DNA of 64,000 bases, taken from assembly GCA_018398585.1 (NCBI GenBank), contig JAGTTD010000020.1, forward strand, positions 23,532,350 through 23,596,349, in the 5' to 3' direction. This document shows, piece by piece, positions 1 to 64,000 of the stretch. How positions within the stretch are numbered: the stretch's first letter is position 1; every line of letters starts with the position of its first letter. The stretch is from Simmondsia chinensis (lineage: Eukaryota > Streptophyta > Magnoliopsida > Caryophyllales > Simmondsiaceae). Both the position numbers and the translations under genes were made by a program. The notes below the pieces were generated by a model that saw nothing but the letters and a program-made list of their open reading frames with translations, was not told the origin of the DNA and did no database searches.

Positions 1-2150
1 GGAGAAAGAAGCCCTATTTTTCTATGAAGCCCTATTTTTCAAAAATAAAACTTTAAAAATAGGACACCCTTGCGAGCAGCCTTATAAAACCCAAAAACTG
101 AAAAATTACACTCATTCTACTTTCAATGATTGGAGTTTCCGTACAATCAATGAAGGATGCTAGCCGCCATTAGAAGAGCTCTCATTACAACATATAAGGT
201 AACCTTGTGAACCATGCCTAGATTGCTTTATAATTTTTGATTTCATCTAAAATAAATTAGCGGTAAGTGGAATAAATCGCTAAACTTATATGTTGATCTC
301 TTTGTAGTGGGTTAATTTGTGTGGAGCTTGGTTTCATACTCGGTTTGGGCCTAGGGGGAGATTTAGGCCCGTGATTGGTGGTTCAGCTGAATATTTAGGG
401 TTTTATATGGTGCGCCTATTTATACCTGGCTCTAACGTGTGAGAGAGTAGAGCAAAATTGAAGAGAGCTCTCTGTAACAATTCCAAGAAATAAAATTATC
501 CTGCAACTCCATAAAAGTAAGCAATTTTGGCCGAACCATGTAAATCTGTGTGTTTATTATGTGAGAGTTTAGGTTAGAGAGCATACCCAATAGGATTGCT
601 AAGGCACGTATATACAACAATATCAAATGATGTAAAAGTACAAGAAAGCCTTTAGGCTGATATATATGCAGATAAACATGAATAAAAGATATTATGTTGA
701 TATATTATTTATTTTTCTCGTTGAATTTTGTATTATTTAGTCGCTGTGTTTCCTAACGCTTTGATGCGAAGCAGTAATCAATTTTGTGATTTCTGATAAA
801 CCTATTTGATTTGTCGAAAATGGGAGGAAGAAAGAAGTGAACCCTAGTTTGATATTGTTAAATTTCACCGAGTCTTGTTAGGTATGGAGACTAAGGGTAT
901 GTCTGCATTCATGGTTGGATTAAATTAAGTGTTGCATAATAATGGAGACCCTTGAGCTTCCCGAGTTACGATTTGCAGAGGACTGTGAATAGGACCTCTT
1001 ATGCCGTGTTTTTTGTAAGGGGAAAAGAAAAGGAAAAATGTAGCACGAACAGTGAGAGATAGAGTGTGATTGGGAAACATTGTTGTAATATCTTTGTTTC
1101 TATAGTGAAATATTGTTGCTCTCCCCTCCGTGGATGTAGGCTTCGACTGAACCATTTAAATTCCGGTGTCTAGATTACTTCCCCAATCCCTTTATTGTGT
1201 TTACTATTTCGATTTGTCATTCAGTGCTTCATGGGCGATCCTAACAACCTGTATCAAATAAGGTATCAATTATTGTGAAGTTCCTAACAAGCCTTTAGGC
1301 TCGACCCGCAAAGTTAGCACCCTTGAGCTCCACATAAAGTTCAAGTGGGATCTCATCCTAAAATCAAATGGCATTAGGTGGAGTAACACAGTAAACTTAT
1401 ACATTAGTTTCTTCTCTCTTTCAATGCCTATGTAGGATTCTAATTACTAGGCTCACATGTGGATTCCTTAATGAATACAATGTCTATGAGCAATTGAATA
1501 AATTCTCGTGAAATAAGAAGATTATGGCGTCACATTGAAAAGCTTTAACTAGTAAAGAAGATCAACATCTGGTAGTCTGGCTCTAGTTCCTTGTTGTCTA
1601 CATTTAGCTTAGCTTAGGCTCGGTTTGACATGCAAACTTTAAGCTCAAGCTCGGCTTACTCGGGCTTGGCTTGGCTCGACTGAGCTTAAACATATCTTGA
1701 CAAGCTTGGAGCTAATGTTGTCTTAGGTTCATTTAAGCTCAACTTAGGCTTTTTTGGGCTTCTTTAAGCTCGAACTTGGTTCATTTAAGCTTACTTAAGC
1801 TCGTAAATTTTTACTAATAAAGGCTTATTTAGACTCGCAAGCTTACAATCTAGAGTTTCATTAGTCTCGGGCTCAACTCGGTAAGCTGAACAAGCTCGCT
1901 CGGCTTAACTTGAGCACTTTCATCTAACGACTTAAACTTTTGGAATAGTTAATTCCTTGATTTGGTATCAAGCTTATTTGACCTACATATGGGTCATCAC
2001 AGGCCTCAACACCTCCAATTTCAAAGCCAAGAATGACATTAATCGATAATCTTTGTTAGTAAGAGAGCTAATCATTTTTTGTCAAGCGATCTCCTTCCTT
2101 GGCTTTATACTGCTAATTATCGACAAAAGAAAAGAGAAGAAAAAAACGCT
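1..2150. other. Intergenic, no gene recognised
   Basis: AT-rich sequence without an open frame that resembles a protein. The only structure I see is a diverged AGCTCG-type dispersed repeat near 1598-1930. Short open frames here lack any recognisable motif. Confidence 0.6.
1598..1930. repeat. AGCTCG-type dispersed repeat
   Basis: Dense run of AAGCTC, GCTCGG and CTTGGCTC motifs in otherwise AT-rich DNA. Related copies lie at 9594, 19862, 47095, 48120, 59000, 61266 and 63344. The copy at 61266-61701 has TIRs and target duplications that suggest a hAT-like non-autonomous element; this copy is too diverged to show ends. Confidence 0.6.
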
Positions 2151-2155
2151 TCAAA

Positions 2156-2176
2156 CAACAACAACAACAACAACAG
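2156..2176. repeat. (CAA)n microsatellite
   Basis: About seven CAA triplets just beyond the stop codon of the minus-strand ATPase gene, hence in its probable 3' UTR. Confidence 0.7.
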
Positions 2177-2203
2177 CAAGAACTGCTTGGGAACAACCGC
2201 GCT

Positions 2204-5200
2204 CTAGCTATAGGATAGCAACCAGTTAGAGGAGATGCTAAGCGATGTCCTCGTAAGGCAGAAAAGTGGAGGAAAACCAAGAACGCAAACCCAGGTAAGC
2301 CGTGTTGGGGAAAGTCCCCTGAGTGGTGCACCCTGTGCTGTAGAGGACGTTCTTGTGCGTGCTGAGTTAATGAGTTCCTTAGACGTGTTAAATAACAAGC
2401 AAGGGACACTGAGAGCTAAACAAATGCCCCATTGGACTCTATTGAGCTTCACATAGAAAGCTAGGCTCGTTCCGAACTGGACAAGAAACACTTGTATCGC
2501 CAAAACAGCAGCCACGGTAACACAGAATACTGTATTGAGCTGCTGCAGCACCGGCTTCTTTAGCGTCATAGAACCCACCATGTCGAAGATTTGGCACAAC
2601 ACAAAGCTGTTAAATACCATCGGTTTTATGGTCGTGTTGTCCTTGCCTAAAAATTGCAAAGTCAGAAGAGCAACAGCTTGATACATGACTTGAAGGATCA
2701 TCTCTACCCACATGTCCTTGGTTAGTGCAGACGCATCTCTGACAGATGATTGTACTACAGCGGTAATCATGATCATCCGCTCCTCGCTTGGCACCTCGGT
2801 TATCAGCAATGGTAGACTGAGAATCACCACAACCAGATTGACCCAGATGAGCTGGAACGCCGTTATGGGGGAGTCTCCCGTTACCATTGCAGGGATGGAG
2901 GTTATGAATAAAGCACAAATACCTGCCGTGAGCTCGAATTGGATCAACATCTGGAAGCTTTGGTAGATAAATCTACCCTGCTGAATTATCTTCGGTATGG
3001 GAGCGAAGCCTTCGTCTGAACAGAGGACGATACTAGACATATCTTGTACCATCTGATGATCACTAGAGGTACTGATTCCCACGTCGGCTTCAATCAGAGC
3101 TAGACCATCCCCTGTAGTCACCCCTCCTCCTACAAATGCAAGAACGCCTTTCCTTTGTTTAAGAGTCTTGGTAAAACAAAGCTTGGCCTCTGGGCTTGCC
3201 CTTACCATTATAGATATCTGATCCACCTTTTCGTCCTTGTCGTTATCAGAGAGGTTAAGAAAACCTACCCCTTTGATCGCAGCATCATTCTTGTCAAGGC
3301 CATATGGGTCAAGCTTGTAAGCGATGGTTTTTGCTACTGGGAGGTCATCTTCAGTTACCAACTTGACGTCAATATTGGCTTTTCTGAGATCTCGGATTGC
3401 TGATTTTACATCTTCCTTGCAACAAAATCTTAAACCCAGAATTGCCAACAAGATCAAGCCGTTCTCTTCAGTCTCTCGAGATGCTGATCGCCTGTAAGCG
3501 AATGCAATAGGCATCAAGCCATCACTCTCCATGTCTTCCATGATTCGCTTGAAGCTATCTCTCTGATTGTCAATGGCATAGTTGTTTCCTTCAGAATCAG
3601 AATAACACGAACACAAGCCGAGAATTGCTGACCCAGCTCCTTTCCAGAGCCAATAATGCATCATTCTGTCGGTACTATCATTTTCTTCCTTTACTTGTAA
3701 AAGAATCCCAAGACATTCTTCGCCATTGCAGCTCATACTTTTGGATTCAATAACATGAAACTTCTCCTCAATGTTGGCCAACTTCGATTTCAACCATTCC
3801 ATTACTGTTGCATCGGTTGGACCCCGAGAAACCCCACAAACAAAAGCAGTTGACTCGAGCCCCAGTTGGACATCCGAATGGAATTTTGGTAAGGCCTCTT
3901 CGTGATGCTCGATTTCCTTTACACCAATGAAGAACGTAGTGACTTGAGCTGGGTTTTGTATCACTCGACTACAGGATACATCAACGCAGACAACCGTGGA
4001 GATGCCCATGGTTCCACAGGCAGATGGACTTTTCAAGAAAGCGCCAATATCCGAACTCAACTTCCGGGTCCAAAAGGAGAGGGATATTGTAAACAGAAGA
4101 GGAATCCCATGTTGCAAACTCATTATCACCACGGTAAAGGCGGATGTTAGGATCATAAGCCTCCCTCGTGGCTGCAAAATCACCTTTGATATCTTTGTCA
4201 ACAACGTCTCTATCGAAGCCTTGGTCTTCAGTTCAGGAAACTCGGTTTCATAGTCGTCCTTCCCACAGATGAGTCGCACAAGGAGTACAAATATGATAAG
4301 TACAGAGAGAAGCAGCTTCACCTTATCCATGTACTCCTCTGGCTTCTGGATTCGGCGCAGAAACACATCTTTCTCATCTGGGTCACTACCGAAGGCCTGT
4401 GAGACCTCGGCATCCTCCTTGGGTGCCAATAAAACAGCCAACATTCGACCCTGACCCTCCATGACAATTGAACCAGAGCTCAAGAAAGGGTTGCTATCAT
4501 GGCTAATCCCAACATTCGATTCTCCATCTAAAACCAAGCCTTCCCCACTAATCAGTAAACCATCAGCTGGGACCGGATCACCTGTCTTCAACACGATTAT
4601 ATCGCCCTCTAAGATGTCCCAGATTGACAGAAACTGGTCAACTGCGCCTCTACGAACGCAAACTTGTCGTCCTCGCAATAAAATCTTGGCCTCCCACTTC
4701 CTGGCACGGTAGAAGTTCAAGACAGAGGAAACACCCACAAGCAGGAAAGCAGTGGCAAGTATGGCAACGCTTTCGTGCCAGCCATCTTTAGCCCCTTCCT
4801 CCATGGTCTCCAGGGCAAGCGACAATGACGCTGAGGCTAAGAGGAGGTAGATTGTGTAGCTTTTGCAGGCCTTGATAAAGTGTTTCGACAATGTCATTGT
4901 CGTCTCCCTCACTGCTGCCATATTAGAACGACGACTCTCATCCATTATTAACAACCCAGTGTCAAGATCCTCCACGCCATAGAACCTTGAAACACCCTCG
5001 ACGCCCCCGATTTCTCTCAGTAATTCCAGGTCCTTTTCTGTCACAACATGCTTGATTCTCCTCTTCTTTTCCTCGAAATCACTGTGTTCATTGTCGCCGT
5101 CTTCGTTTATGAGGATGCGAATGTCCTTGTCATCAGGTACAGAAGAGGAGAATGCCTGAGCTGCAACAAGAGTTGTGGCTAATACACGCAAACGCCTCCT

Positions 5201-5341
5201 TCGCTTACACTTGGCTTCCACCATAGAAGACCAGAATGAGATCAAAGTGACTGTACTGATCGTCGCCCGCCAACGCCTGCTGTACTCTTCACCATTATCG
5301 AGGCGCCCACCGCTACCCTTTTCAACTGACATGGTAATCAT
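2204..5341 (-). CDS. ACA12/13-like: ACA12/13-like P-type Ca2+-ATPase, catalytic motifs lost
   Basis: Single open frame of 1045 codons, the length and intronless form of plant plasma-membrane type IIB pumps of the ACA12/13 group, which export Ca2+ using ATP and are regulated by an N-terminal calmodulin-binding region. Seen here: a basic N-terminal segment (about residues 21-60), ten or so hydrophobic segments, the GDPVPADG actuator region (about 254-261), KGA of the nucleotide domain (567-569) and FELTAGICALF in the membrane part. However the signatures needed for catalysis are all changed: TGES reads VGIS (277-280), PEGLP reads QHGIP (410-414), DKTGT reads DVSCS from Asp454, and the TGDGxND hinge reads VGGGVTTGD (about 737-745). 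The frame is nevertheless intact. Translation may start at Met1 or Met4. The C-terminal 40 residues do not resemble the family. It is either a pseudoenzyme or a recently silenced gene whose frame has survived. Confidence 0.85.
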   Translation of the reverse strand: MITMSVEKGSGGRLDNGEEYSRRWRATISTVTLISFWSSMVEAKCKRRRRLRVLATTLVAAQAFSSSVPDDKDIRILINEDGDNEHSDFEEKKRRIKHVVTEKDLELLREIGGVEGVSRFYGVEDLDTGLLIMDESRRSNMAAVRETTMTLSKHFIKACKSYTIYLLLASASLSLALETMEEGAKDGWHESVAILATAFLLVGVSSVLNFYRARKWEAKILLRGRQVCVRRGAVDQFLSIWDILEGDIIVLKTGDPVPADGLLISGEGLVLDGESNVGISHDSNPFLSSGSIVMEGQGRMLAVLLAPKEDAEVSQAFGSDPDEKDVFLRRIQKPEEYMDKVKLLLSVLIIFVLLVRLICGKDDYETEFPELKTKASIETLLTKISKVILQPRGRLMILTSAFTVVIMSLQHGIPLLFTISLSFWTRKLSSDIGAFLKSPSACGTMGISTVVCVDVSCSRVIQNPAQVTTFFIGVKEIEHHEEALPKFHSDVQLGLESTAFVCGVSRGPTDATVMEWLKSKLANIEEKFHVIESKSMSCNGEECLGILLQVKEENDSTDRMMHYWLWKGAGSAILGLCSCYSDSEGNNYAIDNQRDSFKRIMEDMESDGLMPIAFAYRRSASRETEENGLILLAILGLRFCCKEDVKSAIRDLRKANIDVKLVTEDDLPVAKTIAYKLDPYGLDKNDAAIKGVGFLNLSDNDKDEKVDQISIMVRASPEAKLCFTKTLKQRKGVLAFVGGGVTTGDGLALIEADVGISTSSDHQMVQDMSSIVLCSDEGFAPIPKIIQQGRFIYQSFQMLIQFELTAGICALFITSIPAMVTGDSPITAFQLIWVNLVVVILSLPLLITEVPSEERMIMITAVVQSSVRDASALTKDMWVEMILQVMYQAVALLTLQFLGKDNTTIKPMVFNSFVLCQIFDMVGSMTLKKPVLQQLNTVFCVTVAAVLAIQVFLVQFGTSLAFYVKLNRVQWGICLALSVPCLLFNTSKELINSARTRTSSTAQGAPLRGLSPTRLTWVCVLGFPPLFCLTRTSLSISSNWLLSYS

Positions 5342-5411
5342 TTTGTTATTTTGGAGCCAAAATTCAACTGCTAAGTCAAGTATGTACTGATGAAAAATGA
5401 CGCAGTCCTAA

Positions 5412-5421
5412 TGTTATATAG
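5412..5421 (-). promoter_or_regulatory. Probable TATA box of the ATPase-like gene
   Basis: On the minus strand CCTATATAAC lies about 75 bp upstream of the first ATG, a normal plant TATA-to-start distance. Inferred from sequence and position only. Confidence 0.5.
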
Positions 5422-5422
5422 G

Positions 5423-7055
5423 CGGGACGAAACCTGAAGGAAACTGCTTGGCAGTATCCTAATCTCATATTTAAATAACTTATTATCATTTAATTGTCAT
5501 AAATTTTAAATATTTGTTATTTAGATAATATGATATTTTAATGTGTATTTATATATATATATATATGTACTATAAGTTATCTATTATGTAAATTTTATCA
5601 ATTTAGTTCTCATACATTTATATTATGTCAGTTTACTTCTATAGCAAATTTAGGCTCCGTTTGTTTTGGCGGAAAACCAGATTCTAGAAATTGATTTTTC
5701 TTCGGAAAAAGTTTTCCTAAGAAATAAGAAATCTGAATGGGGTTTTTCTTTATTTGTTTTGAAGGAAAATTTAATTCTGCATTATGATATAAAAGGTTTT
5801 CTTACGCTCGATGCCGGAAACCGAGCAGGTGAGATGCGGGTTTGCCGATGGAAGATGAATGGGAGAAGTTTCCGCCAAAATGGAGGGAGAGATAGAAAGA
5901 GGTTAGTTTCTAGTTGACTGTTATAATTTGAATACATTTTATTTTAATTTTAGTTTTGGTCCCTTCTTTTCTTTTTTTTTTAATTTCCTAATGAACAACC
6001 TAATTACCGGGTAAATTTAGTCCATGCAACGGCCCTCGTCACTACAGGAGCCTGTTAAGTTAAGAATTTTTTAGGGAAAGATAATTGGGAAATTATCACT
6101 TAAATATTCTTAGATTTTAACATTTATGACTTAGGTACCCTAATTTTTTAATATATACAATAAAATATCTTAAGTTTTAGACATTTTTCACTTAGGTATA
6201 TTAAAGTTTTAAAATTTTATTAATTATATAACCTTTTGTCCAAAATCTAATAGATTTTTGTAGAAAACTGCTAAACTTGAACACGGTTTTAATAATATAT
6301 TAGCAGTTTTATTATAGAATTTAATAAATTTTTTGGCCAAAAAAATACAAAAATTACCCATAATTTAAAAATCATAGACATAGAAGAATTTTGTAAAGTA
6401 AATAAAATAATTGAAATAATTAAATATCAACAAGAATTTTGTAAAGTAAATAAAATAATTAAATATCAAGTGAAGATGTGCCTGGAATATTCTAAAAATA
6501 CTTAAGAATTAAGAGGAGGGGGATGAGAAAAAAGAAAATAAAAAAATGAATCAGTGGTGTGAAAGTGTGAGTGAGTGCATTTGGACTTTTTTAGCAAAAT
6601 AGCATATATTTATAAAAAAATTAGAAAAATGACATATTTGAAAAAATATTTAGTAAAATAACATATTTTACCGTTCACTTATCGTTGCATGCCGTATCAA
6701 ACGGATTACAACATTGCATGACATTCTTAACCGCTTACAATACACTTTGCAAGCTAACATAATAATAGAATAATAATAATAATTGACAAACGATAATTAG
6801 TTTTCCCCTTCTCGCTTGGTGGTTTTAGCCCCTCCCTGGGGAGATGGGGGTCACAAGTTCGAATCCCTGCCCCCATGCGTTAGTTTTTCTATCCTTTTTT
6901 GGGATAAATCACTTTAATTTTATAATATTTGTCTATATACAATTAATTATACTTCTTACTATTTTAGAGCTCTTTTTATATATAATATTAAGTATTATAT
7001 ATTTTAGGATAAAAATTAAAATAAACAGTTTTGTCATAATAGCTTTATTAATTTT
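5423..7055. other. Intergenic with short repeats
   Basis: No gene seen. Holds a (TA)n run near 5550-5566 and a repeat at about 5655-5990 starting CTCCGTTTGTTTTGGCGGAAAA. The end of that repeat (5890-5985) recurs at 10030-10120, and related GGAAAA-rich sequence recurs inverted at 16800-17010, so it is probably a MITE-like family. The rest is very AT-rich. Confidence 0.5.
6795..6880 (+). repeat. tRNA-like fragment with B box
   Basis: Contains AAGTTCGAATCCCTGC, which matches a Pol III B box (GTTCGANTC), after a TGGTGG stretch. No cloverleaf can be drawn, so this is a tRNA-derived repeat fragment, not a tRNA gene. Confidence 0.45.
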
Positions 7056-7069
7056 TATTTAAGTACACA

Positions 7070-7125
7070 CAACCAAAGCCTGCTTTTGGCGGGAGCTCTT
7101 GGAGGCACTGGGTTTATTGTTGTTG
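7070..7125 (+). mobile_element. 56-nt retroposed LINE/SINE 3' tail with TSD
   Basis: Only the last ~56 nt of the LINE/SINE family tail are present (CCTGCTTTTGGCGGGAGC, then GAGGCACTGGGTTT and TTG repeats). Direct repeats TATTTAAGTACACA at 7056-7069 and 7126-7139 flank it, which is the mark of a heavily 5'-truncated retroposition. Confidence 0.8.
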
Positions 7126-7473
7126 TATTTAAGTACACAAATTATTTATATACGCTCTTAAAAATTTTGAATGACCCATCGACATATTTTGATAATAATA
7201 GGCTTAAATATGAAATTATATTATTTTTGTGCACTATTTTAATTTAAAATATATTGATTAATGAAAATAAAAATTTAGATACTAATATTATTTTTAGAAA
7301 ATATAGAAATCTTAAATTTATTCACACAGTAATGCTTATATTTTGATTTGAGTATCAAAATATTATATAAACTCAATTTTAAAAATAACTAATAAATTAG
7401 TTGATATTCAACAAATTTAATGTATATTATCAAAATATAAACATTACTATATGAATAAATTTAATAAATTGGT

Positions 7474-7549
7474 TGACATGGTAATCATTGTGTCATTATT
7501 GAGCCAACAATCAATGGCTAAGACAAATCTCTATTTCTGATCAAAAATA
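7474..7549 (-). pseudogene. Relic of the 5' end of a second ATPase gene
   Basis: Resembles 5327-5396, the leader and start codon of the ATPase-like gene: both contain TGACATGGTAATCATT, GAGCCAA, TCAA(C/T)(T/G)GCTAAG and TGAT(G/C)AAAAAT. The coding part is missing on the left side. It is either what remains of a tandem paralogue or a small duplication of the promoter-proximal region. Confidence 0.7.
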
Positions 7550-7591
7550 GAAGTGAAAATGTTGTCAAGGAACTCAGTGACATATGAGATT

Positions 7592-8550
7592 TTCTAGGCT
7601 CGAGGCTTGGCTTAGCTCGGTTTAGCTCAAACTCATCTCTGCAAGTTTTGATCTAATCGTATCAATTTAGTTTATGTACAATTGAAATTGTGTCCATTCG
7701 GTCTAATGTAGTTTTTAAAGGTTCAACCGCCGATTGGTTTAAATTGAGTCAATGAATTTGTAGCATTTAACGTGATTATGCCGTTAACAATTATGTTAAT
7801 AACTTAAATTAAATTTGATCTAAGCATTAAATTGACACAATTAAAAGTATAAGGATCACGCCTGATATAAATAACCCTATTTATTATCGTTTGGACTTTG
7901 CTTGTTACTTTGTGAAGGTGTGAAAAGTACACGACTCTTTATGTTTTGCACATTTCTCTCTCTCCTCTTGATATATAAAAATTAAGGCTGGTTTTAGTTT
8001 ATTTTTTTAATAGTTTAAAATTATGAAAAAACTTTAGTGACTGTAAGGCTTGTGTTTGGCTAACATACAAGATTTTTTTACATCTTTTTCACAACTTAAA
8101 TAGAAATATAAAAAAATTATTTTACAACTCAGTAAAAAAAAAAAAAAAGCAAACTGAATCTTTTTTGTAACTTATTTTAGAAAAATGCTTCAAAAAGACT
8201 ATATGAACGTTAAATTTTTACTGCTATGACCTATTCTTACTTGTTATCATGACCCCACTTACCACCACCCATTTTACACCCAGGTGTTGCGACACTTACC
8301 ATTCCACTATAATAATCAATTATTATCATGATTTTCTCCTACTTACTATTATTATAGCCATTTTTCTGATTATAATAGATAAGTTTCTTTTTTAAACTCG
8401 TATCCAAACACTTTATTTTATAAGAAAGATCTTTTTGCACTGTACAACCAAACACTCTATTGTAAAAAGATATAGACCTTAAATTGACAGATCTTATTGA
8501 AACAAATAAAATAAAATAAGCTGAACCAAATGCGCCGTAACCCTATTTTC

Positions 8551-8625
<75 letters not shown>

Positions 8626-8985
8626 ATTCATGGTCATAGAACAAACGTTGTCTATGCCTAATAGTATATTTAAAGGAATGATCTTAGTATTAAATAATTA
8701 TCCTTTCTTTTTTTTTGAACATTAAATAATTATCTTTAAATTAATTGATATGTTTTAAAATACGTGTATCATGTAAATAAATTGTGCATACAGTGAGTAT
8801 ATAAGTTCTAGATTCAGATTTAATGGTTATTATTTTCTCTTTGCATCTTCCATTCTCTTATGAGAATCTATTTTATGGTGAAAAGTTTATTAGATTTTAA
8901 TAAAAATTTACTATGCTCTAGTATAAAGTACCTAAAAATAAAAGTTTAAAATATCAAAGAATCTTATTGTATATACTAAAATACA
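7592..8985. other. Intergenic, AT-rich, with (TA)n at 8553-8622
   Basis: No gene seen. A short AGCTCG fragment lies at 7592-7650, a poly-A run at 8137-8150 and an uninterrupted (TA)n tract of about 70 bp at 8553-8622. Confidence 0.6.
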
Positions 8986-8986
8986 A

Positions 8987-9466
8987 TTTTTTTTTTGATA
9001 ATTAGTGACAAAGTTGCAGTACAAAGCAGACAACTCGAACAAGCGAGCTCTGAGTCAACCGGTAAAAGAATGAGGATAAAAGCAACAAAACTATACAAAC
9101 AGAGAGACAAGCAAAAACAGGCAAAACACAACGAGCCTCAAACATCGCTAGGGAAGATACTAAAATAGGACAAAATAAAAGAAAGGGAGATAGGTCAACC
9201 AAGCCAGAAATTTATCGTAGCAAGGCACTCAGTGTAAGCAAGTCATAACCGTCAAAATTTAACCCTAATCTTTTTCCCATCTCCAATGTGCGCTCCGCAA
9301 CATGGATCTTAGCGGCATCTTCAAAACCCTTTTTGGTCCTATTTCCTCCCTCCCTTTCTCTTCTTCTTCTTCTTTCAATATCGAGGGGCTCAAGTAACCT
9401 TCTCGTACTGCTATCGGGTGACATATCTATAAGAAACTCTTATGGGTCTCACTTAGCTTGTTCTGC
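8987..9466 (-). mobile_element. Retroposed fragment, copy 1, poly-A tail and TSD
   Basis: On the minus strand this ~480-bp segment ends in a poly-A run (plus-strand T run at 8987-8997) and lies between CTAAAATACA direct repeats (near 8976 and 9467). Its first half has an open frame ending LGLNFDGYDLLTLSALLR-stop; a second copy at 15629-16100 has the related ending VGFNFDGFD. Probably a 5'-truncated LINE or other poly-A retroposon; the parent protein is not recognised. Confidence 0.6.
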
Positions 9467-9593
9467 TAAAATACAGTGAAATCGCAAGAAAGCAGAATTA
9501 GATCATGCTTTAGAATTTAAGAAGCACAAATTATGTAAAAATGATAATTAAAACAATGATATAATATGATTACAGGATTAAACTAGTGGGGTA

Positions 9594-9945
9594 TTTGAGC
9601 CAAGCCAAGCCTCTAGTTTGCAATTGGCTCGGCTTGGGCCTCAGCTCAAAGCTCACGGAGCAAGGAAACCTTAAGTTGGTGCTGGGTTCGAGAATTTCAA
9701 ACTTAACATTCAATTTTTCGACTCATTCAAGCTCAATTTAGGCTAGTTTCATCTCGGGCTCACCTTATTTATGCTCAAACTTGGCTTGATTTGACATATT
9801 TATGCTAATAAATTATATTAAAATAAGGCTCGTTTAGACTCGTTTACGCTCGGGATTGTATGAGTTCAAGCTTTGCTAGGCTTTTACTCTACTCGCTAAG
9901 TTAAACGAGCTAGCTTGGCTCTGGTCGAGCTCGGTGCTGGAAACC
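9594..9945. repeat. AGCTCG-type dispersed repeat
   Basis: Begins TAGTGGGGTATTTGAGCC, close to the TAGGGGTGTATTTGAGCC end of the element at 61266, and continues with CTCGGCTTGG and AAGCTC motifs. Confidence 0.6.
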
Positions 9946-9989
9946 TCGCACGTGACGCGGTTTAACGAGGGAAGCGGAAATGAGAGAAG

Positions 9990-10148
9990 CTTCTACGAAA
10001 GGAGAGGGTGCTTTTTGAGAGCCGTGTCTTTCCTTCCAAGTTTCTGGTTGGCTGTTGTAATTTGAAATCATTTTTATTTTAATTTTAGTTTTCGTCTTCC
10101 CTTCTTTTTTTTTTTTTTTTTTTTTTTTTTAACGAGGAACTCGGTTAT
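9990..10148. repeat. Repeat fragment plus T25 tract next to the copia insertion
   Basis: 10030-10105 repeats sequence found at 5890-5975 and is followed by about 25 T at 10106-10130. The Copia element begins 18 bp further on. Confidence 0.6.
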
Positions 10149-10497
10149 TGAAGAAAAACGTGAAGATAAAACTACTAGGAATAATGTGATGAGAATTAGA
10201 TAACTTTCTCATTAACAAGAACTCCAATTTATATAAATCCTATGGGAAAAGGAAAAGTCTAACCTAACACTTGCAAAAGAATCCTAGGCTAGTTAATTAC
10301 ATGAGTAAAAGCAAATAATGAAAGAAATAAACACAAAGAACAAAAACTCCCCCTCTCCCTCTTCAAGATCTGCCCGGTTACCATAGGCCAATAAATGGGC
10401 AAAATAAATTAATACCTACCCTAGTAAATGTATAGAATACAAGTAAATACATAAATACAAGTATAACAAAAAAAGAAAAACTATAATATTTTCAACA
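10149..10497 (-). repeat. 3' LTR of the copia element
   Basis: 349 bp, matching 14941-15289 except at about nine sites. Bounded by the GTTAT duplication outside and the polypurine tract inside. Confidence 0.95.
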
Positions 10498-10507
10498 CTC
10501 CCCCTCA
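10498..10507 (-). promoter_or_regulatory. Polypurine tract of the copia element
   Basis: On the minus strand TGAGGGGGAG abuts the TG start of the 3' LTR, the normal position for the plus-strand primer. The last coding codons of the polyprotein run into it. Confidence 0.9.
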
Positions 10508-13500
10508 AGTTGGAGCATGTAAATTTACAATGCCTAACTTGAAAAGGAGAGAAGAAAATGACGGTGAAGAAAGTCATTTAGTAAATATATCAGCCACTTG
10601 TCCTAATGTACGCACGAAAGAGGTCGAGATTTCTTTGGCCAACAGCTTCTCTCGAACAAAATGACAGTCGATCTCTATATGCTTGGTTCTTTCGTGAAAA
10701 ACCGGGTTCGAGGCTATGTGAAGTGCCGCTTGGTTGTCACAGAATAAAATAGCGGGCTTTTGAACATCAACCGCAAGATCGACTAATAAACGTCTCAACC
10801 AAACTAACTCGCTTGTCACAGTGGCCATTGCACGGTATTCTGCTTCAGCAGAGGAACGAGAAACAACTGACTGCTTCTTAGAACCCCACGATATGGGAGC
10901 TCCTCCCAAGAAAACAACGAATCCTGTAGTAGATGGTCTGCTAGTAGGACAACCTGCCCAATCAGCATCACAATATGCACGAATGTTAAAATTAGAATCA
11001 TGTGGAAGGAAAATCCCTTGACCCGGTGTCCCCTTGATATATCGAAGTACTCGGAAGGCGGCTTCAAGATGTGGAACTCGAGGATTGTGGACAAACTGAC
11101 TAAGTATGCTAACTGCATAACAAATGTCAGGACAAGTAATGGTGAGATATAGAAGTCTTCCTACAAGTCTCCTATATTGGCCCGGATCCTTAACTAATTC
11201 CCCTTCTTCATCACTGAAACGGTGATTTTGAACAATCAGTGTGGCAACCGGTTTCCCACCTATAAGCCCGGTTTCACTAAAGATATCAAGTGCATACTTT
11301 CGTTGACTCAAAATTAACCCTTTTTGAGAGCGAGCCACCTCTACCCCGAGGAAATACTTGACAGCTCCTAAATTTTTAATGCCAAATTGAACATTAAGCT
11401 TTGACTTTACTTCTTCAATATGACTCAGACTGTTCCCGGTAATAACAACATCGTCAACATACACTAGGATAGCAGTATACACAACCCCCTTGTTATAAGT
11501 GAAGAGTGAATTATCAGACTTAGACTGGCAAAACCCATTTCAACAAGCGAATTTGTGAATTTCTGATTCCAATTACGTGAAGCCTGTTTTAAACCATAAA
11601 GCGATTTTCGCAAACGACAAACTTTACCGGCATGTTGTTTTTCAAAACCCTGTGGTAATTTCATGTAGACCTCCTCATCGAGGTCACCATGAAGAAAGGC
11701 ATTATTCACATCCAATTGATGCATTATCCAATTTCTGGCTGCAGCAACTGCAAGTACACAACGAACGGTAACCAATTTAGCAACGGGAGCAAAAGTATCA
11801 TGATAATCAATGCCTTCTACCTGGGTATAACCTTTGGCAACAAGCCTTGCTTTATACCTCTCAATGCTTCCATCAGCCTTGTATTTGATTTTATAGACCC
11901 ATTTCGAGTCTATCGCTCGCTTTCCAGGGGGCAACTCTTCTAGTGTCCAAGTCTTGTTTTGTTCTAATGCCGAAATCTCTTTCTCCATTGCTTCCCTCCA
12001 ATAAGGCGACTCAACTGCCTGTGCAAAATTCTTAGGCTCATCACAAGATGTGATGGCTTGTAGCAAATTAGAATGCGAGTTAATAAATCGTGCATTAGAA
12101 ACATAATTTGATATAGGATAAACCATACCTGAGTTAACCGATGAAGGGGTATCACGAGGATGGGCTATCGAAGGAGAAGCATCAACCACATAATCTGGAT
12201 ATTTTGTAGGCATGGAACGGACACGAATCGGTCTCCCCGCTTGACCCGCAGCTTCCTCCCCCTCACTGTGTTGACCGAACACTGTTCGGTCAGTCACTGC
12301 AGCACCGTCATTTGACGGTGCTGCGAGATCCCCTATGGCCCTCGTTTCTCGTGTTTGTATCAAACTCCCTTCGTCGACATAATGAATTAAATCAAAAACA
12401 TCATTATTTAAGCTATTGTTCTTCCCTTCTTCAACATACGGAAATCTATCTTCGTGAAAAACTACATCACGTGAGATTACAATCCTTTTATTGTCTAAGT
12501 CATAGACCTTGTACCTCTTTTTGCCATGAGGATAACCAAGAAAAACACCACGAATTGCTCTACTTCCGAACTTATCTTTACTACGATCCCTATTATGAAC
12601 GTAGCATAACGAGCCAAAAACGCGTAAATGTGTATATGAAGGAATTTTACCAAGTAGTACTTCATATGGGCTCTTGTTTTGTAGACGAGTCGTAGGCATG
12701 AGCTTGATAAGATAGGCTGCCGTCAACACGCATTCTCCCCAAAACTGAATAGGAAGACCCGCTTCAAACCTAAGGGCTTGGGCCACTTCAAGGAGATGAC
12801 GATGCTTTCTCTCCACTACCCCATTTTGTTGGGGTGTATCATTTCAGGGATTCTGCACTTGTATGCCCTTTCCTGCATAAAAGTTAAGTAACGGCCCAAA
12901 AAGGAATTCCGCTCCATTATCACTACGAATTTGTTTAATCTGCGAATTGTACTGAGTTTGTACCATTTCACAAAAATCCACGAGGATTTTATGTGACTGA
13001 GACTTGTCACGCATCAAATACACCCAAGTACACCTACTAAGATCATCAACGATAGTGAGGAAAAAACGAGCTCCTGTCATTGACAACGTACGGTATGGAC
13101 CCCAAATGTCAACATGAAGCAAATCAAAACAAGCAACAGATTTACTAACGGAAATAGTAAAAAGCAACAGAGTTTGTTTAGCTCGATGACACGAGTCACA
13201 AACATTATCCAAAACAACACCAATGTCCAAACCCGAAAAATTAGACAATTTGTTAAACGGAACATGATCCAATCCCACAAAATTCCCTTATTAGTACTAC
13301 CAACGACTTGAGCGGACTTCGGAATGACAACGCACTTCATCATGTATAGCCCATCTCGTTCTTTACCCGCTCCAATCAGCTTCCTCGATGGCAGGTCCTG
13401 TATTACACAAAATTTTTTGAAAAATGTCAATGCACAATTTATATCTCTAGTTAATTTGCTTACTGACAACAAATTACAATGAAAGCCCGGAATTTGTAAC

Positions 13501-14810
13501 ACATTTTCAAGTATGATTTCGTCCGTGATCTTGGCACGTCCAACATGTGATACTGGCAAACAAGTGCCGTTAGGTAGTCGAACGGGACGAATCTCGGTAT
13601 TAACCCCTCTATCAAGTAAAGTAAAATCGGATGGCACCATATGGTCCGTTGCACCTATATCAATAATCCAACAACTACCACCAAACGAACCCTGACCTGT
13701 CAAGTTAACGCAAGGGGCACAATTTCCCGAGTTGAGAAGACCCAAAAATTGTTGATATTGTGAAGCTGAAAGACCTACGATCGGGCTCGCGTCCGGGGCT
13801 CCGGGCTGCTGGTCCGTGGGGACTGGCAGCAGCAGCTGCTGTCGACCAGCAGCCTCCCACGCCTGCTGCGCAGTAGCCGCAGCAGGCCTCCCGTTACTAC
13901 TGGGTGGTTGCTTCCATCCCGGTGGGTATCCAATTAGCTCGAAGCACTTGTCTCTTGTATGTCCCTGTTTCTTACAATTTGAACAAACTGGGCGATTATT
14001 GCGCTTGGGTTGTGGTCCGTTCACTGACGACGAACCACCTCCCAAAAACATATTAGTCCCTTTAGCAACAAGGGCTGCAACCTCTGGTACAACAATGCTA
14101 CCGATGCAACACTTTGTTGTTTTTCCTCTTGACAAAGTGTTGAATAGGCACTAGCTACCGAGGGTAAGGGCTTGGAATTCATCAATTGTGATCTCATAGT
14201 AGAAAAAGACGGGTCTAAGCCCATTAAAAAATCAAGTAGTCTCTCCATGTCCCGTATGGCCGCAAAAGCTTGACCCAATCCACACGTACATGGAGGTATG
14301 GCTACTAGAGTATAAAGCTCATCCCATAGAGCCCTTAATTTCGTGAAATAGTCGAAAATTGACTTATTTTCTTGTTTTAAGAGTGAAATTTCGCGTTTGA
14401 TTTCATAGATACGAGGAGTGTTCCCTTAAGAGAAACGCTCATTTAGATCTAACCAAATGTCGCGCACGGTTTCAAAATATGCTATACTAGCATTGATTTC
14501 TTTGGAGACGGAATTAGTGAGCCATGAAGAAACCATGGAATCACAAGCGCTCCAATTTTCAAAATCCGGTGAAGACTCATCGGGTTTGACAATGGTTCCA
14601 TCAAGAAACCCCAGCTTTCTTTTAGCTTTAAAAACTTTGAAGATAGAACGCCTCCATGCGGGAAAATTAGGTCCCGTTAAAACGTCTTGCACAAAAACGA
14701 GACCTGGATGGTCTGAGGGGTGTAAGTAAAAGGGTGAGTTCACATCAGGAACGCCCCTTGATTCAACACCAGGTGCAACAATTTGATTAGTATTTTCTTC
14801 CGTTATTATG
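10505..14810 (-). pseudogene. Copia gag-pol polyprotein, degraded
   Basis: Element order seen on the minus strand: gag (about 14810-13990) with a CX2CX4HX4C zinc knuckle (CSNCKKQGHTRDKC); protease with IDIGATDH where families usually have DSGA; integrase core (13280-12700) with DTPQQNGVVERKH; reverse transcriptase (about 12000-11350) with LDVNNAFLHGDL and YVDDVV; RNase H with CDADWAGC and SSAEAEYRA (about 11000-10800). Breaks: the expected gag start reads ATA; TAA at 14426-14428; a frame change near 14120; another near 13275; TGA at 12844-12846; a frame change near 11530 inside an A/T run; TGA at 10574-10576. Copia is certain; the lineage (perhaps Ale/Retrofit-like) is a guess. Confidence 0.93.
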
Positions 14811-14924
14811 AACTAAACATGAAAAAAAACACAAGTAAAAACAAGCGAATAAGTAGAAGACTCACAAATGGAGTGCACGGCTGGAAGAAGGAAGAAAAAC
14901 ACAAGCTTGATGATCCCGATTCAA

Positions 14925-14940
14925 GCCTGCTCTGATACCG
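14925..14940 (-). promoter_or_regulatory. Primer binding site, initiator tRNA-Met type
   Basis: On the minus strand CGGTATCAGAGCAGG follows the LTR end directly. It matches TGGTATCAGAGC, the complement of the plant initiator tRNA-Met 3' end, apart from the first base. Confidence 0.9.
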
Positions 14941-15289
14941 TGAAGAAAAATGTGAAGATAAAACTACTAGGAATAATGTGATGAGAATTGGATAACTTTC
15001 TCATTAACAAGAACTCCAATTTATACAAATCCTATGGGAAAAGGACAAGTCTAACCTAACACTTGCAAAAGAATCCTAGGCTAGTTAATTACATAAGTAA
15101 AAGCAAATAATGAAAGAAATAAACACAAAGAACAAAAACTCCCCCTCTCCCTCTTCAAGATCTGGCCGGTTACCATAGGCCAATAAATGGGCAAAATAAA
15201 TTAATACCTACCCTAGTAAATGTGTAGAATACAAGTAAATACATAAATACAAGTATAACGAAAAAAGAAAAACTATACTATTTTCAACA
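14941..15289 (-). repeat. 5' LTR of the copia element
   Basis: 349 bp, the partner of 10149-10497. The GTTAT duplication follows at 15290-15294. Confidence 0.95.
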
Positions 15290-15294
15290 GTTAT

Positions 15295-15628
15295 CTTATA
15301 AACCCCAACTCATGTGGCAATCCTCACACCACAGGTGCCCATTAAGTCAAAGATTCCTCAGAAAGAGGTTTAAGGAGGGAATCGAACTTCAGACCTTTTT
15401 GGCCAATAGTAAAATATTTGACTTGAATAGGGTATGTTGCTAGTAATCTACTATAAATCCACCCATTGGCACAATTTAACTCAACTTGTTGCCGAATCAT
15501 TAAAAATTCTATCAAAAACTTAATTGACGGAATATAGATAATAGAGGGACTAAATTGACATAATTAAAAGTATAAGGACCCAATTGATACAATGGGCAAA
15601 GTGCAAAGAGAAGAAGAAAAATGATCCC
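15295..15628. other. Intergenic
   Basis: No gene. Contains a GGACTAAATTGACATAATT motif that recurs near 61818 and in the repeats around 60690 and 61100. Confidence 0.5.
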
Positions 15629-16100
15629 CGAAGAGGAAGAAACGGAATAGGGGAAATCGAATCAAGAAGATCACGGAAGAAGAGTACGATGAGAGGATCC
15701 TCAATGCGGAGCGGGTAATAGAGTTAAGAGAAAAGGTGGGCTTCAACTTTGATGGTTTCGACACAACTATGGTGGCAGACCTTATTGCTCAATGATATGG
15801 TTTGGGTGTTGGGATGTGGCTTCAGTCCCACTCTCGGTTCTTGTGCTGGCCTTCTGTTTCTTCTCTTGCTATGATCCCTATTTGTGTTGGTTGCTTGTGC
15901 TGTTGTTTCTTGTCTCCGTGTCTTTTTTAATCCTTTGCTCGCAGTCTAATGTGTTGTATTTTGTAGCGAGCGTTTCTGTTCCGGTTTTCTTGTTTTGTGT
16001 TGGATGTTTTTGGTCCCCGTGTTGTTGCAATCGGACTCTGGCCTCGCCTAGCTAGTGGTCAGCTTGTTTAGCGATTTTGTCGCAATTTATTGGAAAAAAA
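15629..16100 (+). mobile_element. Retroposed fragment, copy 2, poly-A tail
   Basis: Plus-strand relative of 8987-9466. Its frame contains ITEEEYDERILNAERVIEL and ends VGFNFDGFD...LIAQ-stop, followed by T-rich sequence and a poly-A at about 16092. Flanks AAGAAAAATGAT (15617) and AAGGAAAATGAT (16094) match at 11 of 12 bases as a likely target duplication. Confidence 0.55.
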
Positions 16101-16595
16101 AAGGAAAATGATATTTCTCTTGGTTCTTTATTTACTTTTGGTGTGGCGTTGGGAGTATGGTGTGAGTTAACATAGTCTTGTTTCCTGGGTGTATTGAGTC
16201 GTTAGATACAACTTTCATAGGTATTTTTTGTCATTTTTCCTTTTTTCGCACTATGCATGCGCTTTTTAGGGGGGGCTCTTCTTGAGCTGCTAGTTTTTGT
16301 TCCACGAGTTTTTCTCGATATTTTGTTATATAAAAAAATAATTGTCAGACAGATAACCACAAATGAAGAACGATCTTATTCTCTAAGCATATCATGCAAG
16401 TCAATGCTTTTTGTGCTTAAAATGTGGATAATTTACGTGACTACTACACATCTTATACTGACTTATTTGTAATAGAATTTGGAGCCTTCAAAATTCAAAC
16501 TCGCAACCTCCTAGTCAATTAATCTTTAACACCATGTCAAAAAACTAACTATAAATTAAAGTTAAAGTTATTAGGCAAATACCTAAAAATAATTT

Positions 16596-16628
<33 letters not shown>

Positions 16629-17315
16629 TACGATAATTAACTTTTTTTTTTTGTTTTTGTTGCTTTTCATATATATTGTATTGCTACTTAATTATGTTAG
16701 CCTATAATAAAATGTAAAATAATTGGTGAAAAATATTATTTTTCTAAAACATACAAAAAGATATCAGAATGTTAACTATTCATTTAAAACAAATAACAAA
16801 AAACCCCATTCGTAATTTTTATTTCTTTAGAAAATATTTTCTAAAGAAAAATTAATTCCTAAATTCTATTTTTTCGTCAAAACAAATTTCGAAGGAAAAA
16901 CGGATTCTTAGAACTGGTTTCCTATCTTCCATTATTTGGCGCGCAATTTTAGACGGAAAATATTTTCCAAAAAAAAAGCTTTTCCTCCCAAACGAGGAAA
17001 ATGTTTTCATTTGTAAAAGAAGGAAAGTCAACATTTCAAATGGTTTAAAAAGTTTTGGGTATGCATCCGTCGTAATATGATGTATTATTTCACTAATATC
17101 TAGACATATTCCGTTATAATTCAGTGAATTTTTTCCTAATCTGCTGGATTTTTGTTAAAAATATTGATATAATTATATATAGCAATGTAATCATGTACTA
17201 CATCAACGTTCTACGGTAAAAATTAAATAGATTTTGATAAAAATTTACCAAGCTCGGTATTTGAATGATAAAATTTTAAAACATCAAGAGGCTTAATTGT
17301 ATATTTCGAAATAAG
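16101..17315. other. Intergenic with microsatellite and MITE-like repeat
   Basis: (GT)n(AT)n at about 16597-16628; inverted GGAAAA-rich MITE-like sequence at 16800-17010 related to 5655-5900. No gene. Confidence 0.5.
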
Positions 17316-17319
17316 AATA

Positions 17320-17500
17320 TCCGTGGGTAATTGGGCGGGTATGGATATGAATTTGTACCCGACGGAACGGGTATGGGTATTAATTTCGTACCCATGGTGG
17401 ATAATGGAGCGGGTATGAATATGCATTTAAATGGCGAGTAAGGGTATGGAGGAGGCATCCCCTATACCCGCCCCGCTCCATTGCCATCCCTATTCACAAT
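17320..17500. repeat. GGGTATGGG-type dispersed repeat, ends TTGCCATCCCTA
   Basis: Runs of GGGTATGG and CCCGCCCC, ending TTGCCATCCCTA. A relative at 46930-47065 has the same end, and the repeat at 62572 starts with the mirrored form TAGAGATGGCAA. Likely a non-autonomous DNA element. Confidence 0.6.
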
Positions 17501-17819
17501 ATTATTATTGGTGTTCTGAAAAGGTTATTTTTTTTTTTTTAAAATCACTTTGAAAAGTTGTTATTTTTTTACTTTGCCACCGTAACTTTTAATTTTTTCT
17601 GAAAATCACTTCCAAAAGTTTAAAAATTTCCAATTAACCACCTTAAATGACATCGTTGTTTATTTGTTACCCGCTAGTGGCTTTTATATAGATTTTAGAG
17701 TACCCATAAACATGACTTAAAGTACCTAAACTAAAAAAACATTCTCTACCTTCTCACCCACCAAGGTTTAAATCTTGCCTCTTCTAAGCTTCCCTTGGAG
17801 CGAAACCTAGGTGGGGGAT

Positions 17820-18720
17820 GGTACGGAACCGGGGCGAGATATCCTTGGCTGTTGGGCCTACGACTTCGCGTTGTCGTCTATCCGACTCATGGAGCTAGGG
17901 ACGGTTGCTGGTGGACCTCCGGGGAAACGGGCATCTTTGGGCGTGATGCCTTCCTGAAGCCGAAATGAGCGTTGTGGGGGGGTGCCATCATGAGGCTCTT
18001 CGGGTTCCGTACTTCGGGCTGTCGTTGGTCCGAGTCAAGGTGCCGGATAGTTTGATGTTGCTTGGTCGCCTTTCAGGGAAGAGGGCATCTCGGACCGTGA
18101 TGCCTTCCGGAAGCCTAAGTGAGCGTAGCGTTGGGCTGTCATTATGAGAATCTTCGAGGTCCGAGGGTCAGGCTGTCATCTACCGAGGTTGCAGTGCCGG
18201 GTCATTGTTGTTGTTCGGCCAACTCCCAGAGGAGAGGGCATCCCGGATTGAGATGCCCCCTTTGGTCTGGGGTGCGTGCTCCGTTGGGTTGCGGATGCAG
18301 GAGCTCTTGAGGGTCGGAATGCTCCTCGTCATCTTAATGCGTCTATATCTTTACGGGTGTTGCCTGAGTCCGGAGGGGAGCTCCGAGCGTGTCGGGGCAG
18401 GCATGCTTCCTTCTTCTCCTGCTCGGATTCCGGGATGTGTTCCGTCAGTGAGGTGCGCTTCGTTCTCTTAAGTTGAAAGCGGAGTTTTGAAGGTAGCCTC
18501 TAGGGGTGCATCTCGGACCAAGATGCACCTATGTCGAAGTGGGCGTGATTCTTCCTTCTTCTACTCCGATCCTAGGATGCGTCCTGTCGGCGAGATGCGC
18601 TCCTTCCTTTTAGATCGAAGGCGAAGTTCCGAACCTGGGCCTCTGGGGGTGGATCTCAGCCCGAGTTGGGGCCTCGTCCTAGGCGGCCACGTGTCACTCG
18701 TTTGGATGTCATTTTTGGTG
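17820..18720. repeat. GC-rich region with ~154-bp tandem repeat
   Basis: A distinctly GC-rich block. Near-palindromes of the type GGGCATC...GATGCC lie at about 17929, 18083 and 18236 (spacing 154 and 153 bp), with a related GTGCATCTCGG...GATGCAC near 18505. Surrounding bases (TTCCTGAAGCC / TTCCGGAAGCC, GGGCTGTC) also repeat. Its position just before a Copia gag remnant suggests the leader region of an LTR retrotransposon, but no LTR boundary is visible. Confidence 0.55.
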
Positions 18721-18779
18721 TTATCAATTAGTTCCCGCCAATTCGCAAATGATTCTCGTAAGGGAAGAAACCCGAAGAT

Positions 18780-19861
18780 ATGGAGGACAAAGAGTAGAAC
18801 TTGTTGGACCGACAATTTTTGGGAGTCACTAAACTTACTTTGTCCCATACTGTAGCACAAAATGTTGTCAACGAGAAAACAATGGCGGGTTTGATGGTCA
18901 CTTTGTCGGGCATGTATAAGAAACCATCGACGAACAACAAGATATACCTGATGAAGAAGTTGTTCAATTTAAATATGGCAGAAGGTAAGGGTGTTCATTA
19001 GTCCAAACTTGGACCGGACCGGACCGGACCGGACCGGACCGGATCAGACCAGACCAAACCGAAGACCGAAACTGGCCTCTTTTGAAGACCAAAAACCAGA
19101 CCGAATTTATCTGGTCCGGTCCAAGACCAAACCGGTTACTTCATGGACTAGACCGATGTGGACCAATTATCATTTCTTTCTTTTCTAACATAAGTTAAAT
19201 TTAGAACATTTTTTCAATCTCAAACAACTTAAAAGGGCATCTAATAGGGGGGAAAAAAGAATAAAAAATAAATAATAAAAATACTAGAAAATATAGAAAT
19301 ATTAAATGATCATCCATCAAATATAATGGTACATAACTTATTTTGACTAAACCCGACCCTGATAATTTGGCTCCTTTGGTTTGATTCACATTTCTTGATT
19401 CTCCACTAATAACCAAGGAAATTCTTCATAAATTAATTACAAATAATTATGCATATAAGTCTTAGCAATATACATAATGTAATATTTTATCAGCAAAATA
19501 AACAAGATAATTTAATACAAGTATTTGTAAGCTATTTTTTAACTAATTTTAGGCTCAAATGTCATAGGTCTAGATTAGTCTACTTCTAATCTAATAAAAT
19601 ATATAGGAGGCCCAACAACATAATTCGGGTTTTCAGTCCGGTCTCAGGTTTTTTGGGTTTGAACCGAACCGGACTGAAACCCAAAATAAGGTCAACTCGA
19701 GGACCAAGGACCGAACCGAAATTGAATTGGACCGGTCCGGTCTTGAACCAAATGAAGAGTCCGGTAAGATTTTTCGGTCTGGATCGGTATTTGAACACCC
19801 CTAGCAGAAGCTGGTTCTGTTGCCCATCTCTTGAATGCTTTTAATATGATCATAAATCAGT
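18780..19861 (+). pseudogene. Copia gag relic, split by a DNA element
   Basis: 18780-18985 encodes gag-like sequence (NEKTMAGL, then NKIYLMKKLFNLNMAEG), with a TAG near 18796 where gag proteins usually have Trp. The reading continues beyond the inserted element at 19804-19861 with GSVAHLLNAFNMIINQ, the usual next part of UBN2-type gag. The rest of the retroelement is absent. Confidence 0.75.
18986..19803. mobile_element. GGACCGG-rich non-autonomous element, hAT-like
   Basis: 818 bp. Ends TAAGGGTGTTCA and TGAACACCCCTA form a 12-bp TIR with one mismatch. Flanks GCAGAAGG (18978-18985) and GCAGAAGC (19804-19811) make an 8-bp duplication with one difference, as hAT elements produce. Both ends are rich in GGACCGG/CCGGTCC. 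It interrupts a Copia gag frame exactly, confirming the boundaries. No transposase inside. Confidence 0.8.
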
Positions 19862-20060
19862 AGATGTCAAACCAAGCTAAATTTAAGGATAAATTGAGCT
19901 TGAATAAACCTAAAAATTGCAATTTCAGTTTGCAACTCATCGAGTTAGGTACACGCACAGCTGAGTAGTACTGAACTCAAGCTTAAAGTTTTCAAGCTCA
20001 ACGAGCTTTGAGATGAGCCTAAACCGAGCCTCAAGCCTGACCAACTCGAGTTTATTCAAA
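19862..20060. repeat. AGCTCG-type repeat, diverged
   Basis: AAGCTTAAAG, TCAAGCTCAACGAGC and GAGCCTAAACCGAGCC motifs of the AGCTCG family directly after the gag relic. Confidence 0.5.
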
Positions 20061-20159
20061 CATCCAGTATCCCACAAGGAGCAAAAGGAGAAATGAAAAG
20101 AACACACAAGAAAAGCCACGAAAATATCAAACAACCCTTTTGGCATACAGGATATAAAA

Positions 20160-21150
20160 CACAACCCATCACTACATCAAATCGACAAGAAATTACTGGG
20201 TGTTTCTGATTAGATAATTATACAGTTTATTCAAACAATTTTATTAAAACAGCTAAAATTGAGAACCATTTAAACGAACCACATAACTAAACACTTACAG
20301 CTTATCTAGTACCTTTTTCGGCTTGTAAATTTTTGTCTTTACAAAACTAAAAACCATCTCTCGAAACCATCATCTCTTTAGGTAACACCCTATAGAGGTA
20401 AGGCAGTTTACATTTTACCTTCCCCAGATCCTATATTAGCAAGAGCCTTTTAGATACTGTGTTTTTTTTTTTTTATTGTTGTACAAAACTAAAATCAAGT
20501 CTTGAAAGCAGCTTTTTATAGTTTTTGGTTTTCTGTCTTCAGTTCCTAGTCAAACAAGGGGAAAAAAAAACACGTGAAAACAAAAAACCAAAATACAGAA
20601 TAAATCGTTTCTAAATTCTAATTCGTAGTGTTTAAAAACCAAAAACCAAAAACCATAAACACAAAAGCGATAGCAAACATGCCCTTAATAGTTTCTCCAA
20701 AACAACACACCTAGCCTAGTTCTTAACAAACCCCCTCGATAAAATACAACACCACTATAAAAAACGACAAGAAATTATTAGATATTTCTGATCTGATATT
20801 CTATTATTTATACAAACAGTTTCATTAAAACAACTAATATCGACACCCATTTAAACAACCTACGTAAATATATGATCAGAAACACTTAATAATTTTTCAA
20901 AAACGACCCACTCAGCCTAATACTTCACCAATGTAGACAAACCCTCTTGACATCGACGATAAAACACAAACCCACTTCATAAAAACGATAAGAAATTATT
21001 AGGTATTTTTGATCATATATTATATTATTATCCTAACAGTTTCACTAAAACAACTAATATCAACACCCATTTAAACAAACTACGTAACATATGATCAGAA
21101 GTACTTAATAATTCTTCGAAAACGACCCACTTAGCCTTATACTTCACTAA
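20160..21150. repeat. ~220-bp tandem repeat downstream of the heat shock gene
   Basis: A unit starting GACAAGAAATTATTAG and containing TTTCATTAAAACAACTAATAT and AAACGACCCACT occurs at 20768 and 20988; a more diverged unit begins near 20185. Spacing of the clear pair is about 220 bp. Confidence 0.7.
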
Positions 21151-21179
21151 CATTATTAGACAAATCCTAGTTATAAAAC

Positions 21180-23737
21180 TCAGTCATCCAAGCCAGAAAT
21201 TTCAATTTGCCTTACATTCCTCGGCCGCCAGACATCGCCATCCACCTCCACTGCCACCTTCGGAACCACCACCGTCAGCACCCCTTCTTCCATCGACCAA
21301 CTCATCAGGTGAACCTGTCGGAAAAGTAACGATGTAAGGTCGATATTAAGAGGAATGAACTTAATCCCAAAATGTAAATGTAAAACAGATATAACCGTAT
21401 ACTGTGCTCTGATAATCGGCTCCTAAGGTTAACACAAAGGCTGCAATACCAAAGAGCATGGCTCAATTTAGATGTTGACTACGAGTCAACAAGTCAGCCA
21501 CTCATTCCATGTGGTAGAGATAATATAAGGAGAATTCCACTAGAATAGGGACGTTGATTTAGATGAGGAGTATGGCTTCGTGCCTATAAACAGAGTCATC
21601 TTCCCCATAATTAATGATCTAATCAGTAGTGATTATCTCAAAACTCAAACCCTCTCTTTAGAGTTACTATCTCTAACTCTAAGTTTTGATGATGAGGAGA
21701 GTAAAGGACTCCGGTACTCCTCTCGATTATTCTACACGTTTCTCAGAACAATCTACCAAAGGCAATAAGATAAATTTAGATCCAATTTCCCAATTGAGAT
21801 ATCCCTAAACTTTGTGTTTATATTTACCAATATATACCTACAATTTTTTGTGTCTTTTTGCAGTTAAACTCAACACCCTATTTAAAGGCACATAAGCAAA
21901 GGTCAAGGTTGGCCCTAACTCCTAAAAGCTTAAGAATTCAAAGCAAGTTTGGTCGATGAGCACTTTCTAGCAACTGAGATATTCAAGCCACTTTAAACAC
22001 ATTTTGAATAATCCACTCTATATTATAATTCTAGCTTATACGCAAATCTTCAATGTATAATATATACATAAGCATGATCATTGCTTCTCCTATTATGAAT
22101 GGTTATAGATCATACAAGCAAACCAAAAATGTAACCAATCTTTGAGTGCCCGTAACAAATTAGAGGGCCAACTGACACAGGGGCAAGAACGCGGTACTTG
22201 TAGGGAAATATAAACTCAATGTTTAAGTATACCCCGATTACGAAATCTGATCTGGACTTATCCTGCTGCCTTTGTTAAATGACTTTGAAAAAAGTGTAGA
22301 ACAATTGAGGAGTACCAGAATCCTTTAGTTTTCCCCGTTACCAAAAACTCAGAGTTAGGAGATGATAAAATACCGAAGTACTAAATTAATTGGGTCATTA
22401 ATTATGATTCGATACCTAAAAGGGTACCAACATGTAAGCACCAGATCCAATTAGAACTCCGAAGTTAAGCGTGATCGGGCAAGAGTAGTACCAAGATGGA
22501 TAACTTCCTGGGAAGTCCTCGTGTTGCACCCCTCAGGTTGGGAGTTCTCGGAAACAGCCTCTCTTCAGGGTAGCACCCTGAAGGAAGAAGGCTGCTTACA
22601 CCCCTACTTAGGCGGAAGCCCTTGAAGCACTAGGAATGTTACTTACTTTTTATTAATTATGATACAATCTAGACTTGAAAATAATCTAAAACTAAAACAA
22701 ACCGATAATGTAACCAATCTTTGAGAATGCCCATACACCTAATTTGGGCACGTACCAGCCAAAGAACCAACTTTCTCAAAAATTTAAGGTGATAAGTTAA
22801 AATTCATGAATAATTTTATATTCTAATATGTCCCTTCCTGAAAATGCCCACTGGACTTGAAGCATGAATATAGCACAAGCCCACCTCTTACATTATGCTT
22901 AAATTATCTTCATATTAAAAGTAGGGGTTGTTGAAATTCGAACCCGTGACCTTTTGATTAACAAAGCTTAATTATCATATCTAAGAATTAACTTTCCCAA
23001 GGCTGACGGGTGAAATTCCAATAATGATTTTATACTCTAACAGTATCAAATTATGGCATAAAAAGGCTTTATTTATAGGTATAAAGTCATATTCCTCATC
23101 TAAATACACTAGCTTAATGAATTATTACAATTATGAATTGCATCAAGAATAAAACTTTGACAAAATTTGAAATCATTTTCACCAAAATCTTATCAAACCG
23201 AGCTCAAACAAAGATTCGAAAGCTCGATAAGAGCTCGGCTTGAACTCAAACTCAATAAGGCTTACCGAGCTCGAGTTCAAACAGGGGTGCTCGGCTTTGC
23301 TCGGCTCGTTTACGCACTTGCCAAATGCGAGATGAAATTTAACAGCATTTATATGAGAATTTTGAACCAATTTTAAACCAAACCTTGGCAGTCTCCGGCA
23401 ACTTGAACCTCCAAACAAACCCACCCCCACTAACCCTCACACCACCACCCTCCTCCGCCACAACATCCACCTCATCTCTCCCCACACCCGGCAGCTCCGC
23501 CACAAAGATATGCGCCTCCGGCACCTCCTTGCACTCCATCCGCGCGCGCGCATTCCCAGACGTCTCGAGCGCGAACTCCGCGTAAGGGACAGTGCGCGCG
23601 CGCGCGAAGAAGGGGAAATCCGTAAATGGGTCGAGGAGATGGGGAGGGAAGAATCGATCCCAGAAGTCTTGCGGAAATGGGGTGAAGGGAAAGGGGGAAT
23701 CTTGGTTGTTTCTTGGGATGATTGACATCGTAGACAA
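21180..23737 (-). CDS. Small heat shock protein (alpha-crystallin), two exons
   Basis: Exon 1 is 23737-23384 (118 codons) and exon 2 is 21314-21180. The junction joins LPETAK to VHLMSWSMEEGVLTVVVPK with GT...AG borders, giving 162 residues. Small HSPs are ATP-independent chaperones. Seen: N-terminal arm, CKEVPEAHIFVAELPG start of the alpha-crystallin domain (about 69-84), the GVLTVVVPK strand, and an RPRNVRQIEI tail with a C-terminal I-x-I motif. The intron after LPExxK and the RNV tail suggest relation to the Hsp15.7-like group, but no SKL peroxisomal signal is present. Odd: between VRVSGG and FVWRFKLPE about 20 residues of the usual domain, including the loop that forms the dimer contact, are missing without an apparent frame break. 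The 2069-bp intron contains several transposable elements. Confidence 0.85.
22422..22640 (+). mobile_element. 5S rRNA-headed SINE, copy A
   Basis: 22422-22533 aligns with plant 5S rRNA from GGGT to GTGTTGCACCCCT, including TCCGAAGTTAAGCGTG and AAGTCCTCGTGTTGC; a few bases near the 5' end are lost. It is followed by the family tail CAGGTTGGGAG...CTCGGAAACAGCCTCT, GCACCCTGAAGG, AGGCTGC and GGCGGAAGCCCTTGAAGCAC. Lies in the intron of the small HSP gene. Confidence 0.85.
22850..23042 (-). repeat. TGTTAGAGTATA-type repeat, tRNA-like box
   Basis: On the minus strand it begins TGTTAGAGTATAAAATCATT and contains a GGTCACGGGTTCGAATTTC box, like the copies at 48975-50035, 57385 and 62433. In the small HSP intron. 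Confidence 0.6.
23160..23335. repeat. AGCTCG-type repeat fragment in intron
   Basis: ACCGAGCTCAAAC, GAGCTCGGCTTG and GCTCGGCTCGTTTACGC motifs; the small HSP exon starts 49 bp further on. Confidence 0.55.
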
Positions 23738-23812
23738 GGTGTTCGACGAAATGGCTCAATCAGATTTTTGGTGGAGTGTGTGTGGAAGTGGAGGTGTGTG
23801 TATTAAATGAGT

Positions 23813-23813
<1 letters not shown>

Positions 23814-23844
<31 letters not shown>
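23814..23844. repeat. (GA)n microsatellite in small HSP leader
   Basis: About 15 GA units, read as CT on the gene strand, roughly 80-110 bp upstream of the start codon. CT-rich leaders are common in plants. Confidence 0.8.
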
Positions 23845-23851
<7 letters not shown>

Positions 23852-23899
23852 GAATGTAATGGAAGAATCTGGAGAGTAGTAAAAAATAGTTATTTATGT

Positions 23900-25370
23900 A
23901 ATGGGTTGGGTATATTTTTAAGGGTAAATTATAAAAAGTTTCTTTGTTTTTTACTTTAAAAATAAAAACAAAAATTTACAAATAAAAGTACTCACAAAAC
24001 CTCCTCACTTTTAAAAATTTATCATTTAACCTCATGTAACTTATTTTTGACCATTTTGCCCCTAATGTTTAATTTTGTTTTTAGAAAAAGGTTTTATATT
24101 ATTAGACAAAAATTAAATATTTTATGTTTTCAGCAAAAAAAATTAAGAAAATTTTCTATATTTATAAATATATAATTATTTTAAAACTTTCAGGAAAAAA
24201 TTTTATGAGATAAAATATAACTTTTTTTTGGTTGAGGGGCAAAATGGTCAAAAAAATTTATTTAGGGGCAAAGTGAAAATTTTTCAAAAGTTAGGAGGTT
24301 TAGTGAGTAGTTTTATTTGTGAGAGAGGTTTTTTGTTATTGAAGCAAAAGTCACGGGATTTTTCTTTAATTTACCCTATTTTTAATATATACTTTGTACT
24401 CATAGGTATCGGGTATGGTTCTGGGTTATTTATGGGTCGGTATTTATTATCTTGGAGCAATTTTAAATGAGCCTAAATTAAAATTAAATAAGTCTAAACG
24501 AGGCGAACATATGTCGGATATTTTAATGTTTGACTATTTATTATTATAGGTACCTTGAACATTTCAATATATAAGTGGGATACTTTGATATTTGACTATT
24601 ATTTAGATATCCGATGCTTCAATATATAAGTAGGATACCTTGAGGTTTGACTATTTTTTACTTAAGTACCTGACGTTTCAATATATAAGTGGGATACCGA
24701 AAATTTGACTATTTATCACTTAGGTATTCTGAAGTTCTAATGTATAAGTGGGATACCTTAAGGTTTAAACTTCTATCAATTAGATACTTGGATATTTTAA
24801 AGTTTTATCAATCCCGTATCCTTCTAAAATTCGATAGATATTTACTAAAAATGTTAAATTAGAATATGACTCTAATAATATATATGTATTTTCATTACAA
24901 TTTGGTTATTTTGACAAAAAAATATTGACAAGACATATGATTTTAGCAACATATATGAGTAATTTACACGACAACTTGGTGAGTATTTTATCATAATTCG
25001 TTAAATTTTGATATGACTTTTATATATTATATTTGCAAAAAATTATTTAGATTTCTAAAAGATCTCATCAAATTCCAATATGGGGTACCTCAGTGATAAA
25101 ATATTGAAACTTAGGCTACTTCAATTTATTGTATATAGTTGAAATATAGTACCTATATAATAAATGTTAAAATATCCCGATACCTAACTGATTATATGTA
25201 TATACATGCATGCAGATGATTTAAATTACAACAATCCTAGCATATTATTGTTCAAATCAATAAATGATAATTGGATCCCCTTCTTGGTTTTGTTATCGAT
25301 TTTTTACCTTAAACTCTAAATTAGAATGAGTTAAAATCGAAACTTAGATTAATGATTATGCATTAACCAA
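23900..25370. other. Intergenic, with ~60-bp degenerate tandem repeat at 24520-24800
   Basis: No gene. Around 24520-24800 the phrase TCAATATATAAGTGGGATACCTTGA...TTTGACTATT recurs about every 60-65 bp, four or five times. Looser relatives occur at 25080-25190 and 6090-6230. Confidence 0.6.
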
Positions 25371-25516
25371 ACATGGGCTGACCCGACCCAACCCAACCCA
25401 ACCCGACCCAATCCAGAACCATCATCCTATCACTTCGTGGCTATGGGTCAAATGTTGGATGGGTCATGTTGGTTCTTAACCCAACCCACCCAAATCCAAC
25501 TTATGTGCACCCCTAA
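25371..25516. repeat. GACCC-type dispersed repeat cut by the MULE
   Basis: Runs of GACCCAACCC and GGGTCATG, ending ATGTGCACCCCTA. The MULE target duplication (25512-25520) includes the last bases of this repeat, so the MULE landed at its edge. Confidence 0.6.
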
Positions 25517-25520
25517 TTTA

Positions 25521-25650
25521 GGGAAATCACCAGAAATAGACCCCCCAGCCCCCATTTAACCTAAAACAGACCCCTATAACCTTAAATAAACCTTTTTAGA
25601 CAAAAATGCCCTCCCACTCCTAACCCCCCCACCCGTCCTCTTTCTCTCTC
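25521..25650 (+). repeat. Left terminal inverted repeat of the MULE
   Basis: Shares with the right end, in inverted order, GGGAAATCACCAG, CCTTAAATAAACCTTTTT, GACAAAAATGCCCTCC, CCGTCCTCTTTCTCTC-like and CTCATTTAATGC. Similarity becomes patchy after about 130 bp. Confidence 0.9.
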
Positions 25651-25994
25651 CTCATTTAATGCGCACAGTGCCACCCGTCCCTTCCATCTCTCCTTCTCTC
25701 TCCTCACATTTAATTCAACAGCTGTAATTTTTGAATTTACCCCCTCCCCTTCACGTCTTCTCTCTTCCCCAAAACCAAACGTGTTTTGCAAGCCACCTTC
25801 TCTCTCCTCTTTCTTACACCCATTCATTCTCTCTCTCCTCTTTCTCTCACCCGTTCATCCTCTTTCTCCTCTAACTTCAGCTGCGATTCTCGTTCCCGTG
25901 GGTGTATCTGCAGAGGTGTGTGGCGATATCCTCTGTTTTCACACCTTCATCCTTGCCCTGTTGCTGCTCTAGGGTTTAATCACCATTTCCGAAG
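25650..25994 (+). promoter_or_regulatory. Probable promoter/5' leader exon of the Ulp1 gene
   Basis: CT-rich sequence running to CGAAG|GTGAGC, a strong plant 5' splice site at 25994/25995. The first acceptor that leads to an ATG is TTTATTTCAG at 35209, directly before the first coding codon. I infer a non-coding exon in the TIR, joined over a 9215-bp intron. No transcript evidence is available here. Confidence 0.55.
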
Positions 25995-26079
25995 GTGAGC
26001 ACCGATTTTCGAAGTTATTTTTGTAGGGAAATGTATAGTATCTGTTAGGGTTTAGGGTTTTGGTATTAGTGGCTTTTTT

Positions 26080-29000
26080 GAATAAGGCTTAGTGTGTTTT
26101 ATTGGTGTAAAATCAACTTCTGGCATGTTTTGTGGTATAATGATGTAAAATCAACGTTTATAAGTGTGTTTCATGTAATCCCTATGTGTCGACACACATG
26201 CATGGTTTATGAGCAAGCATACACTGTCTAAGATTGGTTTTAATGGTGTAAAATCAACTTGTGCGGACTTTTTTTAAGCAATTAGTGGGTTACGAGCAAC
26301 CATACACTGTGTATGTTTGGTTTTAATGGTGAATAACCAACTTGTGTTTGTGTATGTTGAGTAATAAAGGTGTATGATCAACATACACTGTCTATGAATG
26401 GTTTTAATGGTGTAAAATCAACTTGTGCAGACTTTTTTTAAACAATTAGTGGGTTAGGAGCAACCATACACTGTGTATGTTTGGTTTTAATAGTGAATAA
26501 CCAACTTTTGTTTGTGTATGTTGAGTAATAAAGGTGTATGATCAACATACACTGTCTGTGATTGGTATTAATGGTGTAAAATCAACTTGTGTAGACTTTT
26601 TTTAAGCAATTAGTGGGTTAAGAGCAACCATACACTGCGTATGCTTGGTTTTAATGGTGAGTAACCAACTTGTGTTTGTGTATGTTGAGTAATAAAGGTG
26701 TATGATCAACATACACTGTCTATGATTGGTTTTAAGGGTGAAAAATCAATTTGTATAGACGTTTTTTAAACAATTAGCGGGTTAGGAGCAACCATACATT
26801 GTGTATGTTTGGTTTTAATGGTGAATATCCAACGTGTGTTTGTGTATGTTGAATAATAAAGGTGTATGATCAACATACACTGTCTATGATTGGTTTTAAT
26901 GGTGTAAAATTAACTTATGTAGATGTTTTTTAAGCAATTAATGGGTTAGGAGCAACCATACATTGTATATGTTTGGTTTAAATGGTGAATATCCAACTTG
27001 TGTTTGTGTATGTCGAGTAATAAAGGTGTATGATCAACATACACTGTCTATGATTGGTTTTAATGGTGTAAAATCAACTTGTGCAGACTTTTTTTAAGCA
27101 ATTAGTGGGTTAGGAGCAACCATACACAGTGTATGTTTGGTTTAAATGGTGAATAACCAACTTGTGTTTGTGTATGTTGAGTAATAAAGGTGTATGATCA
27201 ACATACACTGTCTATGATTGGTTTTAATGGTGTAAAATCAACTTGTGTAGACTTTTTTTAAACAATTAGTAGGTTAGGAGCAACCATACATTCTGTATGT
27301 TTGGTTTTAATGGTGAATAACCAACTTATGTTTGTGTATGTTGAGTAATAAAGGTGTATGAGCAAGCATACACTGTCTATGATTGATTTTAATGGTGTAA
27401 AATCAACTTGTGTAGACTTGTTTTAAGCAATTAGTGGGTTAGGAGCAACCATACATTGTGTATGTTTGGTTTTAATGGTGAATAACCAACTTGTGCTTGT
27501 GTATGTTGAGTAATAAAGGTGTATGAGCAAGCATACACGGTCTATGATTGGTTTTAATGGTGTAAAATCAACTTGTGCAGACTTTTTTTAAGTAATTACT
27601 GGGTTAGAAGCAACCATACATTCTGTATGTTTGGTTTTAATGGTGAATATCCAACTTCTGTTTGTGTATGTTGAGTAATAAAGGTGTATGATCAACATAC
27701 ACTGTCTATGATTGGTTTTAGTGGTGTAAAATCAACTTGTGTAGACGTTTTTTAAGCAATTAGTGGGTTAGGAGCAACCATACATTGTATATGTTTGTTT
27801 TTAATGGTGAATATCCGACGTGTGTTTGTGCATGTTGAGTAATAAAGGTGTATGATAAACATACACTGTCTATGATTGGTTTCAATGGTGTAAAATCAAC
27901 TTGTGTAGACTTTTTTAAGCAATTAGTGGGTTAGGAGCAACCATACATTGTGTAGGTTAGGTTTTAATGGTGAATAACCAACTTGTGTTTGTATATGTTG
28001 AGTAATAAACATGTATGAGCAAGCATACACTGTCTATGATTGGTTTTAATGGTATAAAATCAACTTGTGTAGACTTTTTTTAAGTAATTAGTGGGTTAGG
28101 AGCAACCATACATTGTGTATGTTTGGTTTTAATGGTGAATATCCAACGTATGTTTGTGTATGTTGAGTAATAAAGGTGTATGATCAACATACCCTGTCCA
28201 TGATTGGTTTTAATGGTGTAAAATCAACTTGTGCAGACTTTTTTTAAGCAATTAGTGTGTTAGGAGCAACCATACATACTGTACGTTTGGTTTTAATATT
28301 GAATAACCAACTTGTGTTTGTGTATGTTGAGTAATAAAGGTGTATGAGCAAGCATACACTGTCTATAATTGGTTTTAATGCTGTAAAATCAACTCGTGTA
28401 AACTTTTTTTAAGTAATTACTGGGTGAGGAGCAACCATACATTCTATATGTTTGGTTTTAATGGTGAATAACGAACTTGTGTTTGTGTATGTTGGGTAAT
28501 AAAGGTGTATGAGCGAGCATACACTGTCTATGATTGGGTTTAATGGTGTAAAATCAACTTATGTAGACTTTTTTTAAGTAATTAGTGGGGTAGGAGCAAC
28601 CATGCATTATATATGTTTGGTTTTAATGGTGAATAACCAACTTGTGTTTGTGTATGTTGAGTAATAAAAGGGTATGATCAACATACACTGTCTATGATTG
28701 GTTTTGATGGTGTAAAATCAACTTGTGTAGACTTTTTTTAAGCACTTAGTGGGTTATGAGCAACCATATATTCTGTATGTTTGGTTTTAATGGTGAATAT
28801 CCAACGTGTGTTTGTGCATGTTGAGTAATAAAGGTGTATGATCAACATACACGGTCTATGATTGGTTTTAATGGTATAAAATCAACTTGTGTAGACGTTT
28901 TTTAAGCGATTACTGGGATAGGAGCAACCATACATTGTGTATATTTGGTTTTAATGGTGAATAACCAACTTGTGTTTGTGTATGTTGAGTAATAAAGGTG

Positions 29001-32000
29001 TATGATCAACATACCCTGTCTATGATTGGTTTTAGTGGTGTAAATTCAACTTGTGTAGACTTTTTTTAAGCAATTAGAGGGTTAGGAGCAACCATACATT
29101 CTGTATGTTTGGCTTTAATGGTGAATAACCAACTAGTGTTTGTGTATGTTGAGTAATAAAGGTGTATGGGCAAGCATACACTTTCTATGATTGGTTTTAA
29201 TGGTGTAAAATCAACTTGTGTAGACTTTTTTTAAGTAATTAGTGGGTTACGAGCAACCATACATTGTGTATGTTTGGTTTTAATGGTGAATAACCAACTT
29301 GTGTTTGTGTACGTTGAGTAATAAAGGTGTATGATCAACATACACAGTCTATGATTGGTTTTAATGGTGTAAAATCAACTTGTGTTGACTTTTTTTAAGC
29401 AATTACTGGGTTAGGAGCAACCATACATTCTGTATGTTTGGTTTTAATGGTGAATAACCAACTTGTGTTTGTGTATGTTGAGTAATAAAGATGTATGAGC
29501 AAGCATACACTGTCTATGATTGGTTTTAATGGTGTAAAATCAACTTGTGTAGACTTTTTTTAAGCAATTAGTGGGTTATGAGCAACCATACACTGTGTAT
29601 GTTTGGTTTTAATGGTGAATAACCAACTTGTGTTTGTGTATGTTGAGCGTTAAAGGTGTATGAGCAAGCATACACTGTCTATGATTGGTTTTAATGGTAT
29701 AAAATCAACTTGTGTAGACTTTTTTTAAGTAATTAGTGGGTTAGGAGCAACCATACATTGTGTATGTTTAGTTTTAATGGTGAATAACCAACTTGTGTTT
29801 GTGTATGTTGAGTAATAAAGGTGTATGATCAACATACACTGTCTATGATTGGTTTTAATGGTGTAAATTCAACTTGTGTAGACGTTTTTTAAGCAATTAG
29901 TGGGTTAGGAGCAACCATACATTGTGTATGTTTGGTTTAAATGGTGAATAACCAACTTGTGTTTGTGTATGTTGAGTAATAAAGGTGTATGATCAACATA
30001 CACTGTCTATGTTTGGTTTTAATGGTGTAAAATCAACTTGTGTAGACTTTTTTTTAAGCAATTAGTAGGTTAGGAGCAACCATACATTCCGTATGTTTGG
30101 TTTTAATAGTGAATAACCAACTTGTGCTTGTGTATGTTGAGTAATAAAGGTGTATGAGCAAGCATACACTGTCTATGATTGGTTTTAATGGTGTAAAATC
30201 AACTTGTGTAGACTTTTTTTAAGCAATTACTGGGTTAGGAGCAACCATACATTCTGTATGTTTGGTTTTAAGGGTGAATATCCAACTTCTGTTTGTGTAT
30301 GTTGAGTAATAAAGGTGTATGATCATTATACACTGTCTATGATAGGTTTTAATGGTGTAAAATCAACTTGTGTAGACCTTTTTTAAGCAATTAGTGGATT
30401 AGGAGCAACCATACATTGTGTATGTTTGTTTTTAATGGTGAATATCCAACGTGTGTTTGTGCATGTTGAGTAATAAAGGTGTATGATCAACATACACCGT
30501 CTATGATTGGTTTTAATGATGTAAAATCAACTTGTGTAGAATTTTTTAAGCAATTAGTGGGTTAGGAGCAACCATACATTGTGTAGGTTTGGTTTTAATG
30601 GTGAATAACCAACTTGTGTTTGTGTATGTTGAGTAATAAACGTGTATGAGCAAGCATACACTGTCTATGATTGGTTTTAATGGTATAAAATCAACTTGTG
30701 TAGACTTTTTTTAAGTAATTAGTGAGTTAGGAGCAACCGTACATTGTTATGTTTGGTTTTAATGGTGAATATCCAACGTGTGTTTGTGTATGTTGAGTAA
30801 TAAAGGTGTATGATCAACATACCCTGTCCATGATTGGTTTTAATGGTGTAAAATCAACTTGTGCAGACTTTTTTTAAGCAATTAGTGTGTTAAGAGCAAC
30901 CATACATTCTGTACGTTTGGTTTTAATGGTGAATAACCAACTTGTGTTTTTGTATGTTGAGTAATAAAGGTGTATGAGCAAGCATACACTGTTTATAATT
31001 AGTTTTAATGGTATAAAATCAACTCGTGTAGACTTTTTTTAAGTAATTAGTGGGTGAGGAGCAACCATACATTTTGTATGTTTGGTTTTAATGGTGAATA
31101 ACCAACTTGTGTTTGTGTATGTTGAGTAATAAAGGTGTATGAGCAAACATACACTGTCTATGATTGTTTTTAATGGTGTAAAATCAACTTATGTAGCCTT
31201 TTTTTAAGTAATTAGTGGGTTAGGAGCAACCATACATTTTGTATGTTTGGTTTTAATGGTGAATAACCAACTTGTGTTTGTGTATGTTGAGTAATAAAGG
31301 TGTATGATCAACATACACTGTCTATGATTGGTTTTGATGGTGTAAAATCAACTTTTGTAGACGTTTTTTAAGCAATTAGTGGGTTAGGAGCAACCATGCA
31401 TTGTGTATGTTTGGTTTTAATGGTGAATAACCAACGTGTATTTGTGCATGTTGAGTAATAAAGGTGTATGATCAACATACACTGTCTATGATTGGTTTTA
31501 ATGGTGTAGAATCAACTTGTGTAGACGTTTTTTAAGCAATTACTGGGTTAGGAGCAATCATACATTGTGTATCTTTGGTTTTAATGGTGAATAACCAACT
31601 TGTGTTTGTGTATGTTGAGTAATAAAGGTGTATGATCAACATACCCTGTCTATGATTGATTTTAGTGGTGTAAATTCAACTTTTGTAGACTTTTTTTAAG
31701 CAATTAGTGGGTTAGGAGCAACTATACATTCTGTACGTTTTGTTTTAATGGTGAATAACCAACTTGTGTTTGTGTATGTTGAATAATAAAGGTGTATGAG
31801 CAAGCATACACTGTCTATGATTGATTTTAATGGTGTAAGGTCAACTTGTGTAGACTTTTTTTAAATAATTAGTGGGTTACGAGAAACCATACATTGTGTA
31901 TGTTTGGTTTTAATTGTGAATGACCAACTTGTGTTTGTGTATGTTGAGTAATAAAGGTGCATGATCAATATACACTGTCTATGATTGGTTTTAATGGTGC

Positions 32001-35000
32001 AAAATCAACTTGTGTAGACTTTTTTTAAGCAATTACTGGGTTAGGAGCAACCATACATTCTGTATGTTTGGTTTAATGGTGAATAACCAACTTGTGTTTG
32101 TGTATGTTGAGGAATAAAGGTGTATGAGCAAGCATACACGGTCTATGATTGGTTTTAATGATGTAAAATCAACTTGTGCAGACTTTTTTTAAGTAATTAC
32201 TGGGTTAGGAGCAACCCTACATTCTGTATGTTTGGTTTTAAGGGTGAATATCCAACTCCTGTTTGTGTATGTTGAGTAATAAAGGTGTATGATCAACATA
32301 CACTGTCTATGATTGGTTTTGATGGTGTAAAATCAACTTGTGTAGACGTTTTTTGAGCAATTAGTGGGTTAGGAGCAACCATACATTGTGTATGTTTGGT
32401 TTTAATGGTGAATATCCAACGTGTGTTTGTGCATGTTGAGTAATAAAGGTGTATGATAAACATACACTGTCTATGATTGGTTTTAATGGTGTAAAATCAA
32501 CTTGTGTAGACTTTTTTAAGCAATTAGTGGGTTATGAGCAACCATACATTGTTTAGGTTTGGTTTGGTTTTAATGGTGAATATCCAACGTGTGTGTATGT
32601 TGAGTAATAAAGGTGTATGATCAACATACACTGTCTATGATTGGTTTTAATGGTGTAAAATCAACTTGTGTAGACTTTTTTTAAGCACTTAGTGGGTTAA
32701 GAGCAACCATACATTATGTATGTTTGGTTTTAATGGTGAATATCCAACTTCTGTTTGTGTATGTTGAGTAATAAAGGTGTATGAGCAAGCATACACTGTT
32801 TATGATTGGTTTTTATGGTGTAAAATCAACTTGTGTAGACTTTTTTTAAGTAATTAGTGGGTTAGGAGCAACTATACATTGTGTATGTTTGGTTTTAACG
32901 GTGAATAACCAACTTGTGTTTGTGTATGTTTAGTAATAAAGGTGTATGAGCAAGCATACACTGTCGATGATTGGTTTTAATGGTGTGAAATCAACTTGTG
33001 AGACTTTTTTTAAGTAATTAGTGGGTTAGGAGCAACCATACATTCTGTATGTTTGGTTTTAATGGTGAATAACCAACTTGTGTTTGTGTATGTTGAGTAA
33101 TAAAGGTGTATGATCAACATACACTGTCTGTGATTGGTTTTAATGGTGTAAAATCAACTTGTGTAGACGTTTTTTAAGCAATTAGGGGGTTAGGAGCAAC
33201 CATACATTGTGTATCTTTGGTTTTATTGGTGAATAACCAACTTGTGTTTGTGTATGTTGAGTAATAAAGGTGTATGATCAACATACACTGTCTGTGATTG
33301 GTTTTAATGGTGTAAAATCAACTTGTGTAGACTTTTTTTAAGCAATTAGTGGGTTATGAGCAACCATACACTGTGTATGTTTGGTTTTAATGGTGAATAA
33401 CGAACTTGTGTTTGTGTATGTTGGGTAATAAAGGTGTATGAGCGAGCATACACTGTCTATGATTGGTTTTAATGGTGTAAAATCAGCTTGTGTGGACTTT
33501 TTTTAAGTAATTAGTGGGTTAGGAGCAACCATACATTGTGTATGTTTGGTTTTAATGGTGAATAACTAACTTGTGTTTGTGTATGTTGAGTAATAAAGGT
33601 GTATGAGCAAGCATACACTGTCCATGATTGGTTTTAATGGTGTAAAATCAACTTGTGTAGACTTTTTTTAAGTAATTAGTGGGTTAGGAGCAACCATACA
33701 TTGTGTATGTTTGGTTTTATTGGTGAATAACCAACTTATGTTTTTGTATGTTGAGTAATAAAGGTATATGATCAACATACACTGTCTATGATTGGTTTTA
33801 ATCGTGTAAAATCAACTTGTGTAGACGTTTTTTAAGCAATTAGTGGGTTAGGAACAAGCATACATTGTGTATGTTTGGTTTTAATGGTGAATAACCAACT
33901 TGTGTTTGTGTATGTTGAGTAATAAAGGTGTATGAGCAAGCATACACTGTCTATGATTGGTTTTAATGGTGTAAAATCAACTTGTGAGACTTTTTTTAAG
34001 TAATTAGTGGGTTAGGAGCAACCATACATTCTGTATGTTTGGTTTTAATGGTGAATAACCAACTTGTGTTTGTGTATGTTGAGTAATAAAGGTGTATGAT
34101 CAACATACACTGTCTGTGATTGGTTTTAATGGTGTAAAATCAACTTGTGTAGACGTTTTTTAAGCAATTAGTGGGTTAGGAGCAACCATACATTGTGTAT
34201 CTTTGGTTTTAATGGTGAATAACCAACTTGTGTTTGTGTATGTTGAGTAATAAAGGTGTATGATCAACATACACTGTCTGTGATTGGTTTTAATGGTGTA
34301 AAATCAACTTGTGTAGACTTTTTTTAAGCAATTAGTGGGTTATGAGCAACCATACACTGTGTATGTTTGGTTTTAATGGTGAATAACGAACTTGTGTTTG
34401 TGTATGTTGGGTAATAAAGGTGTATGAGCGAGCATACACTGTCTATGATTGGTTTTAATGGTGTAAAATCAGCTTGTGTGGACTTTTTTTAAGTAATTAG
34501 TGGGTTAGGTGCAACCATACATTGTGTATGTTTGGTTTTAATGGTGAATAACCAACTTATGTTTGTGTATGTTGAGTAATAAAGGTGTATGAGCAAGCAT
34601 ACACTGTCCATGATTGGTTTTAATGGTGTAAAATCAACTTGTGTAGACTTTTTTTAAGTAATTAGTGGGTTAGGAGCAACCATACATTGTGTATGTTTGG
34701 TTTTATTGGTGAATAACCAACTTGTGTTTTTGTATGTTGAGTAATAAAGGTGTATGATCAACATACACTGTCTATGATTGGTTTTAATCGTGTAAAATTA
34801 ACTTGTGCAGACGTTTTTTAAGCAATTAGTGGGTTAGGAACAAGCATACATTGTGTATGTTTGGTTTTAATGGTGAATAACCAACTTGTGTTTGTGTATG
34901 TTGAGTAATAAAGGTGTATGATCAACATACACTGTCTATGATTGGTTTGGATGGTGTAAAATCAACTTGTGTAGACTTTTTTTAAGCAATTAGTGGGTTA

Positions 35001-35150
35001 TGAGCAACCATACACTGTGTATGTTTGGTTTTAATGATGAATAACCAACTTGTGTTTGTGTATGTTGAGTAATAAAGGTGTATGATCAACATACACTGTC
35101 TATGATTGGTTTTAATGGTGAATAACCAACTTGGTTTAATGTTTTTTAAG
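26080..35150 (+). repeat. Left satellite array, 164-bp dimeric unit, about 54 copies
   Basis: The unit is 164 bp, made of two diverged ~82-bp halves. The first has GTGTATGATCAACATACAC then GGTTTTAATGGTGTAAAATC; the second has CATACATTGTGTATG then GGTTTTAATGGTGAATAACC. Both halves contain CATACAC/GTGTATG palindromes. The loop of the first palindrome has two forms, ATCAA and AGCAAG. Larger duplications are visible: a 16-unit (about 2.63-kb) block repeated side by side, and a 6-unit (about 985-bp) block (33000s and 33985s). Copy number is length divided by period. The array fills the inferred first intron of the Ulp1 gene. Confidence 0.95.
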
Positions 35151-35209
35151 TAATTAATGGTGTATCATGGGTTTTATTTTGGGTTTGTGAGGTTTTGCTT
35201 TTATTTCAG

Positions 35210-38200
35210 ATGGCATTTTACTCACGCAGGAAGAGCTGTTCAGCAGTGGAGGTTGGTTACATTTTCCCAAGGAGTTGCTGGAAATATCTGCAATTTAACA
35301 AATTGGGAGTGTCTACCAAAGTTGTGACAGAGATTCAGGAAATCTTGAGTGACGACGAAACCAAGGTTTGGCATAGTATCCATTTGAATTATGTGACTTT
35401 TTACAATTACATTTGTGATCCCTTATTAACCAAAAGTGTTTTGTATTACAGCTTGCCCTTGCTTCACAATACAATGTCGGGCATCTGCTTGAGCTGAGTG
35501 AGACTAATGTCAGCTTCTGGCATAATTTAATTCACCTTGTCCTTCTCCACCAGGTGGCCAACCCAAATCCCGAGAGTTATCATTCTTATTTGGTGGGAAG
35601 TTAGTGCACCTCGCGAGGAGGGAATTTTGCATTCTAACCTGCTTGAGATATGCCGATGTAGAAGAGGTACGGGGTGGTCCCAACAGGCTGGTTGCCAAGT
35701 ACAGCATGAGGGGGAAGATGACTAGGCAGCAGCTGCTTGAAGCATGCAGAACCTGCTCCATCATGGAGGACCAGGTGAAGCTTGCTATTGCCTACCTGGT
35801 GGAGGGTCTACTGTTCGCCAAACACAAGCGAACAGGCATTGAGCCGAACATCCTGGCCCTCGTGGACGACGTGGACTCTTTCAACAGTGTTGCTTGGGGA
35901 TCCTTGAGCTGGAAATTCTTGGTGCGGAAGCTCAAGGGTTTCGTTGCAAAAATGCAACACAGTTTAGAAAGGACCTACTCCGTCCACGGGTTCTATGACG
36001 TGGTTTCCGTATTTGCCCTGGAAACCCTTCCAGAACTTGCCAAGGTCGGGGTGGTGAGGGTTGGCAACCAGCCTCTTGGGCGGATCCTTAACTGGAAGAT
36101 GTGTGTTAAGGTTCCGTACCCCATGCTGTTCTCAATGGTATTCGATTAGGTAATAATACATTATGTTGTTGCTGTTTTACTACTAGTTGTTTCATATCAT
36201 TTGGGTTAGATTACTAACGTTCATATGATGTATTTTACTGTGATCAGCAATTCAATGCCAAGCCGATTGGACTGACGAGTGCGGAAGCCAATCAGCCTAA
36301 TCTACAAGGCATTCTTTTTGCTGATGTTGGTGAGGAGGGGCTTCAATCTCCTGTTAAGAAAATGCAAGCAGATCCAGGTGCTGAACCAGTACCATTGGCA
36401 ACTTCGTACCCCTTGCCGGCATCCCAGGAGGAACCACTCACCCAATTTGGCGTATCAATCGGTATTGACACTTTGTTTTGTGTTTATTTAATTGCATTTT
36501 TATCCTTGTAAGTACTATATTATTCCAATTCATGTTTATGACAATTTGGAGGACTTATTGCAGGTTATGAGAGATTCGAAGCGATGGAGAAAGATGTACA
36601 AAGCTTGCGGATGCACTTCGAAAGCAGACTTGAAGCGCAGCAGCTTCAGCTGTAAATGTACGAACGACGGTTTGAGGCTCAAGAGGCAATGATTAAGGAG
36701 CTCTTAGACCGTCCACCGCATGCCACATCCCCACAGATCTATTCACCGACTTCCGCTCATCCATCCCCAATTGAGCAAGCAATTATTATTTCTCCTACAC
36801 GTGATGGGTAAGACACTACGGATCCTTGTTATTGTTATAATTTGGTATGTTTTCATGCATGTTGAGGTTTATTGACTTTGGTATTTGCTCTGCCAACCAG
36901 GGACAAGGAAAATGTCAACAAGGAACCATCGTCTACGCATGTGGATGGTGTTGAAAACTTGATGACATTGTCCAAGACAGTTTTGAGGTTTGGGCAAGAG
37001 AGGAGGAACCCCAAGCTAAATCCCAAGTACAAAGGTGAAGAATGGACCGCGGAGGGTAAGAGCAAACGGGCAAGGATGACCCAACCTGGACCGGAACCGG
37101 TTCTGCCCTTCGATCCACTCCAACCTCCCTCCAAAGAAGACAAAAAACAATTTGATGTTTTTTACAAAAGTTTCCAAGCAAGGGTTAAGAAGTGAGTGTG
37201 ATTTCACACTCTACTTTTTGATAATCAGTATGTAAATGTTTCCAAAATGCATCTTTCTTATGGGATGCTTATATATCATGCTTCTTATTGTATGTTACAG
37301 AGATTTGAATACTCCCCTTGAGTTACCTAATGATCAACATATGGATTTCACTGTTTTGACTGCCACGACAGGTCAATTTTGGTATCGGTTGATAAACGAT
37401 GACGCCTGGCTTACGGATGAGGCATGTTTCCCATCATGAAAGTTTTTTCGTGTGATTACTGTAATTGGATCCCAACCTTTTGTTGTTGGTGTGTCAACTA
37501 CTTAGTGGGGTGTGATTAATAATATACCGTGTATGGTAGGTTTTAAGGGTGTGAAATCCACTTGTATAGGTGTGTTTTAAGTAATAAGTGGTGTATGATC
37601 AATCATACACCGTGTATGATATGTTTTAATGGTGTAAATCGATATGTATGATCAACTTGTTTATGTGTTTTTGAAGTGATTAGTGGTGTATGGTTAACAA
37701 TATACCATGTATGATAGGATTTACTTGCCTAAGAACAACTTGTGTTAGGGTGTTTCAACTAATTAGTGGTATGTTTGCAGGAAATGGATGTAGTTCTGCA
37801 CTACATTCTGAAGAAGAAACATCAGTGGCCAGAGCATTTCGACCAGAGGGCAACATGCGCGTTTAAGACGGTTGCTCCTCGATTTGGACCCCTATACAAA
37901 CAGACTCAAAGCGGAGAAATCCCGATCGAGGCAGTCTTTGCTGATTTTGAATCGTTGTTTCTTGCCGGGGATGACACATATGGGGTCCGCTGCCACGACG
38001 TGGATCGGATATACATGCCCATCAATCAACCTAGTCAACATTGGTTCCTTGCCGCCATCCATTTTAAAGAATGGCGGATACAGGTAATTGATTCTTTATA
38101 CTCCGCCGCAGCCAAGGAATCAAGATTAGAACATGTAGAACCAATTGCAATATTGCTTCCATATGCTCTAGATATGGTTAATTTTTGGGATGTACGAAAG

Positions 38201-38575
38201 GACCTCATACATTTCAAAGGCAAGCCTTTTTTGATCACTTACGACCAGGGTGAATGTCCATAACAGATGGGGTATGACCTCTACTTCCTATGCAATTTTA
38301 CTATTCCGTTCATTCGGCCTTTTGGTTATTAAGCGGATGCAAAATAGTCATTACTTACGGTGATTTATAGTTTCTGATTGTCTCACCTGTATTATTATAA
38401 ACTGCAGGTCAGATTGTGGCTTTTTGTTGTAAAGTTTATTGAATTTTTGCTTACAAATGGACTCGGCATCCACCAATGCACGCAAGCACAGATGGGAAAA
38501 ATGCAGCTGAATACCTGTGTACACTTGTACAGACATGGAAGAAAGAAACAGATGCAATTGTATACATGTGAATAA
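35210..38575 (+). pseudogene. DUF1985/Ulp1-like cysteine protease gene of the MULE
   Basis: Exons inferred from GT-AG borders and frame: 35210-35365, 35452-36137, 36248-36461, 36564-36807, 36901-37191, 37301-37421, 37781-38271, 38408-38575. Product: N-terminal DUF1985 region (HLIHLVLLHQ-type helix, FGGKLVHLARREF), a coiled-coil stretch (YERFEAMEKDVQSLR, RRFEAQEAMIKELL), a basic linker, then a C48 Ulp1 domain with WLTDE, the catalytic His of QHWFLAAIHF (38039-38041), Asp of VIDSL (38090-38092) and Cys of SDCG (38415-38417). Ulp1 enzymes cleave SUMO-type tails; the role of the MULE-borne versions is not known. Breaks: frame change at a CCC run near 35570, TAA at 36653-36655 and 38261-38263, and a frame change in the T5 run at 38421-38425. 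The intron starting 37422 has a GC donor. Confidence 0.85.
37500..37780 (+). repeat. Degenerate satellite block in the last long Ulp1 intron
   Basis: About three to four diverged ~82-bp monomers, recognisable by GTGTATGATCAATCATACACC, ATGTTTTAATGGTGTAAATC and TTTTAAGTAATAAGTGG. Same orientation as the left array and as the gene. Confidence 0.85.
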
Positions 38576-38600
38576 AATTATGTGATGTGTATATATTATA

Positions 38601-39150
38601 TGTAGAAGTGCCACCTCTCCCTGCGGCTCAGCCGTCACTGGCCCACCATCGCCGCTGCTAGAACCACTTTCATTAGCAGTTGGAACGGCTAGATATAGCG
38701 CGAAATTGAAGGGCAAACTGTACATTTTTCACTGGCCCAAGTGTTCCCTGACTTGTACAGTGCCTCTCAATCTCTGAATTTCCAACTCTAACGCTTGTTA
38801 TTATCTTTTTCGAGGGTGATTATCTTTTTGTCAAGTGCCTCTCTTTTTCCCCCTGTTAATCACAACAGAAATCAAGAAAAATGTGAAAACGTAATCAAGG
38901 AGAAATATGAATAGAATACAGATAGTTGAGTGTAAATATGAAACTCATCATGCGGATGCAATTCGCACCATTACCGTACACCATGTGTGATTGATCATAT
39001 ACCACTAATTACTTGAAACACTGTTGATACACCAATATATCTGTAGAAGTGCCACCTCTCCCTAAGGCTCATCTGTAACTGGCCCACCACCACCACTGCT
39101 AGAACCACTTACATTAGCAATTTGAACGGCTAGATATATCATGAAATTGG
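38601..39150 (-). repeat. Duplicated ~108-bp segment, coding-like on the minus strand
   Basis: 38601-38710 and 39043-39150 are direct copies. Read on the minus strand both keep a Ser/Gly-rich frame with SGSSSG(D/G)GGPVT(A/D)EP, then GEVALL. This could be a duplicated terminal exon or UTR piece of the transposase gene; the second copy has a stop in the frame. Confidence 0.5.
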
Positions 39151-39835
39151 GGAACCGTGTATGCTTGGCTTCCTGTCCAACTACTCTATTTATAGGCAAA
39201 GGCATACAAGGTACAGAGTAGGTGGTAGTAGAGGTTATTAAATTGGGGAAAATCGTGGGAGAGGGGGAGGATAAAGTAGGTGGTAGTTGAGGTTATTAAA
39301 TGTCTTGATTGGTAGTCCATTATGACCCCTGAACATTCAATTTTCAACCCCCAAACAACTCATCATACATTATGTATGATAAGTCATACAGCACTAATTA
39401 CTTGAAACACACCTATGTAAGTCCATTTTACTCATTTATAACTTAACATACACAATGTATGACTCATCATACATAACTATTTATTTCAAACACACCAATA
39501 TAACTTCATTTTACACCAATATATCCCATCATACACCAATAATTACTTGAAAAACACTCATAAAAGCGATTGAACCCCATTATACCAGCAAAACCATAAA
39601 TATGTATGCAAAGCTTGATTTTACACCCAAACAACTCATCATACATTGTGTATAATAAGTCATACAACACTAATTACCTGAAACACACCTATGTAAGTCC
39701 ATTTTACACATTTATAACTTAACATACACAATGTATGACTCATCATACACAACTATTTATTTCACACACACCAATATAACTTCATTTTTCACCAATATAT
39801 CCCATCATACACCAATAATTATATTGTAAAAAATA
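38970..39835 (-). repeat. Degenerate satellite block between the two genes
   Basis: Diverged monomers in inverted orientation (CATACATTATGTATG, CACTAATTACTTGAAAC, CCATTTTAC). A ~276-bp stretch is itself doubled: 39350-39550 recurs at 39625-39825. Orientation is the sense of the transposase gene, whose stop lies 55 bp away. Confidence 0.8.
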
Positions 39836-39889
39836 AAATATATAATGTAAATAAATAAAAAATTAAAATACATCAACACATCACACCAG

Positions 39890-42523
39890 TCAAGAAGGGA
39901 CTTGAGAAGAAGGACCGCAGGAGTTTGATGAAGTGCCTTCGGCACTAGGACGCAGAGCAATTAGATTCTTGCACATGGATCGGTTATGCCCGTGTTCCTT
40001 GCACCGACTGCATCTTTGATGAACACACTCCTCGCCGACAGATGGAATCCTCCTCTTCCGCCTCCTCCCAGAAGTGGTTCGCACATCAGGTGGAAGAAGA
40101 TTCATGCCAGCTACATCATGCGGGATACGCCAGTTACTTATGTGCGGCATCGGGTAGACGACACCTCTGTACGACTCGTACCATTTTTCTCTACTGTAGT
40201 ACGGCGAGCATAAGTCGTACATACCATAAGGACTATGCCGTACGATGGCTAACGCATGCTCACAAGGAAGCTGCTCAAGCTGAAACCTGCAGCAGGTACA
40301 TGTCCTCTACGACATATCTAGCCAGAAATTTTTCTCCCCATCGACGACGTCGAAAGTATGATCATCAGCTCGCACAATCTGCACGGCGCAAAAACAATAA
40401 TAAATTAAAAAATAAATTAAACAAAAAACCAATAAAACATATCATCAATTATACGGAGCTTACTATCATCGTTCTTGATAATTTCAATCTGTCTTGTAAT
40501 TTCTTTTCGACGTCGGGGGACATTGTACTAGTGCAAGCTTCAGCCTTGGCTCTTCTGTCATGAAACCACTTCTGCAACAGGAGCCTAAACTCGTCAACGA
40601 GGGCAGTAATTGGATAGTCACGCACCTTGACCAATACAGCATTCATGGATTCCGAAATATTTGTCGTCATTATGTTGTACCGAAGACAAGGGGAGTGGGA
40701 ACGAGTCCACTTGTCCAGTCCCACATCTTCCAAGTAATCTTTAGCCCCGGGTACGGCACAACATAAACTGTAAAACAAACTATGGAACTCTTGAATGTTG
40801 TATGCTTTAGCTGCTTTGTAGTAGTACTGATGTAACTGCTTCGATTTGCTCTTGAATATGGCCTTCAAGTTGTTCAACAAGTGGTACATGCACAGCCCGT
40901 GAAATGTGTTGGGAAAAACTTCTTCCACCACTCGTTGGATGCTTCGGTATCTATCAGATACAATGACATGGACAATAGGCTCCCCAATGACTTCCTTCAA
41001 TCTACCGAGGAACCAATGCCACGATGCATCATTCTCTGAATCACCGATACCAACGGCAATAGGGAAATTTGCTGGTTGGCATCGTGGCAAACAGCCATGA
41101 ACAGAACACCCCGGTATTTTTCCTTCAGATGTGTTGCGTCAATGCTCACAACAGGCCCGCAAAACCGGTACCCTTTCAGTGAAGCCTCAAACACAATAAA
41201 GAGGTACTGAAACCTGCTCTCGTCATCTATCTGTAAATAAAACGTGGTACCAGGGTTAGTCTGTTGGAGGACTTGCAGATAAGCAGGCAAGAATGCATAT
41301 GACTCTTCGACAGTACCCAATCTAACATTGTCGTATGCAAACTCTCTCGCCCTCCATGCAACACTGTAGCCGACATCGACACCATAGCAACTGCGGATGT
41401 CATCTATGACATCCCGTGGCTTGAACACTCGTCCGGGGTTGACAAGTTTCTTACGGACGCACTCCCCGACGACCCAACTGGTAGCCTGCCTGTGTCTAAC
41501 AGTGGTGAGATCGGTAGGGTGGGTATGACTATTTTCAACTTTTGTAACCAACCAAAACCCTCCTTCTGCTGGACACGTAGCTTGAACCCTCCATGTGCAA
41601 CCCTCTTGCACACAACAAATAACCGTTAAGGATTTGTTAGACTTGAAGCTCTTGAATTCAAATTTTTCCCTCATGGCAATTACTCCCAGGTTAGTCAACA
41701 AATCCTTCTTCGATTTAAAGACTTGATGCACCTCGATTACATCAACCATACTACCCTGCCCATATACCCCGTCAATCTGGCTCCTCTCATGACCGGAACA
41801 AACATCATCGTCAACAGTGGCTTGGACGTCTGGTTGGACATTCGGTTCCACTGCAGGTTCAACAGTAGGAGGTGATGTACCCACTTCAAGGCAAATATTC
41901 TGCTGGTCAGAAATGTACCCATGGGGAGGTGATACGTCGGTTGCAATCGGTTGCACATGGGATAAATTTATATTATCCAAATGATCGCACGGACTTTGAT
42001 TGGAATTTTCCCAATCTTCACCGGTTGTTGTCGCTGCCGCCATAGGTATGTCAAACTCCAGTTCAGATGCATCTCCACGGGCTACTTCTTCCATCCCCGC
42101 GTTAATACATCCACCAAAACTATCAGGCACCACAAGGTCCAAACCACCATTGTTCTCGTCACCATCTGGTAGTGTTTAATTAAGACTATCTTGATCTCCA
42201 AAGTAAGGAGAACTATCAACCGTAGACTCAACAGTGACGTACAAGGTATACTTAGCCATATCTTTTTTTGCCAGTGCCTTCAAAACCATTACTGATCTAT
42301 CACTAGTGACATCATACAATGGGATGTCCCATTTGCCGGTACGAAGTTGCAATTGCAACTTCGAACTTGCATCCACCGGAACACCCATCAACTCTACCAA
42401 AGACCTTTGCAAGCCAACAAAGTCAGTCTTATCATCCAAAATAACAAAATCCAACTTCCCACCAACATACTCTGCCCTCTCGTTAAAGTGTCCACCGTAC
42501 TGAACCATAGCAACATCTGCCAT
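39890..42523 (-). pseudogene. mudrA-like: MULE transposase, MuDR type with SWIM finger
   Basis: Coding exons 42523-40464 and 40378-39890, with GTAAGC...GTGCAG borders. The start is ATGGCAGATG just after the acceptor TTCATAG. Domains: a ubiquitin-fold/PB1-like N-terminus (about 42500-42200), an acidic linker, a MuDR DNA-binding region (VFKSKKDLL...CCVQEGCTWRVQA), a DDE core (SIDATHLKEKYRG; HVIVSDRYRSI; CMYHL; NISESMN), a SWIM finger (CTCCRFQLEQLPCEHA) and a C-terminal CX2CX4HX4C knuckle (CSRCKEHGHNRSMC). It would be about 850 residues, nuclear, binding the element ends and catalysing transposition. Breaks: TAA at 42176-42178 in the linker, a frame change at an A/T run near 41065, TAG at 40307-40309 in the SWIM region. 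All domain-defining residues remain, so loss of function is recent, or some breaks are sequencing errors. Confidence 0.9.
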
Positions 42524-42539
42524 TTCTATGAACACGAAA

Positions 42540-44660
42540 GTAACATGATATTACACCACTAATTACATGAGACACACCAAGATAAAATGAAATAACATAA
42601 TTTAAATCATTAATACACGGGGTATGATAAGTCACACACCACTATACTAGTAATTACTTGAAAAAATCTGAAAAAGTTGATATTCTACCATTAAAACATG
42701 TCATACATAGTGTATGTTGATCATACACCATTAATTACTCAACATACACAAACACAAGTTGGACATTCATCATTAAAACCAAACATACACAGTGTATGGT
42801 TGCTTATAACCCACTAATTACTTAAAAAAAGTCTACACAAGTTGATTTTATAGCATTAAAACCAATCATACACAGTGTATGTTGCTCATACACCTTTAAT
42901 GCTCAACATACACAAACACAAGTTGGATATTCACCATTAAAATCAAACATACACAGTGTATGGTTGCTCATAACCCACTAGTTACTTAAAAAACGTCTAC
43001 ACAAGTTGATTTTACAGCATTAAAACCAATCATACATAGTGTATGTTGATCATACACCTTTATTACTCAACATACACAAACACAAGTTGGTTATTCACCA
43101 TTAAAACCAAACATACACAGTGTATGGTTGTTCATAACCCACTAATTGCTTAAAAAACGTCTACACAAGTTGATTTTACAGCATTAAAACTAATCATACA
43201 CAGTGTATGTTGATCATACACCTTTATTACTCAGCATACACAAACACAAGTTGGTTATTCACTATTAAAACCAAACATACACAGTGTATGGTTGCTCATA
43301 ACCCACTAATTGCTTAAAAAAAGTCTACACAAGTTGATTTTATACCATTAAAATCAATCATAGACAGTGCATGTTGATCATACACTTTTATTACTCAACA
43401 TACACAAACACAAGTTGGATATTCACCATTAAAACTAAACATACACAGTGTATGGTTGCTCATAATCCACTAATTGCTTAAAAATATGGTTGCTCATAAC
43501 CCACTAATTGCTTAAAAAAAGTCTACACAAGTTGATTTTACACCATTAAAACCAATCATAGACAGTATATGTTGATCATACACCTTTATTACTCAATATA
43601 CACAAACACAAGTTGGTTATTCACTATTAAAACCAAACATACACAGTGTATGGTTGCTCATAACCCACTAATTGCTTAAAAAAAGTCTACACAAGTTGAT
43701 TTTACACCATTAAAATCAATCATAGACAGTGTATGTTGATCATACACCTTTATTACTCAACATACACAAACACAAGTTGGTTATTCACCATTAAAACCAA
43801 ACATACAGAATGTATGGTTGCTCGTAACCCACTAATTATTTAAAAAAAGTCTACACAAGTTGATTTTACACCATTAAAACCAATCATAGACAGTGTATGC
43901 TTGCTCATACACCTTTATTACTCAACATACACAAACACAAGTTGGTTATTCACCATTAAAACCAAACATACAGAATGTATGGTTGCTACTAACCTACTAA
44001 TTGCTTAAAAAAAGTCTGCACAAGTTGATTTTACACCATTAAAACCAATCATAGACAGTGTATGTTGATCATACACCTTTATTACTCAACATACATAAAC
44101 ACAAGTTGGTTATTCACCATTAAAACCAAACACACAGAATGTATGGTTGCTCCTAATCCACTAATTTGCTTAAAAAACGTCTACACAAGTTGATTTTACA
44201 CCATTAAAACCAATAATAGACAGTGTATGTTGATCATACACCTTTATTACTCAACATACACAAACACAAGTTGGATATTCACCATTAAAACCAAACATAC
44301 ACAATGTATGGTTGCTCCTAACCCACTAATTGCTTAAAAAACGTCTATTCAAGTTGATTTTACACAATTAAAACCAATTATAGACAGTGTATGTTGATCA
44401 TACACCTTTATTACTCAACATACACAAACACAAGTTGGTTATTCACCATTAAAATCAAACATACACAGTGTATGGTTGCTCCTAACTCACTAATTGCTTA
44501 AAAAAAGTCTACACAAGTTGATTTTACACTATTAAAACCAATCATAGACAGTGTATGTTGATCATACACCTTTATTACTCAACATACACAAACACAAGTT
44601 GATTATTCACCATTAAAACCAAACATACACAATGTATGGTCGCTCCTAACCCACTAAATG
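42540..44660 (-). repeat. Right satellite array, about 12 copies, inverted
   Basis: The same 164-bp dimer as the left array but reverse-complemented (CAACATACACAAACACAAGTTGG and so on). More regular toward the right; degenerate at 42540-42690 next to the coding exon. A local ~33-bp duplication of the TATGGTTGCTCATAA-to-TTGCTTAAAAA segment occurs near 43455-43520. It fills the inferred first intron of the transposase gene (42526-44700). Confidence 0.95.
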
Positions 44661-44700
44661 AGGATACATTAACGACAATGTCAACAAATGATCATTTTAC

Positions 44701-45069
44701 CTTCAATATCTGATCTGAAAACCATGAAATGTGTGTCACGACTCAACCTTGAACCTACAGCAATGCCACGAAGCTTTAAACACGATCTTACTAGGGCTTC
44801 TTCTTCTTCTTCTGAGGGCCCAATATAGCAGAACGACAAACGGAAGATGAAAAAAATGGAGCTTGGGAATTCAGATTGAGAGAAAAATAACAAAGAAGAG
44901 TGAATAAGAGGTGAGTAAATGGGCGGGAAGTGAGAAGGGAAGGAGAAAGTAAGCAACAAGTTACATGACATAAAGTAAAAATATATACTTTTGCATTAAA
45001 TAAGGAGAGAGAAAATGGATGGGGAGGGGGTAAAGTAAACGGCTGGGCATTAAATGAGGAGAGAGAATG
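44701..45069 (-). promoter_or_regulatory. Probable promoter/5' leader exon of the transposase gene
   Basis: On the minus strand this CT-rich stretch leads to TTGAAG|GTAAAATG at 44701/44700, a good splice donor. The next acceptor is TTCATAG at 42526, just before the transposase start codon. The arrangement mirrors the left end. No transcript evidence. Confidence 0.5.
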
Positions 45070-45198
45070 GGAGAGAAAGAGGACGAGTGGGAAGGGCAGG
45101 GTTGGAGGGCATTTTTGTCCAAAAAGGTTTATTTAAGGTTTTGGAGGTCTATTTAAGGTTAAATTAGGGGGGGGGGTGTCTAAATCTGGTGATTTCCC
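45070..45198 (-). repeat. Right terminal inverted repeat of the MULE
   Basis: Inverted partner of 25521-25650. Carries a G10 run at 45167-45176 where the left TIR has only C6, plus CATTTTTGTCCAAAAAGG and GGTTTATTTAAGG. Confidence 0.9.
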
Positions 45199-45207
45199 CC
45201 TAATTTA

Positions 45208-45770
45208 TGTACTTATTTATATTTTAATATTTTTAAAAATAATAAAAAGGACTTTAATTTTTTGAATTAATAAAAATAATCCTTAATTTTTATTATATTA
45301 ATAGAAAGGCCACTCTCTAATGTGATGACATTATTTTTTATTAAAAAAGCTGATATGGCAACTGTTTATTTAGTAATTCTAAAGTAAAACTACAAAACTA
45401 CCATTTAATACCCTTATTATTACTTTGTGAGTACGAAATTCGAGACTTTATATTGTGTAAAAAATATCTACTTTCACTTAATTTGTTTTAAATATGGTTA
45501 TTAAATAGTATTTTCGTCATTTTATTATAATATTAATAAAAAAGCAGCTATCACATCAGTTGTGTCGACAAAAAATGACATCATCACACCAAAAAGAGGT
45601 CTTTTTATTAATACGATAAAACTTATGGGCTTTTTTATTTTTATGACAAAAACTTATGGGCCTTTTTAATAGTTCAAAAAGGTCATGGCCTTCTTATTAT
45701 TTTCAAAAATGTCGGAGTACTAAATATAAATAACCCTTGTTTATACCATTAATCCTTTATCTTTCCAAAG
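45208..45770. other. Intergenic, AT-rich
   Basis: No gene or clear repeat. Several TTTTTATTA and AAAAAGG stretches only. Confidence 0.5.
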
Positions 45771-45774
45771 CTTG

Positions 45775-46085
45775 TTCAAATTAGTCTTTATCTTTTATTT
45801 TTCAAATTGGTCTTTCGTCTTTATAACTTTGTTCAAATTGGTCCCTCAAATTTTTAAGTATATTCAAATTAGTCCTTTATCTTTCTTTTATTCAGAATGG
45901 TCCCTCATATTTTATTTTATAACAAAATTAGTCCTTATATTGTAACAAAAATTGGGCAAAAATTAAAAATGTGGGAAACCAATTTTGCCATAAAATAAAC
46001 TATGAGGGGCCATTTTGAACAAAAGAAAAGATGAGGAACTAATTTCAACAAATTGAGAAAAATAAGAGACTAATTTAAACAAAAC
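45775..46085. repeat. Foldback (inverted repeat) element
   Basis: The left arm (TTCAAATTAGTC, GGTCCCTCATATTTTATTTTAT) and the right arm (ATAAAATAAACTATGAGGGGCC, GACTAATTTAAAC) are imperfect inverted copies of about 150 bp. A related GACCATTTTTTGAAC piece lies at 51535-51660 in the OBERON-type gene. Confidence 0.6.
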
Positions 46086-46105
46086 TATAAACACGAGAGA
46101 CCAAC

Positions 46106-46128
46106 AACAGACCCAGTGCCTCCAAGGG
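46106..46128 (-). mobile_element. 23-nt retroposed LINE/SINE tail with 20-bp TSD
   Basis: Read on the minus strand the insert is CCTTGGAGGCACTGGGTCTG plus a few bases, the extreme 3' end of the LINE/SINE family. Near-identical 20-bp repeats TATAAACACGAGAGACCAAC (46086-46105) and TATAAACATGAGAGACCAAC (46129-46148) flank it. Confidence 0.75.
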
Positions 46129-46929
46129 TATAAACATGAGAGACCAACAGTGTAAATAACTTGGTAAAAAAAGGTCGGGGTTGCTTTTGGCTTGACATTA
46201 GGGTCATGGGGCGGATATGGGTATGAGGGAGCCCTCCTTCGTATTTGTATATGTCATCTAAATTTATATTTAAATTTGTCTTATTATTTACTATGGACAT
46301 GAAGTGAATCTTTATATTCACTCCAACAAGTACAAGTCTATACGCATTAGGTGGTGTAAAAAAAAAACAGTAATTGAAATACCAGCCCCAATTTTTGAAA
46401 TACCGACCCGAAAATGCGATTAGCCATGCTGAATTTTCAGTTCGTTTAAAATTTGAGGTATTTAGAGACGGTAACAGTTAATAATTTTGTTCATTTCGGC
46501 TAACCAATTTATTAAAATAATATATACGTATATGTTCTTTTATATGTTCATGATTCATTGTTCTCTAAGTATGCTTTTCTAGCATATAAGTGACTATTTC
46601 ATAATGCATGATCAACTTACTGACTAAGCGCTATTTTGCTACAATGCAGTGCTACTTGTTTCCCCACGTGTTGGTTAAAACGAGATGATGTATGTTTAAT
46701 TTTTTTTTTAGAAATCGTAATTTGTTGAATATTCTTATTTTTAGTGCATTTTTTGGACATTTACTAAACATTAAGGAGATAGATCATATAACATGAAAGA
46801 GACTTTGTATTATTTTTCGCTTACTGGTTAACCAACATAACCAAACTGATTTACTGAAAGTCAATTAGCTAATCTTTATGGTTACGGTAAGGTTAGAGAT
46901 TTTTGAGTATTTTGATTACGGTTAACCGA

Positions 46930-47065
46930 ACCATTAACCCAACTTAAGGTGGGGCGGGAAAAACATTATATCCATACCCACCCCATAGGTATGGCCGCAT
47001 GTACCTGCTTCATTTGCACTCATTCACGTGGGTAATGTGCTTACATATCCCGTTGCCATCCCTAG
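46930..47065. repeat. GGGTATGG-type repeat, ends TTGCCATCCCTA
   Basis: GGTGGGGCGGG, ATACCCACCCCATAGG and final GTTGCCATCCCTAGG, matching the end of the repeat at 17320-17500. Confidence 0.55.
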
Positions 47066-47094
47066 GAATAACAATAAGGACATAAACAAGACAA

Positions 47095-47780
47095 TCCGAG
47101 CCAAGAATCCTTTTATTTGAACTTGAGCTCAGTCCGGCTTATCGAGTTCAAGTTTGGGCAAAGCTTTTATCAAACATTCAAATATTTGTTAAAGCTCAAT
47201 TCAATAAGATTTTATTGTGTTAAATACTCGGTTCGACTCACTAGGCTAATCGAGCCAAGCGGGGTCGAGTCATTATCCAATGAAATCGAGCACATAACTG
47301 AGTCAAGTTTGTTATCAAGTTGAGCCCCTTATCGAGCTGAGCTATTCAAGCTACTACCAAGACCTTATCGAACTATTTCCGAGTTAATATTAATTGTTAA
47401 CAAGCTCTTAACAAACTCTTATCGAGCCTTTGTCAAATTGTTCCCGAACATTAACAAGCTGAGAACTCTCTTGTTTGAACTCAGCTAGTTAAGCTTATCG
47501 AGCATGTTCGAACTCAGCTTGATAAGCTATTGAGCCCCAATAATGAACATGAACAAGCCGTAATGATTTCGAACATGAGTAGTTCATTGTACATTCGGTT
47601 CATGTACGCCCCTAATTTTGGGTCAAGTTTGCTTCAATCTAGATCCAACCAAGAAAAAAACCTAACCAAACCCAAATCCAAAAAACGACCCATTTATTTC
47701 ATAAAAAGTCAACCCAAATTCAAATCTATTTGGGCGTAATGAATATCCAAATCAAATCCACAACCCGTTTAAATCTTGTA
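47095..47780. repeat. AGCTCG-type repeat followed by GGGTC-type repeat
   Basis: 47095-47625 carries TTGAGCTC, TTATCGAGC and AGCTTGATAAGC motifs and ends ATGTACGCCCCTAATTT. 47625-47780 is a GGGTCAA/AACCCAAAT-rich piece resembling the GACCC family. Confidence 0.5.
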
Positions 47781-48119
47781 ATAAATTATAGTATCTTATT
47801 TTAATACTAATATATACAACAATAACAATGTAATAACAATACTTTGAAGACTAAAATTGTGGGGCACGTGAATGCGTTGTCAGCTTAACTAGTTTACATG
47901 AAAATTACGTAATATGTAACAAATAGTTAACAATATAATTTAAAGCGGTAGATTGAAAAATTTTACACTTCTAAAAGCCAGTTTCTGAAAATTTAAAAAA
48001 TTATGGTAACTAAATAAAATAACAACTTTACAAGGTAGTTTTCGGAAAAAAAAAAAAAAAAACCGTTATTTTTGATATTTTCTCTTATTTTGACTCATAA
48101 AAAAAAAAAAAAAAAAAAA

Positions 48120-48538
48120 CCTGATGTAAATGAGCCGCAATCCAGCTCGTCACAAAACTAGAAAAGCTCAGCTCGTTTTGAGGACGAGGCGAGGTGAGCC
48201 CGAGCTTAGTAAAGCTCGAGCTCGTAAGCTCGCGAACCTAAGTGAGCTTTTTTTAATATAATATATTTGCTTAAATATTAGCCAATGAAGCTAAAGTGGA
48301 ACCTAAATGATCCAAACTGGAGCTTAAATGAGGCAAAACTAGCCTATATTCAGCTTAAATGAGCTGAAATGTTGCGAGCCTAATTTGAAACTCATAAAGA
48401 TTAGATCAAGCCCAAGCTCGAGCCTGAACTTTCAAAATTCGATGAGTTTCGAGTCGAGCCCAAACCGAACTTAAAGTTAACAAGCAAAGCCTTGAGCCTG
48501 CCAGGCTCGGGCCTGACTCGGGTCAAATACACACCCTA
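48120..48538. repeat. AGCTCG-type dispersed repeat
   Basis: Starts near GATGTAAATGAGCCG, ends CAAATACACACCCTA, with GCTCGAGCTCG and AGCTTAAATGAG inside. Layout as in 61266-61701 and 63344-63701. It lies just upstream of the OBERON-type gene leader. Confidence 0.65.
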
Positions 48539-48669
48539 ATTCACCCGAAAACACAAAAATAAACAAGAACAAAGGGAAGGGAAGAGCAAGGCAACCGGCC
48601 AAGCCGGTGGAAAATGGGGCTACTGCAACTTTACAACTGGTAATGGGTGACTGGTTACCGTTCAAAGTC

Positions 48670-48760
48670 ATCTTTCTCTCTCTCTCTCTTAAAGCAGTTT
48701 CCGGGATCGTGCTACCCTTGACGAAGCTTGGACTCTCTAGGGTTTCTCTCTCTCTCTCTG
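48670..48760 (+). promoter_or_regulatory. Probable 5' leader exon of the OBERON-type gene
   Basis: CT-repeat-rich stretch ending TCTCTCTCTG|GTAAATC, a plausible donor at 48760/48761. The acceptor TTTTGTTACAG at 50299 precedes the coding exon. Inferred only. Confidence 0.5.
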
Positions 48761-48974
48761 GTAAATCTCTAGCAAACTTTGAATAATTTTCATTTTACAT
48801 GTTGCTGATGAGCCAAATCTAAGCTAATTCTGTGCGAATTCTTGTTTATTTGGATTACTGATTTGTTTTGGTTGAATTCAATTTGCGCTGCTTTTGTTTA
48901 GGTATTGATTGGTGTTTAGAGGAGGAAAATTGAGTCTTTGAGATTGTATTCTTGAGTTTATTTGTTACATATGA

Positions 48975-50035
48975 GCTTGATTGTTAGAGTATAAAACCTC
49001 TCATGGATGTTTACCTATAAGCTTAAAGCTTCTGGTATAGTTGGTTCGTTGATATGGCATGAAAGCTTTATTGACCGAGAGGCCATGAGTTTGGAGCTCA
49101 ATGGCCCCCGCACTAAATATTAATATATTTCAAGCACAAGGTATGGAAGGGCATGTGCCTTCACCGATAAGCTTAAGGTTTTGGGACTGTTGGTTCGGTT
49201 TACATTGATTCAGTTTTTATTTGGTCTAGTATGCTCTAATTTTGGGATTATTTAGGAGGGGATTGCGTGAAGTAAGAGATTTTGTGAGCATTGGTAAGTT
49301 CTGAAGAAGTAATTCTTTTTGTTAGAGTATAAATTTAGGGAGTTGTTATTGCCAGAGCAAAAATTATTATTGCCAAAGTAATGATGCGACTTATAAAAAA
49401 TGAGAGTTGCAAAACTGCCTTGAAAACTAACATCTTGCTCTAACAACAACGAGTTTGTTGTGGCAATAATATTACCCTAAAATCTATTGTTAGGCCTTCA
49501 TCCATTAGTTTAAAACTTTTGGGGATAGATGATTTTGTTAAGAGGATGAACTGTTGGAGTATAAAACTATTCACGAGTCTTCATCCATTAGCCTCAGCTT
49601 TTGAGAGAGATGGTTCCTTGGCATGATATCAGAACCTTGTTGACCAAGCGGTCACAAGTTCGAATCCCAGTAGCCCCTACTTTTAATATCAATAATTTGC
49701 ATGAGGGGGCATGTTAAAGTATAGCACTATGCATGAGCCTTTATACATCAGCTTAAGCTTTTGGGAGAGTTAATGCCTTGACAAAAACAATTTTTGGGCC
49801 TTTGCTTATCTGCTTAAAGTTTTGGGATAATCAACATTATGATGTGGTTTCAAAGCTTTCCTAACCAAGAGGTCCCGAGTTTATAACCCAACAGCCCCTA
49901 CTTTCAATATTAACATAATTTAAGCACAAGATATGAGGTATGCCTGTGCACTATTCAAGCTCCAAGGTCAATGACCGTTTGCATGAGGGGCATATTCTAG
50001 AGAGCAAAACCATTCATGGTTGGTTGCTTACCCAT
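48975..50035. repeat. Cluster of TGTTAGAGTATA-type repeats in the leader intron
   Basis: Repeated phrases: (T)GTTAGAGTATAAA or variants at about 48985, 49323, 49555 and 49715; AGCTTAAGCTTTTGGGAGAG; GACCAAGCGGTCACAAGTTC with B-box-like GTTCGAATCC at about 49650; CATGAGGGGGCATG. A tRNA-like box in a dispersed repeat; several fused or nested copies. Confidence 0.6.
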
Positions 50036-50299
50036 TAGTAATTGGGACCTTTGTTTCTGTGTTGATCTCTTGCTCCTTTCAGTCATATTTTTACATGAAA
50101 AAAAGAAGATTCGGTTTTTGAAGCAAAGAGATATGATAATTGGATATACTTTGCGATACATATCTATATGATATTTCTATTTCTTTTCCTGGTATATATG
50201 TACTGCTAAATTTTGGTTATCATAGCTGGCGTTAATGTGAAACTTGTTATTATTAGAAGCTTTAAGTTGATGATTATGGGTGGATTTATTTTGTTACAG

Positions 50300-50323
50300 A
50301 TGTGGATGGAATCAAAGTCGTAG
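50300..50323 (+). promoter_or_regulatory. Upstream ORF in the OBERON-type leader
   Basis: The leader exon after the acceptor starts directly with ATG: seven codons (MWMESKS) and TAG, 102 bp before the main start. It could reduce initiation at the main start. Its presence in the mRNA depends on the inferred acceptor. Confidence 0.45.
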
Positions 50324-50425
50324 TTCCAAGATCAGCGGTACCATTCCTCCACATCAGCTGCAATCAATTTGTGAGACGACGGTTCTTTCATACATATTTT
50401 TGATTCATCGCCTTTTTCTGAACCC

Positions 50426-53400
50426 ATGGAGTCCAGATTGGTGAGTGATCAGATTCGCGAATCTCCAACAGAGAGTGCCAGCTCACGCGATACCTCACCT
50501 AACGCAGAGGCCAGTCTGGCAAAGAAGCTGGAAAACGAGAGAACTGACAATGATTGTTTTGAACAGTCAGTGGTGCGTCGGGTTTTTAGCGGAGAAAAGA
50601 TAACTCTACGCAACATAGCTGAAGAGAGGGTCGATATTATCTCTGAGAAAATGCAAATTCTTCCAGATGGGTATCTTGATGATCTAAAGAATAGACTCCG
50701 AGTTATTCTCGAGGGAATGGGAGGTTCGCAGCAGCGGGACGAATTTATGGCCTTGCAGAAACTCGTTCAGGGTCGGTCTGATCTGACATCAAAGACTTTA
50801 CTTAGAGCGCATCGTGTACAATTGGAGGTCCTTGTCGCCATCAAGATGGGAATCCAAGCATTTTTGCATCCGAATGTGAATCTTTCTCAAACGTCTCTTA
50901 TCGATGTCTTCATTTATAAGAGATGCAGGAACATAGCCTGCCAAAGCCCACTTCCTGTTGATGATTGTCCGTGTGAAATATGCACAAACCGAAACGGGTT
51001 CTGTAACGTTTGTATGTGTGTCATCTGCATGAAGTTTGATTTCGAGGTGAATACTTGTCGGTGGATCGGTTGTGATCTGTGTTCTCACTGGACTCATACC
51101 GATTGTGCTATACGTGATGGGTTAATTTGCATGGGAAGTTCTTCGAGAAGTGTAACGGGACAGCACGAGATGCTTTTTAGGTGCAGAGCTTGCACTAGGA
51201 CATCTGAGCTTTTAGGGTGGGTTAAAGATGTATTCCAGCACTGTGCACCGTCGTGGAACCGGGCTGATCTCATGACTGAACTTGACATAGTTGGTCGGAT
51301 TTTTCGAGGAAGCGAGGATGTCAAAGGAAGAAAGCTTTTCTGGAAGTGTGAGGAGCTGAATGAGAAAATGAAGAATGGACTAGCAGAGTCGACGGCTTGC
51401 CGAGTGATTCTGATGTTCTTCCAAGGTACATTCTGAAAACTTTCTGCTTCAGACTGATGTTTTTGCTGCAAATTACCTCTGTTTGTAGGGAAACTGTTTG
51501 TATAGACTGTTAGGATAGAACACATTAGGAACTATTTTGAATGAAAAAAAAAGATGAAAGGCTAATTTGAGCAAAGTTACAAACTTTAGGGACCATTTTT
51601 TGAACAAAAAAAAAAAAAAAAAAAACGAGGCACCTATTAGAAAATTTAAAAACGTTGGGAACCAACAGAGTACATAAATTGGCGGCTTATTGAAAAGTAG
51701 TTTTCTATTAGCAGTGAGGTAATGTAGCACCTCGGAAAACAAAACTAATTTGTAAAATCGACTAATGATCTCTTAGATCCTGTTTATTCAAAAATATCTT
51801 CATAAGGTATAAAAGGGTCCTATTTATAGTCTAGATATCATGAATCCAAAAATGTAAAGAAGTCTAATTTAATCTAAATAGGAAAGAAAAAAATCAAAAT
51901 CTTAAAATTATAATCCTAATATACTTAGAAATTCTAAGATAAGAAGACCTTGAAGGATTCCAAATCTAATCTAATTAGTAATTAATACACAACATTAACA
52001 ACAGTCCCAGTGCCACATGGGCTCCCGCATGAGAGGGGTTTGGGAGGCTGGTTACGCAATCTTCCCCTTTTAAGGTGTTACCCTGAAGAAAGGTTATTTC
52101 CGAGGATCCCCAACCTGAGGGTAGCCTCCTGAAGGGGGAAAGTTGCGTACATCTACCCCCCCAGACCCTGCTTTTGCGGAAGCCCTTGCAGGCACTGGGT
52201 TTGTTGTTGTTGTTGTTGGTAAATAATCTTAAATTAGATAAATTCTAAAAGATGTAAAATTACAAATATTTTAAAATTCCATCATCTCAAAAATTTTATT
52301 TGCAAATCCAATATATTGGGTAATTCTCACGGGGTATTCTTGCCCGCACCGTCCCTGGTGGTCTCTTTGACGCTTACTTGGCGATGGTACCATGTGTAAT
52401 CACTCTGACCTAAAATATGATTGAGGACCTGTTTGGCTAAACTGTGAAAAAAATATTTTTTTAAGAAACACTTTTTGTAAAAAGTGCTTTCATTAGGGGT
52501 TTTTTTTTTTAAGAAAATTTTTAGTTTTTGCTTCTATATTACTTAAAAAGAGAAGCATTATTTTTATGATTCTACTTAGTAGTAGAAAAATAACTTTTAC
52601 TTCTATTTAAAAGCACTTTTCTTTCCAAGTCAAACACACTTAGATCCTAAAAGAGCTTTTTTAAAGGATAAATCACTTTTCTTTGGAAAAGAAGTTTGGC
52701 CAAACAAACCATTAAGTTATAAGGTTTTCGTCTTAAACGTCTTCTTTGTTGTCTTTTGCTCCCAATCATTTTTTGCTCAGGCTTGACTCTTGAGTTACTA
52801 TTAATATCTTCGGCCTCCCACAGAATTCCATGGTTGATCCTGATATTTTAGAGGCCGAAGATAAGTTTAATTAGAGAAACTCTTTTGAAAACCAAGGTGT
52901 CGAAACTAGCTTAAACATACCTCAAATAGATCACTTTATACTATAATATCATCTAATACGTAATGTTTCTATATTACCTATATACATATGGGTTTATAAT
53001 ATATCAATTGTATGTTGTTACTCTAATTATGAATGGTAATAAGTAAAGAAAACTAATAATATAACTAATTTTCAAAAGTAACTCATAATGAATTTGGAGC
53101 AACTACTTCCGTTACTTAAGATCTTAATCGGCCATGCAAACAAATTAGAGTAACAAGTGAATGGTATATAGTAGATATCAAGTGAATGGTTGTCTGAATC
53201 TCTACCTGGGATTATTTTTTCCGTTTTTTTTTTTTTTTGAAGAACTCGAATCAGATTCACCAAGAAACTTAGAACTCGGTGAACATGGAAGGCTTCTAGC
53301 GCCACAAGAGGCGTGCAAACAAATTGCAGAAGTAGTGCAGGAAGCGATAAGGAAAATGGAAGTGGTGGCCAATGAGAAAATGAGAATGCTAAGTAAAGCA

Positions 53401-54084
53401 CGTCTTGCTCTCAAAGCTTGTGACCATGAACTCGAAGAAAAAGATCGAGAAATGACGGAATTGAAGCTCGAAAAACAACAGAGGAAGCAACAGATCAACG
53501 AGCTCGAGAGTGTTGTGAAACTTAAACAAGCTGAAGCTGACATGTTTCAACTTAAAGCTGATGAGGCAAGACGAGAAGCCGAGATGTTACAGAAAATTGC
53601 TTTGGCTAAGTCAGAGAAATCGGAAGAGGATTATGCTAGTAGTTATCTTAAACTGAAGTTGAGCGAGGCAGAAGCAGAAAAACAATATCTCCTACAGAAA
53701 ATGAAGCTTCAGGAAAGTTCTCGTGTTGTCCATGGTAACAACGATGGGCACGATCCTTCACAAATGTATTCAAAAATACAGGTGATGTAGCATAACTTGT
53801 TATCCGAAAGCAAAACTTGATATTATTTTTTCTAAAACTAAAAACGAATGAATTACAAAACTATATTTATAGAAAAAGGAAATCCCTAAGAGAATATTAG
53901 ATAAGATAAAATAGATACTAATTCAAATAGGAAACTACTTTTCCTAAAAATATGATATGATAAAAAAACTGAATCAAATGAAATTGTGTTACATCCACAG
54001 GACTTACTGAAAAACATGTACAATGTGTCGTCTAATGCTGATGGTCAACCTAGCGAGAGGAGCGCTGGCCGAAAAAACACCTGA
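50426..54084 (+). CDS. OBE1/2-like: OBERON-type PHD finger and coiled-coil protein
   Basis: Three coding exons: 50426-51425, 53243-53781, 54001-54084 (joined 540 codons). The borders GTACAT...TTGAAG and GTGATG...CCACAG keep the frame. OBERON1/2 (also called PVIP, potyvirus VPg-interacting proteins) are nuclear proteins needed for meristem and root development. Seen: the conserved OBE domain (about 70-165: LRNIAEERVDIISEKMQ, RVQLEVLVAIK, GIQAFLHPN), a Cys/His-rich PHD finger (about 187-256: CEICTNRNGFCNVC, CRWIGCDLCSHWTHTDC), then a long charged coiled coil in exon 2. The final 27 codons in exon 3 are polar. The intact frame, unlike the neighbouring elements, suggests a working gene. The 1817-bp intron 1 has gained an inverted pair of LINE/SINE tails. 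Confidence 0.92.
52010..52216. mobile_element. Head-to-head pair of LINE/SINE 3' tails
   Basis: 52010-52125 is a minus-strand tail (read backward: AGGTTGGGGATCCTCGG...GCACTGGGACTGTTG). 52126-52216 is a plus-strand tail (AAGTTGCGTACATC, GCACTGGGTTTGTTGTTG). The two diverge from a shared centre, so the pair could fold as a hairpin in the OBERON pre-mRNA. Confidence 0.8.
52430..52715. mobile_element. MITE-like element in intron
   Basis: Ends CCTGTTTGGCTAAACT and AGTTTGGCCAAACAAACC are near inverted copies. The inner sequence is rich in AAAAAGTGCTTT/AAAGCACTTTT. No coding capacity. Confidence 0.65.
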
Positions 54085-54119
54085 TGAGTACTCCAGGTAT
54101 TTCTATGCTAGCTAACTTC

Positions 54120-54355
54120 GGGCCCGTTTGGTATCGTTTTTTATTTGCAGTTTTTGGTTTTTTTGGAAACTAAAAACTACATTTGGGAAATGGTTTTTTA
54201 ATCTAGTTTTTGGTTTCTTATTTTCAACTTTTCTTGATTTGATTGAAAACTAAAAACATAAACATAAATTCAAAAAGAATTGTTTTTAAAGCCTGATATT
54301 TAGTTCCCTAAAAGCTAAAAATTGAATAAAGAAAATGATACTGAATAGGCCCTTC
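54120..54355. mobile_element. MITE just downstream of the OBERON-type gene
   Basis: TIRs GGGCCCGTTTGGTATC and GATACTGAATAGGCCC (inverted, three mismatches), with TTC on both sides as a 3-bp duplication, as PIF/Harbinger-type MITEs often show. Confidence 0.65.
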
Positions 54356-54540
54356 GCTCTCATAAATGTCATTGGTAGTGGTCTTGAATGTGCTAATTTA
54401 TTGCTTTTTAATGTACTGCTTGTTAGGAAACAAGTGAACATGTTATTTTCTAATTATATTTTGTATTGTTTATTGTGTATGATAATGTAATGTGTTCCCA
54501 TGTGCATGGATATTGTTTTATGACATTATGATATATATAA

Positions 54541-55190
54541 ACAACAACAACAATCCCAGTGCAGCAAAGGCTCCCGCAAAAGTGGGGGGGGGGGGGGGAT
54601 GTGTACACAGCCTTTCCCCTTGAGGGTGCTACCTTGAAGAAAGGCTGTTTTCGAGGACCCCCAACCTGAAGAACGTGTCATCATGGAAGCGTTTAACCTG
54701 AAAATATGAGAGTAACATAGACTTAGAAATAAACAAAACACAAACCAAGCGATACCAAGCAAAAACTTAAGGAAGATCACTGCAGGCCCGCAAGTACACA
54801 AGTGAACAAGAACTCCTATACACAAATAGGAGCTGTAATGTCTGTGCCAAGAGAGGATGTTAAGACACCTGGAAACACTAGTGCGAACCATAGAAAAAGC
54901 ACTACTCTAGACCCCTACCTCTACTACCCTTATACTAGCTCTCCACCGCATTCTATCTAAGGCCATCTCCTCCCGTAGGTGTAGGTGGTTGAGGTCCTGT
55001 CGAATCGTCTCCATCCATCTCTTCTTAGGCCTGCCTCTCCCTCTCTTTCCTAGCCTAGTATGGGGCTATTCGCATCTCGTGACTGGAGCTATGGAAGGTC
55101 TCCTCCCAACATGCCCGAACTACCTCAAACGTTGCTCCCTTAATTTATCCTCAATCGGTGCGACGCCCAATTTGTCTCTTATGAGTAAGA
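54541..55190 (-). pseudogene. 3' end of an RTE-clade LINE
   Basis: On the minus strand the C-terminus of an RTE-type reverse transcriptase is readable: RDKLGVAPIEDKLREQRLR, GHVGRRPSIAPVTRCE, GRGRPKKRWMETIRQDLN, HLHLREEMALDRMRWRASI, then a stop near 54907. Two in-frame TAG codons interrupt it. The 3' UTR ends (54541-54680) with the same tail as the 5S-headed SINEs, CAGGTTGGGGGTCCTCG...GGCTGTGTACA...GCACTGGGATTGTTG. A G/C run (15 G) lies at 54583-54598. Confidence 0.85.
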
Positions 55191-55199
55191 AAATTTGGA

Positions 55200-56010
55200 C
55201 CGACTATGCTAATCTTTGCTGTATTGTTCCAATTTTATTGGAGGGTCCCGTAGGAATGATATATATGTAATCCATGATATGCACAGAACATTTAGCTCAA
55301 AAGGAAATGCATCATGCTCATTTCTTCTCTCTCTCCTTAGTGTTGATCCTATACGGTTTCCGTTCCACCTTTCTCAGGACCGGTCAAACCCCAAGCATCA
55401 TAAGCAATTGCTTGAGCCCCGTTATAGTAGTAGTTTGCTTCTATGCAATATCACCGGTCATAATTGGAACAACTAGTTATATGTCATAAACTACAATTGA
55501 ATATGGACATAAGGTTACGTGTTTCGGCTAATTCTATAATATAAAGTAGATTATTCAAGGTATGATTAGGTTGACTTGAACATCTCGATTAACAAAAAGG
55601 GCTCGCTGATCAAACTTGACTTTGACCTGCAGTAATGTAAGCCTGCCCTTTTTCTGATTAGGTGGGTTTGGCTGCACGGGCACCATCGTGCTCTTCTCAT
55701 GAACTTAACGAAACAAGGTGTCTTTACGTAACCTAACCATATCTTCTCGGGTCTCTCTTCCTCTTCTGACAAAAACATCCATAGCTCTTTGCTTGTACTG
55801 CACCTTGCGATTTTAAACGTGTCTCTAGCATCTTATCCTTAATAGGTGCCACTTCCACCGTATCTCGAAGGTTTCATCGGGAAACAGGCCAGGTTCATCG
55901 AACAGCATGGCTATCAGGATCGAATACCCTACTGCCAGAGAATGAGCTCCATCGTCTAGTTTTTACATTGGACACTTGGTCAGAAAAATCAAAAATTGTA
56001 AATATCAAAT
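55200..56010. other. Unassigned sequence with coding-like texture
   Basis: Less AT-rich than its surroundings. Several frames of 60-90 codons are open on both strands (for example 55274-55489 plus, 55566-55778 minus), but I recognise no protein. An organelle-derived insert is possible and untested. Confidence 0.3.
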
Positions 56011-56020
56011 GATACCAAAT

Positions 56021-56157
56021 CCTTGAGGCCAGGGGTCCTCGGAAACAGCCTCTTTTTCACCCGGAAGGGGTAAGGCTGCGTACATCCACCCTCCCCAGAC
56101 CCTGCTTTTGCGGGAGCCCATGAGGCACTGGGATTGTTGTTGTTGTTGTATAAAATA
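56021..56157 (+). mobile_element. 5'-truncated LINE/SINE tail with TSD
   Basis: Contains GGGTCCTCGGAAACAGCCTC, AAGGCTGCGTACATCCACC, GCGGGAGCC and GAGGCACTGGGATTGTTG. Flanked by ATACCAAAT at 56012-56020 and 56158-56166. Carries no 5S part. Confidence 0.85.
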
Positions 56158-56559
56158 ATACCAAATAGGCTTGCCCCCCTCTCCTCGATGCAGTGGCTTG
56201 CTGCGTTCGTCATGCTATTGAGAAGCTCGAGCTCGATGGAAAACCCATGGTATAGTAAGGTCCGCATGTCCGCTTATGGTTGTCTGCAGGACTATCTTTT
56301 TTCTTTTTCTTTTGTTTTTTAATAACAGTAAAGAGGTACAACATTGTCCTAACAAAGGCCATCAACGTTTTTGGCGGGGGGTTGTGTTTCGAAACAAAAA
56401 CTTCTACGCTTGTAAGGTGGGTAGCTTAACTATTGCACCAAACTCAACAGCTCAGACAGTTTCCTTAATACCTGATGTGAGTGGCTGCTTCTGATTTCAC
56501 GACGGATAGAAGTGAAACCAACACGTGAAGGTTTGGTCGAGTTTGCTTCTGTGGAGTTC

Positions 56560-57095
56560 ACAAAGTGTTGGTATGTCTATTTTTCTCTTTTGGAGTTCAT
56601 GGCACCAGATATACATGACAACACGGTCAGTTGAGTTCGAGGCAAGTTGACTTAGTTGGGTTTAGGTCACTTTGGCTTGAGCCATGGAAATTTTCAGCTT
56701 CTTTGAACCATATCAGCTATTTTTGTCTTTTGGAGTTCATGGCAATTGGGTCGGTCGGTCAGGTTTTTCAAGTAATTTTAGCTTTAAGTAATGAAAATTT
56801 TTAGCTTCGGAGCTTGGGTCATATCATCTATTTTATTTTTCTAGAGATCATGGCACTGTATAGACATGACAATTGGATCAGTTGAGTTCGGGTCGATATC
56901 GGTTTGACCCGTGGAAATTTTTAGCTTTTGAATTTGGGTCATATCAGCTATTTTTCCCTTTCAAAGACCATGGCACCAGATAGATATGACGATTGGGTCA
57001 GTTTCGTTCAGATTGGATCAATTGGGTTCAAGTTATTTCAGTTTGAGCCATGGATCAATTGGGTTTTAGTAATATAAATTTTTTAACTTATGATC
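56560..57095. repeat. ~120-bp degenerate tandem repeat, four units
   Basis: Units start CATGGCA at about 56598, 56724, 56843 and 56970, each followed by GACA/GACGATTGG-type sequence, GAAATTTTTAGCTT, TTGGGTCATATCAGCTATTTT. Period about 115-130 bp. Confidence 0.7.
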
Positions 57096-57106
57096 AGCTT
57101 GATGGG

Positions 57107-57306
57107 TCACATCCGGCCCCTTGGGAAGTCTTTGGACGAGAGTAGCACTAGGACGAGTGACCTCCTGGAAAGTCCTTATCCTTAGATTGGGGGCACTCGG
57201 AAACAACCTCTTCAGGGGTAATACCCTGCGGGGGGAAGGCTGCGTACATCTGCCCCCCAGACCCTATTTAGGCGGGAGCCCTTGGGGCACTGGGGTATGT
57301 TTTTTT
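57107..57306 (+). mobile_element. 5S-headed SINE, 5'-truncated copy
   Basis: Begins inside the 5S part (GAGAGTAGCACTAGGACGAG, GTGACCTCCTGGAAAGTCC), then the usual tail AAGGCTGCGTACATCTGCC and GGCGGGAGCCCTTGGGGCAC. Flanks GATCAGCTTGATGGG (57092-57106) and GATGAGCTTGATGGG (57307-57321) are a 15-bp duplication with one difference. Confidence 0.85.
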
Positions 57307-57384
57307 GATGAGCTTGATGGGAGTATTTATAAATAAAGCAATAATTTCAAAAGCTGAAGGTGGCTCTCTCATGTGAACATTCAT

Positions 57385-57840
57385 TAGGCTTGAAGCATGG
57401 ATAATGCACAAATTCTCCTCATATCTTGTGCTTAAATTCTATTAATATTAGAAGTGGTAGCTACTAGAATTTCGAACTCCTGACCTCTTGTTCACGTAAA
57501 ATTGATACTATGTTAATGAATTAACTTTTCGAAAAGCGTAAGTTAGCGGCTGACCTAAGAGGGTACCAACAAGCAAGCATTGGATCACATTAGAACTCCG
57601 AAGTTAAACGTGCTTGGGCAAGGGTAGTACCAAGTTGGGTGACCTCCTGAGAAGTCCTCGTGTTGCACCCCTCAGGTTGGGGGTTTTCGGAAACAGTCTC
57701 TCTTTAGGGTAGGGGGAAGGCTGCATACATCGACTCCCCCAGACTCTGCTTAGGCGGGAGCTCTTAGATCATTGGGAATGTTGCTTTTGCTTTTTTTTTA
57801 ATTTAGTGGCCAATGTCATAGAAATGATTTTATACTGTAA
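57385..57840 (-). repeat. TGTTAGAGTATA-type repeat hosting a SINE
   Basis: Starts and ends like 22850-23042 (GGCTTGAAGCATGGATAATG; GAATTTCGAACTCCTGACC; ATTTTATACTGTAACA). It is interrupted by the SINE at 57561-57795. Confidence 0.6.
57561..57795 (+). mobile_element. 5S-headed SINE, copy B
   Basis: A nearly full 5S head (GGGTACCAACAAGCAAGCAT, AACTCCGAAGTTAAACGTGC, TGGGTGACCTCCTGAGAAG, GTGTTGCACCCCT) followed by CAGGTTGGGGGTTTTCGG and the LINE-type tail. It shares with copy A the loss of a few bases after GGGT, so A and B form one subfamily. Confidence 0.85.
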
Positions 57841-58239
57841 CAATATTGAATTGTCCTTTAGTACGAATTATCGGGCTTATCATATTTGATTGTCTATTCT
57901 TTTAGGGATTGCTAGAGTAAAAGTTGTTATTTCCAGAGCAATGGTGTCACTTAAAAATAATAAGAGCTATGAAATTATTTTGAAAACTATAATCTTGCTC
58001 GGGCAATAATAATTATCAATGTCACATAATATTTTTTAGAGAGGTAAGGAGAATGATAGATTTCTTACTCAAAGTTAGGAAGGTTTACCGTTTCATGTTA
58101 AATTATTCGATGAAAGTGCATATGAATTCCCTCTGCACAAACTCTTGAACTTTGCCAAGTCGAACACAATGCAACCACCCTATCTATCGTTTCATTTGCT
58201 TCACAAAAAAACATGAGATACTATATACTCTATAAAGAA

Positions 58240-58560
58240 CTGTAGTATATCCTAAATGTCCTCAATTATCGTTCTGATTTGCCAAGGGCACTGGTATTCT
58301 CAATGGATGACTCAAATTACCATAAAATTATCACCTTCAATATGTACCCGATTTAATCCCATGTTTAAGAACTTTTTAATTCCTTCTCTAGCAGTCCAAG
58401 CCTCAGCTAAAACAATCGGAGCATTCCCGACACCTCTAGACTCATTGTTAAAAACTCTTCCTCGAACATTGTATATAATGTACCCGTTGATTGTTCGGCT
58501 CTTTTTGATTCATTACAGTTAACTTTGACATCGGTGTCATATATTTTCATGAATTTTTAT
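58240..58560 (-). pseudogene. Fragment of an RNase H-like (RVT_3) domain
   Basis: On the minus strand: VKVNCN, GYIIYNVRGRVFNNES, then IVLAEAWTAREGIKKFLNMG and VHIEGDN, the pattern VKxNxD...AExxAxxxGxxxAxxxGxxxxxxEsD of the RNase H-like domain of plant non-LTR elements. A frame break near 58490 and stops near 58315 show decay. Confidence 0.65.
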
Positions 58561-58733
58561 TGATATGATTTTTTTTTTCTAATTTTTTTTAAAATCAATA
58601 ATAGATGTGATGTTTAGCGACAAAAGATTCATCATTATCTATTGTTAGCTGCTTTTTCCAGCCAGCCGAAAGGGAAAAAATATATATATATATTATCATT
58701 TTGGCATTTTCTGACTGAGGGACGTAAACGAAC

Positions 58734-58937
58734 TCCGAAGTTGAGCGTGTTTGGGTGAAAGTAATACTAGGATGGGTGACCTTATAGAAAGTCCTCGTAT
58801 TGCTAATCCTATAAGATTGAGGGTCCTCGGAAACAGCCTCTCGGCAGGGTTACACCCTAAAAGGGTAAGGCTGCGTACATCCACCCCCCAGACCCCGTTT
58901 AGGCGGGAGCTCTTGAAGCACTGGATATGTTGTTGTT
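58734..58937 (+). mobile_element. 5S-headed SINE, copy C, truncated head
   Basis: Starts at TCCGAAGTTGAGCGTG of the 5S part, ends TGTTGTTG. Flanks GGACGTAAACGAAC (58720-58733) and GGACCTAAACGAAC (58938-58951) form a 14-bp duplication with one difference. Confidence 0.85.
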
Positions 58938-58999
58938 GGACCTAAACGAACCGAAATTTCGATAAATAATTCATTTTCGTGGTTGATTATGGCTCACTT

Positions 59000-60030
59000 T
59001 GTTATGAGGGCATGGTAGTTTATTGAGTCGAGTTTGAGCAAACTAAACTTACCTAGCTAAGTTCAAACACAGGGTGCTTAGATTGTTAACTTTCGTAGAG
59101 AATTTGATTAGGTGTAGTTAAGGACTCAATAACAGTTTGTTAAGGGCTCGTTAACAATTTGTATTATCTGGAAAATGGCTTGATAGTAACTGAAGTAACT
59201 CAGCTCGGTAGCAAGCTAGACTTGGTTGTGAGCTCAAATCGACTCAATTAGGCTAACCAGCGCAGCCAAGTCAATTACCGAACAAACTAAAAGCTTATTG
59301 GATCGGGCTCCAACAAAGGCTTGAAAGCTCAGTAAGAGTGTAGATGTAACTTGAGCATGATAAATCTTATCGAACTTGAGTTCAAATAAAGGGAGTGTTC
59401 AGCTCGATTCGATTCATATGGAATTCACGTCGTATCGAGTTCAAGTCACCAAGCAATTAATACTAACCGTGTTTTTTCATTTAAATCGATTTCAAGTGGA
59501 CCAATCAAAATCGTGTTGAAATTCGGTACGTCTGATATCACCATTCCTGAATTTGGAAAATATTCGAGTGTCATTAGAATAGTATCTTTTAGAGCTGTAT
59601 ATGACTTTAGTGCACTCACGAACTGGCTTGTCATAAAGCTTAATTATTTCGAGCTGAAACTAAGCAAGAATGCTCATTTATCTTAGCAAACTAAGCCAAA
59701 TCCCAATAAAGTTCAAGCTCGTAAACTCATGAGTCTAGATGAGCCAATATCAAAACAATTCACGAGAGTAAACATGCCCAATCAATCCAAATTTGAACCT
59801 AATTGAATCGAACATAGCTCAATTGAACTTATCTAAATCGAGCTTAGATTGTAATCCTAAGTAAGGTGAGCTTAACTCAAAACTCATCGAGCTAGCCAAG
59901 CCAAGGTCAAGACTAAAGTTTCCAAACTTAGTGAGTTCTGAACCGAACATGAGCCAAGGTTAATATTGACGAGTTGAGCCCCAAACCTGACGAGTTCAAA
60001 CTGGACTTGGCTTATTTACGCCCCAGTATC
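59000..60030. repeat. Two diverged AGCTCG-type repeats
   Basis: 59010-59450 and 59635-60025 contain TCGAGTTTGAGC, AGCTCGGTAGC, GAGCTAGCCAAGCC and CTCGTAAACTCATGAG motifs of the family. No ends are definable. Confidence 0.45.
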
Positions 60031-60547
60031 TCCAATCTTCTTACTGTTTAGGACTCCACATATGAGTCTAATCGGAACTCCCACACTAGAGTCGTGAGAG
60101 ATAAGAGGTCAATATAAAAGCATAGTAGCTTACTTCACCTAATATTAAATGGTTTTACGATAAAATCTTACTTAGAATTATATGTAAATTTCTTGTATGT
60201 CAACTCTGTGGGTCGAGCATAAAACCGAGCAAAATTTAATACTTGCTTGTTAGTTAAGTTGAGAAGTACACAACAACTAAACACATACATATGTTGATAA
60301 TTTTGATTAATTAATATCTTATATCTTTTTCATACAAAAAAAAACCAAAGATTTTATCCCCTTTTTTTTTAATTTTAATTAATTGTAATTTGAGGAAGTT
60401 GAATTAAACAAATAAATTAATTAAAAGTTGTTGCCTCTACCCATTAATTTTTTGCTAAATAATTTCATCATAAATAAATAAATAAAATTAGAGCCTTATT
60501 GAATATATATTGACTATCACCAAACCATTTATTAATTTATTTATGCA

Positions 60548-61145
60548 ATAATTATAATATTTCATATTTACAGAGAGTGAAGTAATATTCACCTTTAAAA
60601 ATAAATTATCCATATTAAAAAACATAAAAATAAAATATTAGAGTTATTTACCTTATTAGTCGTTATACATTTTCTATAGTGTCAATTTAATATTTGGACT
60701 TTTTAATTGTGTCAATTTAGAGTTCATTTACAATGCACTAATGCAACCGGATCCCATTCGAACCTCGAAGTTAAGCGTGCTTGGGCGAGAGTAGTACCAA
60801 GATGGGTGACCTTCTGAGAAGTCTTCGTGTTACCAACCCTATAAGGTTGGAGGTCCTCGAAAACAGCCTCTCGGTGGGATTACACCTTGAAGGGGTAAGA
60901 CCGTGTACATCCACCCTTCCAAATCCCGGTCATGTGAGAGTCCTTCAGGTATTGGGTCTGTTGTTGTTGTTGCTGTTTTATAATATTTACAGTGGGTGAA
61001 GAAATATTCATCTTTAAAAATAAATTTTCCATATTAAAAAATACAAAAATAAATATTAGGGTTATTTACCTCATTAGTCCTCATACATTTTCTACTGTGT
61101 CGATCTAATATCTGGACTTTTAAGTGTGTCAATTTGACTTCTATA
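60548..61145. repeat. ~180-bp direct repeats flanking a SINE
   Basis: 60548-60730 and 60976-61145 are about 85% alike (AATATTCA(C/T)CTTTAAAAATAAAT, TTAGTC(G/C)T(T/C)ATACATTTTCTA, GGACTTTT). The SINE at 60736-60975 lies exactly between them. Confidence 0.75.
60736..60975 (+). mobile_element. 5S-headed SINE, copy D
   Basis: CACTAATGCAACCGGATCCC, GAAGTTAAGCGTGCTTGGGC and TGGGTGACCTTCTGAGAAG are typical plant 5S rRNA, so the Pol III internal control region is almost unaltered. Then AACAGCCTCTCGG, GTGTACATCCACCC and TTGTTGTTGTTG. This copy has the best-preserved head start after the first ~17 nt. Confidence 0.88.
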
Positions 61146-61265
61146 CAGTTGAAAATATTCCAATCAAGTTCAACATTAAAAATTGAACACTAGTTTTCGA
61201 CTGTAATAGTAATTTTAATTTGTATTTGCAAGGCATGTTTACCCTATGTACACATAAAGCCCCAC

Positions 61266-61701
61266 TAGGGGTGTATTTGAGCCGAGTCGAGCTGAGCCCG
61301 AGCCTGCCAGGCTCGAGACTCGGCTCATTAGCTTTAAGCTTGGCTTGGCCTCAGCTCGAAGCTCGTAGAGCTTTGAAAATTCGGGCTCGGCTCGTCAAAA
61401 GCTCGGGCCGGCTCGGCTCGATCTAAGCTTGGTGAGTTTCAAATTAAGCATGCAATATTTCGGCTCATTTAAGCTCAATATAGGCTTGTTTGGGCTCGTT
61501 TAAGCTCGGACTCTGCTTATTTAGGCTCTAATATAGATTCATTGGGCAATATTTAAGCAAATATATTCTATTAAAAAAAGCTCGTTTAGGCTCGTGAGCC
61601 TACGAGCTCAGGCTTCAATAGGCTGGGGCTCGGCTCGAGCTTAAAGCGAACTAAGCTTTTCGAACTTTATGACCAGCTGGCTTGACTCATTTACACCCCT
61701 A
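61266..61701. mobile_element. AGCTCG-rich non-autonomous element with hAT-like ends
   Basis: 436 bp. Ends TAGGGGTGTATTTGAG and CTCATTTACACCCCTA are inverted copies with two mismatches; flanks AGCCCCAC (61258-61265) and AGCCCTAC (61702-61709) form an 8-bp duplication with one difference. The interior is packed with GCTCGGCTCG and AAGCTCG words. Best-bounded member of the family in this window. Confidence 0.75.
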
Positions 61702-62173
61702 AGCCCTACCGCTTAATGTGGAAAGCATATGCAAGTGTTGATAAACCTTACAATTTTAGTAAAAAATTAACGTTAGCTTCAACATTGGACTTGATTGAAA
61801 CGATTCCAAATGTATAGGGACTAAATTAACATAATTAAAAGTTTATGAACTAAATTGACACGGTTCACAAATTGTAAGAGATAATGACAAAAATAACCCC
61901 GAATACTAATATTTATGCACTAGGTTGTGCAAGTTAAATCGGATCGGGATTTGTTTTTTATATAAGAGAGATGATGAACCTCCAATAGATACACTAGCAT
62001 AGTTGAAGAGTAAGCAAAATCAAAATTAACCGAGATAACAAAACAAAATTACAGAGACAAGGAACAAAATGTGCACCATCATGGTCAAAGCCAGTCCATA
62101 GGATGCCCGGCTTTGCAAAATGGTCCACTCTAGCACTTCCTACTATACCATGTCCCCTCACGCAAATGTCCAT

Positions 62174-62420
62174 CAACAACAACAAACCCAATGCCTCAAG
62201 AGCTCCTGCATAAGCGGGGTATGGGAGGGGTGAATGTACGCAGCCTTACCTCTTTAGGGTATAATCCTGCCAAGAGGCTGTTTTCCAGGATCCCTGACCT
62301 TATGGGGTTGGCAACACAAGGACTTCCCAGGAGGTCACCCATCCTAGTATTACTCTCGTCCAAGAACGCTTAACTTCGGAGTTCTAATGGGATCCGATGC
62401 CTTCAGGGTGTAACCCTCAA
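62174..62420 (-). mobile_element. 5S-headed SINE, copy E, with extra 5' piece
   Basis: Flanked by perfect 12-bp repeats GCAAATGTCCAT (62162-62173 and 62421-62432). On the minus strand it ends TTGTTGTTGTTG and contains a full tail, the 5S part from GCATCGGATCCCATTAGAAC onward, but begins TTGAGGGTTACACCCTGAAG, a piece that belongs to the middle of the tail. Confidence 0.88.
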
Positions 62421-62432
62421 GCAAATGTCCAT

Positions 62433-63236
62433 TGGGCTTTAAAGGGTGGATATTGAAAGAGAGCTATTGGGAGTCGAACTTGTGACCTCTTGGTCGGTAA
62501 GGCTCTAATACTATATGTCAAATACCAACTCTCCCAAAAACATAAATTAATGGGCATGTCAAAAAACAACTAGAGATGGCAAATTCAACTCGACCCGAAA
62601 AATCGACCTAAACCGACCCAACCTACAACTAACCCGATCCTTTCTTTACCTAATCGGAAAATAACCTGATACCAATTTGTCCAGACCGGACCCACCATTG
62701 ACCTGAATCAACCCAACCCAAATTGACCTGAACCTGAACCTAACTCGACCTGAAAGCTAAATTTACCCAAGGTCTTTAAATTCAATGAGAATTATTAGTT
62801 TTCAATAGTACAATTGAACTTCATAACATATTAGTGAGCACCTATATTGATAATAATGTATTGATAAAAATATAAATTATTTTGCATATTTAAACTTTTG
62901 TAACTAGTTCATAACACCAAGGCACTAAATAATAGGATTATGAAAATCTAAAACGCATACAACCTGACCCAAGATTGAACTAAATCCAAGACTACTTAAA
63001 ATTAAAGTGACCCGAACCCGAAATAACTTAACCCATACCTGACACGGCTCGAGTACAGGTATAACCCGAAAGCGACCCGAGCCTGAATGGTCGATCCAAG
63101 CTCGATCCGACCCGACTCGAGTTTATTATAAACCCAAAATGACCCAAACCCGAATGGGTTCACATATAGGTGATATTGTCCCAAAAAATTAAGTTGATGG
63201 ATGGAAGTCTATGATTAATTTTATACTCTAACAAGT
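62433..63236 (-). repeat. TGTTAGAGTATA-type repeat with nested insertions
   Basis: On the minus strand it starts TGTTAGAGTATAAAATTAAT (63236) and has a GACCAAGAGGTCACAAGTTC box near 62490. SINE copy E sits at one end and a GACCC-rich repeat at about 62572-63175 is nested inside. Confidence 0.55.
62572..63175. repeat. GACCC-type dispersed repeat
   Basis: Starts TAGAGATGGCAAATTC, then dense GACCCGA, CCGACCC, GACCCGAACCCGAA words to GAATGGGTTCACATATAGG. Resembles the TAGGGATGGCAA families ending at 17500 and 47065. No protein coding seen. Confidence 0.6.
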
Positions 63237-63343
63237 CTTATGAAGATATAGGTGATCGAAGTAGCCTAAATCTAGGGCCGACGGGAGAGACTACTCCGCG
63301 AGTAATCATACTTAAGATAGTGAAAATATTGTACTCTCGTAAG

Positions 63344-63701
63344 TAAGGGAGTAAATGAGCCGAGCCCCACTTGTAACAAAGCTCAAAAAGCTCGGCTCGC
63401 TCTGAGCTCGAACCAAGTCAAGCCGGCACGTTTAGCTTATCAAGTGGAGTCCGAGCCTACTGAAGCTCGAGTTCATAGGCTCGCGGGCCTAAGCGAGCTT
63501 TTTTAATATAATATATTTGCTTAAATATTGCCTAATGAATCTATATTGGAGCCTAAATGAGCCGAGCCGGAGCTTAAATGAACCTATATTGAGTTTAAAT
63601 GAGCCGAACTATTGCAAACCTAATTTGAATATCACTGAGCTTAGATCAAGTCGAGCCGAGCCCGAGTCCAAGCTTTTGACGAGCCGACTTTCTTACTCCT
63701 A
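63344..63701. repeat. AGCTCG-type element
   Basis: Starts TAAGGGAGTAAATGAGCCGAGCC and ends TTTCTTACTCCTA, similar to the ends at 61266-61701 but without matching 8-bp flanks. Confidence 0.6.
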
Positions 63702-64000
63702 AGTGGACACGGGTTTTAACCTCGTAAATTATGTGCCTCGTATTTTTATTTTTCACTTTCTCTGGATTATCGTGTTTACTATTTCGAATTAAGGTCTCGA
63801 TATACGCGAATGCGGTCCGACCGGTGAATAATAAAAGAAAAAGAAATTAAAGAAAATGACAAGCATATTTAAGTGGGATAATTATTCGAAATTTGGTAGT
63901 GACCACCCCACTAATTAATCTTTTTCTTTCAACTGTCAAAGTTATAAAGCAAATACCCTTAATATTATCTCATTAATTAAATTCTTATCTCGTTTTGTGA
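63702..64000. other. Intergenic, nothing recognised
   Basis: AT-rich sequence without a gene or repeat that I can identify. Confidence 0.5.

Follow-up and report, generated by a model that had tools for sequence, protein, structure and literature searches.

What do long satellite arrays do between the ends of a transposon and the start codons of its genes? The question is raised by a 19,678-bp MULE that sequence inspection places at positions 25521-45198 of the window, the 64,000-nucleotide stretch of Simmondsia chinensis DNA analysed here.

A MULE with two convergent genes

Two genes were recognised among open reading frames of at least 100 aa, and they converge, as the initial annotation had described; the order of terminal inverted repeat (TIR), splice donor, satellite array, acceptor and start codon that it reported is likewise present at either end. 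The perfect 9-bp target-site duplication (TSD) is also real, with CCTAATTTA standing exactly on both sides, and 9-bp duplications flank the C5 sibling copy (AATAATTAT) and the diverged relative C18 (a run of A). The description of the inverted ends as exact is true of the tips only: the first 14 bp are identical, but the outer 140 bp align at 130 positions, of which 116 match. The features of the element are as follows.

25512..25520, TSD CCTAATTTA, left copy
25521..25660, + strand, left TIR, its 14-bp tip identical to the right tip
25661..25994, + strand, promoter and noncoding exon 1 predicted for the DUF1985-Ulp1 gene, with a 3' box (TTTAATCACCATTTyC..AAG) kept in three lineages
25995..35209, + strand, predicted intron 1 of the DUF1985-Ulp1 gene (GTGAGC...TTTCAG)
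26204..35160, + strand, left satellite array, built of some 54 monomers (164 bp each, in two 82-bp halves)
35210..36146, + strand, exons 2-3, start codon and DUF1985 domain, one frame break in the window copy
36248..37422, + strand, exons 4-7, linker regions, one in-frame stop
37473..37770, + strand, three diverged satellite units in the intron preceding the Ulp1 catalytic exon
37781..38572, + strand, exons 8-9, Peptidase_C48 (Ulp1), one in-frame stop in the window copy
38977..39870, - strand, diverged satellite units in the space separating the convergent genes
39890..42523, - strand, MULE transposase gene with DBD_Tnp_Mut and MULE domains and a frame break not shared by the C5 sibling
42526..44700, - strand, predicted intron 1 of the transposase gene
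42651..44657, - strand, right satellite array of about 13 monomers, in the opposite orientation to the left one
44701..45058, - strand, promoter and noncoding exon 1 predicted for the transposase gene, with donor GAAG/GTAAAA
45059..45198, - strand, right TIR
45199..45207, TSD CCTAATTTA, right copy

The transposase is of the MULE/MuDR type, matching PF10551 (6.6e-12) and PF03108 (1.3e-06) in two overlapping open reading frames. The gene opposite it contains an Ulp1 domain (PF02902, 6.6e-10) and also DUF1985 (PF09331), one of two domains marked in the VANC proteins of Arabidopsis (PMC5735166), so that the earlier statement that the element has no VANC-like gene was wrong. The DUF1985 match in the window (E 4e-8, 33.8 bits) lies just below the Pfam cut-off of 35.1 bits, and that in a relative reaches 37.5 bits. 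Between two lineages the DUF1985-Ulp1 gene has a dN/dS of 0.49; its exon 7 donor is GC in the window copy and GT in two relatives. A single-sequence structure prediction of the DUF1985 exon was discarded (mean pLDDT 41.8), and of 7,995 candidates scored in a protein search with a DUF1985-Ulp1 query none passed. Both genes of the window copy are broken, and neither the C5 nor the C18 copy is intact; none of these three copies, which were read fully or partly (C18 excluding 13801201-13803299), is thus a proven source of protein.

The pairing of the two genes extends across the genome, where at least 150 DUF1985 domains occur and at least 56 of them lie no more than 15 kb from a listed MULE transposase; these counts are lower bounds, since only the best candidates are listed. 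With shifted positions, 200 sets averaged 1.3 such cases and never exceeded 5. All 56 listed pairs are convergent. In relatives whose ends bear the satellite repeat, the two ends can be as much as 131 kb apart. Eight pairs of ends lying 39-131 kb apart were tested, and identical TSDs flank six of them, compared with none of 56 cross pairs. Points sampled inside four widely spaced pairs fell in satellite in 8 of 8 cases.

Satellite units and predicted first introns

Identity among monomers is 92.7% in the left array, 93.5% in the right one and 92.8% when the two arrays are compared. The 82/83-bp units occupy four noncoding parts of the element, namely both presumed first introns, one internal intron and the intergenic region, and are absent from the exons, short introns and TIRs of the window copy. 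Allowing one mismatch, the core motif occurs 95 times in these four compartments and not once in the remaining element, nor in 44.3 kb of flanks. The near-palindromic core CATACACTGTGTATG has 13,794 exact occurrences, counted over the whole genome irrespective of location in such elements, versus 1 for the reversed control. Around eight other MULE loci no core was found within 1.5 kb of the MULE domain, a reach that may not include their promoters.

A core spacing of 83 bp recurs in all seven tabulated array sets, while higher-order periods vary (164, 174, 215 and 311). Spacings of 83, 73, 104, 145, 21 and 94 bp fit whole helical turns and those of 90-92 and 132 bp do not; helical phasing of the cores is suggestive. 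The unit alignment was anchored on TTTTAATGGTG, a box that is therefore conserved by construction, and was used only for the core and the sequence past the anchor. Counted by one identical pattern, anchor sites number 57 forward and 14 reverse in the window copy and 33 and 8 in C5, a few of them lying outside the arrays. The arrays are poor in CpG with an excess of TG+CA, and the 164-bp unit consensus is free of CG.

The initial annotation took each array for the first intron of its gene (9.2 kb and 2.2 kb), and the splice sites it named are present: donors G/GTGAGC at 25994/25995 and GAAG/GTAAAA at 44701/44700, acceptors TTTCAG/ATG at 35209 and TTCATAG/AAATGG at 42526. Exactly one AGGTRAG donor lies between 25521 and 35210, at 25993, and the left intron holds a single YAG preceded by at least 9 pyrimidines in 12, at 35209; by the same measure the right intron has three, the 42526 site included. 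Were the arrays left unspliced, 328 ATGs on the left and 84 on the right would precede the start codons.

A lineage whose DUF1985-Ulp1 protein is identical at 573 of 759 positions has precisely the same left acceptor, CTTTTATTTCAG/ATGGC, and the left donor AAG/GTGAG and right donor GAAG/GTAA are conserved in three and two lineages, respectively, adjoining diverged sequence; no counterpart of the right acceptor could be located in C18. Three of the four sites are therefore recognisable in lineages 20-30% diverged, and the prediction that a satellite array forms the first intron of each gene is well supported. Within the family, 24 of the 29 loci that could be aligned keep the AG of the right acceptor (a further locus did not align). 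The GT of the left donor is present in 27 of the 29 left ends compared with that of the window copy; only 10% of these 29 share the window's last exon base G, the usual form being GAAT/GTGAGC. Donor conservation among close copies was dropped as evidence because all of their sites are about 95% alike.

The first-intron location is not essential to the array. In C18 the first intron of the DUF1985-Ulp1 gene measures only about 0.4 kb and contains 2 units, and large arrays lie between the TIR tips and the promoters; with an array inside another intron and a 2-kb array between the genes, units there occupy six separate noncoding places. A third lineage has its equivalent left intron filled with an 83-bp array. 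Diverged relatives have units in first introns, Ulp1-gene introns, intergenic and TIR-to-promoter DNA, and first introns range from 2 units up to apparent tens of kilobases.

A putative platform against silencing

We consider it likely, with a probability of roughly 0.6, that the units in the four noncoding parts of this two-gene MULE act as a dense docking platform through which its own DUF1985-Ulp1 protein would remove host silencing. On the model of VANC21 and VANC6, this protein would bind the near-palindrome CATACACnGTGTATG in a density-dependent manner, and copies so bound would lose DNA methylation, be transcribed and move. Tandem amplification would multiply the sites; where conserved splice sites make a terminal array the probable first intron, it could grow by tens of kilobases and leave the proteins untouched.

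Observations favouring the platform include the union of DUF1985 and Ulp1 in a single gene convergent with the transposase, the convergence of all 56 listed genomic pairs, the confinement of the core to noncoding compartments and its excess over the reversed control, the recurrent 83-bp spacing, the units carried by each of the 30 best-matching transposase loci and 30 best-matching left ends, the dN/dS of 0.49 and, in diverged relatives, the occurrence of units in the same kinds of place as VANC21 repeats. Weighing against it, the core is common to lineages of this genome, unlike the fast-diverging targets of Arabidopsis VANC; the Arabidopsis motif YAGTATTAY is not palindromic; the three copies are all broken; the window DUF1985 match is slightly below the cut-off; spacings of 90-92 and 132 bp depart from whole helical turns; and a satellite free of function could spread along with its host element.

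More tentatively, a MULE clade may have made an anti-silencing motif into a true satellite, with a 164-bp unit and a palindromic core. Transposons of 42-131 kb, with first introns of tens of kilobases, would then be able to recruit the protein they encode at hundreds of sites, with the load spliced out, and the 13,794 genomic cores would be a by-product of transposon anti-silencing.

Neutral growth of the satellite is a less probable account, with perhaps a modest chance of being right. Tandem duplications would be tolerated in introns and spacers because they are spliced out or noncoding, and the arrays would ride with the element. Such growth accords with the widely differing array lengths of the window and C5 copies, with exons lacking cores, as expected if repeats are harmful there, and with a base composition like that of methylated noncoding DNA over time. 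It sits poorly with the recurrence of one core and its 83-bp spacing in separate noncoding places of diverged lineages, four in the window copy and six in C18, and with the retention of units in 30 of 30 transposase loci (the best of 108 matches) and 30 of 30 left ends (the best of 45), a choice by which more distant members are hardly sampled. Members without arrays, which the initial annotation had named as evidence against its reading, did not appear among them.

Subterminal repeats help to pair the ends of other DNA transposons, and the largest arrays here are subterminal and mutually inverted, as transposase-binding sites aiding end pairing might be. That role is improbable, given related units in the middle of the element, both within the Ulp1-gene intron and in the intergenic region, where pairing would not need them, the 2-kb array between the genes of C18 and an outermost TIR without a core in the window copy. 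It is very doubtful that the arrays are chiefly introns shaping the expression of both genes, the alternative raised by the initial annotation, which the flanking donors and acceptors, recognisable at three of four sites in diverged lineages, and the array-filled left intron of the third lineage favour, but which the inconstant intron position and the C18 arrays outside the promoter, in another intron and between genes count against.

The platform reading links two questions usually kept apart, the escape of transposons from silencing and the origin of satellite DNA. If the arrays are VANC-type platforms, they offer a natural length series, from 2 units to apparent tens of kilobases, for testing dependence on site number, and the series also bears on how plants splice first introns made of satellite. 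The 15-bp near-palindrome at 83-bp spacing is a clear candidate DNA target for the DUF1985-Ulp1 protein.

Comparison with VANDAL and Ulp1-bearing MULEs

Like VANDAL21/Hiun and VANDAL6, the element combines a MULE transposase with a DUF1985 companion gene (PMC5735166, PMC10398659), and its short tandem motif lies mainly in noncoding DNA. In VANDAL21 the motif occurs in VANC21 and VANB21 introns, upstream of VANA21, and in intergenic and terminal noncoding regions (PMC5735166), a similar distribution; in both systems repeats expand and contract between copies (PMC5735166, PMC10398659). In VANDAL, by contrast, there are three genes (VANA, VANB and VANC), whereas no third gene was recognised here among open reading frames of at least 100 aa; the core here is a near-perfect palindrome common to several lineages rather than YAGTATTAY, a target that diverges fast in Arabidopsis (PMC5735166, PMC10398659); the arrays reach satellite size; and the companion gene also has an Ulp1 domain, a term with no mention in PMC5735166. 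TIRs are present here, a point on which the sources disagree for VANDAL, classed as a non-TIR MULE in one review (PMC13317346) and credited with TIRs, for VANDAL21, in PMC10398659.

The KAONASHI (KI) MULEs of eudicots resemble the element in having an Ulp1 domain within a VANC-type gene, there named KIU (PMC13317346, citing Hoen 2006 and Sasaki 2022), oriented opposite to the transposase (PMC2528002), as is the Ulp1 (C48) gene here. They differ in being called non-TIR and three-gene, and first-intron satellite arrays this large are not mentioned for them in the available text of the review (PMC13317346). Ulp1-like domains occur in MULEs of grapevine, melon and rice as well, there in either orientation to the transposase (PMC2528002; see also van Leeuwen 2007), in a paper where the word 'tandem' does not occur. 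According to the review, Ulp1-bearing VANC-type elements induce hypomethylation via specific motifs, the Ulp1 part having no known precise role (PMC13317346). Such anti-silencing systems are thus already known in eudicots; what is new is the palindromic core and the satellite scale.

Element ends and satellite arrays

The perfect 9-bp target site duplication (TSD; CCTAATTTA) that the initial annotation had placed around 25521–45198 is found at those coordinates, bounding a two-gene MULE in which a DUF1985–Ulp1 gene converges with a transposase gene. In its terminal inverted repeats (TIRs), the outermost 14 bp are identical and the outer 140 bp match at 116 of 130 aligned positions.

Features of the window (arrays from Tandem Repeats Finder)
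2204–5341, −, 1045-aa ORF, cation-transporting P-type ATPase domains
10574–14135, −, broken retrotransposon frames, Copia-like on the basis of an RVT_2 domain
26204–35160, left satellite array, 164-bp period
35604–36149, +, DUF1985 exon match (E 4e-8; 33.8 bits against a cut-off of 35.1)
37766–38263, +, Peptidase_C48 exon match (E 6.6e-10)
leftward (−), MURA-type transposase, profile match
42651–44657, right satellite array, inverse of the left, 164-bp period
50426–53790, +, OBERON-like PHD-finger gene, exons with PHD_Oberon and Oberon_cc

The left and right arrays hold 54 and 13 anchor sites, respectively. Left-array monomers are 92.7% identical, with no drop of identity with the distance between monomers, and a 164-bp consensus built from 64 monomers is free of CG and has a single CHG site. 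The arrays show an excess of TG + CA and a strong depletion of CpG relative to genes and flanks: the two predicted first introns have observed/expected ratios of 0.27 and 0.19, whereas the transposase gene reaches 0.77, the first exons and parts of the Ulp1 gene 0.45–0.75 and the flanks 0.74–0.79; intergenic and intronic unit regions lie at 0.42–0.44. Such a bias may stem from past methylation of noncoding DNA followed by deamination, or from selection for units unable to hold CG methylation.

Arrays as predicted first introns

The proposed splice donors (25994/25995 and 44701/44700) and acceptors (35209 and 42526) of both first introns are present, and the left interval has only one AGGTRAG donor and only one acceptor rich in pyrimidines, each at the proposed site. 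The GT of the left donor is kept in 27 of 29 other left ends, most reading GAAT/GTGAGC, although close copies are uninformative on donor conservation because their whole sequence is about 95% alike.

Diverged lineages of the same genome offer a further comparison. A 19.2-kb relative on contig C18 (13795787–13814940, covered without 13801201–13803299; its TSD is weak because it is a run of A) has a DUF1985-side donor CGAAG/GTGAGT and acceptor CTTTTATTTCAG/ATGGC, enclosing a predicted first intron of about 0.4 kb with 2 units, and a transposase-side donor GAAG/GTAACATG. The third lineage, on C10 at 1.49 Mb, has a box TTTAATCACCATTTCC..AAAAG/GTGAG followed by a predicted 1.5-kb intron that is filled with an 83-bp array and ends in TTTTAG/ATGGC. 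On the DUF1985 side, the alignment of these lineages turns gapped and diverged immediately past the donor. Of the splice sites behind the earlier proposal that each array is the first intron of its gene, the donor and acceptor of the DUF1985 side are recognisable in both lineages and the transposase-side donor in C18; a transposase-side acceptor was sought in C18 and could not be placed. Judged from sequence, the arrays are well supported as predicted first introns. The C18 relative has arrays at five sites: of 174-bp period in the DNA separating each TIR tip from the promoter (two sites) and in the intron that divides exons 6 and 7 of the Ulp1 gene, of 83 bp in the presumed first transposase intron, and of 83/311 bp between the genes, as far as the gap at 13801201–13803299 allows.

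Core motif and copy size across the genome

The 82/83-bp units share a 15-bp near-palindromic core. Allowing up to one mismatch, the window holds 72 cores in the left predicted first intron, 19 in the right, a single one in the Ulp1-gene intron that precedes the catalytic exon and 3 between the genes, with none in the first exons, the TIRs, the rest of the Ulp1 gene including its short introns, the transposase gene or 44.3 kb of flanks. Diverged units at 37473–37770 and 38977–39870 match the arrays at about 60–70%. Across the genome (831 Mb, 35 contigs), the exact 15-mer CATACACTGTGTATG occurs 6,526 + 7,268 times, the first 100 of these places being listed by position, against 1 for the reversed control, and 83-bp core-to-core spacing (81–83 in the window) is found in all seven array sets tabulated. 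An upstream array accompanies 30 of 30 transposase loci (the best 30 of 108 matches), its period in most cases being 164 bp, twice that length, or one of 83/132/215/236 bp, and at least 12 cores lie in the inner 1.5 kb of 30 of 30 left ends (the best 30 of 45 matches); both sets include the window and its close sibling on C5. Eight other MULE loci, outside the 108, have no cores within 1.5 kb either side of the MULE domain, a reach beyond which their promoters may lie. In one of the 30 left ends (L032, G000 C1:28047247–28050792) units seem inverted (17 cores, only 3 forward anchors). Three core clusters at G000 C1:1356863–1400987, recurring at intervals of 18–19 kb with near-identical internal spacing, suggest whole elements duplicated in tandem.

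Copies differ in size. The C5 sibling spans 15.5 kb (TSD AATAATTAT) and is poorer in anchor sites, with 33 + 8 where one common pattern finds 57 + 14 for the window. Fifteen left/right end pairs more than 35 kb apart were matched by eye from match lists; among the 8 whose TSDs were compared, 6 are identical (spans of 42.0, 48.2, 63.1, 77.6, 94.0 and 130.6 kb), against 0 of 56 cross pairs. In the other two pairs, C29:24483054–24521706 and C17:11100860–11152776, the 9-bp flanks have 2 and 3 mismatches, respectively, which casts doubt on their being single insertions. Interior samples of 240 bp at eight points in four pairs (five in identical-TSD pairs, four of them on C22 and one on C8; three in C17 and C29) all hold the 164-bp satellite at 88–94% identity; the units at the two C17 points run in opposite orientations. 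On C22, the four points and listed monomers are spread over about 66 kb between the DUF1985 exon and the left end, a stretch that is probably unbroken satellite. Nested insertions may contribute to the wide spans. The 130.6-kb pair (G000 C9:19705167–19835806) has a transposase match about 3 kb from its left end on an unexpected strand, which makes a nested copy or rearrangement likely. In one survey, no Pack-MULE was longer than 7 kb (PMC6431247). First-intron satellite arrays of such size in MULEs were not met in the literature searched, whose incomplete coverage makes this weak evidence of absence.

The DUF1985–Ulp1 gene and VANDAL/KIU elements

Between the window and C18, the eight coding exons (2–9) of the DUF1985–Ulp1 gene are conserved in order, with 573 of 759 residues identical and a dN/dS of 0.49 (Nei–Gojobori), and the C18 DUF1985 exon scores 37.5 bits, above the Pfam cut-off. 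The window exon at 35604–36149 has a second, weak match to the plant mobile domain PF10536 (E 0.0024; 17.6 bits, cut-off 34.9). Both window genes are broken, the DUF1985–Ulp1 gene by a frame break within its DUF1985 exon, by two downstream in-frame stops and by a GC donor at the end of exon 7, and the transposase gene by one frame break absent from the C5 sibling; the window frame breaks may be assembly slips at homopolymers. The C5 transposase match has three stops and the C18 Ulp1 exon a frame change; at other loci of the genome, transposase frames stay open for up to 904 aa. Of the 150 DUF1985 domains listed from 521 candidates, at least 56 lie no more than 15 kb from a listed MULE transposase, and among the matches listed all 56 pairs are convergent; 200 sets of shifted positions average 1.3 and never exceed 5.

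DUF1985 is a domain of VANC proteins. Via tandemly repeated YAGTATTAY motifs, VANC21 occupies noncoding DNA in introns, between genes and at the element ends, including repeats in VANC21 and VANB21 introns and upstream of VANA21 (PMC5735166). In some Vandals the VANC gene has captured an Ulp1 domain (KIU), and KIU-type elements also induce hypomethylation through specific motifs (PMC13317346, citing Sasaki et al. 2022). The initial annotation was therefore mistaken in finding no VANC-like gene.

By analogy with VANC21 and VANC6, on which every step beyond the anatomy rests, an intact member would express its own DUF1985–Ulp1 protein, which would bind clustered cores, and these clusters, both on the member itself and on sibling copies, would lose silencing marks. 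TIR-proximal promoters would then transcribe both genes through the arrays, splicing would remove the arrays and the transposase would mobilise copies; tandem duplication would add sites, with an intronic or spacer location keeping the proteins intact. VANDAL proper has three genes, whereas a third gene was not recognised here; binding of the cores is here a prediction; and the sources disagree on VANDAL ends, one calling Vandal a non-TIR MULE (PMC13317346) and another mentioning TIRs of VANDAL21 (PMC10398659). For these reasons the element is not classed as VANDAL proper. Sharing the DUF1985–Ulp1 gene with VANDAL/KIU elements, it would nonetheless work like an anti-silencing MULE of that kind.
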